A DNA stretch of 64,000 nucleotides from Bythopirellula goksoeyrii (lineage in GTDB: Bacteria > Planctomycetota > Planctomycetia > Pirellulales > Lacipirellulaceae). This document shows, piece by piece, positions 1 through 64,000 of this stretch. The stretch spans positions 3,755,658-3,819,657 of the forward strand of contig NZ_CP042913.1 in assembly GCF_008065115.1 (NCBI RefSeq). Direction: 5' to 3'. Under the pieces are notes generated by a model. That model worked only from the letters and a program-made list of their open reading frames with translations, made no database searches and was not told the origin of the DNA. Every line of letters begins with the position of its first letter. Position 1 is the first letter of the stretch. A program made the translations under genes and the position numbers.

Positions 1-5
1 CTTAC

Positions 6-614
6 ATGATCGTCAAACGCGTCAAGCCGCTCAAGCAATACACCACGAAGTTTGTCTCGAAGCGAACATTACTGGCGTGGCATATTTACGCAGGAGTACT
101 TGGGCCGATCCTGGTTGTAATCCATAGTGGACACAAATACGAAAGCCCGTTAGGGATCGCCTTGACGGCCATGACACTGCTAGTCGTGTTAAGCGGGTTT
201 GTGGGACGCTATTTGATGCAGCAATTCTCTCAAGAGATCCGCGAGAAAAAAACGCTGCTCGATGGGTTAAAAGCCATCTACGACCAGATCAGAACAAAGT
301 TAGTCACCCAGCACCAACCGGCTCTGGCCATTCAACCGTTTACCGGTTTCTTTTCACGTCTCACAGCGAGTTTTTTTCTGAGCGAGAATAGCGCGGACTT
401 CTCCAGCTCTGCTGAGACTCCATCGCCCCGCGAGATGGTGCGGCTGGCAGAATCGATTGCCGATGTCGAATACGCAATCGACACCCATGGAAAATTCAAA
501 ACTTGGTTCGGAAAATGGCTCAAGTTTCACATTGTCATATCGTTCATACTATACGGCCTACTGATACTACATGTCTGGACAGCGATTCACTTCGGGCTGA
601 GGTGGGTTAGATGA
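6..614 (+). CDS. Cytochrome b-like multi-pass membrane protein (5' end may lie outside window)
   Basis: The visible ATG is preceded by an open in-frame codon at the window edge, so the protein may start further upstream. Three hydrophobic segments are visible (about residues 23-43, 48-68 and 168-190). They carry histidines suited to heme ligation: WHIYAG and VIHSGHKY in the first, and KFHIV, LILHVW and AIHFG in the last. This resembles cytochrome b561 or ferric-reductase-like membrane subunits, though no family was confirmed. The stop overlaps the start of the following multiheme cytochrome in an ATGA junction, so the two are translationally coupled. Together they probably form a membrane electron-transfer module moving electrons between the quinone pool and periplasmic hemes. 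The exact electron donor and acceptor cannot be told. Confidence 0.6.
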   Translation: MIVKRVKPLKQYTTKFVSKRTLLAWHIYAGVLGPILVVIHSGHKYESPLGIALTAMTLLVVLSGFVGRYLMQQFSQEIREKKTLLDGLKAIYDQIRTKLVTQHQPALAIQPFTGFFSRLTASFFLSENSADFSSSAETPSPREMVRLAESIADVEYAIDTHGKFKTWFGKWLKFHIVISFILYGLLILHVWTAIHFGLRWVR

Positions 615-1393
615 GCCTCAAATGGACACTCATCGGTATACCTGTCAGTGCTGGCGTAATCCTAGCCTTCTGGTTAGCCACACCGGGAGAATCCACTTTC
701 AAGCAACCGGCTGCCTGGCAACGAATGGCCGAGCCGGGTGCGCTATCGGCTGCTCACGCACATCTAGAAAGCAATTGTGCAGCATGTCACACATCCGTCA
801 AAGGAGTTGAGACTGCCAATTGCATCATTTGTCATGCCAACAATGAATCGATACTACAACGACAGCCGACCTCTTTTCATGCCAATATCAACAGTTGCGT
901 GGAGTGTCATCTGGAGCATCAGGGCAGAGCGAGCCGTCCTACAAAGATGGATCACTCCGTATTGGCAGAGATCGGTTTGCGTCAACTGAAGGACGACGCT
1001 GATAGTCAGATCGAGTTGCTGCGCCTCCAATTTATCATTGGCATATACCACGGTTCATCCCCTCATGCCCTCATCACGTCCGAGGAAGCGGTACTGGACT
1101 GCGCGACTTGCCACTCTAATGACGACCGCCATTTCCAACTGTTTGGACAAGACTGCGCCCAGTGTCACGCCACGGATCGCTGGACCATCCCCGAATTCAG
1201 GCATCCATCTCCTAACTCACTGGACTGCGCCCAATGCCATCAAGCACCTCCCAGCCATTACATGATGCACTTCAAGATGATCTCGGCTCGTGTAGCTGGC
1301 AAGCCGCATGCTCGCGTCGATCAATGTTTTCAATGCCACCAAACCACGTCGTGGAACGACATTCTGGGGGCAGGCTGGTATAAGCACCACTGA
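611..1393 (+). CDS. Membrane-anchored heptaheme c-type cytochrome
   Basis: Seven CXXCH heme-binding motifs can be read in order (CAACH, CIICH, CVECH, CATCH, CAQCH, CAQCH, CFQCH), with extra histidines available as distal ligands. An uncleaved N-terminal hydrophobic segment (about residues 5-24) would anchor it with the hemes in the periplasm. It overlaps the preceding cytochrome b-like gene by four bases (ATGA). Multiheme cytochromes with such a membrane partner pass electrons out of the quinone pool or into periplasmic reductases. The substrate is not identifiable. The motif spacing (pairs, then a gap of about 65 residues, then pairs) suggests two heme clusters joined by a linker. Confidence 0.85.
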   Translation: MSLKWTLIGIPVSAGVILAFWLATPGESTFKQPAAWQRMAEPGALSAAHAHLESNCAACHTSVKGVETANCIICHANNESILQRQPTSFHANINSCVECHLEHQGRASRPTKMDHSVLAEIGLRQLKDDADSQIELLRLQFIIGIYHGSSPHALITSEEAVLDCATCHSNDDRHFQLFGQDCAQCHATDRWTIPEFRHPSPNSLDCAQCHQAPPSHYMMHFKMISARVAGKPHARVDQCFQCHQTTSWNDILGAGWYKHH

Positions 1394-1462
1394 TACTTAA
1401 GCAATCATCTCGGAAAACAGTCCATTTGTATCCTGTTCACAGTAGCAAAAGGTTTTTGACTG

Positions 1463-2953
1463 ATGTTGAAGAGCAATGCTTTCGCAAGCCAAACTGACTC
1501 TTACAAGTCTTCGCAATCAAAGGTGTTTAGTAGGTCGATTCGCACTCAATTACTTTTCGCCGTCAACCTACCTCTCGTGGTGCTGGTCACGGTTTTTCTC
1601 GTGTACGATTACAACCGCATGATGGGCGAACGAGTTATAGATATGCACCTAGCACTGGAGGAAGAAGCTAAAACTTTGCTTCCGGCCATTACCCGACTAA
1701 GTAAAGGCGGCACGCATGACGTACAACAATACATCGACAGCGTATGCGAACAAATGCAAACCGAGAAGTCACCCGGGCATCATATTGCTGTTCAGACTCC
1801 ATCTGAAACTCTTCAGGCGACTTCGCACGGACGCGAATCGCCGGAAATGCTGGCCGCCCTTCATCGTGCGGGCGATTCATCCACCGGTAGAGCATCGATC
1901 AGCAATCAGGAGTTCGTTGTGGGCACCGCCAAGTCGAACAAATTCATTGTTTACGTTGCTGAGAGGCTCTCAAATGTCAAGCACCGGGTCCGCCAAGCAG
2001 CAATAAGACGGCTGAGTGGGATACTCATTGCTTTTGTCAGTGTGGCCCTGCTTGTCAACATACTACTATTGCGGGCCGTAACACATCCTGTCCAGAAACT
2101 TGTAGCAACAGTTCAGCAGATTGGTAGAGGCTTGTTCGATGTGAAGTTTGATTCTTTCAATAATGCCGAAATGGACTACCTTGCAACTGAGATAAACACT
2201 ATGAGTCAATCGCTAGCCTCAGCCGACCGAAACCGTAAAATGCAAATGGCAAAAGCGAGAGAGATTCAACAAAACCTTTTGCCGAAGAACATTTCCAGTG
2301 TAAGCTTGCGCATCGCACAGCTGTTTGAGCCTGCCGAGGATATCGGAGGTGACTTTTACGATATTCTCTCGCTGCACGATGGGTCATGGCTAATCTGCGT
2401 GGCTGATGTTACAGGACACGGAATTCCAGCCGCAATGAGTGCGGCAATGCTCAAGACCGTCTTGTTGCAAGCTGTGGAAACACAGGTATCACCCGCCACA
2501 TTGCTCGACGTCGTTAATCGACGATTTGTAGCAGTCAGTCTTATGGAAGACTTTGTCTCGATGACTCTTATTCGAGTTGAGCCGAGTGTGGGGCAATTTC
2601 AATATGCAAGTGCTGGACACGAACCTGCGTGGCTGGCATCATCCGAAGGAGTTCTGCAAGAATTGACATCGACGGGACTACTAGTTGGAATCGATGAATA
2701 TGCCACCTGGGAAGAAGTAGATTTCTTAGCATCAACAGGTACTCGTTTGTTACTCGTTACCGATGGATTGAGCGAGACGTTTAATTCACAAGGAGAAATG
2801 TTCGGTCGTGCAAGAATTGCTCAATTGTTCAATGAAAGTCGAAAACTCACAATCGAACAGACGATTCAACGGATCGACGAAGCAGTGAGGGATTTCCGTG
2901 GCATAGCATCTCAACAAGATGATGTGACGGTCGTACTGGTCGAGATGTCATGA
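1463..2953 (+). CDS. HAMP-domain PP2C-type (RsbU/SpoIIE-like) serine phosphatase
   Basis: A 496-residue membrane signalling protein. It has one transmembrane helix near residues 30-50 and a second near 184-205, bracketing a periplasmic sensor region of about 130 residues. A HAMP-like linker follows, then a cytoplasmic PP2C/SpoIIE phosphatase domain. The phosphatase is recognised by AREIQQNLLP, EPAEDIGGDFYD (metal-binding Asp), the motif CVADVTGHGIPAAM and the later LLLVTDGLSE. Relatives dephosphorylate anti-sigma-factor antagonists and so activate a stress or extracytoplasmic sigma factor. No antagonist or anti-sigma gene is nearby, so the target is unknown. It is separated from the cytochrome operon by about 70 bases and ends by overlapping six bases of a convergent decayed gene. 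Confidence 0.85.
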   Translation: MLKSNAFASQTDSYKSSQSKVFSRSIRTQLLFAVNLPLVVLVTVFLVYDYNRMMGERVIDMHLALEEEAKTLLPAITRLSKGGTHDVQQYIDSVCEQMQTEKSPGHHIAVQTPSETLQATSHGRESPEMLAALHRAGDSSTGRASISNQEFVVGTAKSNKFIVYVAERLSNVKHRVRQAAIRRLSGILIAFVSVALLVNILLLRAVTHPVQKLVATVQQIGRGLFDVKFDSFNNAEMDYLATEINTMSQSLASADRNRKMQMAKAREIQQNLLPKNISSVSLRIAQLFEPAEDIGGDFYDILSLHDGSWLICVADVTGHGIPAAMSAAMLKTVLLQAVETQVSPATLLDVVNRRFVAVSLMEDFVSMTLIRVEPSVGQFQYASAGHEPAWLASSEGVLQELTSTGLLVGIDEYATWEEVDFLASTGTRLLLVTDGLSETFNSQGEMFGRARIAQLFNESRKLTIEQTIQRIDEAVRDFRGIASQQDDVTVVLVEMS

Positions 2954-3654
2954 GAGTCGGACAATAGCATCAAATGGAGGATCAAACAAGCATGGGAACT
3001 TCTGACTCTTCAAATCCTCAGATGCATGATGGCTGCGGCAGTCACCATGAGAAGAACAGCCTCTCTTACTTAGGTGGCGATTAGCTTTTCCTTCGATAAT
3101 CGATGGAAATGGCACGATATCCCAACTTGTGTCTAAGTAGGACTGCACCACGGGTGACAAATACCCTGACTCAACAAGGATAGGTTGCTGCTTATTGCTG
3201 CTCGTTTCCAAATACTTGGCCACCGCTTCGAGATCTTCATTTCGATACTTGTCCAAATAATTCCGCTGAAGGATTGAAGTCGAAAAACACAATCCTACCA
3301 GGAAGAAAGTTGCCAATTGGAGCCTTCAATTATCGATAGCCCGTATCGCGATTGCTACTAAAACATAAAGGGGTACAGCCGACCAAGCAATGTGTCTGAC
3401 ATTAAATCCAAAACTGGCCACCGAACTCAAGCCTCCCACGAGTAGGACGGGCAAAACCGATAAGATACTTAACCTGAAACTGGCGGGAATCGACTTTCAG
3501 AGAATACAATTTGGTGAAAAGAACCCTCTGAAGTCCTCAATTCGAAAAGTTCATCTCCTGTCAACGATTGACTATCGACAAGTGACAGACGGATCAATCC
3601 GCCGACAAATACAATCAACATCAACCAACGTAATTCCCTATCAATACTCCTCAT
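2948..3654 (-). pseudogene. Decayed GT39/ArnT-like membrane glycosyltransferase
   Basis: An N-terminal piece begins at 3654 (MRSIDRELRW) with a transmembrane helix, followed by LTGDELFELRTSEGSF. That resembles the acidic first loop of GT39/PMT-type glycosyltransferases. After about 60 codons it stops. In another frame (about 3478-3339) a hydrophobic stretch leads into GFNVRHIAWSAVPLYVLVA, the aromatic/Arg-plus-helix signature found near the C-terminal transmembrane part of this family. A further frame change leads into the soluble tail (ATFFLVGLCFS to the stop at 2948), including AVAKYLETSSNKQQPILVE, typical of the C-terminal lumenal region. The central several hundred residues are missing, so the gene has a large internal deletion plus frameshifts and cannot be functional. 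Confidence 0.6.
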
Positions 3655-3990
3655 ATTCGTTCGTTGGTCTTACGTTCAAAACGGGAGATGCATAAAAATA
3701 AAGCCATACGAGTAGGCTTCACTTCGCATGCTGAATGCTTCTATTGTAGCTGGGATGATTCGCGACTTGCTACAATAAACTCCACTTTAGTCACCTTTGC
3801 ACGAAAAGTGTTAAGTTTTGACGAAAACTAACCCATATCGGTTCCAAAGCTGCAAAGCCTTTAGGACACGATTTTGTCGATGATTCGTGGGATGGGACAG
3901 CACGAGTCGCCAATACAGAATGTGCCAAATGGGTACGAAACGAATGGCTTCTTTTTCATTGAATAGTCGGCGAGAGTCTCACCATTGGCT
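3655..3990. other. Intergenic, no gene seen
   Basis: About 335 bases between the decayed glycosyltransferase and the small Cys/His-rich protein. No convincing coding frame, ribosome-binding site or hairpin terminator was seen. Confidence 0.5.
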
Positions 3991-4242
3991 TCAATCTGTT
4001 GTTGTATCGTCGTTTGATTGAATCACTTCTTGAGAAACAATGTGTGCCGTATTCACGAGGTACTTCGATGCAGCACACGAGTGACATTTACAGCCATCGT
4101 AGTGGCGGTAGGGCAGCGGACAAGGCGCACAATACCTACATGGCACGTGGCAGCCAGGGTAATAATGATATGCGGGTGCGCAGCCTAAGTTCATTAAAAT
4201 GGCTAGTAATACCAAGGCTGCAAGTAAATTGACGAATTTCAC
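3991..4242 (-). CDS. Small exported Cys/His-rich metal-binding protein
   Basis: An 83-residue protein with a GTG start and a hydrophobic signal sequence ending LMNLGC, a possible lipobox although it lacks the usual Leu at -3. The mature part is packed with Cys, His and Tyr: YHYYPGCHVPCRYCAPCP then YRHYDGCKCHSC. Such a composition suits periplasmic copper binding. It lies 62 bases downstream of the CusC-like gene on the same strand, at the end of the efflux operon, which supports a metal-handling role. No named family is recognised. The function as a periplasmic copper sponge or chaperone is inference. Confidence 0.65.
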   Translation of the reverse strand: MKFVNLLAALVLLAILMNLGCAPAYHYYPGCHVPCRYCAPCPLPYRHYDGCKCHSCAASKYLVNTAHIVSQEVIQSNDDTTTD

Positions 4243-4304
4243 TGTCCGGCCCCCCGGGAGTTGTTTCTTAATACAGGAGTTAGTTATTTGACTTGTCGTG
4301 TTTG

Positions 4305-5783
4305 TTATGGCGGTGGCAGGCGGATTGTTTCCAAGGAGGGATCAATTTCCTCTGGAACTTGCTTTTGCTCTAGGTTGGGTGCTGGTAGATCGGGAACGGC
4401 AATATTCTCCATGGTCGCAGGAAGTTGACCACCAATAACCCGTTCCAGTTCGGCGAGCGTCTGGCGTAACGATGCTTCGAGTCGAAAATAGCTAAGTTCA
4501 AATCGTAACAACTCTCGGAAGTTGTCAATCAATTGCAGAAAATCCACTTGACCTACGGAGTACGCACTACTGGAAACCTCATACGTTTGTCTTGATTTGG
4601 GCAATATGTCTTCTCGCAATAGCATTAGCATGTCTTGTTGGCTCTGTGCTTGGGCAAACAGGTCGGCCACTTGTTCTAGTGTCCCATCTTTTAGTGCGTC
4701 GTATTCACGTGCTGTCGCAACAGCTTGGGCTTCAATCGATTTCACAGAGGAATCAATTCGCTTACGGTAAAGAGGAACATTGATTCCCGCTGTGATCAGC
4801 ACTGCATCATCTCCGTTCCTGATGGGACTGATTCCAGAATTGGATACATCAATCCAGGTCGCTCCCAAAGTAAGGTCCGGAACGTAATCGAGTCGGGCCA
4901 ATTGCGCTTTTTGGCGATCACGCGAAAGTGCGGCCAATTGGGCATGTAGTTCTGGTCGAGCGGTGACAGCCCGTTCTTCGAGGCGAGCCAAATCGTCTGG
5001 TGCCTGTTCGGGCGAAAGTTTGTCAACAGCACGTAGTTTCGTTTGTGGCGAGACATGCAGTACACGGGCAAGTCTCGCTTGGGCACTGGCGAGCTGTTGC
5101 CGAAATCGGATCAATTCATTGTCCGTATTAGAAAGCTCCACTTCAGCACGAAGTACATCCTGTTGGCTGGTGAGCGTAGCCTTGTAGCGAGCGTTCGCAG
5201 CATCACGGATTCTTGCCAATTCTTGCTGCTCGATTTTGGTTACGTCGATAGCTTGCTGGATAAAATACAGTTCATAGTACGCATTGCGCACCTTCTGGAT
5301 TGTTGCCAATTCGACGGCTGCCAGTTGGGCACGAGCCACGTTCGTGTGAGATTCGGCAGCGCTGGAAGCAGTCTGCAACTTCTTATAGAAAGGCAACTTC
5401 TGGCTGAGGGAGAGCGAGAGTTCCTGGTTTCCGGCCGCAGTTTGCACAGGCGCAGGGAACGAAGTGACCCCCAGCATAGGGTCTGGCAGGCTCGCTGCCA
5501 CGGGGACCTGATGGGCCGCCGCGTCGATCCGCTTTCGAGCCGCTTGCACTTCTGGATTCTGGTCGAGGGCAATTTGTATAAGCCAATCGACTTCTTGTGG
5601 TCCTTCCAAGTCGGGCGCGATAGGAGCGACCGCCATAGCTGCAGGTACAGGGGAATAGTTCGCCTGCTGAACAGATTGAATGACCTGTGCATACTCACGA
5701 TCACGCATCTGACGCGTAGAGCGACACCCGCACGTGGCGAGACACGCGACAACAAATAGCAGTATTGTTCGACGATCGGCCAT
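4305..5783 (-). CDS. cusC: CusC/TolC-family outer-membrane efflux lipoprotein
   Basis: A 492-residue protein starting with a lipoprotein signal peptide (LFVVACLATCGC). Long amphipathic helical repeats of the outer-membrane efflux protein family follow (QNPEVQAARKRIDAAAHQ; LARVLHVSPQTKLR; a second half with AQAVATAREYDALKDG and VGQVDFLQLIDNFRELL). The length fits the family. TolC-type trimers form the outer-membrane channel of tripartite RND pumps. It is downstream of cusB, cusA and the TRASH-like protein on the same strand, so it very likely completes this pump. A second, distinct member of the family lies at 18863-20296. The C-terminal tail is Pro-rich and probably disordered. Confidence 0.85.
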   Translation of the reverse strand: MADRRTILLFVVACLATCGCRSTRQMRDREYAQVIQSVQQANYSPVPAAMAVAPIAPDLEGPQEVDWLIQIALDQNPEVQAARKRIDAAAHQVPVAASLPDPMLGVTSFPAPVQTAAGNQELSLSLSQKLPFYKKLQTASSAAESHTNVARAQLAAVELATIQKVRNAYYELYFIQQAIDVTKIEQQELARIRDAANARYKATLTSQQDVLRAEVELSNTDNELIRFRQQLASAQARLARVLHVSPQTKLRAVDKLSPEQAPDDLARLEERAVTARPELHAQLAALSRDRQKAQLARLDYVPDLTLGATWIDVSNSGISPIRNGDDAVLITAGINVPLYRKRIDSSVKSIEAQAVATAREYDALKDGTLEQVADLFAQAQSQQDMLMLLREDILPKSRQTYEVSSSAYSVGQVDFLQLIDNFRELLRFELSYFRLEASLRQTLAELERVIGGQLPATMENIAVPDLPAPNLEQKQVPEEIDPSLETIRLPPP

Positions 5784-6030
5784 CCTTGGCCCCCCTCTTT
5801 GGGCACGGTGTGAGCCTTGCCAACTTACATTGATACGAGATTAACATCGGCATTTACGAGATTTGCCGTCACACTTAGTACAAGCCTGACAACTCATACG
5901 ATGCAGTTTGGAGTCCGCCTGTACGGATTAGGCAAAATATTCACAAGTAGGTAGTAAAGTCCGGACGCCCTTGATTCCTCATCGAATCTTGGACGCCCGG
6001 CGCAAAGGATTTCATCTCCACAGATTTCTT

Positions 6031-6513
6031 CTAACGGCGATTCTGTGTCTGCAGATAGGCGGTATAGTACGCGTCTACTTGTGCAACAGCAGCCTCCGGA
6101 TTCGCATTGATTTTCTTAATGCACGGAGGACAGCAAACGTAAATAATTTCTCCCTGGGCCACCGTCCACTTGGCACCCGTGGCGGGCAAGTTTTTCTTCA
6201 TAATTGGACATTTCCCTTGGGCTTTGGCAATGTTGGCATGAATCGCAGCCCAGTGTTGCGGGTCGATCTTGCCTTTCGCACAGCCCGCACAACAAAGAAA
6301 GACTTCCTCCTGTGCCTCCCCGATGGCAACCTTGACGGGACTCCCCATTGAACCCAGCTTCTCTCCCGATACAGGGCAGATCTCCTGAACGGCGATTCGC
6401 AATTGGTCATGCTGAGAAAACTCCGTAGAAGGCTGAGCACTTTCTTGCCCCCAGGTAGTGTGGTTTATACCGGCCGCAACAACAAACACAGTCATCAAAG
6501 TAAGTTTCTTCAT
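6031..6513 (-). CDS. Exported TRASH/YHS-like heavy-metal-binding protein
   Basis: The start is placed at the ATG at 6513 because AGGAGAA sits about seven bases upstream and the encoded protein then begins with a good signal peptide (MKKLTLMTVFVVAAG). The mature part has two Cys-pair modules. The first reads CPVSGEKLGSMGSP followed by VFLCCAGC. The second reads KCPIMKKNL followed by IYVCCPPC. This CP...CCxxC layout is that of TRASH/YHS-type treble-clef metal-binding domains. The first module closely resembles one at the C-terminus of the neighbouring CusB, so both probably bind the same metal. It sits between cusA and cusC and is likely a periplasmic metal chaperone for the pump. Confidence 0.75.
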   Translation of the reverse strand: MKKLTLMTVFVVAAGINHTTWGQESAQPSTEFSQHDQLRIAVQEICPVSGEKLGSMGSPVKVAIGEAQEEVFLCCAGCAKGKIDPQHWAAIHANIAKAQGKCPIMKKNLPATGAKWTVAQGEIIYVCCPPCIKKINANPEAAVAQVDAYYTAYLQTQNRR

Positions 6514-6606
6514 TTCATTTCTCCTTCTACACAACTAAATCCCTTAAAGAAACACAGCACCTTAGCGGCGTCTTCCATCAGGACAAAAAAACATCTTTCA
6601 AAACCC

Positions 6607-9600
6607 TTATGCGGCTGACGAAGCCGTCAGTGGAATTTCTCCCTCTTCCTCTTCGTTCCAATATTCGTCCCCCATACCAGCGCGCATCTTGAACTCCACG
6701 TAAGCACAGTACAGAGTTGGTACAATGAAGGTGGTAAATGGTTCGACGAGCATGCCTCCGAAGACCGGCAAAGCCATTGCCCTCGCCACGTCCGCCCCTC
6801 GTCCAGTCGACAGCAACACCGGCACTAAGGCCATGATCGTGGTAATCGTGGTCATCATACACGGTCGAATCCGCTTAAGTCCGGCTTCGTAGATGGCAAG
6901 TCGAATGTCGTCTACATTGCGAATGGTGCGACGTTTGAGTGTATCACGCATGTAGGTTGCCATCACAATTCCGTCGTCGGCTGCCAAACCAAACAACGCG
7001 ATAAAGCCAACCCACATGGCTGTATTCATCTCGACACCCATAATGGCCGCCGCGATCATGCCTCCGGCAGCAGCAAAGGGAATACCTGAGAAAACGATCA
7101 AAGAGATGGGAAAGTTTCGGAAATGAAGGTAGTGTAATAACAAATTGATGAGAATCACTGTGGGCACAATCCACATTAATCGTTGGTTAGCCTCGATCTG
7201 ATTTTGGAATGAGCCAACCGCTTGCATTTCAAAGTTGCCTTTTGGAAATGTCAGTCCGCCACTTTCACGAGCATCTCTCAAGGATTCCATGACACCCTCT
7301 ACAGTCTCCAAATCACCCTTGGCACCCGAAGGGGAAAACATCACATGTGCAACTAGTCGTGAATCCTCACTGTTAATCATTCCAGGTCCCCAAGTAGTCG
7401 TCACAGTCGCTAGTCGCTCTAGGGGCACAACATCACCGGTATGAGTGACGACTGGAGCCTTACGCAATTCATCGAGCTGCTCTCGCAGGTTGCGTTCATA
7501 ACGAACTTGAATTGGGTAGCGTTCCCGACCTTGCACCGTCTTGGTGACATCCACCCCCCCGAGACCTGCTGAGACAATCTGATTAACCATCATGGTTGAC
7601 ATGCCGTAACGAGCCGCCTCTTCGCGGTCGATCTCGAATTCGTAATAGGGTTTCCCCATGACGACATCAGGGTTGACGGTGCCAGCGTTAACCAAATAGT
7701 TCTCCTTGAGTTGGTTAGCAACTGCTAAGGCTGCTTCACCCAAACCTTTGAGGTTATCCCCATAGATCCGCACTGCCATGGACGCCTTAATACCACTTTG
7801 CAGCATCACCACACGTCCTTCGATAGGCTGGAGTGGTGAAGCGGGAGTCACACCGGGCAGTGTTGCCACGGCATTGATTTCATCCCAAATCTTTCGCTCA
7901 GTCATCCCTTCCCGCCACTGGTCCCGAGGCTTGAGCATCACATAGGTTTCAACCATCGCCGCCGGGGCCGGGTCGAGTGCCGAATCAACACGGCCAATCT
8001 TGCCCATCACATTCTCTACTTCAGGAATTGCTTTAATGAGCACATCCTGAGTTTGCAGAACTTCCATCGCCTGAGAAAAACTTGCCGCAGGATAGAGGCT
8101 TGGCATGTAGAACCAGCTTCCTTCGTCCAGCGCGATCCAATCGTCCGATTTTAGTCCTGTAAACGTGTGTTTGGCAGTGACGTAGCCAGGGACTTCGTTG
8201 AGGTCTGCCCCCAGCATGGCACACACCTTCTCGAAAGGACGCAGTACGGTTGGCAGCCCAATCCAGGCTCCCAGCCCAAGTATGAAGATCAGTATGGGAA
8301 ACGACATCATCAAGGCTTTGCGACGCAATGCCAAACGCAATCTGCCTGCGTAAAGCCATAAGACAAAGCGGCTGACCGGGTTCTCCTCCATGTGTCGGAT
8401 TTTCTCACTGCTCATCCACCATCCTGCTAAGGCTCCGAATAGAGCAGCTATGGCCGTTGCCCACGCTAGACTCAAAGTCGTCCATGCGGAGAGATGGTCA
8501 CCCCAGACGAAATGGCAGAGACCGCCACTCAGGGCTGCGCCTCCCAATGCCGCCCCTAGACTTGACCACCGAGAGGACTTTGAGGTTTTCAAAAAAATGC
8601 GGCAGAGCATTGGTACGACTACCACCGCCACGATCAAGCTTGAAATGAGTGCAAATGATTTCGTCCAGGCCAAGGGTGAAAACAAGCGGTGGTCACGACC
8701 AGTAAGAAAAAACACCGGAAGAAAACTCACGATGGTCGTGCTCACTGCGGTAATCACGGCGGGAACGACTTCAGCGGCACCATCCCGAATAATTGTCACG
8801 CGTCTGCGCTCACCTCCCGGCGAGCCCGCTGCCTGCCAATCGGCCAAGTGACCATAGATGTTTTCCAAGACGATAATTCCCATATCGACCATCGTGCCGA
8901 TGGCAATGGCAATGCCAGCGAGCGACATAATGTTGGCGTCTATGCCAAAGAACTTCATCGCGATGAACGCCATCAAGACGGCCATAGGCAGAGTGACGGA
9001 GATGACGATACTAGCGCGCACGTGCAATAAGAACAGTACCATCACGGCAATCGTGATCAACGTTTCATGCACTAATGCATTAGACAGTGTGGCGACCGTT
9101 TCCTGAATTAGCATCGTACGGTCGTAGACTGCCTTGATCTTGATGCCGTCCAACTCAGGCTCTAGCGAGGCGATCTTTTCCTTAACCCGTTCAATGACCT
9201 CCCGGGGATTCTCACCAAAACGCATCACCACGACACCGCCAACCACCTCTTCGCCATTGAAATCGAGTGCTCCACGGCGAAACGCAGGACCCGTTTGCAC
9301 CTGGGCAATATCGCGGACCCGGATTGGCACGCCCTCACGTGTCATCACTACCGTTTTCTCGATCTGCTCGATCGCCTCGGCCTCGGTCTTGCCCGAACCG
9401 ATAAAGCCCTTTCCCCGGACGATAAATTCCATTCCACTCGATTCGACCGTCTTGGCGCCGACATCGATATTCGATGCTTTTACGGCCTCAAGCACCTGGC
9501 TGAGCGGGATCTTGTGATAACGGAGTGCGTCGGGATCCACTTCTACCTGGTATTGCCGGACGTAGCCGCCAATCGAGGCAACTTCTGCTACTCCGTCGAC

Positions 9601-10107
9601 CGATTGCAAGGCATATTTGATGAAAAAGTCCTGTCTGGAGCGCAGCTCTGCCAAATCCATGCCTGCGGGTGGCTGAAGTACGTAATAGTAAATCTGGCCT
9701 AGTGCCGTTGCGTCAGGACCAAGTTGCGGGGTCACCCCTTCGGGCATTTTGCCAGTGATCGTCGACAATTGCTCCGCGACCCGAGAACGAGCCCAATAGA
9801 AATCGACACTGTCGTCAAACGTCACTTGTACGAAGCTGAAGCCAAACATACTCTTGCCACGCACACTTTTGGCACCGGGCACTGCTTGCAGGGCCACGGA
9901 GAGTGGATAAGTAACTTGGTCTTCGACATCTTTCGGCGAACGTCCCATCCATTCCGACAACACGATGACTTGGTTTTCGCTTACGTTGGGAATGGCGTCG
10001 ATGGGAACCTTTTTGGTGGAGTACCATCCGTAAGCCACGATGCCAACGCATGCCAAGAGAACGACCAATCGCTCACGAATACAAAAATCGAGCAAACTCT
10101 TTATCAT
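6607..10107 (-). CDS. cusA: CusA-type heavy-metal RND efflux pump, inner-membrane subunit
   Basis: A 1166-residue protein of the HME-RND family, slightly longer than the usual 1030-1050 residues. It opens with MIKSLLDFCIRERLVVLL and KVPIDAIPNVSENQVIVLSEW, typical of CusA/CzcA. It carries the proton-relay helix AIAIGTMVDMGIIVLENIY, the two porter-domain halves and a C-terminal helix bundle (FIALFGLAADDGIVMATYM). The pump uses the proton gradient to drive copper or silver from periplasm or membrane through the outer-membrane channel. Its ATG overlaps the stop of cusB (ATGA), so it is translationally coupled. Cu/Ag rather than Zn/Co specificity is inferred from CsoR, Csp and multicopper oxidase neighbours. 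An insertion of about 80 hydrophobic residues near residues 505-580 explains part of the extra length. Confidence 0.92.
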   Translation of the reverse strand: MIKSLLDFCIRERLVVLLACVGIVAYGWYSTKKVPIDAIPNVSENQVIVLSEWMGRSPKDVEDQVTYPLSVALQAVPGAKSVRGKSMFGFSFVQVTFDDSVDFYWARSRVAEQLSTITGKMPEGVTPQLGPDATALGQIYYYVLQPPAGMDLAELRSRQDFFIKYALQSVDGVAEVASIGGYVRQYQVEVDPDALRYHKIPLSQVLEAVKASNIDVGAKTVESSGMEFIVRGKGFIGSGKTEAEAIEQIEKTVVMTREGVPIRVRDIAQVQTGPAFRRGALDFNGEEVVGGVVVMRFGENPREVIERVKEKIASLEPELDGIKIKAVYDRTMLIQETVATLSNALVHETLITIAVMVLFLLHVRASIVISVTLPMAVLMAFIAMKFFGIDANIMSLAGIAIAIGTMVDMGIIVLENIYGHLADWQAAGSPGGERRRVTIIRDGAAEVVPAVITAVSTTIVSFLPVFFLTGRDHRLFSPLAWTKSFALISSLIVAVVVVPMLCRIFLKTSKSSRWSSLGAALGGAALSGGLCHFVWGDHLSAWTTLSLAWATAIAALFGALAGWWMSSEKIRHMEENPVSRFVLWLYAGRLRLALRRKALMMSFPILIFILGLGAWIGLPTVLRPFEKVCAMLGADLNEVPGYVTAKHTFTGLKSDDWIALDEGSWFYMPSLYPAASFSQAMEVLQTQDVLIKAIPEVENVMGKIGRVDSALDPAPAAMVETYVMLKPRDQWREGMTERKIWDEINAVATLPGVTPASPLQPIEGRVVMLQSGIKASMAVRIYGDNLKGLGEAALAVANQLKENYLVNAGTVNPDVVMGKPYYEFEIDREEAARYGMSTMMVNQIVSAGLGGVDVTKTVQGRERYPIQVRYERNLREQLDELRKAPVVTHTGDVVPLERLATVTTTWGPGMINSEDSRLVAHVMFSPSGAKGDLETVEGVMESLRDARESGGLTFPKGNFEMQAVGSFQNQIEANQRLMWIVPTVILINLLLHYLHFRNFPISLIVFSGIPFAAAGGMIAAAIMGVEMNTAMWVGFIALFGLAADDGIVMATYMRDTLKRRTIRNVDDIRLAIYEAGLKRIRPCMMTTITTIMALVPVLLSTGRGADVARAMALPVFGGMLVEPFTTFIVPTLYCAYVEFKMRAGMGDEYWNEEEEGEIPLTASSAA

Positions 10108-12026
10108 CGTACAACCTCCAGTTCGGTTTTCTCGACAGACGATTCCGAAGATGGTTCAGAGATGATAATTTCCATCGCACCAATTTCCGGCAGATCGCTT
10201 TCTCCTTCTCCACTGGAGTTTGACACCACTCCTTTCGATAGCATGGCTAGATACTTGGTTGATTCTTCCATGAGAACTTCGCGGCACCCTTCACAACAGA
10301 GGAAAACTGTCCGACCCTCAACTTCAACTTTGGGCGGAACTCCCATCGACCCCAGGGGGTACATGGTTACAGGGCAAACGCTTTGTTCCTCGGCAAGTTT
10401 TCGGTCAGCAGCACTTAGCATAGCTAGTGCGGACTCGATCTCAGCGGACTCGGTATCCACGACTCCGTGCATTCCCTTCGTTGGATCAATCAAAGACGGG
10501 TTGCCCGCCAATTGCATTTGCGAGTCAATCAGAAAGTTCCCTGAGGTGGCAACTAGATCTCCCTCTTCCAGTCCATCGAGGACTCCCACTTGATCCGCGT
10601 TCACCATGCCGACGGTTACGTGACGAATCTCGAATCTTCCGGGTTCGGTTTCTACATAGACGACACTATGACCGCCGTTCATCAAAACAGCGCTTCTTGG
10701 AATCACTAGGCATTGATCCATGGCAACGGGCTTGTCGGTAAATCCGAAGTCAGCAGCAGGCACTAGGTCTATTCCGCAGACCGGACATTGTCCCGGTGAT
10801 GAGCGCACGATCTGGGGATGACGCGGACTTATCCATTGTCCCGCCAGTTCCGGATCATAGATTTGCCACGAATCTCGCTCGGCAACTGCCAAGGGCGCAC
10901 GGATTGTGGCCTTCGCGTAATCGCCGACACGCAATAAGCCATTGGGATTCGGTACCGCAACACGGACGCCCACCGTTCTTTTCATCGGATCCACAGTCGG
11001 GTCGATGAAGGCGACTCGACCAGAAATAGTCTTGCCTGGTAACGATTGCACCTCGGCTTCCACCTTCTGACCGTAGTGAATTGTTGCTGCATCCTCTGGA
11101 AATAGCTCCAGCATCAACCACACTGTCGAAAGGTCGGCCAGTTGATATATCACTTGGCCCTCTTTCACGTATTGTCCCTCCACGGCAAGTTTCTCGATCA
11201 CTGTCCCACTGATCGGAGCACAAAGGTGCATACGACTATTCGCTTCTCCTTGCTCCTCTAATTGTGCAATCTGAGGCTCAGTCATGCCCAGCTCGATTAG
11301 TCGCTGTTTAGCACTCTTGTAGAGATTAGAGCTACTCTCCACTACACGCTGCAGCGACGATGATTGGCTATTTCCGTGGGCTTTCTTCGACAGCAGGTAC
11401 TCCACCTGGGCGGAGAAGAGCTTAGGTGAGTAAACCAATGCGAGGTGGTCACCTTTCTCGACAACGACTCCGGTGTAATCGGCGTAGAGTTTTTCTAGCC
11501 GTCCGTCGACGTAAGCGGAGAGTGTCTTGAGCGAACCCTCGTCATAGCTCAGTTCACCGATAGCGCGAATCGTTCTTTCCAGTGACATCCTTTTGGTGGC
11601 AGCCGTGCGAATGTTTGCTATCCTGCGGGCTACCGGGTCAAGCTGCACGGATCGTGAGTCGCTTGGTCCATTCCCCGAAGCAGCCGGCACCAACTCCATC
11701 GCACAGACTGGGCAGCGCCCTGGCTCGGCCTGCGGAGGAGTACACATCATCGGACAGATATAGCGAGTATTCGAGGCTTCAGTCGCTGCGACGTGTGTCG
11801 CTCCACCCCCACCAGAAGATACCCAGCCCAACTTTTGAGCTACGCCGAGACCAATGATCAATATTGCGCCAGCGCCCAACAAGAGCAGTGGCTGGACCAA
11901 TAGTTTGATCCATGAGTACTGGGACTCAGATTGTAATCCAGTTGCTTGCGCCTCGACAGCATTCGGGACTGTTTGAGGCGTATGTTCTTCTGGAATTGTT
12001 GGAAGTTCATTATTTGCTTCGGACAT
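10104..12026 (-). CDS. cusB: CusB-type periplasmic adaptor with three metal-binding modules
   Basis: The start is set at the ATG at 12026, where GAGG lies just upstream, rather than six codons earlier. About residues 40-63 form a membrane anchor. A heavy-metal-binding domain follows (CPMMC...GRCPVCAMELVP, Cys 91, 95, 105, 108), then the barrel-sandwich/lipoyl and beta-barrel domains of membrane fusion proteins. A second CPVCGIDLVP module lies around residue 420, and a TRASH/YHS-like tail (CPVTMYPLGSMG...VFLCCEGC) near residue 560. Adaptors bridge CusA and CusC and in Cus systems hand metal to the pump. At 640 residues it is much longer than E. coli CusB (about 400), because of the extra metal modules. 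Overlaps cusA by four bases. Confidence 0.9.
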   Translation of the reverse strand: MSEANNELPTIPEEHTPQTVPNAVEAQATGLQSESQYSWIKLLVQPLLLLGAGAILIIGLGVAQKLGWVSSGGGGATHVAATEASNTRYICPMMCTPPQAEPGRCPVCAMELVPAASGNGPSDSRSVQLDPVARRIANIRTAATKRMSLERTIRAIGELSYDEGSLKTLSAYVDGRLEKLYADYTGVVVEKGDHLALVYSPKLFSAQVEYLLSKKAHGNSQSSSLQRVVESSSNLYKSAKQRLIELGMTEPQIAQLEEQGEANSRMHLCAPISGTVIEKLAVEGQYVKEGQVIYQLADLSTVWLMLELFPEDAATIHYGQKVEAEVQSLPGKTISGRVAFIDPTVDPMKRTVGVRVAVPNPNGLLRVGDYAKATIRAPLAVAERDSWQIYDPELAGQWISPRHPQIVRSSPGQCPVCGIDLVPAADFGFTDKPVAMDQCLVIPRSAVLMNGGHSVVYVETEPGRFEIRHVTVGMVNADQVGVLDGLEEGDLVATSGNFLIDSQMQLAGNPSLIDPTKGMHGVVDTESAEIESALAMLSAADRKLAEEQSVCPVTMYPLGSMGVPPKVEVEGRTVFLCCEGCREVLMEESTKYLAMLSKGVVSNSSGEGESDLPEIGAMEIIISEPSSESSVEKTELEVVR

Positions 12027-12093
12027 AAATACCTCGCTATACAACTTTCTCGTATGCGTTGGGTGTGTTGATGGTGTGACTTAGTTTGTCTTG

Positions 12094-12465
12094 TTAGTGA
12101 CAACATCCTGAGCTACAGCCCGATGAACGTGATGTCGATCCGCTGGTTCTAGTTGCAGGTTCATAGCTGCTCCGGCTCGCCTTATCATTGGTAGAGGCCG
12201 TCAAATACTCAGCGGGATCGTCCTTGGAGTAATAACCATGAAGTGGATCAGTCGATGCAATTTTTGCATTAGAATTTTCCACAGCTTGCGTGACGGAATT
12301 CGCGGCAACCGACAACGGGGGAGTTGTTGCCGGTACTGACGCAGAAGTTGCTACTGTCGATGCCCGACGCCTACCTGGAACAAATCGGCTTGCCGTCTGG
12401 CAACCAGCCGTGAGCGACCCCAAGATTACTACCACAAATAACCAACGATACTTGCTATTGCACAT
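12094..12465 (-). CDS. Small lipoprotein with Cys-rich C-terminal tail
   Basis: A 123-residue protein with an N-terminal lipoprotein signal (LFVVVILGSLTAGC). A Ser/Thr/Ala-rich low-complexity body follows, ending in SSGCSSGCCH. AGGTGATC upstream of the ATG supports the start. The terminal Cys-Cys-His cluster suggests a tethered metal-binding tip. It is the nearest gene upstream of cusB on the same strand (about 70 bases) and could share its transcript. No family recognised; the periplasmic metal-binding role is inferred from composition and neighbours. Confidence 0.65.
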   Translation of the reverse strand: MCNSKYRWLFVVVILGSLTAGCQTASRFVPGRRRASTVATSASVPATTPPLSVAANSVTQAVENSNAKIASTDPLHGYYSKDDPAEYLTASTNDKASRSSYEPATRTSGSTSRSSGCSSGCCH

Positions 12466-12708
12466 TTGATCACCTCGATTCCTTTCGAGTCACGAAAATG
12501 GTTTATCCCTTAGCCATACCGTCCTACGAACAGTACTTGTTGAAAATTAAGTTGGGCGCTCAATATCCAGCTAAACAACGCCAAGGAGATATTACAGACC
12601 ACATAACTAGGTCCCGCTTGTTTTTCACAATGCGAAACTCGTAATCAGCTAGAAATGCGCGCAGCTAGCACGAAAGGAACGGCGCGCAGTGGTGCTGAAG
12701 AATTCGGT

Positions 12709-13260
12709 TCAGATTGTGAACCGACAGAGGGTGATGCAGCGATCAAGAGAAGTTAGTGATTCTGATCCGACAGTCACACTTAGAGATTGATGTGTCGGAC
12801 AAGGCTGGTAAATCGTTGCGAGAGAAGCTAGTACAGTAGCATCCGCAATGATCCTCTCTGGTGAGTTATTCTCGACAGGAGGACAGACTGGTTCAGTTGG
12901 GGCGTTATTCTTGCCGCACTGGCAATTAGCGCCGCACGAACAATTCCCATCCGCACAGCAGGGGCAAGTGCCACCTGAACAACAGCTATGACGTTCCGGG
13001 CTTACACTGCAACAAGTGCGACTCTGCTGTTTGCAGGAACTGTCTTCACCACAATGGCAGACCTTAGCCCCAGTACAAGGACAACGACCCGATTCTGCTT
13101 GAGAGTCAGTACAGCAACAACCCTCTGAAGATTCAATCTTCGTAGGACTGTGTGACACCTTCGAACACTCGCAAGCAACCGTCGGCACACCCTGCATGGG
13201 AATTGCTATGGCTGCTAGCCAGATAAGGATGCGAGCGGCGATGTGTTGAGTAATGCACAC
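12709..13260 (-). CDS. Exported metallothionein-like cysteine-rich protein
   Basis: A GTG at 13260 with AGGA nine bases upstream is the best start. It gives a signal-anchor-like hydrophobic N-terminus (ILIWLAAIAIPMQG). The next 80 residues hold about twenty cysteines in CC, CXC and CXCC patterns (GCCCTDS, RCPCTGAKVCHCGEDSSC, HSCCSGGTCPCCADGNCSC, NCQCGKN). The C-terminal third is ordinary sequence with a few more Cys. The pattern resembles metallothioneins, but classical bacterial metallothioneins are cytosolic and about 55 residues long; this one is about three times longer and apparently exported. Placement between the csoR/csp genes and the cus operon argues for copper or silver sequestration in the periplasm. 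Confidence 0.7.
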   Translation of the reverse strand: MCITQHIAARILIWLAAIAIPMQGVPTVACECSKVSHSPTKIESSEGCCCTDSQAESGRCPCTGAKVCHCGEDSSCKQQSRTCCSVSPERHSCCSGGTCPCCADGNCSCGANCQCGKNNAPTEPVCPPVENNSPERIIADATVLASLATIYQPCPTHQSLSVTVGSESLTSLDRCITLCRFTI

Positions 13261-13782
13261 GTTGAACAATCCTAATAGTTGCCGCCCTCATCGACGGACA
13301 AAACCTTCCTCACTCATTTCTTCGACAGGCACGGAGACCAATCTGAAGAACAAACTAGCGAAATAGCAGGCCTCGTAGCCCCTAACTCCTTTATCCTTGC
13401 AAACTTAAGCTGTGAAAGGTCCACAAAACCCGAGGAGAGGTCAAGGGCAAACCTTGCTAGCTCTCTGTAATGATGGCATCCCGGACTATGCTGTCAAGAT
13501 AAGTGACCTTACCCCCGGGTCAGAAAAAGCCCCTGTGAAACTTGTCTTAGACTGTCACAGACCCCAAAAAATGGATAGCGCGATCCCATTCTGCCTCACC
13601 TACAGGATAGCAGTTTTTGACCGGTCAAAAACAGGAACTCCACAAACCAGAACCCTTGAGGAGGAGATCGATCGCTGCAAGTGGCCATAGGAGACTCGGT
13701 TCACCAATAGTGAATAGCTTCATGAGCCGAGAATCGACTCAAGAAAGATGTTGGTTTGATTGCTCTGCTGATACCACGCTAC
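13261..13782. other. Intergenic upstream of the metallothionein-like gene
   Basis: About 520 bases between the metallothionein-like gene and the 3' end of csoR. No supported coding frame. It must hold the promoter of the minus-strand metallothionein-like gene. The notable element is a perfect 20-bp palindrome, listed separately. Confidence 0.5.
13613..13632. promoter_or_regulatory. Perfect 20-bp palindrome, candidate operator
   Basis: GTTTTTGACCGGTCAAAAAC is a perfect inverted repeat with no spacer. It has no trailing T-run beyond the repeat, so an operator for a dimeric regulator is more likely than a terminator. It lies about 350 bases upstream of the metallothionein-like start and about 150 bases past the csoR stop. 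Which protein would bind is unknown; it does not match the C-rich boxes known for CsoR. Confidence 0.4.
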
Positions 13783-14070
13783 TTAATCGACTATACGAGT
13801 GTACTTTTGAAATATCTTGATTAACTCGTCGATCTCTTGCTTGTGCTTTTTCGAAGTATCGGTTCGTACTACATCCCCCAGGCATGTCTTAACATGGTCT
13901 TCCAGAATGATTTGACCGACTTTATCGAGTGCACCGCTTGCGGCCGCTATTTGCGTGAGGATGTCGACGCAGTAGGCATCCTCGTCGATCATCCTCTCTA
14001 TTGCTGACACTTGCCCAGCAACCCGACGCAGTCGGTTGGAGAGTCTTGATTTTTCTATCTTTGAAAGCAT
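13783..14070 (-). CDS. csoR: CsoR/FrmR-family copper-sensing repressor
   Basis: The ATG at 14070 is preferred because AGGAG lies about nine bases upstream; the frame extends 13 codons further without a good site. The 95-residue all-helical protein shows the DUF156/CsoR fold: KSRLSNRLRRVAGQVSAIERMI, then the Cu(I) ligand set Cys34, His59 and Cys63 (YCVDILTQ; EDHVKTCLGD). CsoR represses copper-resistance genes in the apo state and releases DNA on binding Cu(I). It lies at the junction of the Csp, HMA-MauE and cus genes and is the most likely regulator of the block. Other members of the family sense Ni, sulfide or formaldehyde; the C-H-C triad favours copper. Confidence 0.88.
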   Translation of the reverse strand: MLSKIEKSRLSNRLRRVAGQVSAIERMIDEDAYCVDILTQIAAASGALDKVGQIILEDHVKTCLGDVVRTDTSKKHKQEIDELIKIFQKYTRIVD

Positions 14071-14180
14071 ATGAGGACTCCTGCCGGAAAGGGTAGTGGG
14101 CGCTACCAATTTATAGCTTACCGACAGATATCCCCCGTGCCTATTGTAGGAATGGCCTGGTCAATAGCCGATCATTTGGG

Positions 14181-14504
14181 CTAAGCAGCCACTGATTGGC
14201 ATGCTTTCGCACACCGGCGGCAACTTTCTGCGCACTTTTTGCAGTGATCATGATCGTGGACCTCACACTGCTCGGCACACCAGTTACACACCTCGGCACA
14301 AAGTCTGCAGATTTGCTGCGAGTATTTGCCATTCATGGCCATAGCATCTGCGCACAATCGGCAGATAGCTGCACATTCCAAGCAACATTTTGGACAGTCG
14401 TTATTGGAATCCTTGTTGAGCATTTCGACCAAGCATTCCAAACAAGTAGCAGCGCACTCGGCACAGGCTTGGATGCAGTCTTTTGATGAACTCGTTGTAG
14501 CCAT
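14181..14504 (-). CDS. csp3: Csp-type four-helix-bundle copper storage protein
   Basis: The ATG at 14504 has GAGGAG eight bases upstream. The 107-residue protein has 21 cysteines spaced as CxxxC and CxxC along helices (CIQACAECAATCLECL; CPKCCLECAAICRLC; CRLCAEVCNWCAEQC; CKKCAESCRRCAKAC). This is the pattern of DUF326/Csp proteins, whose Cys-lined four-helix bundles store many Cu(I) ions. The absence of a signal peptide points to the cytosolic Csp3 type. It lies about 110 bases upstream of csoR on the same strand, consistent with copper-induced expression. The symbol is assigned by pattern and localisation only. Confidence 0.85.
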   Translation of the reverse strand: MATTSSSKDCIQACAECAATCLECLVEMLNKDSNNDCPKCCLECAAICRLCADAMAMNGKYSQQICRLCAEVCNWCAEQCEVHDHDHCKKCAESCRRCAKACQSVAA

Positions 14505-14622
14505 CACAATTCTCCTCATTGAACGGGGTTAGAAAACATACCTAAATCGAAAAAAACTCACGCACATTTTATGCCACTTGGTGATTTCAAAATGCCGAAG
14601 CAATGAACTCTTTATCTCGTTC

Positions 14623-15363
14623 TCAGCTATTCCCCCGTAACATGACCACCAGCATCAGTCCCGCCATCGCCACCATAACGCTGTTCTCCACGATGGTGAC
14701 CACAGACATCGGCAAGTTGAAGACGGTTCCTAGGCAAGCACACTGAATAGCTCGTTTTTGTCGGACAGCAGAGATTACACCTATAAGACCAACAGCCATG
14801 ATTATCGCGGTGGCCAGATTGGCAGCGAATAAGTAAGTTGAGGTGACGAATAGCAATCCTAAAGTCACCTCGATCCAAGGGTATATCAGACTGTAGAGTC
14901 GCGAATGTCTGGCGATGATGTCGTAAGTCGCAAATGCATCGGCGAATCCTTCGATATTCAGTAACTTGAAAAACGCAAAACCAAGGAAAAAGAAGCCCAT
15001 AAAGTAACTCATCGCCCGCTGCCAAGCAAAACTTGCATGGAGGGACTCAGTCAATACGGTCGCACCGACGACATAGACCAGTACCAACAACAGCGGCTTG
15101 TAACTAGAAATCGTAAATGCCGGTTTGTCTGGAATTTCTACCTCTTTCGATTCATCTAAGATCTTCGCGGAAAAACCCGCTCTGTCCACCGCATCAATTA
15201 CTTGTTGGGTATCCGCTGATTCATCCAATTGAACCCGAAGTAGTTTTCGGGAATCGCTTAAATCTGCATTCCACTTCTGCACTCCAGGTGCGCCATCAAG
15301 TACGGCAGCAACTTTGCTCAAGCAACTTTCACATTTCATATTGGTTGAAAAAACAGCTTCCAT
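14623..15363 (-). CDS. HMA domain fused to MauE/DoxX-like membrane protein
   Basis: Residues 1-70 form a heavy-metal-associated (ferredoxin-like) domain with the motif MKCESCLSKV. A four-helix membrane domain follows (about 88-246), with a MauE-like loop RAIQCACLGTVFNLP. HMA domains carry Cu(I) or similar metals on the CxxC pair. MauE proteins are membrane partners of disulfide or maturation systems. The fusion suggests a membrane protein that takes metal from, or passes it to, a cytosolic carrier, but the reaction is unknown. The ATG at 15363 is chosen over a TTG four codons earlier; neither has a strong ribosome-binding site. Same strand as csp and csoR, about 120 bases upstream. Confidence 0.75.
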   Translation of the reverse strand: MEAVFSTNMKCESCLSKVAAVLDGAPGVQKWNADLSDSRKLLRVQLDESADTQQVIDAVDRAGFSAKILDESKEVEIPDKPAFTISSYKPLLLVLVYVVGATVLTESLHASFAWQRAMSYFMGFFFLGFAFFKLLNIEGFADAFATYDIIARHSRLYSLIYPWIEVTLGLLFVTSTYLFAANLATAIIMAVGLIGVISAVRQKRAIQCACLGTVFNLPMSVVTIVENSVMVAMAGLMLVVMLRGNS

Positions 15364-15876
15364 TTGTAATCTCAATACTTTTCAAAAAGTAGGATTTGTA
15401 ATTCCGACGATTGGTTAAATAATATGACACTCTCGATTCATTGTCATATAATTTCGCCATTCGCCAATTCGTTCACCTCCATTTGTATTGCTAAAGGGGT
15501 GGCCCTCCTGCTTTTCTTATGACAACCATGGCTGTCAGCAGGTCACATAGGGTTGGATGCCGTAGGCGATTTGTTTCTTCACAAATAAATTGCAAATAAT
15601 CAAATTATGTTTTAATTCTTCTGAAGAATACTTGCAGTTTTGCATTGAACACTTTACTGTACGGCCCTTCGATTCGCGCCAAATGAATTCCCTCCGTGGG
15701 CTGGTCGGCGGTAGGCCATGCTGGTCGTTAAAGAGCCATCATAGTACCGAGGGCAGGCTGGAGCTGTGAGCCACCTTTGCCCAACGATGGATCCCTCAGC
15801 TTGGGACATAATTGACGCAATCCTAGTATCTGTAAAGATACGAGTACACCATTGTTCGGGGGAAGGAAGCAGGTAT
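15364..15876. other. Divergent intergenic region
   Basis: About 510 bases between the minus-strand HMA-MauE gene and the plus-strand permease, so it should hold promoters in both directions. A separated inverted repeat ATATGACA (15422-15429) / TGTCATAT (15442-15449) lies about 60 bases upstream of the HMA-MauE start and is a possible operator. No supported gene. Confidence 0.45.
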
Positions 15877-17229
15877 ATGAGTGACACGCAATCATCGGAA
15901 CAATACGAAGAAAACAGTCTTTCATTGACTGGTTCCGTGGCGATGGGCACTGGGGTAATGATTGGTGCCGGGATTTTCGCACTCACTGGACAAGTTGCCG
16001 AGCAGGCAGGTGGTCTATTTCCGCTGGCCTTTCTGGCCGCAGCGGTCGTGGCAGGCTTAAGTGCCTATAGTTATGTCAAAATGGCTGAGCAATATCCGTC
16101 GGCGGGCGGTATTGCCATGTTCCTGATGAAAGCCTATGGCAAAGGAGTTGTCACGGCCGGAATGGCCCTGCTGATGTACTTCTCCATGGTCATCAACGAG
16201 AGCCTAGTTGCACGGACCTTCGGGACATACACCTTGCAGTTGTTCGATGCGAAGGACAATCAATTGCTTGTACCTGCGTTAGGAGTCGGTTTGCTCGTGG
16301 CCGCCTTCATTGTGAACATACTCGGCAACAAGTTCATCGGTACCTTTTCGACTGTCACGGCGGTGATCAAGATAGCCGGTATTGTCATCTTTGCAGCCGC
16401 TGGTCTGTGGGTTTCTGGTCTGACATTTGACACCCTTGGAGTGACCGAACGAACATCAGCAGGTAGCTTTTTGTCAGCGACTGCCTTGGCGCTCCTTGCT
16501 TACAAAGGCTTCACGACTATCACCAACAGCGGGTCAGAAATCAAAGAGCCGAAGAAGAACATTGGTCGCTCGATCATCATTTCGCTGTCGGTTTGTGTGG
16601 TCGTTTATTTGCTAGTGGGATTGGCCGTCGCTGGAAATCTCTCGGTATCGGAAATCATCAAACATCGCGACTATGCATTGGCCGAGGCGGCGCGACCCGC
16701 ATTTGGGCAATGGGGAATCTACTTCACCGTTGGACTGGCGATTGTGGCGACGATCTCGGGATTGATCGCCAGTACGTTTGCCGTCTCCCGGATGCTGGCG
16801 ATGCTGAGCGAAATGAAACTCGTGCCGCACAAACACTTTGGGATGCCCGGTGACATTCAGAAGCATACGCTTGTCTATACGGTCGTGTTCGCCATCACAT
16901 TAACGATTCTGTTTGATTTGTCCCGCATTGCTTCCCTTGGAGCAATCTTTTACATCATAATGGATATGGCTATGCATTGGGGTGTACTACGTCACGTTCG
17001 CAAGGAGGTGGACGCCAACCGCTGCATACCCATCACGGCTATCGTACTGGACACAGCGATCCTTGGTGCGTTTCTTTGGATCAAAGCAACGAGTGACATG
17101 CTAGTCATTTGGGTCGCGCTGGGTGGGATGGTCGTCATCTTTGCTGGAGAAAGATGGTTTCTTTCGTGGAAAGCAGATGAAGATTCAGATAAGTCAGACT
17201 CTCACCAATCGCAGCACCATGCTTCGTAG
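15877..17229 (+). CDS. APC-superfamily amino acid permease
   Basis: The start is set at ATG 15877 (MSDTQSSEQ), with AAGGAAG upstream; the frame continues 37 codons further upstream in non-membrane sequence. The 450-residue protein has about twelve transmembrane helices. It carries the APC signature in helix 1, TGVMIGAGIFALTGQ, and later GFTTITNSGSEIKEPKKN, typical of amino acid/polyamine permeases. The substrate cannot be deduced. It is the only plus-strand gene inside the copper block and lies between divergent or convergent metal genes, so it may be unrelated or may import an amino acid used for metal or stress response. Confidence 0.85.
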   Translation: MSDTQSSEQYEENSLSLTGSVAMGTGVMIGAGIFALTGQVAEQAGGLFPLAFLAAAVVAGLSAYSYVKMAEQYPSAGGIAMFLMKAYGKGVVTAGMALLMYFSMVINESLVARTFGTYTLQLFDAKDNQLLVPALGVGLLVAAFIVNILGNKFIGTFSTVTAVIKIAGIVIFAAAGLWVSGLTFDTLGVTERTSAGSFLSATALALLAYKGFTTITNSGSEIKEPKKNIGRSIIISLSVCVVVYLLVGLAVAGNLSVSEIIKHRDYALAEAARPAFGQWGIYFTVGLAIVATISGLIASTFAVSRMLAMLSEMKLVPHKHFGMPGDIQKHTLVYTVVFAITLTILFDLSRIASLGAIFYIIMDMAMHWGVLRHVRKEVDANRCIPITAIVLDTAILGAFLWIKATSDMLVIWVALGGMVVIFAGERWFLSWKADEDSDKSDSHQSQHHAS

Positions 17230-17284
17230 TCTGGCGGCAAATAGACAGCATCTAGACAATGGCTAAGTCAAAAAACCAATTGAC

Positions 17285-18817
17285 TCACGACATTCCATGC
17301 ATCTTCATCGCCGCCTCATAATCCGCGGGCGAGCCAAATCGCCGCACGATTTCTGCAAAGACCGCCCCTTTTTCCACTCGGTCGTCGCTTTCCATCACAA
17401 TCCGGTACAGATCATCTGGCAGCACACGAAGTACCGTCATCAGTCCCATGACCGACATCGGCCACGTCGCTCGCATTCCTTGCACTTCACGGCGATTCCA
17501 AATCGCCTTCATGAATTCGGGCTGCATGACCATACCCTTCATTTCTTGCGGATAGCCGGGCGTCTTGAATCCTGGGTCTGAATTTTTGAGATTCACACCC
17601 GGAGATCGGTCAAGATCCGCCAAATAGGCCTCAACCGTTTGGTCGGGGCGCACACGTGGCCCGACTTGACGAGTCATATGGTTCATCATGTGATGCACCA
17701 TGTGACAATGAAACATCCAGTCTCCCGGGTTGTTGGCTATGAACTCAAAGTCGGTGGCCTGTGCGATGCCAATTAACTCAGTGTTTCTTGGTACCCAAGC
17801 ACTCTTAGGGATCCGCGCTCCTTCGTGCCCTGTAATCCAAAATGTGTGGCCATGAATATGAACCGGATGATGCTGCATTGGAGAAAAATTCATAATGCGA
17901 ATTCGGACGCGCTCACCATGCTTGACAACGAGCGGCGTCGTGTACGGGCCGCTGCGTCCATTAATCGTTTGCCAGTTCCAGTCCATCCTCCATGAGTCAG
18001 CAATGGATTGCGATGGCTCGACATAAAAGTTCTGAAAGATCAGCCCAAGGTCGCGGTCCACCGGGGGGGCATAGACCTTCTTGGGATGAACGATCATAAA
18101 CCCGACACTGCCAAATGCTTCCTGCATGGGAATGTGCGAGTGATAAAAAAACGTGCCATTCTCATGCACGTCAAACTCATACACAAAGCTTTTTCCTGGT
18201 TTGATGAGATTTTGGGTCAGTTCGCTGGCACCGTCATACTGAACGGGTAACTCGAAGCCGTGCCAATGGACTGAAGTCTCCTCGGGCAATTCGTTCGTGA
18301 CAATGATGCGAATACGATCCCCTTGGGTGACTTCAATTGTCGGACCAGGCATCGAATCGTTGTACCCATAAACATTTAATTTATACCCAGGCAATACTTC
18401 GCGTTCCACTGCCATCGGAACCAAGTGAAACTCCTTGACTCCACCCACCATCTTCCAAGGTAATTTGTCTAGGTCAGGTGCATAGAAGGGAGCGTTCCCG
18501 GCATCAGCACTCCGAAAACCGGGCATCAATTTGCCGAGGTAAAAATCGGAGTCTGGATCATCGCCACGTGTCGGTTTGAATCGAGAGTAACCATCATACT
18601 CTGCTTGAACACCAACGGGCCTTCCCGCAGCGGGATCTCCCAATGGAGCCGGAAGCTGATTCCCGTGCTGCATATCAAGCATTTTGCGTGCATGTTCTTG
18701 TGCGGCAGTACTTGTTCCCACTAGCCCGCCGTAGAAGGCACCACCAGCAGCCATGGCGGAAGTTTTCAAGAATCGGCGTCGTTCACTCTGATTCGCATTA
18801 GACGGTTTTTTACTCAT
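17285..18817 (-). CDS. Tat-exported multicopper oxidase
   Basis: The ATG at 18817 gives an N-terminal twin-arginine signal (ERRRFLKTSAMAAGGAF). All copper ligands are visible: HWHG (184-187), HSH (226-228), HPVHIHGH (317-324) and HCHMVHHMMNHM (370-381). In the last, Cys371, His376 and Met381 would form the type 1 site. Both trinuclear-site and type 1 motifs are complete, so it should be an active oxidase of the laccase/CueO/CopA type, exported folded with copper. In copper resistance, such enzymes oxidise toxic Cu(I) to Cu(II) in the periplasm. A tail of about 130 residues after the last motif is Met-rich in places. It lies 45 bases upstream of the plus-strand permease's end (convergent) and just downstream of a TolC-like gene. 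Confidence 0.92.
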   Translation of the reverse strand: MSKKPSNANQSERRRFLKTSAMAAGGAFYGGLVGTSTAAQEHARKMLDMQHGNQLPAPLGDPAAGRPVGVQAEYDGYSRFKPTRGDDPDSDFYLGKLMPGFRSADAGNAPFYAPDLDKLPWKMVGGVKEFHLVPMAVEREVLPGYKLNVYGYNDSMPGPTIEVTQGDRIRIIVTNELPEETSVHWHGFELPVQYDGASELTQNLIKPGKSFVYEFDVHENGTFFYHSHIPMQEAFGSVGFMIVHPKKVYAPPVDRDLGLIFQNFYVEPSQSIADSWRMDWNWQTINGRSGPYTTPLVVKHGERVRIRIMNFSPMQHHPVHIHGHTFWITGHEGARIPKSAWVPRNTELIGIAQATDFEFIANNPGDWMFHCHMVHHMMNHMTRQVGPRVRPDQTVEAYLADLDRSPGVNLKNSDPGFKTPGYPQEMKGMVMQPEFMKAIWNRREVQGMRATWPMSVMGLMTVLRVLPDDLYRIVMESDDRVEKGAVFAEIVRRFGSPADYEAAMKMHGMS

Positions 18818-18862
18818 GGTAATTCTCACTCACAAGCGAATGGGCGATAAGACATTTAAGTT

Positions 18863-20296
18863 TTAACGAGGCTTAGGCACCGATTCGATGTGTCCCTGTG
18901 GCGAAATGCCGGGTGCGGCCATCAATCCATCGTGCAACAAGTAGCCATACACCAAAACCTCTTGCGTGCGGGCGTGAAGTAAATTATCTACCTGAGTAAG
19001 CCGGGCGTCAAAATAGTCATGTTGGGCCATCAAAACGTCGGGCCAATCGACCCGCCTTTCCTTGTAGCTCTCAAGCAATTCACGGTAAGCCGCCTTCAAT
19101 TCTGGAAGAATCACCTGCTCATATTCACGAGCATGTTGCATCCCAGTGAGATATTGCTGATAGATCATTGCCAAACGATTTCGAAGTTCGAGTTCTACTC
19201 GTTCAATTTCTTGACGCTGACGAGCATAGTCTGCTTGGGCCTGCCGGACCGTTCCTTGATTTCGATCGTAGAGAGGAACCTCCAAGACGACACCTGCCAC
19301 CGCAGTCGTCTGCTCGGCCTCAAAATTGTATCCCGCCCCACCACGCACAACGAGGTCAGGAACCCACTGAACATTCTCTCGGGCCACCGTTACCTGATCT
19401 ACTGACAGCTTGGCCCGTGCCGCTGCCAATTCGGGACTCTCGGCAAGCAGCCGACCATATGCTTCTTCAAAAGAGATCACAGGACATCGAGTCTCCAGCA
19501 CCCCCTCAACAGTTCCCACGCACAACGGGATGCCTACGAGAGTACTCAATGTACGGAAGGCTTCGTTGTAGGCATTCTCAACTGCTAAGACATCGAGTCG
19601 CGCACGTTGTAAGGCTACATTGGCTCGCCGAACCTGCGGTCGATTCGATTGCCCCATGTTGTAAGATTCTTGTGCAGTGACAGCAGAGTCTTCGGCCGTT
19701 TTTGCCATCTCACGACGGATTGAGAGTATTTCCCCAGCTGCTAATGTCTTATAGAAGTGAATGCGAACGTCATTGCATACGCGGAACTGTTGGGCCATCG
19801 CGAGATTTTCTGAAACGCGTGCTCGCCGTAGGTACTTTTCGCGGCTAAGTCGCAGTTTGCCTCCAGTGACAAATCTTTGCTCGATGACGCCCCCCTGAAA
19901 TTCACCCGGAGTGCTTGTGCCATTCGGGCCATCGACGCCGATTTGCTCGGCCTCATAGGAGAGGACAGGATTCGGATAGAGCCCTGCTTGGAGTGCTTTT
20001 CCCAGTTCCGCAGAAATATGCGCCTCCGCCTGCCGGAGCGTCGGGTTATTCTTCGCTGCCAACGCAAGAAGTTCTTCCAGCCCGTAATTGGCGACTGGCC
20101 CTTGTGACGCGAAGGCCTCGGAAAAAGCGATTTCATTCGGCGTAGCGGGAATGCGTGGAGGCGCCATGTACTGCATTCCAGTAGGCGAAGGCACTGGAGC
20201 AGGTCGTGGAGCAATCAATTCTTGAGAGACTGCTAAAGGCAAGAATGCTAGCAGGACACCTGAACTCATAATGACTAGTTTTGCGTGCGAGCGCAT
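18863..20296 (-). CDS. Second CusC/TolC-family outer-membrane efflux protein
   Basis: A 477-residue protein with an N-terminal signal peptide (VIMSSGVLLAFLPLAVSQ) and the outer-membrane efflux helical repeats (LEELLALAAKNNPTLRQAEA; LYPNPVLSYEAEQIG; a second half with VPLYDRNQGTVRQAQADY and the closing VDWPDVLMAQHDYFDARL). The sequence PNPVLSYEAEQ is closer to the CzcC branch than the lipoprotein at 4305-5783, so it is a paralogue rather than a duplicate. It lies 45 bases upstream of the multicopper oxidase on the same strand and is probably cotranscribed. It could serve the CusBA pump as an alternative channel or a pump encoded elsewhere. Confidence 0.85.
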   Translation of the reverse strand: MRSHAKLVIMSSGVLLAFLPLAVSQELIAPRPAPVPSPTGMQYMAPPRIPATPNEIAFSEAFASQGPVANYGLEELLALAAKNNPTLRQAEAHISAELGKALQAGLYPNPVLSYEAEQIGVDGPNGTSTPGEFQGGVIEQRFVTGGKLRLSREKYLRRARVSENLAMAQQFRVCNDVRIHFYKTLAAGEILSIRREMAKTAEDSAVTAQESYNMGQSNRPQVRRANVALQRARLDVLAVENAYNEAFRTLSTLVGIPLCVGTVEGVLETRCPVISFEEAYGRLLAESPELAAARAKLSVDQVTVARENVQWVPDLVVRGGAGYNFEAEQTTAVAGVVLEVPLYDRNQGTVRQAQADYARQRQEIERVELELRNRLAMIYQQYLTGMQHAREYEQVILPELKAAYRELLESYKERRVDWPDVLMAQHDYFDARLTQVDNLLHARTQEVLVYGYLLHDGLMAAPGISPQGHIESVPKPR

Positions 20297-20755
20297 GCGG
20301 GGATTCCAGAAAAGGGCCGTGTGAAAACTTCTCTAAATTAGTCATCGGCAGATCTTGATTGCAATTGGAAGAATCAATTCTTTCTAATCCTAGAACTGGC
20401 AAGCACACTTGTGGCAACATATCAAGTTACACACTTGACGTAGCGAAGGGAGGATGAGGATTTTTTCTTTCACGAAAACTGCTAGCATGCTCTGCAGAAT
20501 ATTGATTGGCGCACATTCTCAAAGAAGGGGGCCTCAAGGAATGCTCAAGTTCACTTTCGATGTGATGGCTTCCTAGTCCGTTGCTAGGTTCGGCAAACGG
20601 CCGACAGGTGAGATATCGAAAAAGTCTTTGCCAGACTATCTCCAGTTCAAAGTCTCCGTTGCTTAAAATTATCGCCATATCCGCTGCACTAGTACGGATC
20701 ATGCCGATCTGCCTGATCAAAGTTCCTCATGCTAGAACTATCCAGTGAATCCAAG
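20297..20755. other. Intergenic between copper block and CBASS operon
   Basis: About 460 bases. It must carry the promoter for the minus-strand efflux protein/oxidase pair and the 3' end of the CBASS transcript. A 97-codon minus frame here lacks a plausible start and protein-like composition. No repeat or clear terminator was seen. Confidence 0.45.
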
Positions 20756-21499
20756 TTACTCAATCCACTTCAGGTACTTGTCCATCTCAACAGCCGGGAC
20801 CGTCCCGAGCGGCTGTAGCATTTTGAAAAGTGACATCAAGAAGTACATCAGGCTTGCTTCAGGATCGCTCGTTTCAATCTTTAATCTGCTATTGTCGTTG
20901 ATTACACGAAAGCCACCTTCAGACAAGACGCATCCAAGATGAATTTGTCCATGCTGCTCTGTCCAGCTCTGGTGGATTGCTCGTTCAAACGAATCCCCCA
21001 GCCCAGGATTCCAAGAGGAAGAAAGCGTCAATATCCCCGTGAGGATCTCGAAGAGTTCTTTCCTGGTGGTCCTCCCTGTTTGATCGGTTATCAACGCCGA
21101 AGTGCGTTTCAGCCTTCTGACGGACTGAAACTTCTTCGACGCGTATTCTATGTGTTCTTTCGAAATATCCTGCTTAACCTCGAAGACTGCGTACACGCTT
21201 TCAGCAGGAACGTACACAAGACCTTCATAGTTGATCACAAACGGAGTGTATTGACGATCAAAAACTACAACATCGATCTGTTCGCTTGCTTCGCCGTTGC
21301 TGTCGACGACCATCGCTCGTTCAATGGCATACCGATTCGGGAGGTACTCACGAAGAAGGCTGATCCAAGATGTCTCGGTTGCCTCACCTTTGGTCCCTTG
21401 GTGAACAGCATATTCTCGATTCAACTCCTGAGCTGCCAGCGTTGCTTTCTGACGACTCTTAAAAAGGCCTGACAAATCAACTCTATTCACTTCAGACAT
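20756..21499 (-). CDS. nucC: NucC, CBASS effector endonuclease
   Basis: A 247-residue protein closely resembling the CBASS nuclease NucC from E. coli. It has the conserved HQGTKGEATETSWISLL segment, then the PD-(D/E)XK active site split as IDVVVFDRQYTPF (Asp76) and VYAVFEVKQ (Glu107, Lys109). In known systems cyclic tri-adenylate assembles NucC trimers into hexamers that cut double-stranded DNA throughout the cell, killing it before phage can spread. It starts one base after the cap6 stop (TAA then ATG), with GAGG inside the end of cap6, and is the last gene of the operon. All catalytic residues are present, so it should be active. The C-terminal GTVPAVEMDKYLKWIE matches the family's ending. 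Confidence 0.93.
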   Translation of the reverse strand: MSEVNRVDLSGLFKSRQKATLAAQELNREYAVHQGTKGEATETSWISLLREYLPNRYAIERAMVVDSNGEASEQIDVVVFDRQYTPFVINYEGLVYVPAESVYAVFEVKQDISKEHIEYASKKFQSVRRLKRTSALITDQTGRTTRKELFEILTGILTLSSSWNPGLGDSFERAIHQSWTEQHGQIHLGCVLSEGGFRVINDNSRLKIETSDPEASLMYFLMSLFKMLQPLGTVPAVEMDKYLKWIE

Positions 21500-22423
21500 T
21501 TAGACCTCTGTGAAAGTCGGTGTGGGTTTGATTGTCAATGCGACGCTAGCAATCAGCTCCGCATTGATGCCTTGATTTGGATAGGCAGCTAAGACCACCG
21601 AAGGCACAAGTCGTTGTGTGATATCAGAGAAACTAAAACCTGCACCAACGTCCCTGTTCCCTGTCAATTCAACAATTCGCGTAAGTTCCGACTCGGAGCA
21701 AACATATTCGGGGAATGCATTTCGTAGCACCACGCGTCGTTGCTCCGCATTGGGACGGCTAAATTCAAACGTGGCTGCCGCCCGCCGCATGACAGCAGGA
21801 TCTAAGGCACGAAGTCTATTGGTACACATCACCACCAGAACGGGTCTTCGGCCTTCAGCCAGATCGTCAATCCCCCGAATCAGAGCGTTCACTCCCGCAC
21901 GGTCCTCATGGTGCATCTGCGCTGATTCGCGGGATTGTGCCAGCGCATCTGCTTCGTCAATTAAAAGGATGTGCCCTGTCGTCGCAGCTTGCCTGTCCGT
22001 AAGACAAGCTGCTTGAGACTTAATCATCGCGAACGCAGCGGAAATCAATCGGGTCATCTCACCGACCGCCCCAGTACCTCGGGCCGTCAAACTTAAACTA
22101 TGTAAGAGAATGGGAATTCCTGCCTTACGCGACACCGCATCACCGAATGTCTCGGCCAACTCGGTCTTTCCTGTTCCAACGTCACCAGCCAAAATAAACA
22201 GTGGGGGTCGGCGTTGAAAGAAACACAGTGCGGGTAGCAAATGGTCAAAATGTCGAAGAGACCACTCTTCCAGTGAAGAGGGTTGAAGTTGCATCATCGC
22301 CTCTTTCACGAGCCGTTCTTTAACCTCGTCGAGTCCCACCAGCCTCTCCAGCCGACGCTTTGTCTCTGGATCAGGAAATTCCGTCACTTCATCAAATATT
22401 CCGTCTGTCGAATGGTTGTTCAT
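21500..22423 (-). CDS. cap6: Cap6, TRIP13/Pch2-like AAA+ ATPase of type III CBASS
   Basis: A 307-residue AAA+ ATPase. Walker A GDVGTGKT spans residues 80-87 and Walker B ILLIDEAD residues 152-159, with sensor and arginine-finger regions around CTNRLRALDPAVMRRAA. In type III CBASS, Cap6 is the bacterial TRIP13: it opens HORMA proteins and so switches off the cyclase until infection. The ATG at 22423 shares its A with the last base of the cap7 stop (TGATG), and AGGAG lies seven bases upstream, so the two genes are translationally coupled. Immediately followed by nucC. No residue essential for ATP hydrolysis appears to be missing. Confidence 0.92.
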   Translation of the reverse strand: MNNHSTDGIFDEVTEFPDPETKRRLERLVGLDEVKERLVKEAMMQLQPSSLEEWSLRHFDHLLPALCFFQRRPPLFILAGDVGTGKTELAETFGDAVSRKAGIPILLHSLSLTARGTGAVGEMTRLISAAFAMIKSQAACLTDRQAATTGHILLIDEADALAQSRESAQMHHEDRAGVNALIRGIDDLAEGRRPVLVVMCTNRLRALDPAVMRRAAATFEFSRPNAEQRRVVLRNAFPEYVCSESELTRIVELTGNRDVGAGFSFSDITQRLVPSVVLAAYPNQGINAELIASVALTIKPTPTFTEV

Positions 22424-22935
22424 CAATAGCTCCTAAATGACCGTCGGGAGACCTCAGTCCCACCCGCCGAGTAATTCTTCTCAGTTCCCGTCCAATAGCC
22501 CACACCATCGGCTGGTGGATCCCCTGGCGTCCGATTGATAGGATGAGTCCCTTTGAAAGTCGCCTGTTGATCGGAGTTCATGCCATGATACTTGCCGGAG
22601 TACCAAACGTAGTTGAAAAACGTTGTACCACTTAGATCAACGTATGCAGACATCTTCCCTGCGCGGTCATCCGTTTCGATATTCCCAGCAGGCGTGATAT
22701 CGTAGGACCAGCTCAGCACACGTTTGTCGTCACATTTGAAACCGAATTCGTAGCGACTAAGGTAGCCGTTCCGCAACAACTCAATCAGCTCTTCGTTGTA
22801 AGATTTGACCGAGGAAATCGCGGGCTGACCATGAAGACGGCTGCAGGCGTTCAAATCAGCGGCAATCTTCGAAGCTAGATGCTTTGCGTGTGTGACGGTG
22901 AATGTGGATGATTGGGTATAGGTGTAAGTAGACAT
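22423..22935 (-). CDS. cap7: Cap7, bacterial HORMA-domain protein of type III CBASS
   Basis: A 170-residue protein beginning MSTYTYTQSSTFTVTHAK, the typical opening of the bacterial HORMA family 1 (the Ser/Thr-rich strand then THAKHLASKIAADLN). HORMA proteins sense infection by closing around a peptide; the closed form binds and activates the CD-NTase. The flexible Pro/Gly-rich C-terminal part (GTHPINRTPGDPPADG) fits the mobile safety-belt region. It starts two bases after the cdnC stop with AAGG upstream, and its stop overlaps cap6. Only one HORMA gene is present, as in the E. coli MS115-1 arrangement, rather than the two-HORMA variant (Cap7 plus Cap8). Confidence 0.9.
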   Translation of the reverse strand: MSTYTYTQSSTFTVTHAKHLASKIAADLNACSRLHGQPAISSVKSYNEELIELLRNGYLSRYEFGFKCDDKRVLSWSYDITPAGNIETDDRAGKMSAYVDLSGTTFFNYVWYSGKYHGMNSDQQATFKGTHPINRTPGDPPADGVGYWTGTEKNYSAGGTEVSRRSFRSY

Positions 22936-22937
22936 AT

Positions 22938-23912
22938 TTATACCTTAAATGTCGGGCCAAAAACTTCCTTCCAGCACTCCACCGCGCGTCCCTTTGTGGT
23001 GGCATGCCGAGCCTCCGAAATTGCATCGAGGGCTTCCTCTGCTTGCTCAACTAATCTTGCTCGGTCGTTCGTCGTGTAATCGGCGACGATACTGTTATCG
23101 AGATTCACTGGATCGAGCACTTCGATCGGATTCTGACCTCGCCTGGGGATCTCACTGGCTCTGAAGAAATCTGTGAAAGCAATTTGATCAGCCAGCTGAC
23201 TCTTCACTATGTAGGCGAAGAACTCTTCAAGAGCGTCTGGGTAGTTGGAAAAAACTGCCCCGGAATCCAATTGACTAGCCATTACCAGTTCCAGCAGATA
23301 CGACTTGCAACGAAATGACGGTCCAATCGCAGCCTTTCGCTTGGACGACCAGAATTTGGCGAAGCGAATCATTTGGGCGTAGTGATTCTCGCAAGTACGC
23401 TTTCGTGTTCTGATGAACTCCAAGTGCATTGGGATACTGGTCAGCACTCGCTGACCTGAATCGCTGGCGTACAAGTAGCCCCGGTCAAGTGGGTCATCCT
23501 TGATTTCGTAGATTGGCACGACGTCAACATCAAGGCCACTCCCCCGAAATGAAATGCGGACACAGTGATTGCCGCGACTGATCTGGTCCGCGTTCATGTT
23601 TGGATAGACCTTGCGAAGCTCCTCGATCAGCCAGTCAAGTAGGTCCGCCTCCCCAGTAGGCGCGTCAGGTGAAGTCACATGCACTGCAACGTCGATGTCG
23701 TTGAGCGACTTCAGAGCGGTTCCCTTGGCAAGACTGCCGGAAAGCAGCATCTTTCTGAGGCCGACATCCGGATTCTCAGCAATGAATCCCTCCAACATGC
23801 TGCGGAGCCGGTTAACTTGGTCACGATATTCCTTGGCATCCTCTCGCTTGAGATTCACCGAACTATCAGCAAAGGAAACAAGATCTGTGTGTTTTATGAA
23901 TTGATCACGCAT
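22938..23912 (-). CDS. cdnC: CdnC, CD-NTase cyclic-oligonucleotide synthase of CBASS
   Basis: The ATG at 23912 (MRDQFIKHTD) is preferred. AGGA lies six bases upstream and the resulting N-terminus matches the length of known CdnC proteins; the frame continues 22 codons upstream to a TTG. It has the nucleotidyltransferase signature LLSGSLAKGT...LNDIDVAV (Gly59-Ser60, Asp72, Asp74) and a later acidic pair in SFRGSGLDVDVVP (Asp128, Asp130). The later SNYPDALEEFFAYIV and EVLDPVNLDNSIV blocks and the C-terminal WKEVFGPTF agree with the CdnC clade. Such enzymes make cyclic tri-adenylate when bound by a closed HORMA partner and DNA. First gene of the cdnC-cap7-cap6-nucC operon. The active site looks intact. 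Confidence 0.93.
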   Translation of the reverse strand: MRDQFIKHTDLVSFADSSVNLKREDAKEYRDQVNRLRSMLEGFIAENPDVGLRKMLLSGSLAKGTALKSLNDIDVAVHVTSPDAPTGEADLLDWLIEELRKVYPNMNADQISRGNHCVRISFRGSGLDVDVVPIYEIKDDPLDRGYLYASDSGQRVLTSIPMHLEFIRTRKRTCENHYAQMIRFAKFWSSKRKAAIGPSFRCKSYLLELVMASQLDSGAVFSNYPDALEEFFAYIVKSQLADQIAFTDFFRASEIPRRGQNPIEVLDPVNLDNSIVADYTTNDRARLVEQAEEALDAISEARHATTKGRAVECWKEVFGPTFKV

Positions 23913-24105
23913 TTGCATTCCTGTCATAAACGACCGCAGGACCACGATGTGGACGACTTTTGCATCAAACGGTGCCAACTAGTCCGCCGTTTTCCCAATT
24001 TAGGAAGGAGTATACGCCCCGCAATGGACGATGTAAATACTTACTCTTGTAAAATAGTCCACTTTCTGAGATAATTCAATAACACGCAAATGGGGAGGAT
24101 TTCAC
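23913..24105. promoter_or_regulatory. Shared divergent promoter region of CBASS and IetAS
   Basis: About 190 bases separate the start of cdnC (minus) from the start of the AAA ATPase gene (plus), so promoters for both defence operons must lie here. The right half is A+T-rich (around 24030-24085). GGGAGGA at 24093-24099 is the ribosome-binding site of the plus-strand gene. No convincing operator palindrome was seen. Confidence 0.5.
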
Positions 24106-25209
24106 TTGGTGGACGAACAGAGCGAAAAAAGCAAAGATTTGGTCCAATTGGCAAGGCTGGCATTGGCTGGGCGTCCGCAAGACGTCCAGACCTATGTCAC
24201 GCGTATGTCACGAAAGTACCAAAAGTTGGTGCCGGAACTCGGTCAGCAGCTCAAGGATCTACTCAAAGCGGCCCCCACGCGTAAATCGCCGCTACGCAAC
24301 GAAGCGATGGCCACGGTTCCACACGACCGTGACAGCCACTTGGACTTGCTTCGAATCGAATCGACCGGATTACTCGAACACGAACCCATCTGGCAGACCC
24401 ATATCGAGGAATCGCTCCGCCAGATTGTCATGGAGCATCAGCACGCAGACTCTCTACATGGACGAGGGCTGGCTCCGACACGCACGGCAATCTTCACGGG
24501 TCCTCCAGGAGTTGGGAAAACACTTGCTGCTCGGTGGCTTGCTCGTGAACTAGACCGACCCCTTCTTATGCTCGACTTGTCGGCGGTGATGAGTAGCTAC
24601 CTTGGGCGCACCGGCTCCAATGTTCGTCACGTACTTGACTACGCCAAAGGTGTGCCGTGTGTGTTGCTGCTCGATGAACTTGACGCGATTGCCAAACGAC
24701 GTGACGATCATCAAGAACTGGGCGAACTAAAAAGACTTGTTACGGTCCTGTTGCAAGAGATTGATGACTGGCCCGAAGGCAGACTTCTTGTTGCCGCCAG
24801 CAATTATCACGAGTTGCTAGACCCAGCTGTGTGGCGTCGATTTGACGTTCACATCGAGTTTGAACTTCCGCCCCGCGATGCGGTGGAGCAAGCATTAAAA
24901 CTGTTCGTTGAGGAAGGCACCGTCCTAGATGAGGTCTGGTTGCCAGCATTGACCGAAGTGCTTCTCGGACAGTCTTATAGTGACATCGAACGCCAGATTA
25001 AACTACTTCGCAGGCAGGCAGTGTTGAAGGACTGCTTACTTTCAGACCTTTTCCCGATACTCATTCATCAGCACATTGATAACCATTCCAAAGTAACTAA
25101 AAAAGAAATTGCTCTAAGGCTTAACGAAGCCGGTCTGTCGCAGCGAGCAATCAACGATCTTACCGGACTAAGTCGAGACACGCTTCGAAAACTACATAGC
25201 GCAGATTAG
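24106..25209 (+). CDS. ietA: IetA-like AAA ATPase with C-terminal helix-turn-helix
   Basis: Translation starts at a TTG (24106) or the next codon GTG (24109), both behind GGGAGGA. Walker A GPPGVGKT is at residues 132-139 and Walker B VLLLDELD at 186-193. The SNYHELLDPAVWRRFD stretch is the sensor/arginine-finger region of FtsH/VPS4-like AAA proteins. It is immediately followed by a subtilase gene. This pairing is that of IetA/IetS, first described on Agrobacterium pTiC58 as a toxin-antitoxin-like stability and incompatibility system and later counted among anti-phage systems. The last 35 residues (ALRLNEAGLSQRAINDL then TGLSRDTLRKL) look like a helix-turn-helix, so it might also bind DNA; that is inference. 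Confidence 0.85.
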   Translation: MVDEQSEKSKDLVQLARLALAGRPQDVQTYVTRMSRKYQKLVPELGQQLKDLLKAAPTRKSPLRNEAMATVPHDRDSHLDLLRIESTGLLEHEPIWQTHIEESLRQIVMEHQHADSLHGRGLAPTRTAIFTGPPGVGKTLAARWLARELDRPLLMLDLSAVMSSYLGRTGSNVRHVLDYAKGVPCVLLLDELDAIAKRRDDHQELGELKRLVTVLLQEIDDWPEGRLLVAASNYHELLDPAVWRRFDVHIEFELPPRDAVEQALKLFVEEGTVLDEVWLPALTEVLLGQSYSDIERQIKLLRRQAVLKDCLLSDLFPILIHQHIDNHSKVTKKEIALRLNEAGLSQRAINDLTGLSRDTLRKLHSAD

Positions 25210-25217
25210 GGGTGACC

Positions 25218-27440
25218 ATGGCAAAGAAACCTAACTTTCTTCTTGGTAACGGCCATCGCCTCACCTCACCGGTGAATATCAGCAAAGCGATGGAATCGAA
25301 GGATCCCCCTTATGGCTTAAACGATGCCAAAACTCGGCTGGCACCCCAGTTTGCCGTCGCTGCCAGCTCACTTGCCGCACTGCCCGAGGAAGCCTGCCCC
25401 GATGGATACTCAGTCGGAATTGTCACCCTGCATCCACAGTTCACGGCCAAGTCATACTTTCCCGGCGACTTGCTACGGGAAGCAAGAATGGAAGCAATTG
25501 GATCTCGCCCAGCAAGAACGACTCCCGAAAAATGGACGAAACAAGGCGACCCTGAAGAATCGCCGACTACCGAATTGTTCGTTGCAGGAAGAAGGGAAGA
25601 CTTTGATCGATTTGCAAAAGGAATTCCCAATCTCAGTAAGACTGACAGAAGCTCACGAGATTTGTTCAAGATTGAAAACTTTCGGGCACCGCAAGCAAAA
25701 GACCGCGTGCAGAGACTTCGCAAACGTACGGCGGAGCCAATGCTGGAAGTGGTGCTGCACACGTCAGGCATTCCCAGGCCGAGTCGAATTCTCGAAGCCT
25801 TTGAATTCTATGCAGAGTCTTTGGGCCTTGATCCAATCATGGACCGTCGCTTTGACGTAAGTGGTCTGTGTTTTCTACCGGTGCGTGCCCCACGTCAATT
25901 GATTGACGACCTTAGTCAGTTTTCATTTCTGCGCACCATTCGCGAAATGCCAGGTTTGAGACCGCTTCGCCCCATTATCCGAGCGTCCGCCAAAACAAAG
26001 CCATTTCCTGTAACGCTTCCCAATTCGCAGCCTCTCGACAAGCAGCTTCGGGCCGCCGTATTTGATGGTGGTATCTCTACGGACTTGCACAACACTCCAT
26101 TCGCGGTAGCTCATGACCCTGAAGGGATCGGCCCAGCAGTCGATGGTTACGTCGATCACGGAACTGGAGTGACATCCGCAGTACTGTTTGGCCCAATAAT
26201 CAAAGGAATCGAGCTATCTCAGCCTTATGGCACGGTCGATCACTTCCGAGTGCTCGATAAACATACCACCAAAGATCCGCTGGAGTTATACGATGCTTTG
26301 AACCATATCAAGAATGTTTTGCAATCTCGCAAATACCAGTTTATCAATCTCAGCATCGGCCCAGCCCTCCCGATTGAAGATTACGACGTGCATGCTTGGA
26401 CCGCCGTGCTTGATTCCGTACTCTCAGATGGTGAAACGCTGACAACGATCGCTGTCGGCAATGAGGGAGAACAGGATCACGAATCCGGTAATGCCCGAGT
26501 GCAGGTTCCATCGGACTCGGTCAACGCCCTTGCAATTGGAGCGGCCGATAGTCGTAGCGATACGTGGAACCGTGCCCCCTACAGCTGCATCGGCCCAGGT
26601 AGAAGTCCAGGATTGATCAAACCTGAAGTCATCGCGTTTGGTGGTTGCGGGAGCGAACCGTTTTTCGTTTTAGACCAGTCAACGACAATTGCAACACCCG
26701 ATGCAGGAACAAGCTATGCTTCTCCCTATGCCCTTCGTATGGGCATGGGAGTTCGTGCCCATTTTGGAAACAGTTTGTCCATGCTGGCGATCAAGTCTCT
26801 GCTCGTTCACTGCTCTGAACCCAGCAGCGAGTTATCGGTGCATGAAATTGGCTGGGGACGAGTCGCACAAGATTTAGACTCCCTGGTGATTTGCCCAGAC
26901 GGGCATGCACGAGTCGTCTATCAAGGCGTACTAACTCCAGGGCTGTATCTTCGCACACCTGTTCCGCTGCCATCAGGAAGTCTGCAAGGCATGGTCACGC
27001 TGACGGCCACGTTTTGCTTTGCCTGCCAAACGGATCCAGAAGATCCCGGCAATTACACTCGCGGTGGTCTTGATGTGACGTTTCGCCCCCACGCCCATAA
27101 ATTTGATGAAGACGCTGTTCACCCAAAATCCAAGAGCTTTTTCCGTCGCACCGATTTTGATACCGAAAAAGAGCTTCGACTGGACGCTCACAAATGGGAG
27201 ACCACGCTTCATCGTCAACAGCGATTTCAGTCTCGCACTCTTAAAGACCCTATTTTCGATGTCCACTATCAAGTTCGTGAAGCTGGCAAGCCAACCGTCG
27301 GTGACAAAATTAAGTACGCATTGATCATCACCGTTTCTGCACCAAAAGTCACCAATTTGTATGAAAGGATTGTTCAGCGTTACCAAACACAGCTTGAACC
27401 GATCATGCCCGTGATCGAAGTGCCAATTCGAGTTCGGTGA
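25218..27440 (+). CDS. ietS: IetS-like subtilase (S8 family serine protease)
   Basis: The ATG at 25218 lies behind AGGGG; a GTG two codons earlier is the alternative. This is a 740-residue intracellular protein with no signal peptide. After an N-terminal region of about 275 residues, the S8 protease domain carries Asp283 (AAVFDGGIS), His314 (DHGTGVTSAV), oxyanion Asn415 (AVGNEGE) and Ser499 (GTSYASP). The catalytic triad is complete. A C-terminal region of about 200 beta-rich residues follows. In IetAS the protease is the toxic component and the AAA ATPase its partner. It begins eight bases after the ietA stop, so the two form an operon divergent from CBASS. Confidence 0.87.
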   Translation: MAKKPNFLLGNGHRLTSPVNISKAMESKDPPYGLNDAKTRLAPQFAVAASSLAALPEEACPDGYSVGIVTLHPQFTAKSYFPGDLLREARMEAIGSRPARTTPEKWTKQGDPEESPTTELFVAGRREDFDRFAKGIPNLSKTDRSSRDLFKIENFRAPQAKDRVQRLRKRTAEPMLEVVLHTSGIPRPSRILEAFEFYAESLGLDPIMDRRFDVSGLCFLPVRAPRQLIDDLSQFSFLRTIREMPGLRPLRPIIRASAKTKPFPVTLPNSQPLDKQLRAAVFDGGISTDLHNTPFAVAHDPEGIGPAVDGYVDHGTGVTSAVLFGPIIKGIELSQPYGTVDHFRVLDKHTTKDPLELYDALNHIKNVLQSRKYQFINLSIGPALPIEDYDVHAWTAVLDSVLSDGETLTTIAVGNEGEQDHESGNARVQVPSDSVNALAIGAADSRSDTWNRAPYSCIGPGRSPGLIKPEVIAFGGCGSEPFFVLDQSTTIATPDAGTSYASPYALRMGMGVRAHFGNSLSMLAIKSLLVHCSEPSSELSVHEIGWGRVAQDLDSLVICPDGHARVVYQGVLTPGLYLRTPVPLPSGSLQGMVTLTATFCFACQTDPEDPGNYTRGGLDVTFRPHAHKFDEDAVHPKSKSFFRRTDFDTEKELRLDAHKWETTLHRQQRFQSRTLKDPIFDVHYQVREAGKPTVGDKIKYALIITVSAPKVTNLYERIVQRYQTQLEPIMPVIEVPIRVR

Positions 27441-28179
27441 GACCACTTGCTAAATTGCCGGATTTCGTCGGAAAGAGTGCCGAGTTACTCATTCCGCACC
27501 GCAAAGAACCGATTATGCTCGACGTGGCCCGTGTCGACCTCCTCAGGCATAGTCCTCCCAACAGGGAACCAGTCGTGCAAAAATAACCACCAAAGAACCA
27601 AGTAGATTAACTAGGTGGAAATGATTTCAGTCATCCGCATGCTGATCGACTTGCTGTTCCCTCACCACCCTTCTTCCTCATCATCGTCCTCCTCTTCCAA
27701 GTTTCGCTTCCACCAATTCGCATCGGCATCCGACATCCTCAAAGGGGCATGGCGACAGAGTCAGTCCCTACTGAAAGTGACTTTGATGCGAGTTTGTAAG
27801 TAGGCAGTTCCATGTCAAGAAAGCGCGATTGGAACCACGATTGCGACCCAGCAGTTCTCCGGTCGCTAGCGTTGCTTGAGAGCCTATCCTAGGTAAGAGA
27901 GGTGCTGCTCGGTGTCCACAAATCGTCAAGCCACCGGTTTCTGCCAGGTCATGTTCGAGTAGTTCGAGGAAGCGTCAAAGTATATACCACATTCGGGGCC
28001 CACGACATCTTTATTATTCTAAGCAATCCAGTAGACTCCGATGACGTCGCTGAGATGATCGTCCGGAAATGGAGCTGATCTGCGAAAAGCTTCTGTTACT
28101 GACATCGAATACCACTGAGGCGTATTCATATCTAAGGGTGAGGCCAACGACGTGCAGAACGCGACCTTTACCCAAACCT
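27441..28179. other. Intergenic, no supported gene
   Basis: About 740 bases between ietS and a small minus-strand gene. The only protein-like trace is a minus-strand acidic micro-frame near 27665-27740 (reading MSDADANWWKRNLEEEDDD), which has no usable ribosome-binding spacing and is probably a remnant. No repeat was recognised. Confidence 0.4.
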
Positions 28180-28398
28180 TCATTCTTCGTTCACGAAACA
28201 ATGACTATCTTCACACAAGGGGCAGACCCCTAAGTGGGTTTGCCAATCAAACACCGGATCAGATTTTTCGACTGCTTCGGCATACGAATCTTCATAGCTT
28301 TGTACGTGATCCACTGCGTACCAATCGGCAGGAATCTCGTCTACACCATCAAAGTCATCGCGATCACAAAACAGACAGCCTAAGCGTATTTTTCCCAT
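28180..28398 (-). CDS. Small Zn-ribbon-like hypothetical protein
   Basis: A 72-residue protein with an excellent ribosome-binding site (AAGGAGG six bases before the ATG at 28398). Two Cys pairs, CLFC near the N-terminus and CPLC near the C-terminus (GVCPLCEDSHCFVNEE), are separated by a very acidic stretch (DRDDFDGVDEIPADWYAVDHV). This fits a treble-clef or Zn-ribbon fold. No family or function is recognised. It stands alone between the IetAS pair and the recombinase gene. Confidence 0.65.
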   Translation of the reverse strand: MGKIRLGCLFCDRDDFDGVDEIPADWYAVDHVQSYEDSYAEAVEKSDPVFDWQTHLGVCPLCEDSHCFVNEE

Positions 28399-28682
28399 GG
28401 GAACCTCCTTACTAGTGGTCAGAGTGGCCACCGAATCAATGAACCTTCAAAAAATGCACGTCGCCGGTCTCGGACAAGAGCAAGATTGCTCCTCTCCGAA
28501 TGGGCACTAAGCCAGAGGTTCTTGAAAGAAGTTACCCTACTGAATGGAACAGCCCAGTGTAGCGCGTTCTCAAACCTTACTCAAACCGATTTCAATAGGT
28601 TCACAAACAGAGAATGCTACCTGCCCTGAAGACGACAAAGTCATGTCACTGACTATAGACAAAAGGAATCAACGGCTTGGCA

Positions 28683-29711
28683 TCAAATCTGAATCTTTTC
28701 AATTTCATCGAGGCTGATTGTGTCTGAAGTGCGGTCATAGAGTTTGGTGCTTCGTACCGATTCATGGGCAGCAATTCGCTGGGCGTGTTCCAGTAGTCCA
28801 CCCCCTTGCAAATAGGCTGTGATTCCCGTTGCCCGGAATGTATGACAACAGACTCGCGAAGAGAGTCCAACTTGACGAGCGCGCCGCTTGATCATGCGGA
28901 GCACATCGACACGGTGCATTCGGCATGTCGTCAGATTACTCCAGCTATCAACTGTGCGAAACAGGGGACCTTGAGCCTCGTCACAGATACCAGCCCGCTG
29001 TAAATAAGCATCGACGTATTCTTCGGCATTATGGTGGACAGGGACTTCATGGTGCTTGCCCCCTTTTTCGTGTAGGCGAAACCACATGCGTCTTCCTTGC
29101 GAAAAGTAATCACCCACATTCATACCGACGGCAGCTGAAACGCGTGCAAAGCTATAAACCAGCACACCGATCAGGGCCCGGTCTCGAACCCCAGTAATCG
29201 TTCGTAGATCGATGCCATCCAGCAACAGTCGAGCTTCTTCTGCTGTAAGGACTGGAGTTTTTCCTTTTTTCACAACATGCTTGGGTCCTCTCACTGATGC
29301 GGCTGGATTCACCGGGACGACCTGTCCTGTGACAAGGTAATCGAATAGGGATCGAATTGCTGCTAAATGAAGTTTTACTGTGGAAGGACTCAACTCCTGC
29401 ATAAGTTGTTCGATATAACTGGCAACTGCGAACGGTGAGATTTGAGCCAACTCAATCTGGTATTGATCACACCAAGCGAAGAAACGTCCTGCAGCACGGG
29501 CATAGGCATCGCGAGTTCCACGATTACGAATTCGCGCCGCGAAGAACTCTAAGAATCTATTGCAAGAGTCGCTGCCTGCTCGTTCAATGAGCGATGGAAG
29601 CAAGCCTACCGAGATAGCGACTGGTACATATTCTACCTGAGTTATAATTGCGGGAACGTTCTTCATCGATAAAAGTATGATGGCACAGACAGGGAGTTTC
29701 AAAAAGGACAT
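28683..29711 (-). CDS. Tyrosine recombinase / phage-type integrase
   Basis: The catalytic domain shows the family residues in order: Arg in YSFARVSAAVGM, His-x-x-Arg in CCHTFRATGITAYL, His in IAAHESVRSTKLYDR, and Tyr in the same segment (LYDR). An N-terminal SAM-like core-binding domain precedes it (SCNRFLEFFAARIRNRGTRDAYARAAGRF). The start at 29711 (MSFLKLP) is a choice; the frame is open to 29801 and another ATG lies at 29666, none with a clear ribosome-binding site. In this setting it may resolve plasmid dimers or integrate the element; no attachment site was identified. Its composition matches the neighbouring plasmid genes. Confidence 0.87.
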   Translation of the reverse strand: MSFLKLPVCAIILLSMKNVPAIITQVEYVPVAISVGLLPSLIERAGSDSCNRFLEFFAARIRNRGTRDAYARAAGRFFAWCDQYQIELAQISPFAVASYIEQLMQELSPSTVKLHLAAIRSLFDYLVTGQVVPVNPAASVRGPKHVVKKGKTPVLTAEEARLLLDGIDLRTITGVRDRALIGVLVYSFARVSAAVGMNVGDYFSQGRRMWFRLHEKGGKHHEVPVHHNAEEYVDAYLQRAGICDEAQGPLFRTVDSWSNLTTCRMHRVDVLRMIKRRARQVGLSSRVCCHTFRATGITAYLQGGGLLEHAQRIAAHESVRSTKLYDRTSDTISLDEIEKIQI

Positions 29712-29996
29712 TTTGCAACCCCCCCACGTTTTATCCATAGAGGAATAATAGGGGTTACTCTTGCTGCTAATCAGCACTAAGCCCTTTGAATGATTCAACA
29801 ATTCCCTTGGTAGACAGCTCCCAAGCGGAGTCTAAGAGTCGAGGTCCCAGAAACCACTTTCGACTGTCACTGAACTTCCACGACCCTGTTAAGTCGCCAA
29901 GGAACAAGAATAATCTGAAACATCCTCAAGACAGAGTCTAACCGTCTAAGAAAAACAGGGGTGCGTTAGACTTATTTGTCGTGCTACTCTCAAGGC

Positions 29997-30827
29997 ATGA
30001 AGCAAACCTCAGCCCACAAGCAGAAGTTCAGCCCCAGAAATGCTATGATTCTCACCACTTACGAGGAACTGGAAAACTTTGTGCGAGCTTTTGCTGAAGG
30101 GCATCTGAATCTGGTGATTCTGGTGGGTGCGCGTGGACTCGCTAAGAGCAGAATTGTGCAAAAGACCCTCGCAGGTGACACCTGCTGGATTGAAGGCAAT
30201 GCCAGCCCCTTTCGCATTTACGTGGAACTCTACAACCATCGAGACCAGTTTATTGTGATTGATGATGTTGATTCTCTCCATGCGGATAAGAACGGAGTCC
30301 GACTCCTCAAGAATCTTTGCCAGACCGAACCTGAAAAAAAGGTTTCTTGGCATACGGCTGCCAAAGGGCTCGAAAAAGAAGGGATTCCACGAGAATTTAT
30401 CACCAGTAGTCGAGTCGTCATTATTAGTAATGACTGGAAAAGCACCAATCGCAACACCGCAGCCGTCGAGGATCGTGGCCAAGTACTAGTATTCCAGCCG
30501 ACCGCAATTGAGGTTCATCTCAAAGTCGGAGAATGGTTTGATGATCTGGAACTTTACAGTTGGATAGGCGAGCGACTCGATCAAATCGCCTCGCCGTCAA
30601 TGCGACTCTACTACCGAGCCCGCGAACTAAAGAACGCTGGCCTCGATTGGAAGCGAGTAATTCCCGAATCCATAGGGAATCAGCGGACCCGCCTTACCTT
30701 GGAACTATTGGTTGACGAAACTTATCCGACACAAGAAGCCAGGGCCAAGAGTTTTACCCTCCAGGGAGGTGGTTGCCGGGCAACCTATTTCAATTATGCC
30801 AAGCGGCTCAAATCGGTTCTCTCCTAA
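29997..30827 (+). CDS. Small P-loop ATPase of plasmid-type element
   Basis: A 276-residue protein with a P-loop-like GARGLAKS and a Walker B strand FIVIDDVDSL. A sensor-like segment follows (FITSSRVVIISNDW), so it is a compact AAA-type ATPase. The Walker A is non-canonical (LAKS in place of GKS/T), so ATP binding may be altered. The ATG at 29997 lies directly behind AAGG, while a TTG seven codons earlier is also open. It faces the parA pair convergently. Proteins of this type often travel with plasmid replication genes, but no specific role can be given. Confidence 0.7.
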   Translation: MKQTSAHKQKFSPRNAMILTTYEELENFVRAFAEGHLNLVILVGARGLAKSRIVQKTLAGDTCWIEGNASPFRIYVELYNHRDQFIVIDDVDSLHADKNGVRLLKNLCQTEPEKKVSWHTAAKGLEKEGIPREFITSSRVVIISNDWKSTNRNTAAVEDRGQVLVFQPTAIEVHLKVGEWFDDLELYSWIGERLDQIASPSMRLYYRARELKNAGLDWKRVIPESIGNQRTRLTLELLVDETYPTQEARAKSFTLQGGGCRATYFNYAKRLKSVLS

Positions 30828-30857
30828 GGTGAAGCCTACCGGTCTTTAGTCATTCTA

Positions 30858-31271
30858 TTAGGAGAGGTATCCCAACTGCTTGAGAGCCAACGTAATGCCC
30901 AGATCGGCAATTTCTTGTTCGTTCGCTGGCTCCCCCACTCCCAACTTCCCATACCGCTCTTTTCGTTTCTGGCCATCGGCCGCGTCTCGTAAGCTGAGAC
31001 TCGTCGTATCTCGGAGACCAATCGTATGCCGTACCCAGATGGGTTTCACGCTCGCTACAAAACCGGCGGACTGTTCGCTGTTCAGCGAAATCGAAGCATC
31101 TACTTCGGCTTGTGTGTTGACCGGTTTTCGTTCTTGCGAAACTTTTGGGGAATCAACAACTTTCAAATGAGACTCCGACTCGGGCTGCGGAGCAGCTGGA
31201 GTTGCGACAAGATTCTTGCGTAATTCTTTGGCAGCCGTGAGTGCCTCATCCATCGACCGTTTTTGTTTCAT
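30858..31271 (-). CDS. Small ParA-partner protein (function unknown)
   Basis: The ATG at 31271 is strongly supported by AAGGAGG. The 137-residue protein begins with a basic helix (MKQKRSMDEALTAAKELRK), continues through a disordered Pro/Glu/Ser-rich middle and ends in a helical segment (NEQEIADLGITLALKQLGYLS). It starts ten bases after the parA stop on the same strand, where ParB or another centromere-binding partner is normally found. It shows no ParB, ribbon-helix-helix or HTH motif that I can recognise, so calling it a partition partner rests on position only. Confidence 0.65.
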   Translation of the reverse strand: MKQKRSMDEALTAAKELRKNLVATPAAPQPESESHLKVVDSPKVSQERKPVNTQAEVDASISLNSEQSAGFVASVKPIWVRHTIGLRDTTSLSLRDAADGQKRKERYGKLGVGEPANEQEIADLGITLALKQLGYLS

Positions 31272-31281
31272 GCTTTCCTCC

Positions 31282-31992
31282 TTAACTATTCGCAGTAGAT
31301 GCTTGTTGTTGACTGTGTCGGCCAATGCTGACGATCATGTCGCTCAACAACTCGGCAAACAATGCATTCAAATCTTCTTGTGCCGGAGACCGGCCCCCCT
31401 GAATGACAACAGTTCCATTAATTCTAGCTGACTGAAATGCTGAGAAGTCGACCCGGACCTTTTGCCTCATCACCCTTAGATTTGGACAAATCGAATGGAT
31501 CAGATCCACTATACTTTGTGGATCACGTCCAGTCCGCGTCCGACCATCCAGGCAGTTGATAATGACCCGTGCTTCCAGGAGTGGATTTTCCAGTCGGGCT
31601 TCATCGATAATCTCTTCCACGACGGTTAACGGCTCAATGGCATCAAACTCGGGTTTAACTGGAATGAGTACGAAATCGCTGTGTTTGAGTAGTTCAATGT
31701 TTGTTTGTGCCGTACTCTGAAAACCACCAGGTGCATCGGCCACGGTAAAATGAAATTGTTCGGCCAGTTGTGGCAACAAGTCGCGTAGCTCAGCCGAGTC
31801 TGCCGGCTGATAAATGGGTATCTCTGGTTCCGCCTGCCCTACGCTCGTGGTGAGCGATTTGTTGCCATAGGCCCCAGCATCTAAGTCGATAGCTGCCACG
31901 TTATGACCTTTTTTGTGGAGCCAGACACATAGATTACTAGCGATGGCTGATTTGGTCACGCCTCCCTTACTGTGTGCGAAGGTAATATTCAT
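31282..31992 (-). CDS. parA: ParA-type partition ATPase
   Basis: The start is at ATG 31992, with AGGGTG upstream. The 236-residue protein begins directly with the deviant Walker A motif (AHSKGGVTKSAIASNL, residues 6-21). It has AAIDLDAGAYG as the A' segment and FTVADAPGG as Walker B. It lacks an N-terminal DNA-binding extension, so it is the small type Ib-like ParA. Such ATPases move plasmid copies apart by interacting with a partner bound to a centromere. It lies upstream of its small partner gene and near palindromes and iterons that could be the centromere and origin. Confidence 0.88.
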   Translation of the reverse strand: MNITFAHSKGGVTKSAIASNLCVWLHKKGHNVAAIDLDAGAYGNKSLTTSVGQAEPEIPIYQPADSAELRDLLPQLAEQFHFTVADAPGGFQSTAQTNIELLKHSDFVLIPVKPEFDAIEPLTVVEEIIDEARLENPLLEARVIINCLDGRTRTGRDPQSIVDLIHSICPNLRVMRQKVRVDFSAFQSARINGTVVIQGGRSPAQEDLNALFAELLSDMIVSIGRHSQQQASTANS

Positions 31993-32054
31993 GCTTTCAC
32001 CCTGACACAGAAATGTCGGATCTCGCAAGAGGCTTTTTGAACGATACCTCGTCC

Positions 32055-32088
32055 GGTCGCGCGACCGCAAGCACGAACGTGCGGTCGC
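32055..32088. promoter_or_regulatory. Overlapping GC-rich palindromes upstream of parA
   Basis: GGTCGCGCGACC (32055-32066) is a perfect 12-bp palindrome. It overlaps a second inverted repeat, GCGACCGCA (32061-32069) and TGCGGTCGC (32080-32088), so the core GGTCGC/GCGACC occurs three times within 34 bases. Placed about 60 bases upstream of the parA start, it could be the parA operator, the partition centromere, or both. No binding protein is known. Confidence 0.45.
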
Positions 32089-32715
32089 AGGCAAGTTAGC
32101 ACGACTCTTCGACCGATGTCGCTCTCAGGCTCTCGATTGACCGCTAAAACTACCGATCTCCTTCTCGGTGGGGGTATCCGGAACTCGAATTCTCCCGAGA
32201 TCGTTGGAACGTTTGCTGGAGAGAAAGCCTAAACGCGAGTTCGATCACTCGTTACACCCACAAAACGCGGGTGACAACATGGCTGCGGGTGGGGAATGGC
32301 CCAAACGGTGCAATGACTAGGCGACGCTTATCTGCAGCGGTCTCTCCCAACCGGGGTCCACACACCAACCGCCAAATCCCTCAAGCGGTACTCGTCGAAG
32401 AGGCCAGGGGACATTCTCGTTCTGGGAGACCTTATAAGTTAAAAAACGAGTCGGAACTAACTCCCTCGCCACCTCTAAACCTCTTCCTTCTTTGAATTAC
32501 CGATGCGTGGCCTGCGAAATGGGAGATTGCCAACCGTGTTAAGCATTTATCTAGAAGCTTTCCCCATATTTGCCCAGCCAAGTGAACCATCCCCAGTTGT
32601 GGCAACCAATCCAGACTTTATGATTCACCAAGACCATTCTTTTTTCTCTTGCCATCTACCTTCATTTTGGGCTAGCGTCTAGTTCAAGTTGCTTAAACCA
32701 TGATGGGGCTCACAC
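32089..32715. other. Probable origin-proximal non-coding region
   Basis: About 630 bases between the parA upstream palindromes and the iteron array. No supported gene. It contains short inverted repeats (for example CACCC with GGGTG around 32257-32276) and becomes A+T-richer near 32550-32690. That would suit the melting zone of an origin, but this is not proven. Confidence 0.4.
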
Positions 32716-32844
32716 CACGTGATTTGACTGACGATAGTACACGTGATTTGACTGACAGAACACGTGACCTGAGTGACCATTGGGCTGTGATTTGACTGAC
32801 GAAGACTCGTGATGTGACTGACCGAACCACGTGACTTGACTGAC
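32716..32844 (+). repeat. Six iterons, candidate plasmid origin of replication
   Basis: Six direct copies of a 17-bp unit, consensus CACGTGATTTGACTGAC, start at 32716, 32740, 32761, 32784, 32806 and 32828. The spacing is 21-24 bases, or about two helical turns, so all copies face the same side of the DNA. Copies 1 and 2 are identical; the others differ at one to four positions. They sit about 100 bases upstream of the replication-initiator start. This is the classic layout of iteron-controlled plasmid origins, where the Rep protein binds the repeats to start replication and limit copy number. Confidence 0.88.
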
Positions 32845-32950
32845 CAAACAGGCCCAAAAGGGGAACGTGATCAAAGGGTTACGAGCCCTAAACGAATAAA
32901 CTTAGATAAACAGATCTTCAACTGGTGTTGATTTTTCTAAGTGGAGGGAA

Positions 32951-34321
32951 ATGAAGAAACACAACGCAGTACCTAAGCGACCTTGTCTTTGTAAAGATGA
33001 AATGAATTTGGCTGAGTTCCCCCTGGCTGTGATTGGTACTCGACCTCCTCTTGGGATCAAGACGCTCAGTTTTTCCGACGAAATCACAGACCCCTCCACG
33101 GACCAACGAGTTAGGCGGCAGTGGACGGTTACTGGCTCGGATCTATTGGGGCTTCCCACCTCAGTCGATGAGGAAGTTCTTGTCGGTTGCCTGAAACTTA
33201 CCAAGACCTACGGCATGCAGCTCCGCAAAGTTCCGTTTACCGCTTATGAATTTCTCGAAGAACTTCACTGGGCCAGAGATGGAAAAAGCTATCGCCGCTT
33301 GACAGAAAGTCTTGATCGCTGGACAGGGACAACCGTGCTTTCCAATGATGCCTTTTGGCACAAAGGGAAACAAAAACGAGTCAAGGATACCTTTAGTCTC
33401 CTCGACCGCTGGAAACTCCAGGACGAAGAAGCCACCTACGAAGGCAAGCAAGGCTGGTTCATCTGGGGCGACTTCATGTGGGAAAGCCTCCAATCTGGCA
33501 ATATTCGCAACCTTGATTTTGACTTTTGGATACGTCTCCAGAGTCCCATTTCCAAGCGATTGTTTAGACTGCTCGATAAACGGTTTTACCGGCGCAAAGA
33601 GGTCCCCTTTCCACTCAAGCAACTTGCCTTTGATAAAGTAGGTGTGAGCCGCAAGATGCATACGGGACAAGTCAAGGCTACCCTCTCCAAGGCCCATGCC
33701 GAATTAGAGGAGAAAGGGTTCTGCAAGTCCAACTATGTCCGACGAGGTCGTGGGGATTGGGAAGTCGTCTACACTGATCTCCGCCAGGACCAGCTTCCCC
33801 ACAAGGCAGACCACTCCGATCCGCTGGCTGAAAAGCTATTAGAGCGAGGGATAGAGAATGCAGCCGAATTGTTAACCAAATACTCACGTAAACGCATCTT
33901 GTCTGCCCTTGAGAATTATGACGACCGCCGCGCCCATGGTGAACATTTGGGACCTGGGTGGCTTGGTAGCTGTATTATCCGTAAGTCCCCTTTTGCGTTT
34001 CGCAAGGGATATCAATCCGAGTCCGAGCGAAAGGCTGAGCTAACCCGCAAGCGAGAAGCCAAGCAGAGGCAGGCACTTCGGCAAGAGCAGCAACAGTGCA
34101 GTGCCACCAAGCAACAGGCATTGAAGGATATTCGTTTTCGTAAATTCCTTGCACACCTCAAAGCGGAGGGCAACTTTGAAGAATATTTACAGGAATCACT
34201 CCACAGAGGTCTCTTCAAAGCCTATTACGAAAAGAGTGTCGCGCGAGGCGATTCTGCAGAAGCGAGGATGTGGGAGCTAAGCGCCATGCGTACTCGTTGG
34301 GAGAAGTTAGGTCGCCATTAA
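32951..34321 (+). CDS. repA: Plasmid replication initiator protein (RepA family)
   Basis: A 456-residue protein. The block QWTVTGSDLLGLPTSVDEE then VLVGCLKL, and later FLEELHWARDGKSYRRL and FWIRLQSPISKRLFRLLDK, are typical of the replication initiator protein A (RPA) family, which has paired winged-helix domains. A highly charged C-terminal region (RKREAKQRQALRQEQQQ) is probably coiled-coil. The ATG is preceded by GTGGAGGGAA, a fair ribosome-binding site. It lies directly downstream of six iterons, its likely binding sites, so gene and array together form a replicon. This is the strongest evidence that the window belongs to a plasmid or a plasmid-derived element. Confidence 0.88.
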   Translation: MKKHNAVPKRPCLCKDEMNLAEFPLAVIGTRPPLGIKTLSFSDEITDPSTDQRVRRQWTVTGSDLLGLPTSVDEEVLVGCLKLTKTYGMQLRKVPFTAYEFLEELHWARDGKSYRRLTESLDRWTGTTVLSNDAFWHKGKQKRVKDTFSLLDRWKLQDEEATYEGKQGWFIWGDFMWESLQSGNIRNLDFDFWIRLQSPISKRLFRLLDKRFYRRKEVPFPLKQLAFDKVGVSRKMHTGQVKATLSKAHAELEEKGFCKSNYVRRGRGDWEVVYTDLRQDQLPHKADHSDPLAEKLLERGIENAAELLTKYSRKRILSALENYDDRRAHGEHLGPGWLGSCIIRKSPFAFRKGYQSESERKAELTRKREAKQRQALRQEQQQCSATKQQALKDIRFRKFLAHLKAEGNFEEYLQESLHRGLFKAYYEKSVARGDSAEARMWELSAMRTRWEKLGRH

Positions 34322-34807
34322 TTTCCCTAACTCATTCTATCACGCCAGCTGCAAGAAAGCTGAGAGAGAAAGGACGCGGCTTCGCCGCGACTTTGTCTCA
34401 TGTTTGCGTTTTAGGAGGCATGACTCATAGCCAAATGTTGGAATTCTAGAAATCATGCGTAAAGGATTTGATTTGCAAACAGATATCGGCGATAATTCAT
34501 CTGCCTGGTGAAACGGAAGGAAGCTCTGGAGGCGTCCAACTTCCCGAGGGTTAACTAGGTCTCGTAGCCAAACTTTTTTGGCAGCGTTCTAGTGAGCGGC
34601 TCTCGTCCATCGTGGGGAGAGTCGCTCTTGTTTTCTCATGGAAGGTTTTTCGACTTCCTATCCTTGTGCGGCGGATATCGAAGTCTCAAAGGTAACAAAT
34701 TGTCGACTAGCCGCACATACTCTCCACCAAACTCGGTTGGACTTACCGCCAACTTAACCATCCCCCAAAACCTACCGGCCAGTTCCTGTTCTCACGTTCA
34801 GTTCACC
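34322..34807. other. Intergenic after repA
   Basis: About 485 bases between repA and the replication-relaxation gene. A frame extending the next gene upstream to 34592 has unlikely composition and no ribosome-binding site, so it was not used. GCGGCTTCGCCGC (34377-34389) is a short hairpin just past repA without a T-run. Nothing else is seen. Confidence 0.4.
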
Positions 34808-35440
34808 ATGCCTACCATACTTGACCATCACGAACAGCTGATTGAATCGCTCACCAGAGACGTGCGATTTCTCTCGGTCTCTCAGATTGCTCACCAATGG
34901 TACAGCGGTGAAGAGGGAATTGCCCATGAAATGATCAGAAAGCTTGAAGAAGCTCAATTGGTGGTTCGCGAATCTCATTTGCTTCATCCAGAGCTGGAAA
35001 TCAAAGGTCCCGAATTTACGTGGTCCCCAGGGGATCCGGAGCCTGACCTGGGACCCGTTGCCTATCGGCTCCGCAAACGGTGGTGCCTGCAGAAACAGAT
35101 GATGGATCTTATCTTTCCCACTAAAGGGGCTTGTGAGCATTTTGGAGGTGTTCGTGTTCGGCCCCGGGCGAGCGAATTCTCACACGACCTGCATCTGGCG
35201 GGGGTCTACCTCTTTTTGCACAATCACGTAATCCCCGGTTCTGATCTGCACTGGGTTTCGGGTGATATGCTTCGTTCGGACGGGAGCACGGGAGATTATG
35301 GAGGCCACGTCCCCGATGCTGTGTTGGTCAACGCCCAAGGGCAACTGCACAGCATTGTCGAAGGGGGAGGGAGCTACGCTCGGACCAAACTAGCAGCTAT
35401 CCACCGGGAGTATCGTGAGCGGGCTTACCAGATCTGGTAG
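34808..35440 (+). CDS. Replication-relaxation-like winged-helix protein
   Basis: A 210-residue protein from ATG 34808 (MPTILDHHEQLIESLTRDVRFLSVSQIA). It has an N-terminal winged helix (FLSVSQIAHQWYSGEEG...MIRKLEEAQLVV), then HDLHLAGVYLFL and a PDAVLV segment. These resemble the replication-relaxation/MobC-like proteins carried by mobile plasmids, which have a restriction-endonuclease-like core. No relaxase is nearby. Its stop codon abuts the stop of the convergent coupling-protein gene with no intervening base. An auxiliary role in replication or mobilisation is inferred. Confidence 0.65.
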   Translation: MPTILDHHEQLIESLTRDVRFLSVSQIAHQWYSGEEGIAHEMIRKLEEAQLVVRESHLLHPELEIKGPEFTWSPGDPEPDLGPVAYRLRKRWCLQKQMMDLIFPTKGACEHFGGVRVRPRASEFSHDLHLAGVYLFLHNHVIPGSDLHWVSGDMLRSDGSTGDYGGHVPDAVLVNAQGQLHSIVEGGGSYARTKLAAIHREYRERAYQIW

Positions 35441-37054
35441 TTACATCGTTCCACGCTCTTCGGCCTCCAATCGCTCTCTGAGTTGGGTAAATCGCCCCAG
35501 TCGCTGCTGATGTTCCGCTGACTTATTGGCTTCCAAGTGCTGAGAACGCCACAACGGCATGCTCGATAGTACCCGGCCATGGCGAGCACTGGGAGTTGAA
35601 GTCCCCGAGGTCTTGGGCAAAGGCTGGGCACGGAACTGTAAATACTCGGCTTCTGAACATAAGAATTTGGTCATTAAAGGAATTGGCTCGCGATGCCCTT
35701 TGCCATCCTCGATGATCGCCAGGCAGGCACCTGCGGTGGCGGAGATATTGAGAATTTCTGATTTGGAAAGTTGAGTCGTAATATTTTCGCTTTCCGATTC
35801 ACTCCCGAGTGCCGCACGCTGCTTGACTCGAATGCTCTCTTTCTGCTTCGTGCTTTTGAGTCGCCGGGTAGTTTCTCGGCTGAACGTCAAGAGTTCCTCA
35901 ATATCCTGCTTCCCCGTTACCGTCTGATAGATCTTTAACGTGCAGTTGTCTCTCACAGTGGCGGACAAATCGAGATCTCGCGTCTTAAGCGATTCGGTGG
36001 TTTGATTGGCCAGATAAAGCGAGAGATTGTATTTTCTGGCACCTGTCAACAAGGCCTCAAAGGAAGCACCTGCGATCTGTTGAAACTCGTCGACAAACAC
36101 ATGGACATGGGGCTGGGGCCTATTGCCTTCCTCCCCCGATTCACGTTGTTCGTAGAGCGTCATGGCTGCATTGACCGTGGAGTACAAGACAAGCCCTGCG
36201 ATCTGTCTGGCAGTGGTCGCCTCGGCGATGGAGGGGACGAACACATAAATGATGTCTCGATTTTGGATCGAGTTTTTGAGATTAATGACGTCCTTGTCTT
36301 GGGGTCCCGGCTGCAATTGGGGATATTCGAGAAGAAATCGGAAGATCCCTCGGATCTGTTCCGCATCACGAATGTTCTGTGTATCTGGGTTTTGCAAATA
36401 GCGATCCACTTCGCGGAGTGTAATCTCTCGACCACTCTGTTTTTGGGCAACAAGTCGCTCACAAATAGAAAGCATCAACAACAAATTTCTTTGGCTGTAC
36501 CAGCTTCCCCCATAAGCGAGACCATGATCGAGTGAAAAGGCTTCGAGAAACAGATTGCACAAGCGGATAATGCGGTAACCATCTTCGGGAATACTCTGGA
36601 ACGGATCAAACTTCTGCGAGTGATTAGCGTCGAGCGACAGAAAGCGAAATTCCCGCTCAGGATCTGCCTCCGCTAAACTCTTGACCGCATTGAACAGGGC
36701 CTTATCACCCCCCAGATCGACGATCACGATCGCATCGCGTTCCAGACAACTTTGTTGCTCCCCATCCTTGGCCTGCCAAGCGAGCGTATAAGGCTTCATC
36801 AAGTTCGCCACTAGCGGGAGGATCAAGCGACTCGTTTTGCCAGAACCGGTCTTGCCGCGCAGATGCGTGTGTCCCGACTTGAGAAGCTCACGCGAGACGA
36901 TGACCGGATCGCCTTGCTTACCAAGTTCTCTCGGGGATTGGTCACTTCTCCACAGATCTTGCAGGGAGAGTTCCGGTTCCTCCTTCTCATCATACATCCA
37001 CTCCCCCAGCGTGATGGAGTGACCGGTATCGAATAGTTTCTCCGTCACTTCCAT
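35441..37054 (-). CDS. TraD/TraG-like type IV coupling ATPase
   Basis: A 537-residue soluble ATPase. Walker A GKTGSGKT spans residues 67-74, and Walker B sits in HVHVFVDEFQQIAGASFEALL, followed by the family's NLSLYLANQTTESL segment. This is the signature of VirD4/TraD/TraG-type coupling proteins, which dock the relaxed plasmid to a type IV channel. Unlike typical members it has no N-terminal transmembrane helices. It would need a membrane partner, perhaps one of the unrecognised membrane proteins downstream. Its start overlaps the end of the upstream gene by ten bases, and its stop abuts that of the convergent gene. Confidence 0.8.
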   Translation of the reverse strand: MEVTEKLFDTGHSITLGEWMYDEKEEPELSLQDLWRSDQSPRELGKQGDPVIVSRELLKSGHTHLRGKTGSGKTSRLILPLVANLMKPYTLAWQAKDGEQQSCLERDAIVIVDLGGDKALFNAVKSLAEADPEREFRFLSLDANHSQKFDPFQSIPEDGYRIIRLCNLFLEAFSLDHGLAYGGSWYSQRNLLLMLSICERLVAQKQSGREITLREVDRYLQNPDTQNIRDAEQIRGIFRFLLEYPQLQPGPQDKDVINLKNSIQNRDIIYVFVPSIAEATTARQIAGLVLYSTVNAAMTLYEQRESGEEGNRPQPHVHVFVDEFQQIAGASFEALLTGARKYNLSLYLANQTTESLKTRDLDLSATVRDNCTLKIYQTVTGKQDIEELLTFSRETTRRLKSTKQKESIRVKQRAALGSESESENITTQLSKSEILNISATAGACLAIIEDGKGHREPIPLMTKFLCSEAEYLQFRAQPLPKTSGTSTPSARHGRVLSSMPLWRSQHLEANKSAEHQQRLGRFTQLRERLEAEERGTM

Positions 37055-37827
37055 ACCTTTTTCTCGTACTGCTTGATCGCTTCGGGATAGCTCTGTTCGG
37101 TAGGAACGACCGTCACGATAAAGCGGGCTTGATTATCCAGAGGTAGCTTTCCCCCATAGCTTTTTTGCAAGAGTTGTTCGATCTCGTTTTTCTTTTGCTT
37201 CGTTTGCACGATCACCGCCACACCATAACTTCCCTGGTCGATCCACTGGTGGAACTGCTTGGCATACTTGGTCAGAATGCTCTTGAGTTGGTCGCGAGCG
37301 TTTTTCTTTTCGGCACGACAGAGATAGAGACGAAAGAGAACGTCTCCCCCTTCTTCCTGGGAGATGGCATGGAAAAAGTTGTGATAGGGTGGGTCGATCC
37401 CTTCCTCGGCAAACAGGGGCTCGATCTCTTCATGGAGCGCAAAATACCTCCGCTCGGTATCGAGGCAACAAAACCATAGTCGCGCCAGATCAACTCCCGC
37501 CGTGAGCTTGTGCTCGGGATGCACATAGACACTTTCAGCAAAAGACCCCTGTGGCTTGCTGATCTTGGTCGCTGCTGAATCGCTAGTTGCAGAATTCTTC
37601 TTGGAACTTTGCGGTTCGACCAGCCGGAGAAGTTTGCCCGCTGACACCAGCTCGCCTAAAGCTTCCGTGGCTTGCTGTATACTGGCATGATGATCTGGAC
37701 CGACCTCAGCAGAAAAGAATAGCCGCTCGACAACATGCGGCGTGGTGATGCGATACCGGTCGACATGACCCAGGATTCTCTGCGACAGGGTTCCTCCGCC
37801 TGTCTTGTCGAAAAGCAAGGATGTCAT
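37045..37827 (-). CDS. Winged-helix-like hypothetical protein upstream of coupling ATPase
   Basis: A 260-residue soluble protein overlapping the coupling ATPase gene by ten bases, so the two are expressed together. The N-terminal 60 residues (SQRILGHVDRYRITTPHVVE ... ALGELVSAGKLLRLV) look like a winged helix. A Ser-rich linker and a mixed domain follow, with YFALHEEIEPLFAEEG and FRLYLCRAEKKNARDQL. It somewhat resembles the replication-relaxation protein encoded convergently, but no family can be named. A role in mobilisation as partner of the coupling ATPase is inferred from the overlap. Confidence 0.6.
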   Translation of the reverse strand: MTSLLFDKTGGGTLSQRILGHVDRYRITTPHVVERLFFSAEVGPDHHASIQQATEALGELVSAGKLLRLVEPQSSKKNSATSDSAATKISKPQGSFAESVYVHPEHKLTAGVDLARLWFCCLDTERRYFALHEEIEPLFAEEGIDPPYHNFFHAISQEEGGDVLFRLYLCRAEKKNARDQLKSILTKYAKQFHQWIDQGSYGVAVIVQTKQKKNEIEQLLQKSYGGKLPLDNQARFIVTVVPTEQSYPEAIKQYEKKVWK

Positions 37828-38079
37828 GGAATAGGACTCGCTTTTTCAAGTGTAGCCGCTGGATGGTTTGCTAACCGCCATGGAACGCACCGCTGGCCCC
37901 CAAGCTCGCAACATACCGGGAAACCGAAGATTTTATCTATTAAGACCAGGATTGCCCATTGGGGAAATCGTTCTAAAATTGGCTTTTAAGGATGGCATTT
38001 TAGAAGTCGCGTTCGGCTCGAGTTGCCATTTGCGCTGGATCCGATAGTCTGGCGGTCCACTTCGTGCCAGGAGGATTCT

Positions 38080-38280
38080 ATGATCGACCGAGAAATATTT
38101 AATATCTTACGCAATCGCTGGGTGCTACTGGGAATCTTTCTCCTCTTGCTTCCGACCATCTTTGAATTGCACCAACAGCTGGCCAGTACGGGACTCATGG
38201 ATCTCCCCACGGCGATTGCTTGGATTGCCACCGGCGGCCTGGGACTCTATCTGGGTCTCCGTCGCTGGGAAGATGATTGA
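38080..38280 (+). CDS. Small two-helix membrane protein
   Basis: A 66-residue protein starting at ATG 38080 behind AGGAGGA. Two transmembrane helices are visible (WVLLGIFLLLLPTIF and AIAWIATGGLGLYLGL), with a short charged tail (RRWEDD). No family is recognised. It is a lone plus-strand gene amid minus-strand plasmid genes; such small hydrophobic proteins can be entry-exclusion, toxin or accessory proteins, but none is indicated. Confidence 0.6.
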   Translation: MIDREIFNILRNRWVLLGIFLLLLPTIFELHQQLASTGLMDLPTAIAWIATGGLGLYLGLRRWEDD

Positions 38281-38438
38281 GAAACTAGTTGGCAACTCAC
38301 GTTGCGACTTGCCAAAGCACCTCGCATGGGGCTGAGAATTTCTGGCAAGTGGTCACTCCTGAACAGAGCATGGTAACGGAGAGAGTCTGGAGGTTCCCAA
38401 GGGAATTGGGAAAAAGAGTTCTTTCGACATGCTCTGAT

Positions 38439-38473
38439 GAAAAAAAACTCACTCCCCTGAAAAGGAGAGTGAG
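38439..38473 (-). terminator. Rho-independent terminator (minus strand)
   Basis: On the minus strand CTCACTCTCC pairs with GGGGAGTGAG around a six-base loop (one G:T pair), followed by a run of seven or more T. It lies about 30 bases past the end of the small membrane protein gene at 38501 and so ends that transcript. Confidence 0.8.
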
Positions 38474-38500
38474 CCGACCAGATGTTTCCTGTAGAAAACA

Positions 38501-38710
38501 TTAGCCTAGCAAGTAGATAGCGCGCATCAGACCGACACCGACCAATACCAAGCCCGTACCGATGAGGGCCGTTTGCATGATAATTCCAACTACGATCCTG
38601 AGAGTTTCTGTAAGATAATACAGATCTCTGGCGTAGTTGTTGTCGTTTGCTTGCCGACGCTTTCGCTTTCTAATTGCCCGACGTCCATTTCGATTGTACC
38701 CATAGTCCAT
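38501..38710 (-). CDS. Small basic membrane protein
   Basis: A 69-residue protein with GGAGGAG upstream of the ATG at 38710. The N-terminal half is strongly basic (RNGRRAIRKRKRRQANDNN), followed by one or two transmembrane helices (IVVGIIMQTALIGTGLVLVGVGLM). A clear terminator follows. It sits just downstream of the 745-residue membrane protein and probably closes that operon. Function unknown. Confidence 0.65.
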   Translation of the reverse strand: MDYGYNRNGRRAIRKRKRRQANDNNYARDLYYLTETLRIVVGIIMQTALIGTGLVLVGVGLMRAIYLLG

Positions 38711-38793
38711 AGGTGGCTCCTCCTTGAAAAGATTTTTTGCACCTTCGGAGAGAATTGCTGTGGCAAATCTCCTACATGAAGCGCTACAAAAAA

Positions 38794-41031
38794 TCAGTAA
38801 TCGATTGGTGGACAGGCGTTTTCATCCCAGGCCCACGGCAGAACCTGGGGCGCCAATACCACGGGTTGAATCGCTTGCTTTCGTTGGGGTTCCACCTGTC
38901 GAACCGCTGGTTGCTGGCGGAGGGTGGGAGCCTCTGTTTTCTTTGGAAAGGTTTTCTTCTTTGCAACCTGCGGTTGAGTAGCCGGCTCTGGCCTACTCGC
39001 AGACGGGACTATCTTAGCTACGACTGGCGTCACCTGCGGGGCCTCCTGCTGGGAAGCTGGGACTACGACTTGCAGCGGCTTGACCGGTGCCGAACGAGCC
39101 GCCACTTTGGGCTGGGTTGGTGTTGGGGGGGGCGTCTTCGCTGATTGTCGAGGGACCTTGGTTTCCACGCGTGCCGAATTACTCAAAGGCTCAAATTTCT
39201 CATTGGCCTGCAGTGGCAAGGGGAGGCGAAACCAAGCTTGGCTCTGGTCCCGTGTCTTGCTCTCGGTCGCCTCATCTCCAAAACGAACGGGAAGTGTGTA
39301 ATAGGCATCCTTTCTGATGCCGGCCCCGATCTGAACCACATTGATTTTGATGGGGCCGCCGACAGCGCAGTAGACGTTGATCCAGGCTTCGAGCTCGTCA
39401 AGATACTCATTCTTCACAACGACCATTTCCCAGTTTTCTCCAAAAGCGTCTCCCGGATGATCTCCTCCGGGAAGCGTCACACCGTAGCGAATATCCTTCA
39501 GCAGCCAGGCAAACGGTGTCCGGCGATTGTCGTAGGCCATCTCCTCCGCAAAATCCGGATGCGAGAAATGCAAGTCGGGATCCGTAAAGGTAAGGAGACT
39601 TCCATCGACGTTCCACCGCATTGCGATCAAAGTATGGGTTTGGGACTTGAGGGCCTTCTCAAACATTTCCTCGGCATTGGTGGGTGGATCGACTTCAAAC
39701 AGGACGGGCTTGTCGCGGGGACGGCCGAGAAACACAATCAGCGGTATGCCCTCGGGATTTTCTTGTGCTGACAAGATCGTGGCGGGCCGCATCCCAAATT
39801 CCTCCTCAACCGGGATTGTCTTTATGTTCGGCATCGCTTGCGGTCTCATCAGATCAAACGCCGACTCCACCGAAGCTGTGATACGCAGTAGATGGGCGCC
39901 CCCTTGCTTACGGAATAGCTCACGCCAAAAATCCTCGACCGCCTCTTGATGGACGTGATCCACTCCCCATTGGGAATCATGGGCGAGTATCGTCACCAAG
40001 GCGTCTTTCGGCATGTCCTTGACCCCTTGAAAAAAAGGAGAGAGATGCGAGAGGGAGGATTTCCGTAGCGTGGCAAACGTCGGCACAACGCCCTGGCGCA
40101 TCGAGAAACCTTGGTGATGAGGAGACCCATCATACACCGGGTCTCCCGCCAAAATCACCAGTGCCGGAAACGGCGTCGCTCTTACTGAGGCGATACTTGC
40201 TGCGACGCGCGGTAAGTCGAGCTGCAAGGATCCATTTTCTGGAGGCTCTCTGAAAAAGGGACCTGCTTTCGCTAGGGGTTTTTTCATCGAAGCTGTCCGC
40301 ATGCGGATCGCGCTCGGTTCATCCCCCACGGTGAACGAGCAAATGGGTCGATGCGCGGGGCAGGCAAACAGATGCAGCACCGTCTTGGGAGGGGACTTGT
40401 GAATGATGCGATCAATTAGTTCAGCGATTTCTAACCGGCCCTCCTGAAATCCATCCGCCACGAACATAAAATACTCCCTCAGATCAGTATCAAAGGTAAT
40501 ATGTTGCTTTACTACCACCGAACCTGACGAGCCGATCTCATCCACAGCGTAAGTGAAATTCATTGTGACCGCTAAGATGAAAAGCAAACTGAGAGTGTGG
40601 AAATGCTTGATCAACTTTTCGACCATACATAGATTGAAAAACGGCGACAACCAAGAGAAGGAGATCAGCAACAACGGGCCCACAGAATCCGTTGAGACCT
40701 TTGTCCTCAGCATTTCTGTTGCGGGAGAGTTCTCCCAAACGGTCCAAGGGATAAGCACTGCCATCATGCTCAGCATTACACTACTGACCCTCCCCAGCCA
40801 CTTCAGGAGGGGATTGCATTGGTTGGAGAGCATCCAAATAGCCCCGCTGGTGGCCACAAATCCTGGCAACCAGGGAGTGATCTCGAAGGGACCAAGCCTG
40901 ATGCAGTCGTTCATCAGGCAGTTCACCAAAGAGCTACAAGCTGCAGCTTCAGAAAATACAGTACCCAGAAGAGCCACTGCTATCGCTGCCGCCAGCAACG
41001 AACTGGGATTAAAGAAATGAGACCAACGCAT
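38794..41031 (-). CDS. Large membrane protein with Pro-rich C-terminus (unrecognised)
   Basis: A 745-residue protein with GAGAGG before the ATG. Four or five hydrophobic helices lie in the first 170 residues, interrupted by a signal-like SLLAAAIAVALLGTVFSEA segment. A long soluble region follows (about 175-600) and then a low-complexity Pro/Gln/Ala/Lys-rich tail (TPPPTPTQPKVAARSAPVK). A segment CYAVGGPIKINVVQI-like near the end of the soluble part may be a strand core. No catalytic motif or family is recognised. The size, topology and position after a coupling ATPase suggest a structural part of a transfer or envelope-spanning apparatus, the tail perhaps crossing the periplasm, but that is inference. 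Confidence 0.65.
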   Translation of the reverse strand: MRWSHFFNPSSLLAAAIAVALLGTVFSEAAACSSLVNCLMNDCIRLGPFEITPWLPGFVATSGAIWMLSNQCNPLLKWLGRVSSVMLSMMAVLIPWTVWENSPATEMLRTKVSTDSVGPLLLISFSWLSPFFNLCMVEKLIKHFHTLSLLFILAVTMNFTYAVDEIGSSGSVVVKQHITFDTDLREYFMFVADGFQEGRLEIAELIDRIIHKSPPKTVLHLFACPAHRPICSFTVGDEPSAIRMRTASMKKPLAKAGPFFREPPENGSLQLDLPRVAASIASVRATPFPALVILAGDPVYDGSPHHQGFSMRQGVVPTFATLRKSSLSHLSPFFQGVKDMPKDALVTILAHDSQWGVDHVHQEAVEDFWRELFRKQGGAHLLRITASVESAFDLMRPQAMPNIKTIPVEEEFGMRPATILSAQENPEGIPLIVFLGRPRDKPVLFEVDPPTNAEEMFEKALKSQTHTLIAMRWNVDGSLLTFTDPDLHFSHPDFAEEMAYDNRRTPFAWLLKDIRYGVTLPGGDHPGDAFGENWEMVVVKNEYLDELEAWINVYCAVGGPIKINVVQIGAGIRKDAYYTLPVRFGDEATESKTRDQSQAWFRLPLPLQANEKFEPLSNSARVETKVPRQSAKTPPPTPTQPKVAARSAPVKPLQVVVPASQQEAPQVTPVVAKIVPSASRPEPATQPQVAKKKTFPKKTEAPTLRQQPAVRQVEPQRKQAIQPVVLAPQVLPWAWDENACPPIDY

Positions 41032-41074
41032 GGGAAAACCTCTCTTTCATAATTAGTTCACACAGGAAAAAACA

Positions 41075-42274
41075 TTAAGCCTCCAACAGGAATGCCTGCT
41101 GCTGTCGCGCATTGAGATCTGCTTGGTAGGCAGCCGAAACATTTACACAGGTCAGTTCCAAATTCTGCTGAGCAGCCTGATAGGCCTTGATAGCACGCTC
41201 GGCACGTGCCTTAATGGACACACAGCTAGCGAGGGCCTCGTTGGCAAACCCCAATTCCGTTGACACATGTTGTCCCTCGGGAATCTCCAGGGTATCAAAC
41301 GTGTAGAGCCCATTCACGCACGACTTGAGAAATGCCGCCGCAGCCGTGGTCGTGAACGCCAGGGTGAACATGGCCACTGCGACGTAACCGATCATGCCGG
41401 GATTCCACGGGGGTGCTGCCGATCCCATACTTGGCGGGAAGTCTTTGCTGGTCCCCAGGACCCACGCAAATGTCACCGGCCCCGCCATGATCAACAACAC
41501 TGCCCCAACGCGAAACCGTTTGAAAAAACGACTCGCACCCACGGCATCTTGAGAAAAAGGGATGAACTTCAACAGCACGAACGGCCCCATCACGAAGCCG
41601 AACGTCAGGGCGAAGGCGATCATGAATTCGGTAAAGATGGAAAAATCGATCCGGACAAAATCCCCCCAAGCAACATAGGTATACACCATCCCACAGGTCG
41701 TTTCGGCGACACCTCCCACGAGGATCACCAAGGAGTAGAAAATAATTCCCACCACATCTGGAAAATTCCCAAAATCAAGAAGTGATTTCCAGGCTCCTTT
41801 TCGGATCGTCTTCTGATGGGGGGTGACCTTTATTTTCGAATTGGCATCTTCGACGGCTTTTTGGGCAGCCGCCAGCCACGGTGCGACTTCCAGCCTTACG
41901 CACTCCGCGACCTGAAGAAAGTAATTCCATTCAGGATTGCTTTCGTGCAGACTCGCCCCTATCGACTTGGCAGTTTCCTGACCACCCGGGGTCGAGGACG
42001 CAAATTTCATCTGATCTAAGGGAGTTTTCTCTACCCGAGGGGGCTTACTCAAAACCTTGTCGCTCGCTTCTTTTATCGCGACCCGCCGTACTGGACCCGT
42101 GCCATAGGTAACCGTGTAACCCTGACTGGTCACGGTTTCCTGACTGGGGATGTCAGAAGTGGCTTCAGAAGCATGAGGGTTTCTGTGGCTGCTTGCCTGC
42201 TCTTTGACGTCGGTATGCGTCGGTAAAGGGATTTCAGGAACCCCATTGAGATTAGTATCGAAAACGCTGATCAT
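41075..42274 (-). CDS. Multi-pass membrane protein (unrecognised)
   Basis: A 399-residue protein. The first 165 residues are soluble and hydrophilic. Four or five transmembrane helices follow (VVGIIFYSLVILVGGVAE; FMIAFALTFGFVMGPFVLL; VGAVLLIMAGPVTFAWVLG; MIGYVAVAMFTLAFTTTAAAAFL), then a helical, probably coiled-coil C-terminus (RAERAIKAYQAAQQNLELT). GAGGAG lies about twelve bases before the ATG. It is 43 bases upstream of the 745-residue protein and likely in the same operon. No family recognised; the helical tail and topology would suit a scaffold protein of a membrane complex. Confidence 0.65.
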   Translation of the reverse strand: MISVFDTNLNGVPEIPLPTHTDVKEQASSHRNPHASEATSDIPSQETVTSQGYTVTYGTGPVRRVAIKEASDKVLSKPPRVEKTPLDQMKFASSTPGGQETAKSIGASLHESNPEWNYFLQVAECVRLEVAPWLAAAQKAVEDANSKIKVTPHQKTIRKGAWKSLLDFGNFPDVVGIIFYSLVILVGGVAETTCGMVYTYVAWGDFVRIDFSIFTEFMIAFALTFGFVMGPFVLLKFIPFSQDAVGASRFFKRFRVGAVLLIMAGPVTFAWVLGTSKDFPPSMGSAAPPWNPGMIGYVAVAMFTLAFTTTAAAAFLKSCVNGLYTFDTLEIPEGQHVSTELGFANEALASCVSIKARAERAIKAYQAAQQNLELTCVNVSAAYQADLNARQQQAFLLEA

Positions 42275-42313
42275 AATTTTTCTTGACTCCTCATAAAATT
42301 AAGTGCCAACAAG

Positions 42314-42347
42314 TAAAAATGCCTGGGATCTCGTGAGAGATCCCAGG
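42314..42347 (-). terminator. Rho-independent terminator (minus strand)
   Basis: CCTGGGATCTC (42322-42332) and GAGATCCCAGG (42337-42347) form a perfect 11-bp stem with a four-base loop. On the minus strand it is followed by CATTTTTAC. It ends the transcript of the gene at 42366-42860, so the membrane protein genes downstream need their own promoter or readthrough. Confidence 0.8.
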
Positions 42348-42365
42348 ACTTGGAACGTGCGTGAG

Positions 42366-42860
42366 TTAATCCTCCAGACCACCAAACAAGGACGCCATGC
42401 TGCTTTGCAGCGAACTGGCATCGCCATTGGCGTGGGACTTGGTCGACCCGTGTCGTAGCGTCCTTGGCCCGATGTGTTTTACAAGGGCCTCGGTAACAGC
42501 GAGCGACACGTTTCCGAACAAACGCCTTTCAGCCTCATTGATCGACGGATCATTCGAAAAATGATCCAGGAGCGTGCAACACCCCAGGATATTCGCGAAC
42601 AACCCCCCGTTGTGAAGCGGAAACGTGCGGAGCGTTTTCTTTTTGCCGGTTCGATCTTGAGAGACTTTCGAGACCGAAGCAAAAATCGCTCCTTCATTTC
42701 CACTCCCTTGGGGAGCCTCCCACCAGGCTGCTTCGTACTCGGGAAATCCCGGTATCTGCAGAATCCCAGTCGGAAACTGTTGATCATTGTTGTTGGTCGT
42801 TTTCGGTGTTCCGAAAACGGGTGATTTATGCTTTGGATAGTTGCTTGACGTTGCAAACAT
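42366..42860 (-). CDS. Hypothetical soluble protein
   Basis: A 164-residue protein from ATG 42860, with GGAGGA eight bases upstream; the open frame extends 83 codons further without support. It has features such as FPTGILQIPGFPEYEAAWW and ANILGCCTLLDHFSNDPSIN. No signal peptide, membrane helix or known motif was seen. It lies between the membrane-protein genes of the plasmid module and is followed by a strong terminator, so it may be a more highly expressed unit. A secreted or coat-like role is possible but unsupported. Confidence 0.6.
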   Translation of the reverse strand: MFATSSNYPKHKSPVFGTPKTTNNNDQQFPTGILQIPGFPEYEAAWWEAPQGSGNEGAIFASVSKVSQDRTGKKKTLRTFPLHNGGLFANILGCCTLLDHFSNDPSINEAERRLFGNVSLAVTEALVKHIGPRTLRHGSTKSHANGDASSLQSSMASLFGGLED

Positions 42861-43036
42861 AGCTATTCCTCCAATAACAGCCGACCTTGGAACGAAAGCG
42901 AATCTTCCGCTGGGCAGATCAGCAATTAGCCCATTCAAAAACGCGAACGTTTTTGAAAGAGACAATCCTTGCCATGGCACACTTTTCACCAAACCAATCA
43001 ACAATTCACGCACACAAACAAAACTCAACATTGCAT

Positions 43037-43240
43037 TCAAATCCCCAGCCGTTCCGCAAACCACGCCACAAGTTGGCGCATCAGGAGGAACAGCTGCCAA
43101 AAAAACCACAGCCCCATCACTCCGCCAAACAGTCGCGTAAACGCCTCGTTAAAAGCTGCCGTAGGAAACAACAACCCCAGTAGCAGCAGGACTGCCGCCG
43201 CTGACAGAAGTCGACTTCGGATTCGTTGATGGCTAATCAT
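43037..43240 (-). CDS. Small membrane protein
   Basis: A 67-residue protein with two hydrophobic segments (LLSAAAVLLLLGLLFPTAAF and GVMGLWFFWQLFLLM) after a basic start (MISHQRIRSRL). It starts three bases after the stop of the 399-residue gene at 43244, so it is cotranscribed with it. No family recognised. The composition matches small inner-membrane subunits of multi-protein complexes. Confidence 0.55.
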   Translation of the reverse strand: MISHQRIRSRLLSAAAVLLLLGLLFPTAAFNEAFTRLFGGVMGLWFFWQLFLLMRQLVAWFAERLGI

Positions 43241-43243
43241 CGC

Positions 43244-44443
43244 TTATGCTTCCCATACAGCTCGGAGTGAGTGAGCCACACCTCGGACCGCAACCCACAA
43301 CAACATGACCCACAACATTCCTGCCAAGAGTTCACCTGAGAATTGACTCCAATAAGACCCGATGCCCAGAACCACCCCCATCGCCAAAAGCAACGTGCCC
43401 AGGGGATTAATCCCTGCAACTCCGGAAGGAATCGAATTGCGACTCGCCGCATAGAGCCACCCGGCATAGTAGGTTTCTCCATCCTTGCCGAGAAAATAGT
43501 TCGGACAAAACCGCGCGACCCCGGTCGGCTGATCCGAACCATCTTCAAAAAGGTACAGGTAATCACTCCCTTGCTCGCGGGTCACCAACAACTGGCAGCG
43601 GCCATCTTCTCCGACCAGGGCCTCATGAATTTCAGTCCATCGATCAAACGTATAAGTTCCCCACAGCTGGACCGCACCGCTGGCATAAACCACCACGAGG
43701 CCCAGTAGCTCCGCGCTGATCGTCGTTTCCGCACTCATTAATTCCGACCAATTCCAGCATGGAGTAGGAATCCATAAGGCTAGCCAGACGCCCCTGTTCC
43801 GGTCGTGGAAATACTCCTGGACTTCACCAGTTCCCGCGATATGGACCACATGGCCCCGCCCATCAGAGCAAAGTTGCGAATGGTCCTCCAAAACCGTCAT
43901 TCCCTCACCATCCGCCGCAAGAGATTGACTCTCAGATCGACCTCGCGCTATCGCTTCACCCTTGGCAGTGAAGGTAATACGAGAACCACCGATTGAGGCC
44001 TGGCAGATTCCTCGCGCCAGGCGGTGACAACGAAAATCGTTCGTCTCGGGGAAATAGCGAAAACTTTCCCGGGAACCGTTGTCACGCTTTATCTCGAACC
44101 GAAATTTTCCGTGGACAACCAGATTTCCCAAATCCGTGGGTGAACTCGAAATTCTGATAACCAACTCAATTCCCATGTCGCTTCCCAACTGGACCTCGAT
44201 TGGCCTGCCATCCGCATCTTGGACGTGGAGAAGTCCTCCCGATTCAGGACGGATGTTTTTCAGTAAGGGATGGTGAAGGGGAATTGGCAACCACAAACTC
44301 GCAATCTCCCCTTCGCAAACATGCCACCACTGGGCGAATGATGGATGTGCGGTATCCACAGACCCAGGACCCCGCTCACCGTCATCCAATGCTGCGGCAT
44401 TCTCTGTACCGTCAATTGCAAAAGTAGTAGTAATTAGGGACAT
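43244..44443 (-). CDS. Hypothetical protein with C-terminal membrane helices
   Basis: A 399-residue protein. About 330 residues are soluble, beta-rich and repetitive in style (GGLLHVQDADGRPIEVQLG; LVVHGKFRFEIKRDNG; RCQLLVTREQGSDYLYLFEDG). Two helices near the end follow (NPLGTLLLAMGVVLGIG; LLAGMLWVMLLWVAV). The repeating ligand-like strands suggest a beta-sandwich or propeller facing one side of the membrane. No family is recognised. It is translationally close to the small membrane protein that follows. Confidence 0.6.
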   Translation of the reverse strand: MSLITTTFAIDGTENAAALDDGERGPGSVDTAHPSFAQWWHVCEGEIASLWLPIPLHHPLLKNIRPESGGLLHVQDADGRPIEVQLGSDMGIELVIRISSSPTDLGNLVVHGKFRFEIKRDNGSRESFRYFPETNDFRCHRLARGICQASIGGSRITFTAKGEAIARGRSESQSLAADGEGMTVLEDHSQLCSDGRGHVVHIAGTGEVQEYFHDRNRGVWLALWIPTPCWNWSELMSAETTISAELLGLVVVYASGAVQLWGTYTFDRWTEIHEALVGEDGRCQLLVTREQGSDYLYLFEDGSDQPTGVARFCPNYFLGKDGETYYAGWLYAASRNSIPSGVAGINPLGTLLLAMGVVLGIGSYWSQFSGELLAGMLWVMLLWVAVRGVAHSLRAVWEA

Positions 44444-44612
44444 GATTTTTTCCAGCGATTGGTTCGTCTCGCAATCGATCTGTACGAGTCAAACCGATTA
44501 ATATTTCCCTCGGTAGCTGGCCTGGTCGACCCGACTGTGACGCTTCCTGGTGGAAGTACCCGACGTCATCAGCCGGCAGGCCAACTACTGGGGGGAACTC
44601 TAATGTGCGATG

Positions 44613-44960
44613 CTAGGCCGTTTTCTCAGCTGTCTCCTGTTGAGGTTTTGGTACTACTGCCAAGTGCGATGCGAGCACCGAATGTCGACTATGACTGACG
44701 CCTGAATCATCTTTCCAGCGCGATTGGCGCAGGCGACCAAAAACGACAATCTCGGTCCCCTTGGTGGCATTTTCTTCGAGTAGCATTGCATAGTTTTCAC
44801 CAAAGATGGCCGCATCGATGAAGATCACCTCTTCTGGGCCGGGACCATTCACGGCAACCGATATCTCGGTGACCGTCACTGCGGCTTTTTTTTGCTGTTT
44901 CACTTTCGGATCGTCTACCAGACGACCGCTGATGATGACCGTTGCTTGTTGAGAATTCAT
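44613..44960 (-). CDS. SSB-like OB-fold protein
   Basis: A 115-residue protein from ATG 44960 (AAAGG about ten bases upstream). The opening ATVIISGRLVDDPKVKQQ and the later IDAAIFGENYAMLLEENATK then GTEIVVFGRLRQSRW follow the pattern of single-stranded-DNA-binding proteins (OB fold, with the FGRL strand). It lacks the acidic C-terminal DDIPF tip of chromosomal SSB and ends PKPQQETAEKTA. Plasmid-borne SSBs cover single-stranded DNA during transfer or replication. It lies about 170 bases upstream of the gene at 43244 on the same strand. Confidence 0.7.
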   Translation of the reverse strand: MNSQQATVIISGRLVDDPKVKQQKKAAVTVTEISVAVNGPGPEEVIFIDAAIFGENYAMLLEENATKGTEIVVFGRLRQSRWKDDSGVSHSRHSVLASHLAVVPKPQQETAEKTA

Positions 44961-45026
44961 TTTCAATACCTTTCTTTAATAAAATTCACGGGAGGGTAGA
45001 GTTGATGCTTTCTAGGGAACGAAGGT

Positions 45027-45878
45027 CTAGATTGAATTAAATCCTTTGGCACTGACGAGAACGCGCTCTTCACCTAAAACCAAACGAAACTGCGACAACA
45101 CGCTCTCGAATTTTTCCATCGTGTTCCACTCTCCAAAACTTGCCTCTGCAAGCAGCTGAGGAAAACTTGTTCTTCGAGTGCGAAGACCGTGGGACCCATC
45201 TCCCAGGAGGTAGTGGTCCAGGATCACGCGATCACACACTCGTTCCAAACTCTCCGCGAACCGTTGAATATTTTCGATTGGACAAAGGGGACTGACAGTT
45301 GCCTGAGTTGGAACTCCTTGAGAGCGAAACTTGGCAAGCACCTCCATGCGTTTGGCTGGCGAACTTGCTTGAGCGGGAAATCCTGGAATTTGCTCCCTAT
45401 CCGTTTCCACCGTGAGCGAGACCCAGAGCTTGGATTGCTTAGCTAACTCCGCAATCAAATCAATATCTCGGGTAATTAAAGTCCCGTGAGTTTGAATCAC
45501 GATTGCATCAGGTGGACGGATTACCATCTCTTCGAGCAAGGCGCGAGTAACCTGAGCGCGCTGTTCCTGCGGACAATAGGGATCGGTGCTACTGGACATA
45601 TAAATCATAAGCGACTTCGGCTGAGACCTTTGGGGCCGTTTGATGCGATCATAATCTCGCCGATAAGCTGTGCGGATATCCTGCTTAATGCCATAGAATC
45701 CCCACGATCGCCCTTGGGTAATCCAATGATTGTGTTGCGCGTAGCAATACGACCCACAAAGACTCCCAGAGAATCCGCAGCCAGCATAGGCATTAAGTGA
45801 ATGCGTATAGCCTTCGCCTAGGAAACCACTCGTCCTAGTAAGAATCGACCTATTCTCGATGAAGGGAAACGTGTTCAC
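45027..45878 (-). CDS. Radical SAM protein, SPL/Rv2578c-like, with unusual Cys spacing
   Basis: A 283-residue protein starting at a GTG that overlaps the csrA stop (GTGA). The iron-sulfur loop reads AGCGFSGSLCGSYCYAQHN. The cysteines are spaced C-x6-C-x3-C rather than the canonical C-x3-C-x2-C of radical SAM enzymes. The rest fits an SPL-like radical SAM barrel (SLMIYMSSSTDPYCPQEQ; AIVIQTHGTLITRDIDLI; VSLTVETDREQIPGFPAQ). The substrate is unknown. Relatives include spore photoproduct lyase, but no DNA-repair context exists here; pairing with csrA is unusual. The three Cys are all present, so cluster binding is plausible. Confidence 0.7.
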   Translation of the reverse strand: MNTFPFIENRSILTRTSGFLGEGYTHSLNAYAGCGFSGSLCGSYCYAQHNHWITQGRSWGFYGIKQDIRTAYRRDYDRIKRPQRSQPKSLMIYMSSSTDPYCPQEQRAQVTRALLEEMVIRPPDAIVIQTHGTLITRDIDLIAELAKQSKLWVSLTVETDREQIPGFPAQASSPAKRMEVLAKFRSQGVPTQATVSPLCPIENIQRFAESLERVCDRVILDHYLLGDGSHGLRTRRTSFPQLLAEASFGEWNTMEKFESVLSQFRLVLGEERVLVSAKGFNSI

Positions 45879-46126
45879 TGCAAGTTCTCCCGATCCAGCT
45901 CTTGGACATTATCAAGCACATCTTGGAGCAGAGGTCGTCTCTTGGGATCCATTGAGTCGGAGTGATTTCGTAAAATTGCGTCATAAACTTCGCGGCGATG
46001 AACGGGCACTTCCCGGGGAGCTTTGAATCCCAGGCGGACCCTACCACCGCGAATTTCCACGACAACAATCGTGATGTCATCATTAATGACAATAGATTCA
46101 TTTTTCTTCCTGGATAAAACTAGCAT
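45875..46126 (-). CDS. csrA: CsrA/RsmA post-transcriptional regulator
   Basis: An 83-residue protein beginning MLVLSRKKNESIVINDDITI, a near-consensus CsrA N-terminus. IRGGRVRLGFKAPREVPVHR, the conserved strand and RNA-binding loop, follows, then a helical tail somewhat longer than usual. CsrA binds GGA motifs in mRNA leaders and controls translation. A plasmid-borne copy could regulate transfer genes or re-tune host carbon metabolism. It overlaps the radical SAM gene by four bases (GTGA), so the two are coupled. Confidence 0.9.
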   Translation of the reverse strand: MLVLSRKKNESIVINDDITIVVVEIRGGRVRLGFKAPREVPVHRREVYDAILRNHSDSMDPKRRPLLQDVLDNVQELDRENLQ

Positions 46127-46197
46127 GATCAGGGATCCTTGAATTTTGGGGTCACAGCTTGTTGACTAATGCTTTTTGATCAGCCATAGGGGTACAC

Positions 46198-46584
46198 TTA
46201 GGCAATGGGTAACTTAATCGTTAGGAGTGGGTAATGCTCTTGCATAAATCGAAGTGCAAGAACCGTATGACAATGGGTTACATCTGGATTCTGTTGGGTG
46301 GGACAGGAGCAGCCCAAAAAGACATCACCCTCCATGGCCAGCCGTGCCAGTTCATCAAATGCCCGACAGTCCTCGGAAAACCTTGCGTTAAGCAGGGCTC
46401 CGTATTCGTCAGCAAACTCGTCCCATGTGCAGTTGTTTGCCTGATAACGTTCGACCAACTCTTGAGTGGGTCGCAGACAATGCTTGGTATGTTTTCGAGT
46501 GTCTTGACGAATTGCACCTTCGGCAGCTTCTGGAGCCTCCTTGGGAAGGCTTTTCATGTATCGCATCTTATATCGAGTGAGCAT
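46198..46584 (-). CDS. DUF488-like Cys-rich protein
   Basis: A 128-residue protein; ATG 46584 is chosen because AGGA lies nine bases upstream (ATG 46602 directly after the preceding stop is the alternative). The C-terminal block FLGCSCPTQQNPDVTHCHT followed by VLALRFM resembles the Cys/His core of DUF488-type proteins. RYQANNCTWDEFADEYGALL precedes it. The biochemical role of DUF488 is uncertain. It directly follows the hypothetical gene at 46603 and may share its transcript. Confidence 0.55.
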   Translation of the reverse strand: MLTRYKMRYMKSLPKEAPEAAEGAIRQDTRKHTKHCLRPTQELVERYQANNCTWDEFADEYGALLNARFSEDCRAFDELARLAMEGDVFLGCSCPTQQNPDVTHCHTVLALRFMQEHYPLLTIKLPIA

Positions 46585-46602
46585 TCTGAGTTTTCCTAGC
46601 AT

Positions 46603-47025
46603 TTAGTTTTGGAAATGGTTATTGGAGTCAGTTTCTGCCCGGCTCCAGAATTCGCTGACAGGTAGGACATTGGCCTTGCCCGTCAAAGACTCCAGATACA
46701 GTCCGCAATCGATCAAGCATGGACTGAGGAATGGCAACAACTGAGATTTGGTGGTGATGAGGCGACCGACAGTGACGACGCTATACACGACAGACCGCGA
46801 ATGCGCATTGGCGACACGCCTATGAAGGTGTGAAACGATACGATTTGCAACCGTATCAATCGCTTGGGCAAGAATACCCATCATGCATAAAGAACAAAGA
46901 CCCATCACTAGGGAAGTTCTCCCGTGCAATAGGTCTTTTTGTGAATTCGGAAATTCCAGTGGTTGGTAAGACCACTGAGTGAAAGTGCAATCGCCTTTCC
47001 ACTTAGGTAAGTTATATACACTCAT
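46603..47025 (-). CDS. Hypothetical protein, possibly real
   Basis: A 140-residue frame starting at ATG 47025 (MSVYNLPKWKGDCTFTQWSY). It ends with TAA directly before the next start (TAAATG). The composition is protein-like, with a Cys/Met-rich hydrophobic segment (LVMGLCSLCMMGILAQAI). Ribosome-binding evidence is weak. The abutting arrangement with the DUF488-like gene supports a real operon partner. No family recognised. Confidence 0.45.
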   Translation of the reverse strand: MSVYNLPKWKGDCTFTQWSYQPLEFPNSQKDLLHGRTSLVMGLCSLCMMGILAQAIDTVANRIVSHLHRRVANAHSRSVVYSVVTVGRLITTKSQLLPFLSPCLIDCGLYLESLTGKANVLPVSEFWSRAETDSNNHFQN

Positions 47026-47961
47026 CAACTTCAGGGCAAGTGTAATGAGTAAGAATTTAATCTTTCATTACGAATACAATTCAATGGTGCAGCTAGATCT
47101 CACCTGAAATGAAATAGCTGAACACTATCCCAATTTCTTACCTCTGCTCCATTTGTCATCTCATAGCACTTGAAGCGATCGGCCACAACATCTCTCTCTA
47201 ATGTCTTGTCCACTTGAACTGCGTACCACAACAGTTTTAACCAGAGATGAGAACCAATTGATTGCCTACCAATTTCCATCCCAACATAACTTATCCTCTT
47301 GAGTCACTCATTTTATTGCCTCTCAATCCCTCACATTAATGGATGTCCAGTATTTCCTGGACCAAGATGGCAAGGTTCCTGTTCGACCAAGAGTATATCA
47401 ATGGGTCAAGTAGTGTCCTACGGACTTATCGGCCTCCAGTTTTTGGACTATAATTCCTAGCGACATGCTCTTAAAAGCAGGAAGCATGAAGGGAGGTGTG
47501 TGCGATAGAACCGTGCAGCTGCAATACACCCCACAATTAACCCCCGTAGATACCTTGGCTGGAACTATTTCGCCTAGTATAAGGAGTAACATCTATTCAC
47601 AGGAGTATCACCGGGCAAGAATAGACTTGCTGCCCCAATTATTCTTTAATCAACATCGAATGCCGCCATCGGAGCCATTGCGGAGTTACCGGCCCCGACC
47701 GGCGACCATACACATTAACCGGCGCCACGATGGCGGCATTCGATGTTGATAGGATTTAATTTGTCATGCTCATTTGTTGTTTGATGCTCATTTCTAGTTA
47801 CCGGCAGTTTATTTAGTCATCCGATGGTCTAACTGGCTGGCAACAATTGAAGAGCAACGAGGCGATACTCCTTCTCAACAAGCTATTAGCAGCTACCGTC
47901 GGCATCGGTATGGTTTCAACCACCTGTGAGGTGATCTCAACGCCTTTTTCCATCAGCCGAG
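47026..47961. other. Gene-poor region with a large hairpin element
   Basis: About 935 bases without a supported gene, before a small minus-strand gene. A+T-rich stretches (47040-47320) are present. The striking element is a 102-bp hairpin at 47649-47750, listed separately. Nothing else is recognised. Confidence 0.45.
47649..47750. repeat. 102-bp hairpin element with perfect 23-bp arms
   Basis: Arms at 47649-47671 and 47728-47750 are perfect inverted copies of each other (beginning ATCAACATCGAATGCCGCCA). They enclose 56 bases rich in CCGG-type repeats (TACCGGCCCCGACCGG). TTTAAT occurs on both outer sides but not immediately next to the arms. The structure fits a miniature inverted-repeat element or a recombination or partition site. 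Integron attC sites were considered; the end consensus (RYYYAAC/GTTRRRY) is not met. Confidence 0.7.
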
Positions 47962-48441
47962 TCAAACCTCAGATGACTCTCCTCGCGTAAGCGCACATAA
48001 TGTGCTCTTCAGCAAACACTTGTCGTCTATGCTGGAAATGTCCAACACATTAGGCATCTCAACCGCTTCTTCAGAAGCACGTGACAACTCCCTAGCATCT
48101 CGAAGTTTATCTCGGCGGCGAACTGTACTCCTCCGACTTCGCTCAGATTTTGCCAGCCATTCCTCCACCCCCAGAAATCCGGGATACCAAGGGGGCACCC
48201 CTTTATGGACGTAGTAATGTGGATGTTTATCTTGACTTCGACCCGATTGCATTGAGGCTTCGATTCGCCTGGCCGTCAGAGCGAAAAGTCTCAAGACCGG
48301 CGTGGGAATCGACATGGTCGTCCAAGGAATACGCTTCTTTACTGCGGGATCTCCTGTGCCAAACTCAGTACGAAAGACATTGGCGAAGTGAATTAACTCA
48401 GCTGGAGTTGGATTTGGCGGAAGAGCTTCGAAGACTGCCAT
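47962..48441 (-). CDS. Hypothetical protein
   Basis: A 159-residue frame from ATG 48441 (MAVFEALPPNPTPAELIHFA). It has two amphipathic helical regions, a basic stretch (SERSRRSTVRRRDKLRDARE) and no membrane segment. The composition is that of a real protein, but the ribosome-binding site is weak and the frame runs 22 codons further upstream. No family is recognised; it could be a small DNA- or RNA-binding protein given the basic tail. Confidence 0.45.
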   Translation of the reverse strand: MAVFEALPPNPTPAELIHFANVFRTEFGTGDPAVKKRIPWTTMSIPTPVLRLFALTARRIEASMQSGRSQDKHPHYYVHKGVPPWYPGFLGVEEWLAKSERSRRSTVRRRDKLRDARELSRASEEAVEMPNVLDISSIDDKCLLKSTLCALTRGESSEV

Positions 48442-49954
48442 GATGTTTTCGTTCACAATGTCCCTCCAATCAGAGCAGACGAAGGAGCAATCGTTAATTT
48501 GGACCACCCGACTAAACCATTCCTATTGCAAGACTTAGTTGATTGGCGATGGCTCAGAGACATCCCACCGCAGTTTCGCAGAAATCGAAACTGAGCTACT
48601 AATAGCTTTGCTACGTTAGAAGACTGAAGTGACCTGTTCTGCATCGGGCATGGACACGACCTAACTTCGCAGGTGCGCGAGATTAGACCATAGGTGCAAG
48701 ATCGCTTGGATAGCACAGTCGCTAAGGGAAAAATGGACATCATCGCTCTACAAAATAGGTAGCCGTGCAAGGCTGATTTTGCTTTAGATGATTCCGCGAC
48801 AGATTGGCCACTAGGAATAGTAGGTCCTAATGTGCTTAGCGTGAGAAACTGTCCGTATTATAACATCTCATCCAATGAATACAATAATAAGTACGCCAAA
48901 ATAGTTCTGCTCATTAATGATTGCTAATGCTTCTGCGTAAGTCCAAGCATGCCAAACGGGATCATTAATATTTCTTCACAAATAAGATTGCAATAAATAC
49001 TTTATATAGTACTATCACACCCCAGCAGGGTCTAACGAACTGATCAAGGTTTTTGTCGACCTATCCAGGAGTCTAGAGTGGTGGGGTAATCAGGGATGGC
49101 TCTAGGGCAATCACTGAGGCGACCGAGTGTGTTGTGAGTAAATTTTAGATACTCACGGCAGAGGTTTTGCAGCGGACTTCTCAACCGTTAGCACCCTGCC
49201 ACCAAGAGCATTATTACCGAGTCAGAAGTTCAACTACCGTCAAGTGTGGGCCACCTCAAGGTAGTAAGTTGCACTGTCTCCCAATTGAAGACTTCGAGGG
49301 AAACCAATTGCCAACATAAATTGCGGGTGTGAAAATTCGTCCAAAGCAGGAAATTGGGGCTTGAAACTGGAATAAGTTGATTTAAGATTGCCGGTTCAAA
49401 AGCAATTTTTGGGAAAGTTCGCCTGGTATATGCGAAAACTCCACAATAGACTGGGAACAATGCCTATTTCTGGAGTACAATTTTGTTAAGGGAGGGGCCC
49501 CGTTGTTTTAGATTACACACATTGGTAAGTAGTTTCTCACGCTAAGCGAACCAACGTGCCACCGAATCACACGGTGTGGTAATTGTTCAACGGGGACCCC
49601 CTTGTGTTGGCTTTGGAATCGTGTGATGTGTCAAAGCTTTTCTCGCATGCCTCTGCTTGCGATACTACATTTCCTAATACTATTCAACTCCTTTTAGGAG
49701 AACTCCATTTAGGTAATAATTTAAGATTCTATCGCCTAATATCTCGGAACCTTGATAGTAAGTCGTCCTATCGGCCATACTGTAAAATTCTGACTACCTC
49801 TTTTTTACTCGTGTTGCGATTAGGTGCCAACAAGTGCTGCCTATTTGAAGTTTACTCTCACTGAGATGTAAGCTGAAATAATGCGCACAGATATTTTCAG
49901 CTGGTGCGCGCTCTGTAACAATAGGTAATCTCCCTCCCAACCTAAGGTACCTTT
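48442..49954. other. 1.5-kb gene-poor region
   Basis: No supported gene. Two short open frames (93 and 76 codons) lack starts and protein-like composition. The region contains a pair of 17-bp inverted repeats at 48834-48850 and 49531-49547 (see next entry) and G/C-run blocks (GGGGCCCC at about 49494; GGGGACCCCC at about 49590). It may be the relic of a mobile element. Confidence 0.4.
48834..49547. repeat. Pair of perfect 17-bp inverted repeats, transposon-like ends
   Basis: GCTTAGCGTGAGAAACT (48834-48850) and its exact complement AGTTTCTCACGCTAAGC (49531-49547) lie about 680 bases apart. CACGCTAAG is also the conserved inner end of Tn3-family 38-bp terminal repeats, so these may be remnants of Tn3-like ends. 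If so, the GGGG sides point toward each other, meaning the bases between would lie outside two elements. Alternatively they bound one small non-autonomous element. No transposase gene is nearby. Confidence 0.4.
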
Positions 49955-50848
49955 ATGTCAAAACCTTATGAACATTATCCAATTGACCGTGATACTATAG
50001 CGTCGCTCTATAGTGCAGTTGGTAAAAACACGAGTCGTAGGAAACTAGTAAGAATACTTGGCACGATCAGCGAATCAGCTTTTGGATTTATAGAAAATGG
50101 CAGAAGCGGTCCGAATCCCCATCCACCGTATCATGCGACGGTTGGAAATTGCCGGAAGATCATCGACGGATCAGAAAATGTACTAGGCAAGGGGAACAAG
50201 CTCACTCTTGATAAATTAATCGATCAGCAACGCCCTACTACAGCCTTGAGCAACAATCCACAAGATTACCTCAATCTTAAGTTCGGCAGATTCATCAGCT
50301 ACAATCGTCAAGACTCGGGTCCCAAAGATCACACTTGGTTTGCGGAGCAGGTCAAATTGTGGCAGATCGTTGCGCCCCCTTATGCTCCCCCAGGATCACT
50401 TCATTTCACTGGGTGGGCCAACAACAATGCAGGTCAAAGCGATGGACCGTACCAGCTCTATGCCGTACGAGTCAGTCCATTCCTATTCACTATGCTTGGT
50501 TTTGATGAAAAACTTAGTCATGGCTGTTTTCAGTCGATTTTCACTAAGAAGTTTGCCATCCGGAATTCAAATGAAGAAGTAGTAAATGTTTTGTCAGGAT
50601 GTTGGGTTGGCGTAGATCATGCTTGCCACAGCGCTGTATTTCGAGGGCTAGTCTCAAGCGAGCCTATTACGAACAGTATGGTGGACCAAATACAATTTAA
50701 CTATACGGTGCAACCCTTTCAGACCAGCACCAAATACAAGACTACCAAACATGATCCTCTCCCCAAAAAACCTCCCAGCACTAACCTAATGAACGCACCA
50801 CATTTCAAGGTCAATCGACAGCAAACCACTCCTGACAAATCAAAGTAG
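49955..50848 (+). CDS. Hypothetical soluble protein
   Basis: A 297-residue protein with AAGG before the ATG and a clear protein-like composition. It has a helical N-terminal part (DTIASLYSAVGKNTSRRKLV), a central beta-rich part (HFTGWANNNAGQSDGPYQL; YAVRVSPFLFTMLGFDEKL) and a Lys/Pro-rich unstructured tail. No signal peptide or membrane segment. No family recognised. It lies upstream of the GP88-family gene on the same strand, 213 bases away. The A+T-rich upstream DNA suggests separate acquisition. Confidence 0.65.
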   Translation: MSKPYEHYPIDRDTIASLYSAVGKNTSRRKLVRILGTISESAFGFIENGRSGPNPHPPYHATVGNCRKIIDGSENVLGKGNKLTLDKLIDQQRPTTALSNNPQDYLNLKFGRFISYNRQDSGPKDHTWFAEQVKLWQIVAPPYAPPGSLHFTGWANNNAGQSDGPYQLYAVRVSPFLFTMLGFDEKLSHGCFQSIFTKKFAIRNSNEEVVNVLSGCWVGVDHACHSAVFRGLVSSEPITNSMVDQIQFNYTVQPFQTSTKYKTTKHDPLPKKPPSTNLMNAPHFKVNRQQTTPDKSK

Positions 50849-51061
50849 AATTCTCGATCCAACACTTTGCGAATTGCAAGAATTTCCGACTTCGACTCTT
50901 CACTCCTGCAGGCGACTCGCTACACTTGAAGTATTACTGCTAGGTCTCTTCTTTTTTCCAATTCATCCCAAAGCTAATCAGGACTGGTCCGAAGCAACAG
51001 CTTCTGACGAGGACTGGTTATTGCAGTCGCCACCTCGGTAAATCGGACTGCGACTTTGGTG

Positions 51062-51919
51062 ATGAAAATGAATGAAAGGAAGAATAAGCAAAATCGATTG
51101 AAGGTCTTGAGAACTCATGATCCAAAATCACTGTTCACTTACGACAACTTTACTCCGGAGGAAATTCTCGACAGACTGGGAAGACCACGGTACCTACTGA
51201 GCAGCAGCTCGAAAGTGGAGAAGTCACAAACGAGGAGAGTGCTTTCACGCATACTCTATCTGACTAGTGGCCTCTACTGCCCGAACGCAAGTCCGGGCTG
51301 TTTGAGCACCTGCCTCGGATTTACGAGCGGGCGGATGGGATCTGATCAGGCAACCAGTGCACGTGATCGTCGTTCAGCACTTTACGCTGCTGACAACGAT
51401 GCGTTTATGGCGTTGCTTCGGCAAGATCTCCATCAGCTCTGCTATGATGCCGAGACTCAAGGAATGCTGCCAGTGGTTCGTTTGAACGGCACGGGAGATC
51501 TCGCTTGGGAAAAAAGGCACCCGAATGTATTTCGGGAATTTCCAAATGTGCAGTTCTACGATTACACCAAGCATCCCGGAAGGATGAAAAAGTTCCTGAG
51601 TGGAAGGCTTGATGGTGAGCCGTGGCCTGGCAACTACGATCTGACGTTTTCTGCTCACGAGCTGAATATCCATTGGATAACTCCTCTGCTTGAACTATCA
51701 GGAAACGTCGCTGTAGTCTTTTGGCCGGAGCTTCCCAAGACTTGGCTTGGTTACCGGGTGATTGATGGAGACAAAGACGACTTGAGGTATCTTGATCCAT
51801 CACCGGCAATCGTGGGCCTACGGGCGAAAGGCGTTGCTCGCGAAGACCTGTCGGGATTTGTAGTAAGAACAGACTGGCCAACGGCTGGTTTGATGTTGAA
51901 CAGAACAAATGCTGCCTAG
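51062..51919 (+). CDS. GP88-family protein (phage-type, function unknown)
   Basis: A 285-residue protein from ATG 51062 (ATG 51068 is possible). It contains YLTSGLYCPNASPGCLSTCL followed by a GFTSGRMG block, RRSALYAADNDAFMALLRQ, and GMLPVVRLNGTGDLAWEK. These are the marks of the Gene product 88 family known from phages; its Cys-rich start suggests metal or cluster binding. Its function is unknown. It is followed at once by a strong rho-independent terminator. It is either cargo of a mobile element or a domesticated phage gene next to a defence locus. Confidence 0.7.
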   Translation: MKMNERKNKQNRLKVLRTHDPKSLFTYDNFTPEEILDRLGRPRYLLSSSSKVEKSQTRRVLSRILYLTSGLYCPNASPGCLSTCLGFTSGRMGSDQATSARDRRSALYAADNDAFMALLRQDLHQLCYDAETQGMLPVVRLNGTGDLAWEKRHPNVFREFPNVQFYDYTKHPGRMKKFLSGRLDGEPWPGNYDLTFSAHELNIHWITPLLELSGNVAVVFWPELPKTWLGYRVIDGDKDDLRYLDPSPAIVGLRAKGVAREDLSGFVVRTDWPTAGLMLNRTNAA

Positions 51920-51926
51920 CAAAACG

Positions 51927-51961
51927 CAGTGGGGACACCTTGGGTGTCCCCGCTGTTTTTT
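51927..51961 (+). terminator. Strong rho-independent terminator
   Basis: CAGTGGGGACACC (51927-51939) pairs with GGTGTCCCCGCTG (51943-51955) around a three-base loop, with one G:T pair. Six T follow (51956-51961). It sits eight bases past the GP88-family stop. Confidence 0.9.
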
Positions 51962-52078
51962 GTTGGTCGGCTTTCACGAATTATTGAGGCTTTCAGGGCT
52001 CTTGTAGCGAGATGCCAAATACGGAAAAGAGATAAGTACCCAACTATTTGCTTAAGTGTGAAATATCACAGGTCTTGA

Positions 52079-52312
52079 TTAGGAACGCTCAGTAAACTTT
52101 CTGCCATCAAGGAGCACGACTCTTCCCAATGATAAATTCGTTGCGTTTTCCCAATCTGTGGTGAACTCAGCTTCTCCAGCAATGCTATTGAAGCCATGTT
52201 CTCTAATGTCATCTCTGATATGAATGCAGGCCTTCTCGAGTGAATCTGCCTCAACTTCTACCTCTCCGTGAGCTGGCACCTCAACTCGTACTGGGACTTT
52301 GTAAACGGTCAT
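52079..52312 (-). CDS. Small acidic hypothetical protein downstream of DRT1
   Basis: A 77-residue protein with AAAGGAGA before the ATG at 52312. The sequence is acidic and beta-rich (VYKVPVRVEVPAHGEVEVEA). A segment ADSLEKACIHIRDDIREHGF resembles the repeat of small regulatory or inhibitor proteins with a beta-alpha fold. Its start overlaps the end of the gene at 52309-52602 by four bases (ATGA). Position right behind a defence reverse transcriptase makes an accessory role plausible. Confidence 0.65.
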   Translation of the reverse strand: MTVYKVPVRVEVPAHGEVEVEADSLEKACIHIRDDIREHGFNSIAGEAEFTTDWENATNLSLGRVVLLDGRKFTERS

Positions 52313-52602
52313 TTGACAATCTCCTTTGTGGTTATCCAACTGCAGGGTAGCGCAATGTCTCTGCCAATCGAATCATCGAAGTAAATTATGTATTTGACCG
52401 ATGAAATCCGAACGAGGTAGTGGGCTATTTTGGTGCGTTCGGCGTTAAAAGCTGAGGCAGGTTTGAGAGGCTTGTTGTGATTATCTGGCGCGCCCTCACT
52501 TACCTGCTCGCTGATACGATAGACGCCGATAAGTCTGCCACTAACTACCGGGGTTGATCCATCCAGCTGGTGGCGTCTTCCATTTTCCAGGCGGTAAGTC
52601 AT
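52309..52602 (-). CDS. Small protein overlapping the 3' end of the DRT1 gene
   Basis: A 97-residue protein; ATG 52602 has AGGAGG eight bases upstream. The first 62 bases overlap the DRT1 coding region in another frame, and its end overlaps the next gene by four bases. The three genes thus form a tightly coupled operon. The sequence (STPVVSGRLIGVYRISEQVS; LVRISSVKYIIYFDDSIGR) is beta-rich, with no family recognised. A role as a helper or control protein of the reverse transcriptase is inferred from the overlap. Confidence 0.6.
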   Translation of the reverse strand: MTYRLENGRRHQLDGSTPVVSGRLIGVYRISEQVSEGAPDNHNKPLKPASAFNAERTKIAHYLVRISSVKYIIYFDDSIGRDIALPCSWITTKEIVK

Positions 52603-55600
52603 TCTCATCACCTCCTGGCCTATCTATGAGCTTTTGGGGGGAGATCTCAGCAAACGCTATCGACACCTGTGGCTGCCCGTGTTGATGGAGTATCTGACGG
52701 TGAAAGGGCTTCTGCAACGGCATGTAGAAACTACTGCCACCAAATTGACCATTATTGACTACGAGCACGCCTTGGTACATGTGGTAGTTGATGGCGTCCG
52801 ACATTCGGTCAAACGCTCCAACGTCCTGGTTGAGAGCGCATATAATGTAGAGATCGTTCTGGCTGCCCAGGTCTCTAGCCAATGCCAAATCTGTAGCGTC
52901 GTAACACACGGACGCTGAAATATAGAGGGGACGATGCTGTTTCTTGTCGGAATGCCAATGGTACTCGATCCTCCATTGCGCTGGACGAAAGCCTTTTAGT
53001 CCAGCAGATTCGAATGCTCTCTCTTCCTTTGCTAGAAAGCGTTTCCCTTGCTCAATAGTCGCGACCGTCAATCCTGAGTGCGAATTCCAGCTTGGGATAA
53101 GCCATTGGCAACTGTTGAGCAGAGGATTCCCTGGAAGTGTGGGGTCGCGATGGTAAACCATTCCAAATAGAACGATGCATTTGTGAACGCGGACAAATGG
53201 CAGCAGCAGTGGGCGAATGTCATCTTGGTGTATGGCCAATTCGGGGAATACAAGAATGTCCAGTAGTTGACCATCAGATCTTCCTTGAGAACGATGTGAC
53301 TCTCTCACTCGGAGCAATTGAGCAACCGCTTCGAGAATTGCAGCAATATGTGCCTTGTGTTTTCGGCGAAAATCCAGATCTCGCAATTCTGGGTCGCTTA
53401 GCCAAGTAGTGTAATCATCCATGCATGGCGTAACTGACTGCACCACTCCAATGCGCAACGGTCTCGACCATTGCTGACCAGTCTTGTACGGGGGCAGAGC
53501 CTCCATGTCCTGAAGTGACGTTTTGCTTGCCGCCCCGTACCGCTTGGTTAGTTCGCTAAGTCGTCGCTTCACTTTGCTGGCTAACCTGCGAAGCGGAGTA
53601 ACGGGTTTGCTAACTCCAGAGCCAGGCCACCTAAGAAGTTCGAACAACAAGTCTTCGATAAAAGACGACAGGGGAATCCACGCCGGTCCAAATGCTGACC
53701 TTCCCTGAAAACCAGAATAGCGTTGCTGTTCCCAGTGAGAGATTGGGCGTTTGTAGCGTTTGAGATTCTTAGTATGCCGTGGAGCCCCTGAGTAGAGTGA
53801 GGTGCTCCCGCGAATCGCAAAACGCAGCAAAATGCCGATCTGATACCGCTGCTTTTGCTGGAGATTCTCACACCAGTCTGGCGGTCGAAATAGAGGCACT
53901 GCCACTTGCGGTGACTTGTGTAGCACGAACGAGCCGGCATCAATGCGCCCAAATTCTTGATAGTAATCTTCTAACTTGCAATTGATTTGCCAAGGGGATA
54001 TGACTTTATCGAACGCATCGCGGTCAAGGGAGAATAGCCATTCGGCAAGATAGAGAAGGTTTATCTCATCGACGAATGGGTTGAGCTGCCCCGACGAGAG
54101 ATCCGGCAAACGCGTCTCATCTCTTGCCGTCTCTTTGGGTGAAAGCCCTAGCCGCTCAGCAGTCTGTCGCAGGACAGGACTTGCCGAAGGCTCAACTTCG
54201 CTCCAAAGTTCTGCCGCTGTTGATGGCGATACTCCGTCGACTCTTTCGAGGAACTCAGCAGAAACCGTGTTCTCCGCAGTGCGGGCGATGGCCTCATCGA
54301 GTCCGAAGCCTGATTTTGCGATCACCAGAAAACTCGTCCTTTCATCCAACGACGCTACGCGATCCCCAGCAAGGAAATGTGCAAAGCGGCGATAGAGTGC
54401 CAGGTGGGGGCCGCCCTTCTTGCCGAGCGAGTCGAGATCTGTGGGGAAGGCGTCACGAGCCGCGAGGTATAAGAACACCTGCTGCATTAAGTACCACGGC
54501 AGCCTAGTGCTCGTGGTCTGTCTGCTGACGAAGAGATTGAAGATCTCTGTCGCCTCCTGAATGAGTCTCTGGTGATACTCGTTGACATCTACAGCCGAAG
54601 GAAGACATTCCTCGTCTGGGACAATGCCAGTTTCGGTAGCTCCGGCCCGAAACAACTCTGCCAAGCAATATTGCCGGACTTCTCGCTGTGTACCTTGGGA
54701 GCCCCCTACTGTCCAGCCGCGTTTCAGAATACGGAGGACCTGATCCAAGAATTCGACATCAGGGTAGATGTCCAACGCTATCCGCAATAAACGAACATTT
54801 GCTGGGTTGATGGTCCAATCTTCGATTAACAACGCAGCAAATAATTTGCCACGGTCGTCTAGTTGGGCCTTCGACAGAACGAGTTGGCGTGGCAAGGCTG
54901 AGGGGGGACGGTCTTCGTCATCATCGCCTGTGTTGTCACGCGCCTCGGGGCTATCATCAGTCGATTCGTCGTAGAGCATCGGACGCAGAGACCGAAAAGT
55001 TCTTCGAAATCTACCGGCAGCGAAGCGGGCTGCTGTTTGGTCTTGCATGTCAGACATGCCTACCAGTAGTCCCGAGCGGCCATCGCCCTCAGGCGTCGAT
55101 TCAGACGAATATCTTTGTTGCGTGTGAAAGAAGCCCTCAATTGACCCGATAAGCTCCGTACCATGCAGCATATCGAATACGCCCGACACTTCATTCTGAA
55201 TTCTCTTTGCCGTGCGTGACTGAGGCACGAGGAATCGACGATCTCGTCCTTGTACCGTTGTTTTTGTCTTTTCGTCTTGCACGACCAGGCCAGAGCAAGT
55301 TTCGTCGAGCAGGTGCTGAAGCCAAGCGGTCACTTGGCGAGAGATATTGCCTTCCTCACAGCCTTCAGGTACACGAAGAACGAGCCGGAAATCATCGACG
55401 TAATAGCAGGCATCAAGCAAGACGATTTCTTCGGCATCATCGATTGGCCTGTCGAAGGCAGTACGCAGCTTTGCTTCGAACTGTTGCATGGCAACATTTG
55501 CGAAGAAGCCCGCTGCGGACAAGCCTTGTGGAAGGGCGACGTCGGTGAACCTTGGCAAGTCGTGCTTTTCCGCGTGCTTCTCGGCGCGCGGTACGTCAGC

Positions 55601-56338
55601 CCATTCCCAATTGAGCACTAACTTGGCCAACTTGAAAAATCGCTTGTCATCCCCGTCTCGCTGGAAAGCAGTCACCTGCTTGAATAGCACCTCTGGGGTC
55701 ACGCGATCGTAAAACTTGGAGATGTCGCTATGAACGATTGCTATCTCTTCGCCATCAGTTTCAGAAGCTGCATATTCCGCTACAATCCTTGGTCGTTCAA
55801 GAAATGTTTGGTAATCATCGAAGTAGCTTCGATAGAGCTTTGCGCTACCCCAGCGATGCCGGAGTCCGTCGTTCGTGCCGTCGCAGAAGAGCCGGTGTCC
55901 GTACGCAAGCACGCGTTCCCGATTCTCTGCATGCTCTATTGTGAGACGGGGGTCACCCATCTGGCTCTCCACTCGATCGGCTAAGCAGAGCAGGATGGCG
56001 GTCGCCACAACCTGATCACGGAGAGCCACATGAGCCAGAGGACGGAGTTTATTCGAGCTGCCGGGATTGGGCTTCCATTGATCGTTTTCGAATTTCCAGC
56101 GTTGCGACTTGGGGGCTGGCACAAGCTCCAACGGCAACGATTGCCACTCCTCAAACTGTTCAAGGTCCTCCTGAATCTCGGCGATGAAATCAGGAATTCG
56201 CAGCGACTGATAGTCGATGCCAAGCGTGTCGGCATACCAGCTGTGCGAGCGCAAGTTTGCCGAAGTCTTTTTCCATGCCTGCATTAACACGCATTCCAAT
56301 CGAACATCTTCCAGGGATGGCGTGAGAACGCGTTGCAT
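52541..56338 (-). CDS. drt1: DRT type 1 (UG1) reverse transcriptase-nitrilase
   Basis: A 1265-residue fusion. The N-terminal reverse transcriptase shows HSDISKFYD (Asp205), LPQGLSAAGFFAN and the catalytic YVDD box at residues 313-316. A long central region of about 600 residues follows. The C-terminal nitrilase domain (about 950-1265) has ILVFPELAIH (Glu1033), a Lys in EQGKRFLAKEE (Lys1099 or Lys1104) and SVCYDATD (Cys1145), the Glu-Lys-Cys triad of nitrilases. RT plus nitrilase in this order is the signature of the defence-associated UG1 family, known to block some phages. Both active sites look intact. The start ATG has no clear ribosome-binding site. Confidence 0.92.
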   Translation of the reverse strand: MQRVLTPSLEDVRLECVLMQAWKKTSANLRSHSWYADTLGIDYQSLRIPDFIAEIQEDLEQFEEWQSLPLELVPAPKSQRWKFENDQWKPNPGSSNKLRPLAHVALRDQVVATAILLCLADRVESQMGDPRLTIEHAENRERVLAYGHRLFCDGTNDGLRHRWGSAKLYRSYFDDYQTFLERPRIVAEYAASETDGEEIAIVHSDISKFYDRVTPEVLFKQVTAFQRDGDDKRFFKLAKLVLNWEWADVPRAEKHAEKHDLPRFTDVALPQGLSAAGFFANVAMQQFEAKLRTAFDRPIDDAEEIVLLDACYYVDDFRLVLRVPEGCEEGNISRQVTAWLQHLLDETCSGLVVQDEKTKTTVQGRDRRFLVPQSRTAKRIQNEVSGVFDMLHGTELIGSIEGFFHTQQRYSSESTPEGDGRSGLLVGMSDMQDQTAARFAAGRFRRTFRSLRPMLYDESTDDSPEARDNTGDDDEDRPPSALPRQLVLSKAQLDDRGKLFAALLIEDWTINPANVRLLRIALDIYPDVEFLDQVLRILKRGWTVGGSQGTQREVRQYCLAELFRAGATETGIVPDEECLPSAVDVNEYHQRLIQEATEIFNLFVSRQTTSTRLPWYLMQQVFLYLAARDAFPTDLDSLGKKGGPHLALYRRFAHFLAGDRVASLDERTSFLVIAKSGFGLDEAIARTAENTVSAEFLERVDGVSPSTAAELWSEVEPSASPVLRQTAERLGLSPKETARDETRLPDLSSGQLNPFVDEINLLYLAEWLFSLDRDAFDKVISPWQINCKLEDYYQEFGRIDAGSFVLHKSPQVAVPLFRPPDWCENLQQKQRYQIGILLRFAIRGSTSLYSGAPRHTKNLKRYKRPISHWEQQRYSGFQGRSAFGPAWIPLSSFIEDLLFELLRWPGSGVSKPVTPLRRLASKVKRRLSELTKRYGAASKTSLQDMEALPPYKTGQQWSRPLRIGVVQSVTPCMDDYTTWLSDPELRDLDFRRKHKAHIAAILEAVAQLLRVRESHRSQGRSDGQLLDILVFPELAIHQDDIRPLLLPFVRVHKCIVLFGMVYHRDPTLPGNPLLNSCQWLIPSWNSHSGLTVATIEQGKRFLAKEERAFESAGLKGFRPAQWRIEYHWHSDKKQHRPLYISASVCYDATDLALARDLGSQNDLYIICALNQDVGAFDRMSDAINYHMYQGVLVVNNGQFGGSSFYMPLQKPFHRQILHQHGQPQVSIAFAEISPQKLIDRPGGDENDLPPGKWKTPPAGWINPGS

Positions 56339-56679
56339 GGCATTGAGTGTGAAACCAGGTGGTTATGTCGTGGTTGTCTCACCGGGTTCTAGCAGCGGTG
56401 GTAAGAGTCTTTCACCGGTGACCAGGACTTGTGTTAGAGCTACTTTTTTTGACTCTTGCTTCACCACTGACCGGCAAGCTTCGGTGATTGCTTTTTTTCT
56501 GTTGATCCTAGTAGAAAAAAATTATAGCACGAGTGTCCAGTAATTGCTGTATCATCAACTGGGCTTCCCCCTTTTTATGATCCAGTGCTTGAGAAAGAAT
56601 CTGGTCCTAGGGTTCCGCTGGCTTGCCGTAGCGGAGCAGGTTGCTGAGGCGTAGCCGAAGTAACCTGCGGAGCGGAGGG

Positions 56680-56745
56680 AAGGGCAACGTCCGCTTGACG
56701 AAGCTTCGCAATTATCTGGGAAGTCGTGTGACGTGTCTTCTTCAT
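56680..56745 (-). mobile_element. Remnant of an IS3-family transposase orfA
   Basis: From ATG 56745 the frame reads MKKTRHTTSQIIAKLRQADV. This is a near-perfect N-terminus of IS3-family OrfA, whose helix-turn-helix normally continues for about 80 more residues. Here the match ends after about 22 codons and the frame runs into unrelated low-complexity sequence. Only the first part of orfA survives, probably the scar of a lost insertion sequence. Confidence 0.65.
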
Positions 56746-56827
56746 CTGAGAAATCCTTTCCGGGCTACGCCCGGATGCGATTCTCGCAAAAGACTGGATC
56801 ACTTACGGGGGGGGAAGTACAACTAAA

Positions 56828-56931
56828 TAAGAAGCCCTATCAAAACCTCACCGAATATGCCAAGAACCCTACAATTATGGTGGTTTGCAGAAAACGACAG
56901 TTGATATCCTAGGTTTTGATAGGGCTTCTAA
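56828..56931. mobile_element. 98-bp miniature inverted-repeat element with TAA target duplication
   Basis: The 18-bp end GAAGCCCTATCAAAACCT (56831-56848) and its exact complement AGGTTTTGATAGGGCTTC (56911-56928) enclose 62 bases with no gene. TAA flanks both sides (56828-56830 and 56929-56931), as expected for a 3-bp target duplication of the TNA type made by some IS5-family elements. It looks like a miniature transposable element moved by a transposase encoded elsewhere. Confidence 0.75.
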
Positions 56932-57126
56932 GTTGAGATCCGGCATAGGATTTTTGGGTTCGATTGTGATACCAAGTTGTTAGCTTATTCTCGACCCTAC
57001 CATTTTTAGGATTATAGTCGTAGCTTCTGTCTGGAATTTGTTAAAAGGAGGAAAGCGAGTCCTTTGCTCAAGTACATCATAACCTATTGTCTTTTTAAGG
57101 TTTAGAAGTTACACTACCAAAGTGAT

Positions 57127-57618
57127 ATGACAATGGCAGCTAAAGTTTATCAATATTCCTCTTCTTCAGTTATGAGACGCTTGTTTCGTCTTGTTCTGGT
57201 TACTGTGCTAACCCTGTCAAATTTACCAGGTGCTTTCGCTGCACAAGGCACTGTGAAGGATTGCCCTCCCCATAAAGTAAAGCTTTGTGAGAAGCATGTT
57301 GGCAGCCATGTCATATTTGCACATGTAAAGGAAACTGATGATGAGCGTTTAGCTAGCTCAGGTAAACGTATCAGTTCAAAACTACGCGTGTTAAATGATC
57401 CGCACGATCCAGCTCATGTCATAACAAAAGAGCGGTCTTTCCTTATCTCTTCTAAATCTTTAGAGGTCCCGCAGATAGAGTACGTTGCGGCTATTACTGC
57501 TATTCAAGATTCTTACTTTTATAAGGTCGCCGAGCCGATGTATTCAGGTCTTAGCTCGCCTGATTCTACGAAGGTGGGAGGCCTTTTCATGCTATCGTCA
57601 GTCCGTTTACTGGTTTGA
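57127..57618 (+). CDS. Exported hypothetical protein
   Basis: A 163-residue protein with a signal peptide (LFRLVLVTVLTLSNLPGAFA). A mature part with two Cys follows (DCPPHKVKLCEKHVGSHVIF) and then alternating charged and beta-like stretches. No family recognised. It opens the A+T-richer segment and precedes the acyltransferase and Czc genes, so it could be a small periplasmic metal-related protein; CPPH...C near the start might bind metal. No strong ribosome-binding site was seen. Confidence 0.6.
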   Translation: MTMAAKVYQYSSSSVMRRLFRLVLVTVLTLSNLPGAFAAQGTVKDCPPHKVKLCEKHVGSHVIFAHVKETDDERLASSGKRISSKLRVLNDPHDPAHVITKERSFLISSKSLEVPQIEYVAAITAIQDSYFYKVAEPMYSGLSSPDSTKVGGLFMLSSVRLLV

Positions 57619-57773
57619 TATCCAGTTAAAAATACATAGCACTCTCTGCCTTGTACTGAGTTGCAGGCTCATTGAAGCTAATGAGCCTATCTTTAGCAAC
57701 ATCGTGCGATCTGGAATATTTTCCAGCCTCGTAATACTTACATACTTCTGTATTCATAAAACAGTCTACCGTT

Positions 57774-58721
57774 ATGGACAACGAATCTCTCATGCTATCG
57801 ACCAGTTTTGAAAAAGCTAAATATTCTCTTGCTGCTTTTGCTTTAAACTTTGTGACAGTATCTCTAAGAATTCTTCCTTTGAAGGTACTAGATCACTTTT
57901 CTTACGGGATATCTGCTGTTTTATGGTCAACGAACAAGCGTCGCCGGGCTATTACACTCAAGAACCTCCGATCTATTCTTGCTCTTTCTGATGAGAGTTC
58001 CATACGAGTAGGTAAGCGTTCTTTCTATTCAAATATTTTGGTAATAATAGAAAGTATTTGTATGCATAGACTCTTGAGGAGATCCTATAAGAGTACGCGC
58101 ATGGATGTTTCAGATGAGGCTCAGCGTCTTATTCATAAATGTCAATCTGGCGAAATTCCGCTCACAATAGCCATCTCTTCTCACTATGGTGTTTGGGAGT
58201 ATGTAGGGGCATGGTTAGCTTCCGTGGTTTCACCTACGAAAACAATCGTTGCTTCAAAACTTCCTAAAAACAGAGTTGTTGCTGATCACTTGAAGAACAT
58301 TCGTACTGAATATGGTCTTCATCTTTTTGATAAGAAAGAGGTAACACGAGAGGTCCTTAATGCACATAAAGGCTCGTTGCCGCCACATCTTTGTATGTTA
58401 CTTTGCGATCAACATGAAGGGAATGGCTTAAAGGTTCCGTTTCTAGGCAAGAAGTGTTGCACCACGAATGTTCCTGCAAGACTCATCCACAAGTATAAAC
58501 TGCCCGCACTAATAGGTATTGCCCGACGCGAGAAACTAGGGAGTTACTACATTTCAATCGATGTACTGCCACTTTCTGGGCTAGAGCTACTGTATGACAG
58601 TGAAGCGTATAAAGAGATTACTCTTCGTATCAATACCATTCTTAGTTCATATATTAGAGAAGCTCCATCTCAGTGGATATGGATGCATAGAAGGTGGCGT
58701 GAATGTTGCGGCGAAGACTAA
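57774..58721 (+). CDS. LpxL/HtrB-family lipid acyltransferase
   Basis: A 315-residue protein with an N-terminal membrane segment. It has the LpxL/LpxM-type active site SSHYGVWEYVGAW, where His and Glu are separated by four residues (HX4E). CMLLCDQHEGNGLKVPFLGK and the closing WIWMHRRWRE, a hallmark of the family, follow. These enzymes add secondary acyl chains to lipid A. Here it lies directly upstream of a metal efflux operon, an unusual place. It may modify the envelope to limit metal entry, or be cargo of the transferred segment. Starts at ATG 57774 or 57792. Confidence 0.8.
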   Translation: MDNESLMLSTSFEKAKYSLAAFALNFVTVSLRILPLKVLDHFSYGISAVLWSTNKRRRAITLKNLRSILALSDESSIRVGKRSFYSNILVIIESICMHRLLRRSYKSTRMDVSDEAQRLIHKCQSGEIPLTIAISSHYGVWEYVGAWLASVVSPTKTIVASKLPKNRVVADHLKNIRTEYGLHLFDKKEVTREVLNAHKGSLPPHLCMLLCDQHEGNGLKVPFLGKKCCTTNVPARLIHKYKLPALIGIARREKLGSYYISIDVLPLSGLELLYDSEAYKEITLRINTILSSYIREAPSQWIWMHRRWRECCGED

Positions 58722-58773
58722 CGAGAGGATTAGTAAACAGTCAGGTATTTTTGATATTTTGATGGGGGACATA

Positions 58774-60030
58774 ATGATAAAAGAATTACTTTTGGTTTTG
58801 GCAGGCATAACTTGCACATGCTGTAGCGCTGTATATGCTGCTCCAAAGAAGGTACATACTATAAATGAGCTTATAGACCGCACGATTTCAGAAAGTCCAC
58901 TGATACAAGCTCAATCTGCACAACTTAAGGCGGCGGACGCGAGAGTACTACAATCAACCCTACTCCCAAATCCACAGGCGGCAGTTGAACTTGAAAACTT
59001 TGGTGGAGATCTCAATGGCACTCGTCTATCAGAGACTACATATACTCTTAGCCAACCAATTTTACTCGGCGGTAAGATTTCATCCCGAACAAATGCCTCA
59101 AATGTAGCCGCGAAAGTTGTTAAGATGCAAGCACAACAGCTTGGTAACAAAGTACTATCACAGTTAGTTACTTCATTTGCAGCTGTGCAGCGAGATAAGG
59201 AATTTTTATCTATAGCGGAACAGGATACAACTATAGCGACTGAGGTTCTTTCAGCTGCTAAAACAAAGCTTAAGTTTGGCGGTGTCCTCAAAGGTGAAGT
59301 AACAAGGGCGAAAGTGGGACTGGAAAACAGAATGATAGCCCTACGGCTTGCATCTTCAGAGCTAATTGTCAGCAAGACTCAACTCGTTGCGTTTTGGATG
59401 GGCAACTTAGCTGAATTCGGCGATGTTCCTGAGCAGAGCTGGAACTCTTCTGAAAAAGCCTTTGATAGCCTGGATATCGATGAATTCCCGGTCGTAATGC
59501 TTCAAAAATTGCAACTTATTGCGGCGAAAGCGAATCATGCTCTTGCGAGAGTAAATCGAATTCCTGATCTTACCGCACAGGCAGGTGTAAGACAATTCGA
59601 AGAGACTGATGATACAACTTTCGTAGCCATGCTTTCTATTCCTATACCACTCTTTAATACTAATCAGGGAAATATTCTGGCTGCAAAGCACTCGATAAGA
59701 GCTGCGGAGCAACTCTATCGAAACACCAAAATTAATATTCAAGCTCAATTTGATTCTCTAATACAACGACGTAAGGCGCTCATCCCTCAGTATAAACAGC
59801 TAAAGACGGTACTTCTCTCTGAGAGTAACAAAGCACTCAAACAGATGAAGGAAGCTTATTCAGCAGGTCGAGTTGGATATCTAGACCTGGCCGATGCACA
59901 GCGCGCTTATTTTGACGTAAAAACACAACTCGCTATAACAATTTTCACTCTTAATAAAACGGAAGCCGAACTCGGCGCACTATCAGGAACTTTTATGAAA
60001 AATATTAACGGAGATATGAATAATGAATAA
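58774..60030 (+). CDS. czcC: CzcC-like outer-membrane efflux protein
   Basis: The ATG at 58774 (MIKELLLVLAGITCTC) follows GGGGG and gives a signal peptide ending in AVYAA; the frame runs further upstream without support. The 418-residue mature protein has the outer-membrane efflux repeats (ELIDRTISESPLIQAQSA; LLPNPQAAVELENFGGD; LDLADAQRAYFDVKTQL). The PNPQAAVELENFGGD signature is that of CzcC/CusC proteins for heavy metals. It overlaps czcB by eight bases, so it forms the first gene of the pump operon. Confidence 0.88.
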   Translation: MIKELLLVLAGITCTCCSAVYAAPKKVHTINELIDRTISESPLIQAQSAQLKAADARVLQSTLLPNPQAAVELENFGGDLNGTRLSETTYTLSQPILLGGKISSRTNASNVAAKVVKMQAQQLGNKVLSQLVTSFAAVQRDKEFLSIAEQDTTIATEVLSAAKTKLKFGGVLKGEVTRAKVGLENRMIALRLASSELIVSKTQLVAFWMGNLAEFGDVPEQSWNSSEKAFDSLDIDEFPVVMLQKLQLIAAKANHALARVNRIPDLTAQAGVRQFEETDDTTFVAMLSIPIPLFNTNQGNILAAKHSIRAAEQLYRNTKINIQAQFDSLIQRRKALIPQYKQLKTVLLSESNKALKQMKEAYSAGRVGYLDLADAQRAYFDVKTQLAITIFTLNKTEAELGALSGTFMKNINGDMNNE

Positions 60031-61054
60031 ACACTTTCCCCTAAAGGCTATTGCTTTAGCTATTTTTACTCTCGTTCAACTTGCATTAGTCAACGCTGAG
60101 CCTCATGGTGACCACGAAGCTCATGCCACAGATGATAAACACGAAGAAAGTAGTGGAAAAAATGAAGAATCAGATGACGGTCACGACCATGGAGAATCAA
60201 GTGGTGATGAGGGCCATAATGAAAATTTTGTGGAGCTATCGCCAGACAGGGCAAAGAAAGCAGGGTTACAGATTGTTTCGGCTGGACCAGCTCAATTGCA
60301 GGATTCTCTAAAGCTATACGGCGAAACCACTATAAATAGCAACAACATAATCCATGTCGTACCTCGTTTTGCTGGAACGATACAGAAAGTCAATAAAGAA
60401 CTGGGATCGCCAGTAAAGGCTGGCGAGCTATTGGCGACCATACAGAGCAATGAAAGCCTCTCTCCATATGATATTAAGGCGGAACTTGACGGTGTTGTTA
60501 TTAGCAAAGATGCAACAAGAGGCGAGTTTGTAAATGAAGAAAGTGAGATATTTGTTATTGCTAGTTTGAAGGACATTTGGGTCAATGTTGCCATTTTTCC
60601 AAAAGATCTAAAGCGTGTTCGAGTAGGTACATCTGTGCGCGTTACCTCCAAGGCAATAAATCTTATGCAATTGGGTGAGATAGGCTACATTCGCCCTACG
60701 TTAACTGAAGCTACTCGGACTGCTCTTGCCAGAATTGAACTCGACAACGAATCATTTAACTGGCTTCCTGGTATGTTTGTTGAGGTCGAAGCACTCTTAG
60801 ATTCTGAAAATGTTTCGCTTGCAGTTCCGAACAGCTCGATACTATTAGTCGAAAACAAGCAGAGCGTCTTTGTAAATGGTAAGTCTGAGGATGGAGAACT
60901 CGGCTTTGAAGTACGTCATGTGCAAGTTGGAAGAACGGATGGAACTACCAGCGAGATACTTTCTGGTTTGAAAGCGGGAGACAAAATTGCAGCAGGTCGA
61001 ACGTTTATCTTAAAAGCAGAGCTTGGGAAAGGGGCTGCAGAACATAGTCATTAA
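60023..61054 (+). CDS. czcB: CzcB-like periplasmic adaptor with His-rich N-terminus
   Basis: A 343-residue membrane fusion protein. After a signal peptide (AIALAIFTLVQLALVNA) comes a His/Asp/Glu-rich stretch (HGDHEAHATDDKHEESS; GHDHGESSGDEGHNEN) that probably binds Zn, Co or similar metals. The lipoyl/barrel-sandwich motif (VPRFAGTIQKVNKELGSPVK) and beta-barrel domains follow. It overlaps czcC by eight bases and ends ten bases before czcA. The His-rich start contrasts with the Cys-based modules of the CusB protein in this window, suggesting a different metal. Confidence 0.88.
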   Translation: MNKHFPLKAIALAIFTLVQLALVNAEPHGDHEAHATDDKHEESSGKNEESDDGHDHGESSGDEGHNENFVELSPDRAKKAGLQIVSAGPAQLQDSLKLYGETTINSNNIIHVVPRFAGTIQKVNKELGSPVKAGELLATIQSNESLSPYDIKAELDGVVISKDATRGEFVNEESEIFVIASLKDIWVNVAIFPKDLKRVRVGTSVRVTSKAINLMQLGEIGYIRPTLTEATRTALARIELDNESFNWLPGMFVEVEALLDSENVSLAVPNSSILLVENKQSVFVNGKSEDGELGFEVRHVQVGRTDGTTSEILSGLKAGDKIAAGRTFILKAELGKGAAEHSH

Positions 61055-61064
61055 GGAGCGGAAC

Positions 61065-64000
61065 GTGATAAGTAAACTGATTCAATTTTCAATTCGAAAC
61101 CGCATGCTCATTGTGCTCGCTACCTTTGGTATGGGAGCACTTGGAATATATAATTTCACCCGCCTGCCAATCGATGCTGTGCCAGATATTACTAACGTCC
61201 AGGTACAGATTAATACCTCTGTGCCCGCTCTTTCTCCAGTAGAGATTGAGAAGCGAATTACCTTTCCAATTGAGACGGCTATGAGTGGGCTTCCATTCCT
61301 TAGTGAATTACGCTCAATCTCGCGCTATGGACTCTCACAGGTTACAGTGGTGTTTGATGACAATGCAGACCTATTTTTAGTTCGACAACTGGTAGGGGAG
61401 CGACTAGTAGAGGCTAAAGAAGCACTTCCTCAAGGGATGGGCGAGCCCGCAATGGGACCAATCAGTACTGGCCTTGGCGAGATATTTATGTGGGCAGTTG
61501 AAGTGCTGCCGGGAGCAGTTAAGCCGGATGGCTCAGAATATACATCGATGGATCTAAGGACAATCCAAGATTGGATTATTCGTCCACAGCTACTCAATGT
61601 TCCGGGTGTCACAGAAGTGAATTCAATAGGGGGCTTTGCTAAACAATTTCATGTAACACCCTATCCCCAAAAGCTAGTTGCTTATGGACTTACCTTTCAA
61701 GATGTGCTCGAAGCTCTTGAGAAAAACAACTCTTTTGCTGGAGGAGGTTACATAGAACATCAGGGCGAACAGTATATTGTTCGAACCAGCGGTTTAGTTA
61801 AGGACGTAGAGGGATTGCGAAATGTTCGCATACTCACCCGAGATGGAACGCCTTTGTTTATAAAGGATGTGGCTCGGGTTGATCTAGGTAAAGAGCTTCG
61901 AACTGGCGCGGCAACACTTAATGGTGAAGAAGCAGTGGTCGGCACGACCATGATGCTCATAGGTGAGAACAGTCGTACAGTTGCACATGCGGTGGCTGCG
62001 CAAATGGAAACAATTAATACCACATTGCCTGAAGGTGTAGTCGCAAGAACGCTCTATAACCGCACGAGCCTTGTGGATGCAACCATTCACACCGTTCAAA
62101 AAAACTTGGTCGAGGGAGCGCTCTTAGTCATAGTTATTTTGTTTTGTATTTTAGGAAACTTTAAAGTCGCCCTTATTGTTGCCCTCGCCATCCCGCTATC
62201 GATGCTTTTTGCAGTTACTGGGATGGTAAATAACAGAATTAGTGGGAACCTCTTGAGTCTAGGGGCTATCGATTTCGGCATTATAGTGGATGGCTCTGTT
62301 GTTATGGCGGAAAATATTATTAGGCGCTTTGCGGAGAGGCAGCACAGTCTTCGCCGAACGCTTACGAGATCGGAACGCTTTGAAGAGACCTTTGCCGCAG
62401 CTAAAGAAGTGGCCAGCCCTGTGCTTTCTGGCGTCGGCATTATAATGATAGTTTACCTTCCGATTTTAACGCTTACGGGCGTCGAAGGAAAGATGTTCGT
62501 CCCTATGGCGAAAGTCGTCTTACTTGCGCTATTTGGCGCGCTGGTTCTGTCTTTTACTTTTGTCCCTGCGATGATAGCTATTTTTCTCACGGGCAAGGTA
62601 AGTGAAGAAGAAGGAGCTATCGTTGGATTTCTCAAGCGACACTATAAATCAGCGCTAAGTTTTAGCCTTCGTCAAAGAACTCTTGTAGGAGTACTGGCCG
62701 CTACAATTTTGATAACATCAGTACTTCTCGGCAGAAGCCTCGGCAGCGAATTTGTCCCTTCACTTGATGAACACGATCTTGCTGTCCAGGCACTTCGTAT
62801 TCCCGCTACGTCTCTAAGTGAATCGATTAAGATGCAAAAGGAAGTAGAAAAGGCACTTTTAAAATTTCCAGAAGTAGAACTGACATTTGCTCGTATTGGA
62901 ACGGCAGAGGTTGCAACTGACCCTATGCCACCGAATATAGCCGATGGTTATGTGATTATAAAACCGAGAAGTGAATGGCCCAATCCCTCAAAGTCAAAAT
63001 CAGATCTTATCGCTGAGATTGAAGAGGTTCTGGAGGAAATTCCAGGAAATGCTTACGAATTTTCTCAACCAATCGAACTCAGATTTAATGAGCTTATTTC
63101 GGGTGTGAGAAGTGATGTTGCTGTAAAGATATTTGGTGACGATCTGGACGTGCTCTTAGAAAAGGCAACGGAGGTAAGCTCCCTTTTAAACAAGGTCGAA
63201 GGGGCCAGTGACGTGAAGGTGGAGCAGGTTAGTGGGCTTCCTTCCCTATTTATCGACATTAATAATCAGGCGATTGCCCGTTATGGCTTGGATGTAGTGG
63301 ACGTTCAAAATGTAGTTGCTATGGCACTAGGAGGAAAAGAGGCAGGACTTATCTTTGAAGGGGATCAACGCTTTGATATTGTTGTACGTTTACCTGAAGA
63401 AATGCGGCAAAACATTAATTTGATAGGGCAACTCCCAATCCCACTGAAAGTCGAGAGTGCGCCTGAGAGTCAAAAGCATTCTCATAGCCAAGACTATTCA
63501 CCAAGTATTGTGCCGTTAAACGAAGTTGCTACAGTCTCGATTGTGGAAGGGGCGAATCAAGTAAGCCGAGAAAATGCAAAACGGCGAATCGTTGCTCAAG
63601 CTAACATTCGAGGACGTGATATGGGCTCTTTTGTAGAAGAAGCTACTGAGCTCATAGAAAAAAATATTAAATTACCTGCCGGGTATTGGTATAAGTGGGG
63701 TGGACAGTTTGAGAATCTCGCTCGTGCTAAAACGAGACTTAAAATTGTAGTTCCTGTTGCACTACTCTTAATTTTTATTATTCTTTTTTCTACCTTTAAT
63801 TCTATCCGAAACACTTTGGTCATTTTTTCTGGAATTCCATTTGCGCTCACTGGAGGTGTAATGGCGCTTGTCATAAGAGGAATTCCATTTTCCATTTCTG
63901 CCGGAGTAGGTTTCATAGCGCTTTCAGGAGTTGCCGTACTTAATGGTGTTGTTATGGTGAGTTTTATTCGCCAATTGATAGATGATGGCATGGATATTGA
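61065..64000 (+). CDS. czcA: CzcA-type heavy-metal RND pump, truncated by window end
   Basis: It starts at a GTG (61065) behind AAGGAG and stays open to the end of the window, so at least 978 codons are present and the gene is incomplete here. It reads ISKLIQFSIRNRMLIVLATF and RLPIDAVPDITNVQVQINT, the classic HME-RND N-terminus, with the proton-relay helix SLGAIDFGIIVDGSVVMAENI. The later half shows VLNGVVMVSFIRQL near the end. The Asp-Ile-Thr-Asn-Val-Gln signature points to CzcA/CnrA-like pumps for Zn, Co, Cd or Ni rather than Cu. It is the third gene of the czcCBA operon. Confidence 0.9.
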   Translation, partial: MISKLIQFSIRNRMLIVLATFGMGALGIYNFTRLPIDAVPDITNVQVQINTSVPALSPVEIEKRITFPIETAMSGLPFLSELRSISRYGLSQVTVVFDDNADLFLVRQLVGERLVEAKEALPQGMGEPAMGPISTGLGEIFMWAVEVLPGAVKPDGSEYTSMDLRTIQDWIIRPQLLNVPGVTEVNSIGGFAKQFHVTPYPQKLVAYGLTFQDVLEALEKNNSFAGGGYIEHQGEQYIVRTSGLVKDVEGLRNVRILTRDGTPLFIKDVARVDLGKELRTGAATLNGEEAVVGTTMMLIGENSRTVAHAVAAQMETINTTLPEGVVARTLYNRTSLVDATIHTVQKNLVEGALLVIVILFCILGNFKVALIVALAIPLSMLFAVTGMVNNRISGNLLSLGAIDFGIIVDGSVVMAENIIRRFAERQHSLRRTLTRSERFEETFAAAKEVASPVLSGVGIIMIVYLPILTLTGVEGKMFVPMAKVVLLALFGALVLSFTFVPAMIAIFLTGKVSEEEGAIVGFLKRHYKSALSFSLRQRTLVGVLAATILITSVLLGRSLGSEFVPSLDEHDLAVQALRIPATSLSESIKMQKEVEKALLKFPEVELTFARIGTAEVATDPMPPNIADGYVIIKPRSEWPNPSKSKSDLIAEIEEVLEEIPGNAYEFSQPIELRFNELISGVRSDVAVKIFGDDLDVLLEKATEVSSLLNKVEGASDVKVEQVSGLPSLFIDINNQAIARYGLDVVDVQNVVAMALGGKEAGLIFEGDQRFDIVVRLPEEMRQNINLIGQLPIPLKVESAPESQKHSHSQDYSPSIVPLNEVATVSIVEGANQVSRENAKRRIVAQANIRGRDMGSFVEEATELIEKNIKLPAGYWYKWGGQFENLARAKTRLKIVVPVALLLIFIILFSTFNSIRNTLVIFSGIPFALTGGVMALVIRGIPFSISAGVGFIALSGVAVLNGVVMVSFIRQLIDDGMDI

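Follow-up and report, generated by a model that had tools for sequence, protein, structure and literature searches.

The question raised by this locus is what a cysteine-rich and apparently exported protein does at the head of a copper-efflux gene cluster. The preliminary description had taken it for an exported, metallothionein-like copper buffer, either periplasmic or tethered to the surface, with about twenty cysteines in CC and CxC patterns behind a hydrophobic leader. Within the window (the whole stretch of DNA that was analysed, 64,000 nucleotides) the frame, called the leader ORF here, and its parts are the following:

12709–13260, minus strand: leader ORF, 183 amino acids plus a TGA stop; apparently exported, cysteine-rich, first of the cus cluster.
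13171–13260, minus strand: signal-peptide-like leader, codons 1–30, ending TVA/C (the slash marks the putative cleavage site).
12916–13173, minus strand: cysteine block, codons 30–115, ending CSCGANCQC; its length differs among relatives.
12748–12915, minus strand: linker, codons 116–171, of scant sequence conservation and near-constant length; low-confidence model.
12712–12747, minus strand: conserved C-terminal motif LDRCITLCRFTI, codons 172–183, running up to the stop.

The 183-residue frame was present as first described, and its GTG start at 13260, preceded by AGGA 9 nt upstream, aligned with the start of most relatives, where ATG is usual. Since the frame is conserved in relatives from other genomes, it is not a chance ORF. 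The hydrophobic leader was also confirmed, with an N-terminal Kyte–Doolittle peak of 2.25 over 13 residues followed by TVA/C; W14 was invariant and P21, C30 and C32 nearly invariant among 22 members. Cysteines proved more numerous than had been stated, 26 in all, 25 of them within the 154 residues from position 30, and both kinds of pair were found (7 CxC and 5 CC). These 12 pairs gave P = 0.06 against shuffles of the same composition; the extreme feature of the protein is the number of its cysteines, their clustering being barely above chance given the cysteine content. TVAC is a poor lipobox, and because of this the tethering of the protein as a lipoprotein is not indicated.

The window protein matched no Pfam and no NCBIfam family. 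When 22 + 44 members were scanned at E values up to 10, single stray matches to unrelated families were obtained, with no DUF2946 and no metallothionein among them. The bacterial metallothioneins SmtA/BmtA and MymT are likewise high in cysteine in CC and CxC patterns; they are small and cytosolic, whereas the window protein has a leader, a linker and a conserved C-terminus. Membership of the metallothioneins was rejected, no family model matching the window protein or appearing among the stray matches of its relatives. The copper storage proteins Csp1 and Csp3 (DUF326) are four-helix bundles; the leader protein resembles them in its cysteine richness and in its place at a copper locus, and a DUF326 protein adjoins the cluster at 14181–14519. 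Membership of this family was rejected too, there being no DUF326 or TIGR04401 match and a low-confidence model without a bundle. The AlphaFold model of the window protein had a mean pLDDT of 57.5 and a pTM of 0.21, with helices predicted at this low confidence in the leader and at residues 134–148 and 166–182 (pLDDT 77 around 171–180).

The genes 3′ of the leader ORF, all on the same strand, make up a metal-efflux cluster:

12094–12465, minus strand: small lipoprotein-like ORF, 123 amino acids, with C-terminal GCSSGCCH (a short counterpart at another locus, L028, ends GGGCPSCG).
10104–12044, minus strand: CusB-type periplasmic adaptor with HMBD domains (Pfam/NCBIfam matches).
6607–10107, minus strand: CusA/CzcA-family RND efflux pump (Pfam/NCBIfam matches).
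6031–6534, minus strand: small protein, apparently exported, carrying CPVSG..CC..C repeats; several other loci have a relative after CusA.
4305–5783, minus strand: TolC-like outer-membrane efflux protein.

The lipoprotein-like ORF is possibly a second, tethered metal-binding piece. The protein at 6031–6534, which has no Pfam or NCBIfam match, carries two CP(V/I)..CC..C repeats like the tail of CusB. Upstream of the leader ORF lie genes for a CsoR-type repressor, a DUF326 (Csp-like) protein and an HMA–MauE fusion; the DUF326 protein (14181–14519, minus strand) is cysteine-rich, has no obvious leader and stands beside the CsoR-type repressor. Together with the leader and the cysteine content, these neighbours support the proposed link to copper handling. 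Elsewhere in the window, genes for a SMODS-type nucleotidyltransferase, a bacterial HORMA protein, an AAA ATPase and a DUF6602 protein follow one another at 20756–23978 (minus strand), a row which has the look of a defence operon of the HORMA/TRIP13-type CBASS kind with DUF6602 as a possible effector. A phage-type integrase at 28683–29801 (minus strand) suggests a mobile or acquired stretch nearby, and an unusually long protein of 1265 residues with a reverse-transcriptase domain (RVT_1) is encoded at 52541–56338 (minus strand).

Relatives of the leader protein were found by single-sequence search in 11 of 59 close genomes and in 21 of 396 genomes of the order, its own genome counted. A profile of 22 members matched in 38 of the 396 genomes, one of these matches (G257) being a fragment without the motif, and a wider profile matched in 18 of 392 genomes of the phylum; among the loci read from this last search the C-terminal motif was present in 19/21 and absent in L116 and L125. 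The reach beyond the phylum was covered by two contig scans and a plasmid search. The first contig scan returned no relatives of the leader and the plasmid records no match, while the 242 stretches proposed by the scan with alignment A6 came down to 14 on confirmation, from records under the titles Planctomycetota, Planctomycetaceae, Gimesia or Blastopirellula; the named records with relatives were thus planctomycetes throughout (14 loci). A search of the open-access literature, with preprint servers outside its scope, found this family unnamed in titles and abstract openings among the matches listed.

The 22 single-sequence members were 150–196 residues long, and 5 of 29 more distant members were shorter than 150. 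What the relatives share is a cysteine block of variable length, a C-terminus that reads [L/F][C/S/G]x[F/W/Y/L]xx-stop, and a near-constant spacing, in most cases 66–70 residues, between the last CxC and the stop; the number and spacing of their cysteines vary freely. The organism's own genome contains at least five ORFs with the motif and the distance described below, the one in the window included. The others are:

G000:C1:3751938: further leader ORF, preceding a weak response-regulator-like gene.
G000:C1:3845183 (locus L085): further leader ORF, preceding an HMA/ABC cluster.
G000:C1:5459588: further leader ORF, preceding a gene cluster.
L168:6221-6748: further leader ORF, preceding a second CusBA.

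The distance from the last CxC to the stop is 68 residues in the window protein. In the 22 single-sequence members the cysteine block measured between 51 and 98 residues, but all 22 had their last CxC/CC pair 67–70 residues from the stop. With 29 of 30 profile-found ORFs added (the motif-less fragment L098 was dropped and near-duplicates were kept), the last CxC within 50–100 residues of the end lay at 63–71 in 51 of 51 members, with a mean of 67.8 and a standard deviation of 1.6; without the 50–100 bound, L088 and L090 carry a later, extra cysteine pair at 35 and 38. The motif-bearing loci of the phylum search gave 64–70 in 19/19. These counts are not independent, because the members are related.

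As the profile had been built from tails of such length, a homology-free pattern search was also carried out, in which frames of at least 90 residues with at least 6 cysteines, a CxC and the C-terminal pattern were accepted whatever the distance. Over 68 loci (856 kb) it gave 74 matches, which are not a random sample because most loci had been fetched for holding a leader; 72 lay at 63–72, the other two being L090 (38) and an unrelated frame (25). The reversed sequence of the same 68 loci gave no match, and the window a single one, the leader ORF itself. Admitting Gly at −5 raised the matches to 75, of which 73 lay at 60–75. When the C-terminal pattern was dropped, the bin of 65–69 residues held 63 frames, while elsewhere between 20 and 90 the bins held 6–18. 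A non-redundant set of 19 tails of exactly 68 residues had a linker identity of 12.2% (7.6% in shuffles) and an identity of 46% in the last 12 residues. Given the near-constant spacing, so low an identity and the low-confidence model, it appears to be the length of the linker, and not its sequence, that is kept. Among the pattern-selected leaders a hydropathy of at least 1.5 over 13 residues was reached in 72/74 and of at least 1.8 in 63/74, a measure of hydropathy only.

A CusB gene lies downstream on the same strand for 17 of 21 leader genes examined, with several genes intervening in L036, L037, L039, L040 and L044. The other four are the first leader of L038, which has a CusB-like piece at the contig edge, those of L035 and L041, which lie near contig ends, and that of L047, which precedes another gene. 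A census was also begun from CusB and not from the leader: 53 CusB places were found in 59 genomes, and the best 28 (at least 48% identity) were examined. Of these 28, 26 were preceded on the same strand by a leader, recognised by homology in 10 and by the pattern in 16. At 15 of 18 fetched places a cysteine-rich ORF of the expected pattern was found upstream on the same strand, about 0.75 kb or less from the CusB match and with a spacing of 64–68. The usual ending was LCVWRI or near to it, and L172 had LGVWRI at 66. The two places without a leader were L161, where the contig ends about 0.8 kb upstream, and L170, a CusBA locus from which the leader is absent. A cruder choice, taking the most cysteine-dense upstream frame without regard to the pattern, recovered 12 of 16 and took other frames for L164, L165, L172 and L174. 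The C-terminal motif and the near-constant distance can serve as a search pattern, which found leaders at 16 CusB loci missed by the single-sequence search.

Leaders of this kind are not confined to RND pumps. In L085 the leader heads genes for an HMA protein, a lipoprotein-like protein, a MacB/FtsX permease, an HlyD protein and an ABC ATPase, and several further loci in other genomes have the same gene order and look alike, with similar first residues. In L086 a leader stands ahead of a TolC-like gene, and response-regulator matches below the Pfam cut-off follow the leaders of L076, L099 and L160 and the second leader of L086. Because related leaders head both RND and ABC clusters, a partner common to them is likelier to be the ribosome or translocon than a pump.

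Conservation at the C-terminus extends to the codons. Leu −6 is encoded by CTC in 49 of 67 cases, whereas elsewhere in these ORFs CTC accounts for 19.9% of 477 Leu codons (formal P 9e-21, uncorrected for kinship). In six of six C-terminal subclasses no codon is more frequent than CTC at this position, although the bias is weak in the small CRY subclass (2/5). The stop codon of the leader is TGA in 53/74, compared with 134/371 in a background of long frames, antisense ones among them. Two features of the RNA adjoin this end:

12704–12724, minus strand: 8-bp RNA hairpin spanning the leader stop, −10.5 kcal/mol; its register is the same in most Cus-type members.
12466–12708, minus strand: untranslated stretch of 243 nt that separates the leader stop from the following gene and carries GCGCGC elements close to its beginning.

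When the stop-spanning RNA of 46 members was compared with mismatched halves, own halves folded better than in any of 5000 permutations at three of four segment lengths and with p = 0.004 at the fourth, a test uncorrected for kinship. The cells of the hairpin were paired in 76.9%, against 74.3% in shuffles (21/500 as high) and at most 51.7% when the register was slid. The fixed-register covariation of 21 aligned sequences was 0.189, against 0.192 in shuffles, of which 277/500 were as high. The ABC-type members shown in the hairpin test are without the 8-bp stop hairpin. A different hairpin, GCAAGC-nnnnn-GCTTGC, directly follows the leader stop in L083, L084, L087, L088, L090 and L094 of the ABC-type group, and some paired changes in it were seen in L092.

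The 100 nt past the leader stop contained C, G and A at 0.31, 0.26 and 0.16, compared with 0.27, 0.27 and 0.22 past long frames, and the next start followed at a median of 181 nt (63 of 74 had one within 420 nt). The mean z of about −1 for downstream RNA stability over 51 members gave no clear result. Pairing between the leader end and the next ribosome-binding site, looked for in 37 members, was no better than in mismatched pairs for four of five segments (p 0.28–0.57) and gave p = 0.04 for one. Rfam had no match up to E 1 in 12000–13900.

In its anatomy the leader resembles CruR (Bp2923) of Bordetella pertussis, which has a predicted export signal, a Cys motif, the first place in a copper operon, a conserved C-terminal motif at a fixed distance from the cysteines, and an intergenic region of 162 bp, comparable with the median of 181 nt here. 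In DUF2946 proteins the distance from CXXC to RAPP is kept within 1–2 residues in more than 2000 proteins, and the addition of five residues to CruR strongly reduces the copper response (PMC9426467). CruR is described to arrest ribosomes in vitro (PMC12992588). The likeness stops at the family level, CruR having the DUF2946 domain and the RAPP motif, both absent from the present family, and, as described, only a CXXC. From the positions given in PMC9426467 the last Cys of CruR lies 52 residues from the C-terminus, against 68 from the last CxC to the stop here. CruR controls a TonB-dependent transporter that is shut off by copper, and its control is reported to be independent of its signal peptide, cytoplasmic copper sensing being proposed (PMC9426467). 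CruR homologues (DUF2946) are reported from a few Planctomycetes (PMC9426467). Membership of DUF2946 was rejected for the present family: PF11162 matched 0/22 and 0/44 members at E up to 10. The organism's own genome gave no DUF2946 match at E 0.001, and RAPP, RGPP or RAGP occurred in the last 20 residues of none of the 74 pattern-selected ORFs.

CutF of Rhodobacter capsulatus and the CutF-like proteins have a Sec leader, where the window protein has a leader judged by hydropathy, and share with it a Cys motif (for metal in CutF) and a C-terminal motif; the metal genes that they precede are described as including those of the OEP, ACR_tran and CusB types (PMC9973294). Control by CutF requires the Sec leader, the copper motif and the C-terminus, and co-translational export is tied to copper sensing (PMC9973294), an export that is conjectural for the window protein. 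Its C-terminus by itself is reported not to stall a LepB reporter (PMC9973294). The CutF-like proteins were listed by a length below 150 residues and a PP in the last 15 (PMC9973294), whereas the window protein has 183 residues and no PP; CutF also has a different Cys pattern with a spacing of 45, against 68 here, and both CutF and CruR, as described, rely on two cysteines, against 26 in the window leader. The fixed spacing characteristic of the CruR type is found here (67–70 in 22/22 and 63–71 in 51/51), as is the CutF-type place upstream of a metal gene on the same strand (17/21 leaders and 26/28 census places). The leader is thus CruR/CutF-like by anatomy, yet no member of either group, because it lacks both a match to the DUF2946 model and a proline motif. 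CzcI of Cupriavidus metallidurans, compared by description only, likewise precedes an RND metal pump and is described without a C-terminal proline motif (PMC9973294); it was looked for on pMOL30 and was not identified there. With SecM, TnaC and other arrest peptides the leader has in common conserved C-terminal residues and a possible regulation in cis (PMC9973294 for part of this comparison). No resemblance in sequence to them was noticed by eye, and the ligand proposed here is a metal.

From these features we infer that the leader is probably a member of a new family of nascent-chain metal sensors. Since the end residues and the spacing of about 68 are kept while the intervening sequence is almost unrelated, a sensor read during its synthesis is suggested, rather than a metal sponge. 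On this view the leader ORF would be an upstream frame with a regulatory role, sensing would fall to the chain under synthesis, and the signal peptide of that chain would drive co-translational export. With the ribosome at the last codons (L-C-R-F-x-x-stop), the last CxC would be 68 residues away and the cysteine block would have reached the periplasmic face. For extended chains in microsomes the distance from the P-site to the lumenal side takes about 64 residues (PMC6286305), and the CutF authors allow some 30 residues for the tunnel and 17 for the membrane (PMC9973294). On these figures 68 residues would place the last CxC outside the translocon while the motif is still in the ribosome; this meaning of the distance, tunnel plus translocon, is our own, because the CruR and CutF precedents are not fully parallel. 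If the cysteine block binds copper or another soft metal of the kind, the pull on the chain may be altered, and with it the time for which the ribosome pauses on the stop codon or immediately ahead of it. Such a pause would then change the RNA downstream, that is the stop hairpin in Cus-type operons and the long C-rich untranslated stretch, so that at high metal the efflux genes would be expressed. Once completed, the protein may have a short life, or may bind metal as well; the leader could well do both jobs, as sensor and as metal binder.

The main rival is a periplasmic metal buffer or chaperone with a CusF-like job, in which the mature protein would bind Cu(I) and pass it to CusB/CusA or to an ABC exporter. 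Its many cysteines, its hydrophobic leader and the adjoining CusB and CusA genes agree with such a role, as does the finding that none of the nine ORFs scanned in the leader region matches a CusF family. We nevertheless regard it as unlikely, though deserving serious weight: the number and spacing of the cysteines vary freely, and the metallothionein-like form of this explanation is disfavoured because it leaves unexplained the conserved C-terminus, the constant linker length and 68-residue spacing, the Leu codon bias, and the upstream position before unrelated efflux systems, the same tail standing ahead of an ABC exporter. An exported metallothionein is accordingly a possible description of the window protein, yet not the best one; of the earlier claim, which is supported in part, export as judged from the sequence, richness in thiols and the link to copper have stood.

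A C-terminus common to different operon types, and predicted to end in a helix, might instead be a structural or targeting tail, its 68 residues bound by some shared element of the envelope (protease, Sec component or membrane) with the cysteine block as a metal-loaded head. This seems to us improbable: the linker is 12% identical with a low-confidence prediction, a tether would need no constant length, and the Leu −6 bias would be left unexplained. It is more improbable still, to a marked degree, that control is exerted by the RNA only, with the peptide as a by-product of the stop-spanning hairpin and the C-rich untranslated stretch. Both RNA elements are present, but the CxC and the C-terminus are conserved at the amino-acid level despite nucleotide differences, the near-constant length is one counted in residues, and the ABC-type members are without the hairpin. 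The nascent-chain sensor is the reading that we prefer, and observations tell against it as well, beside the mixed outcome of the RNA tests, the leaderless CusBA locus L170 and the near-chance clustering of the cysteines: the C-terminus resembles no arrest motif known to us and has PP in its last 15 residues in 0/74 cases, 15–26 cysteines are more than a stalling role needs, and the predicted helix at 171–180 leaves room for a function of the tail.

There is, in our estimate, an even chance that the Planctomycetes possess an undescribed class of nascent-chain metal sensor whose arrest motif at the stop, L-C-R-F or L-C-V-W, has no proline and whose ruler of about 68 residues is set by ribosome plus translocon, the leaders being interchangeable before RND and ABC exporters, with several copies in one genome. 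The near-constant distance makes a physical prediction that is directly testable through the length of the linker. If the proposal is true, the use of a half-made exported protein as a metal sensor would extend past DUF2946 and past arrest of the proline type, and such sensing would have arisen, or would have diverged until unrecognisable, in a second phylum, where the C-terminal motif differs. What annotation would call a metallothionein-like sponge would then be a switch.
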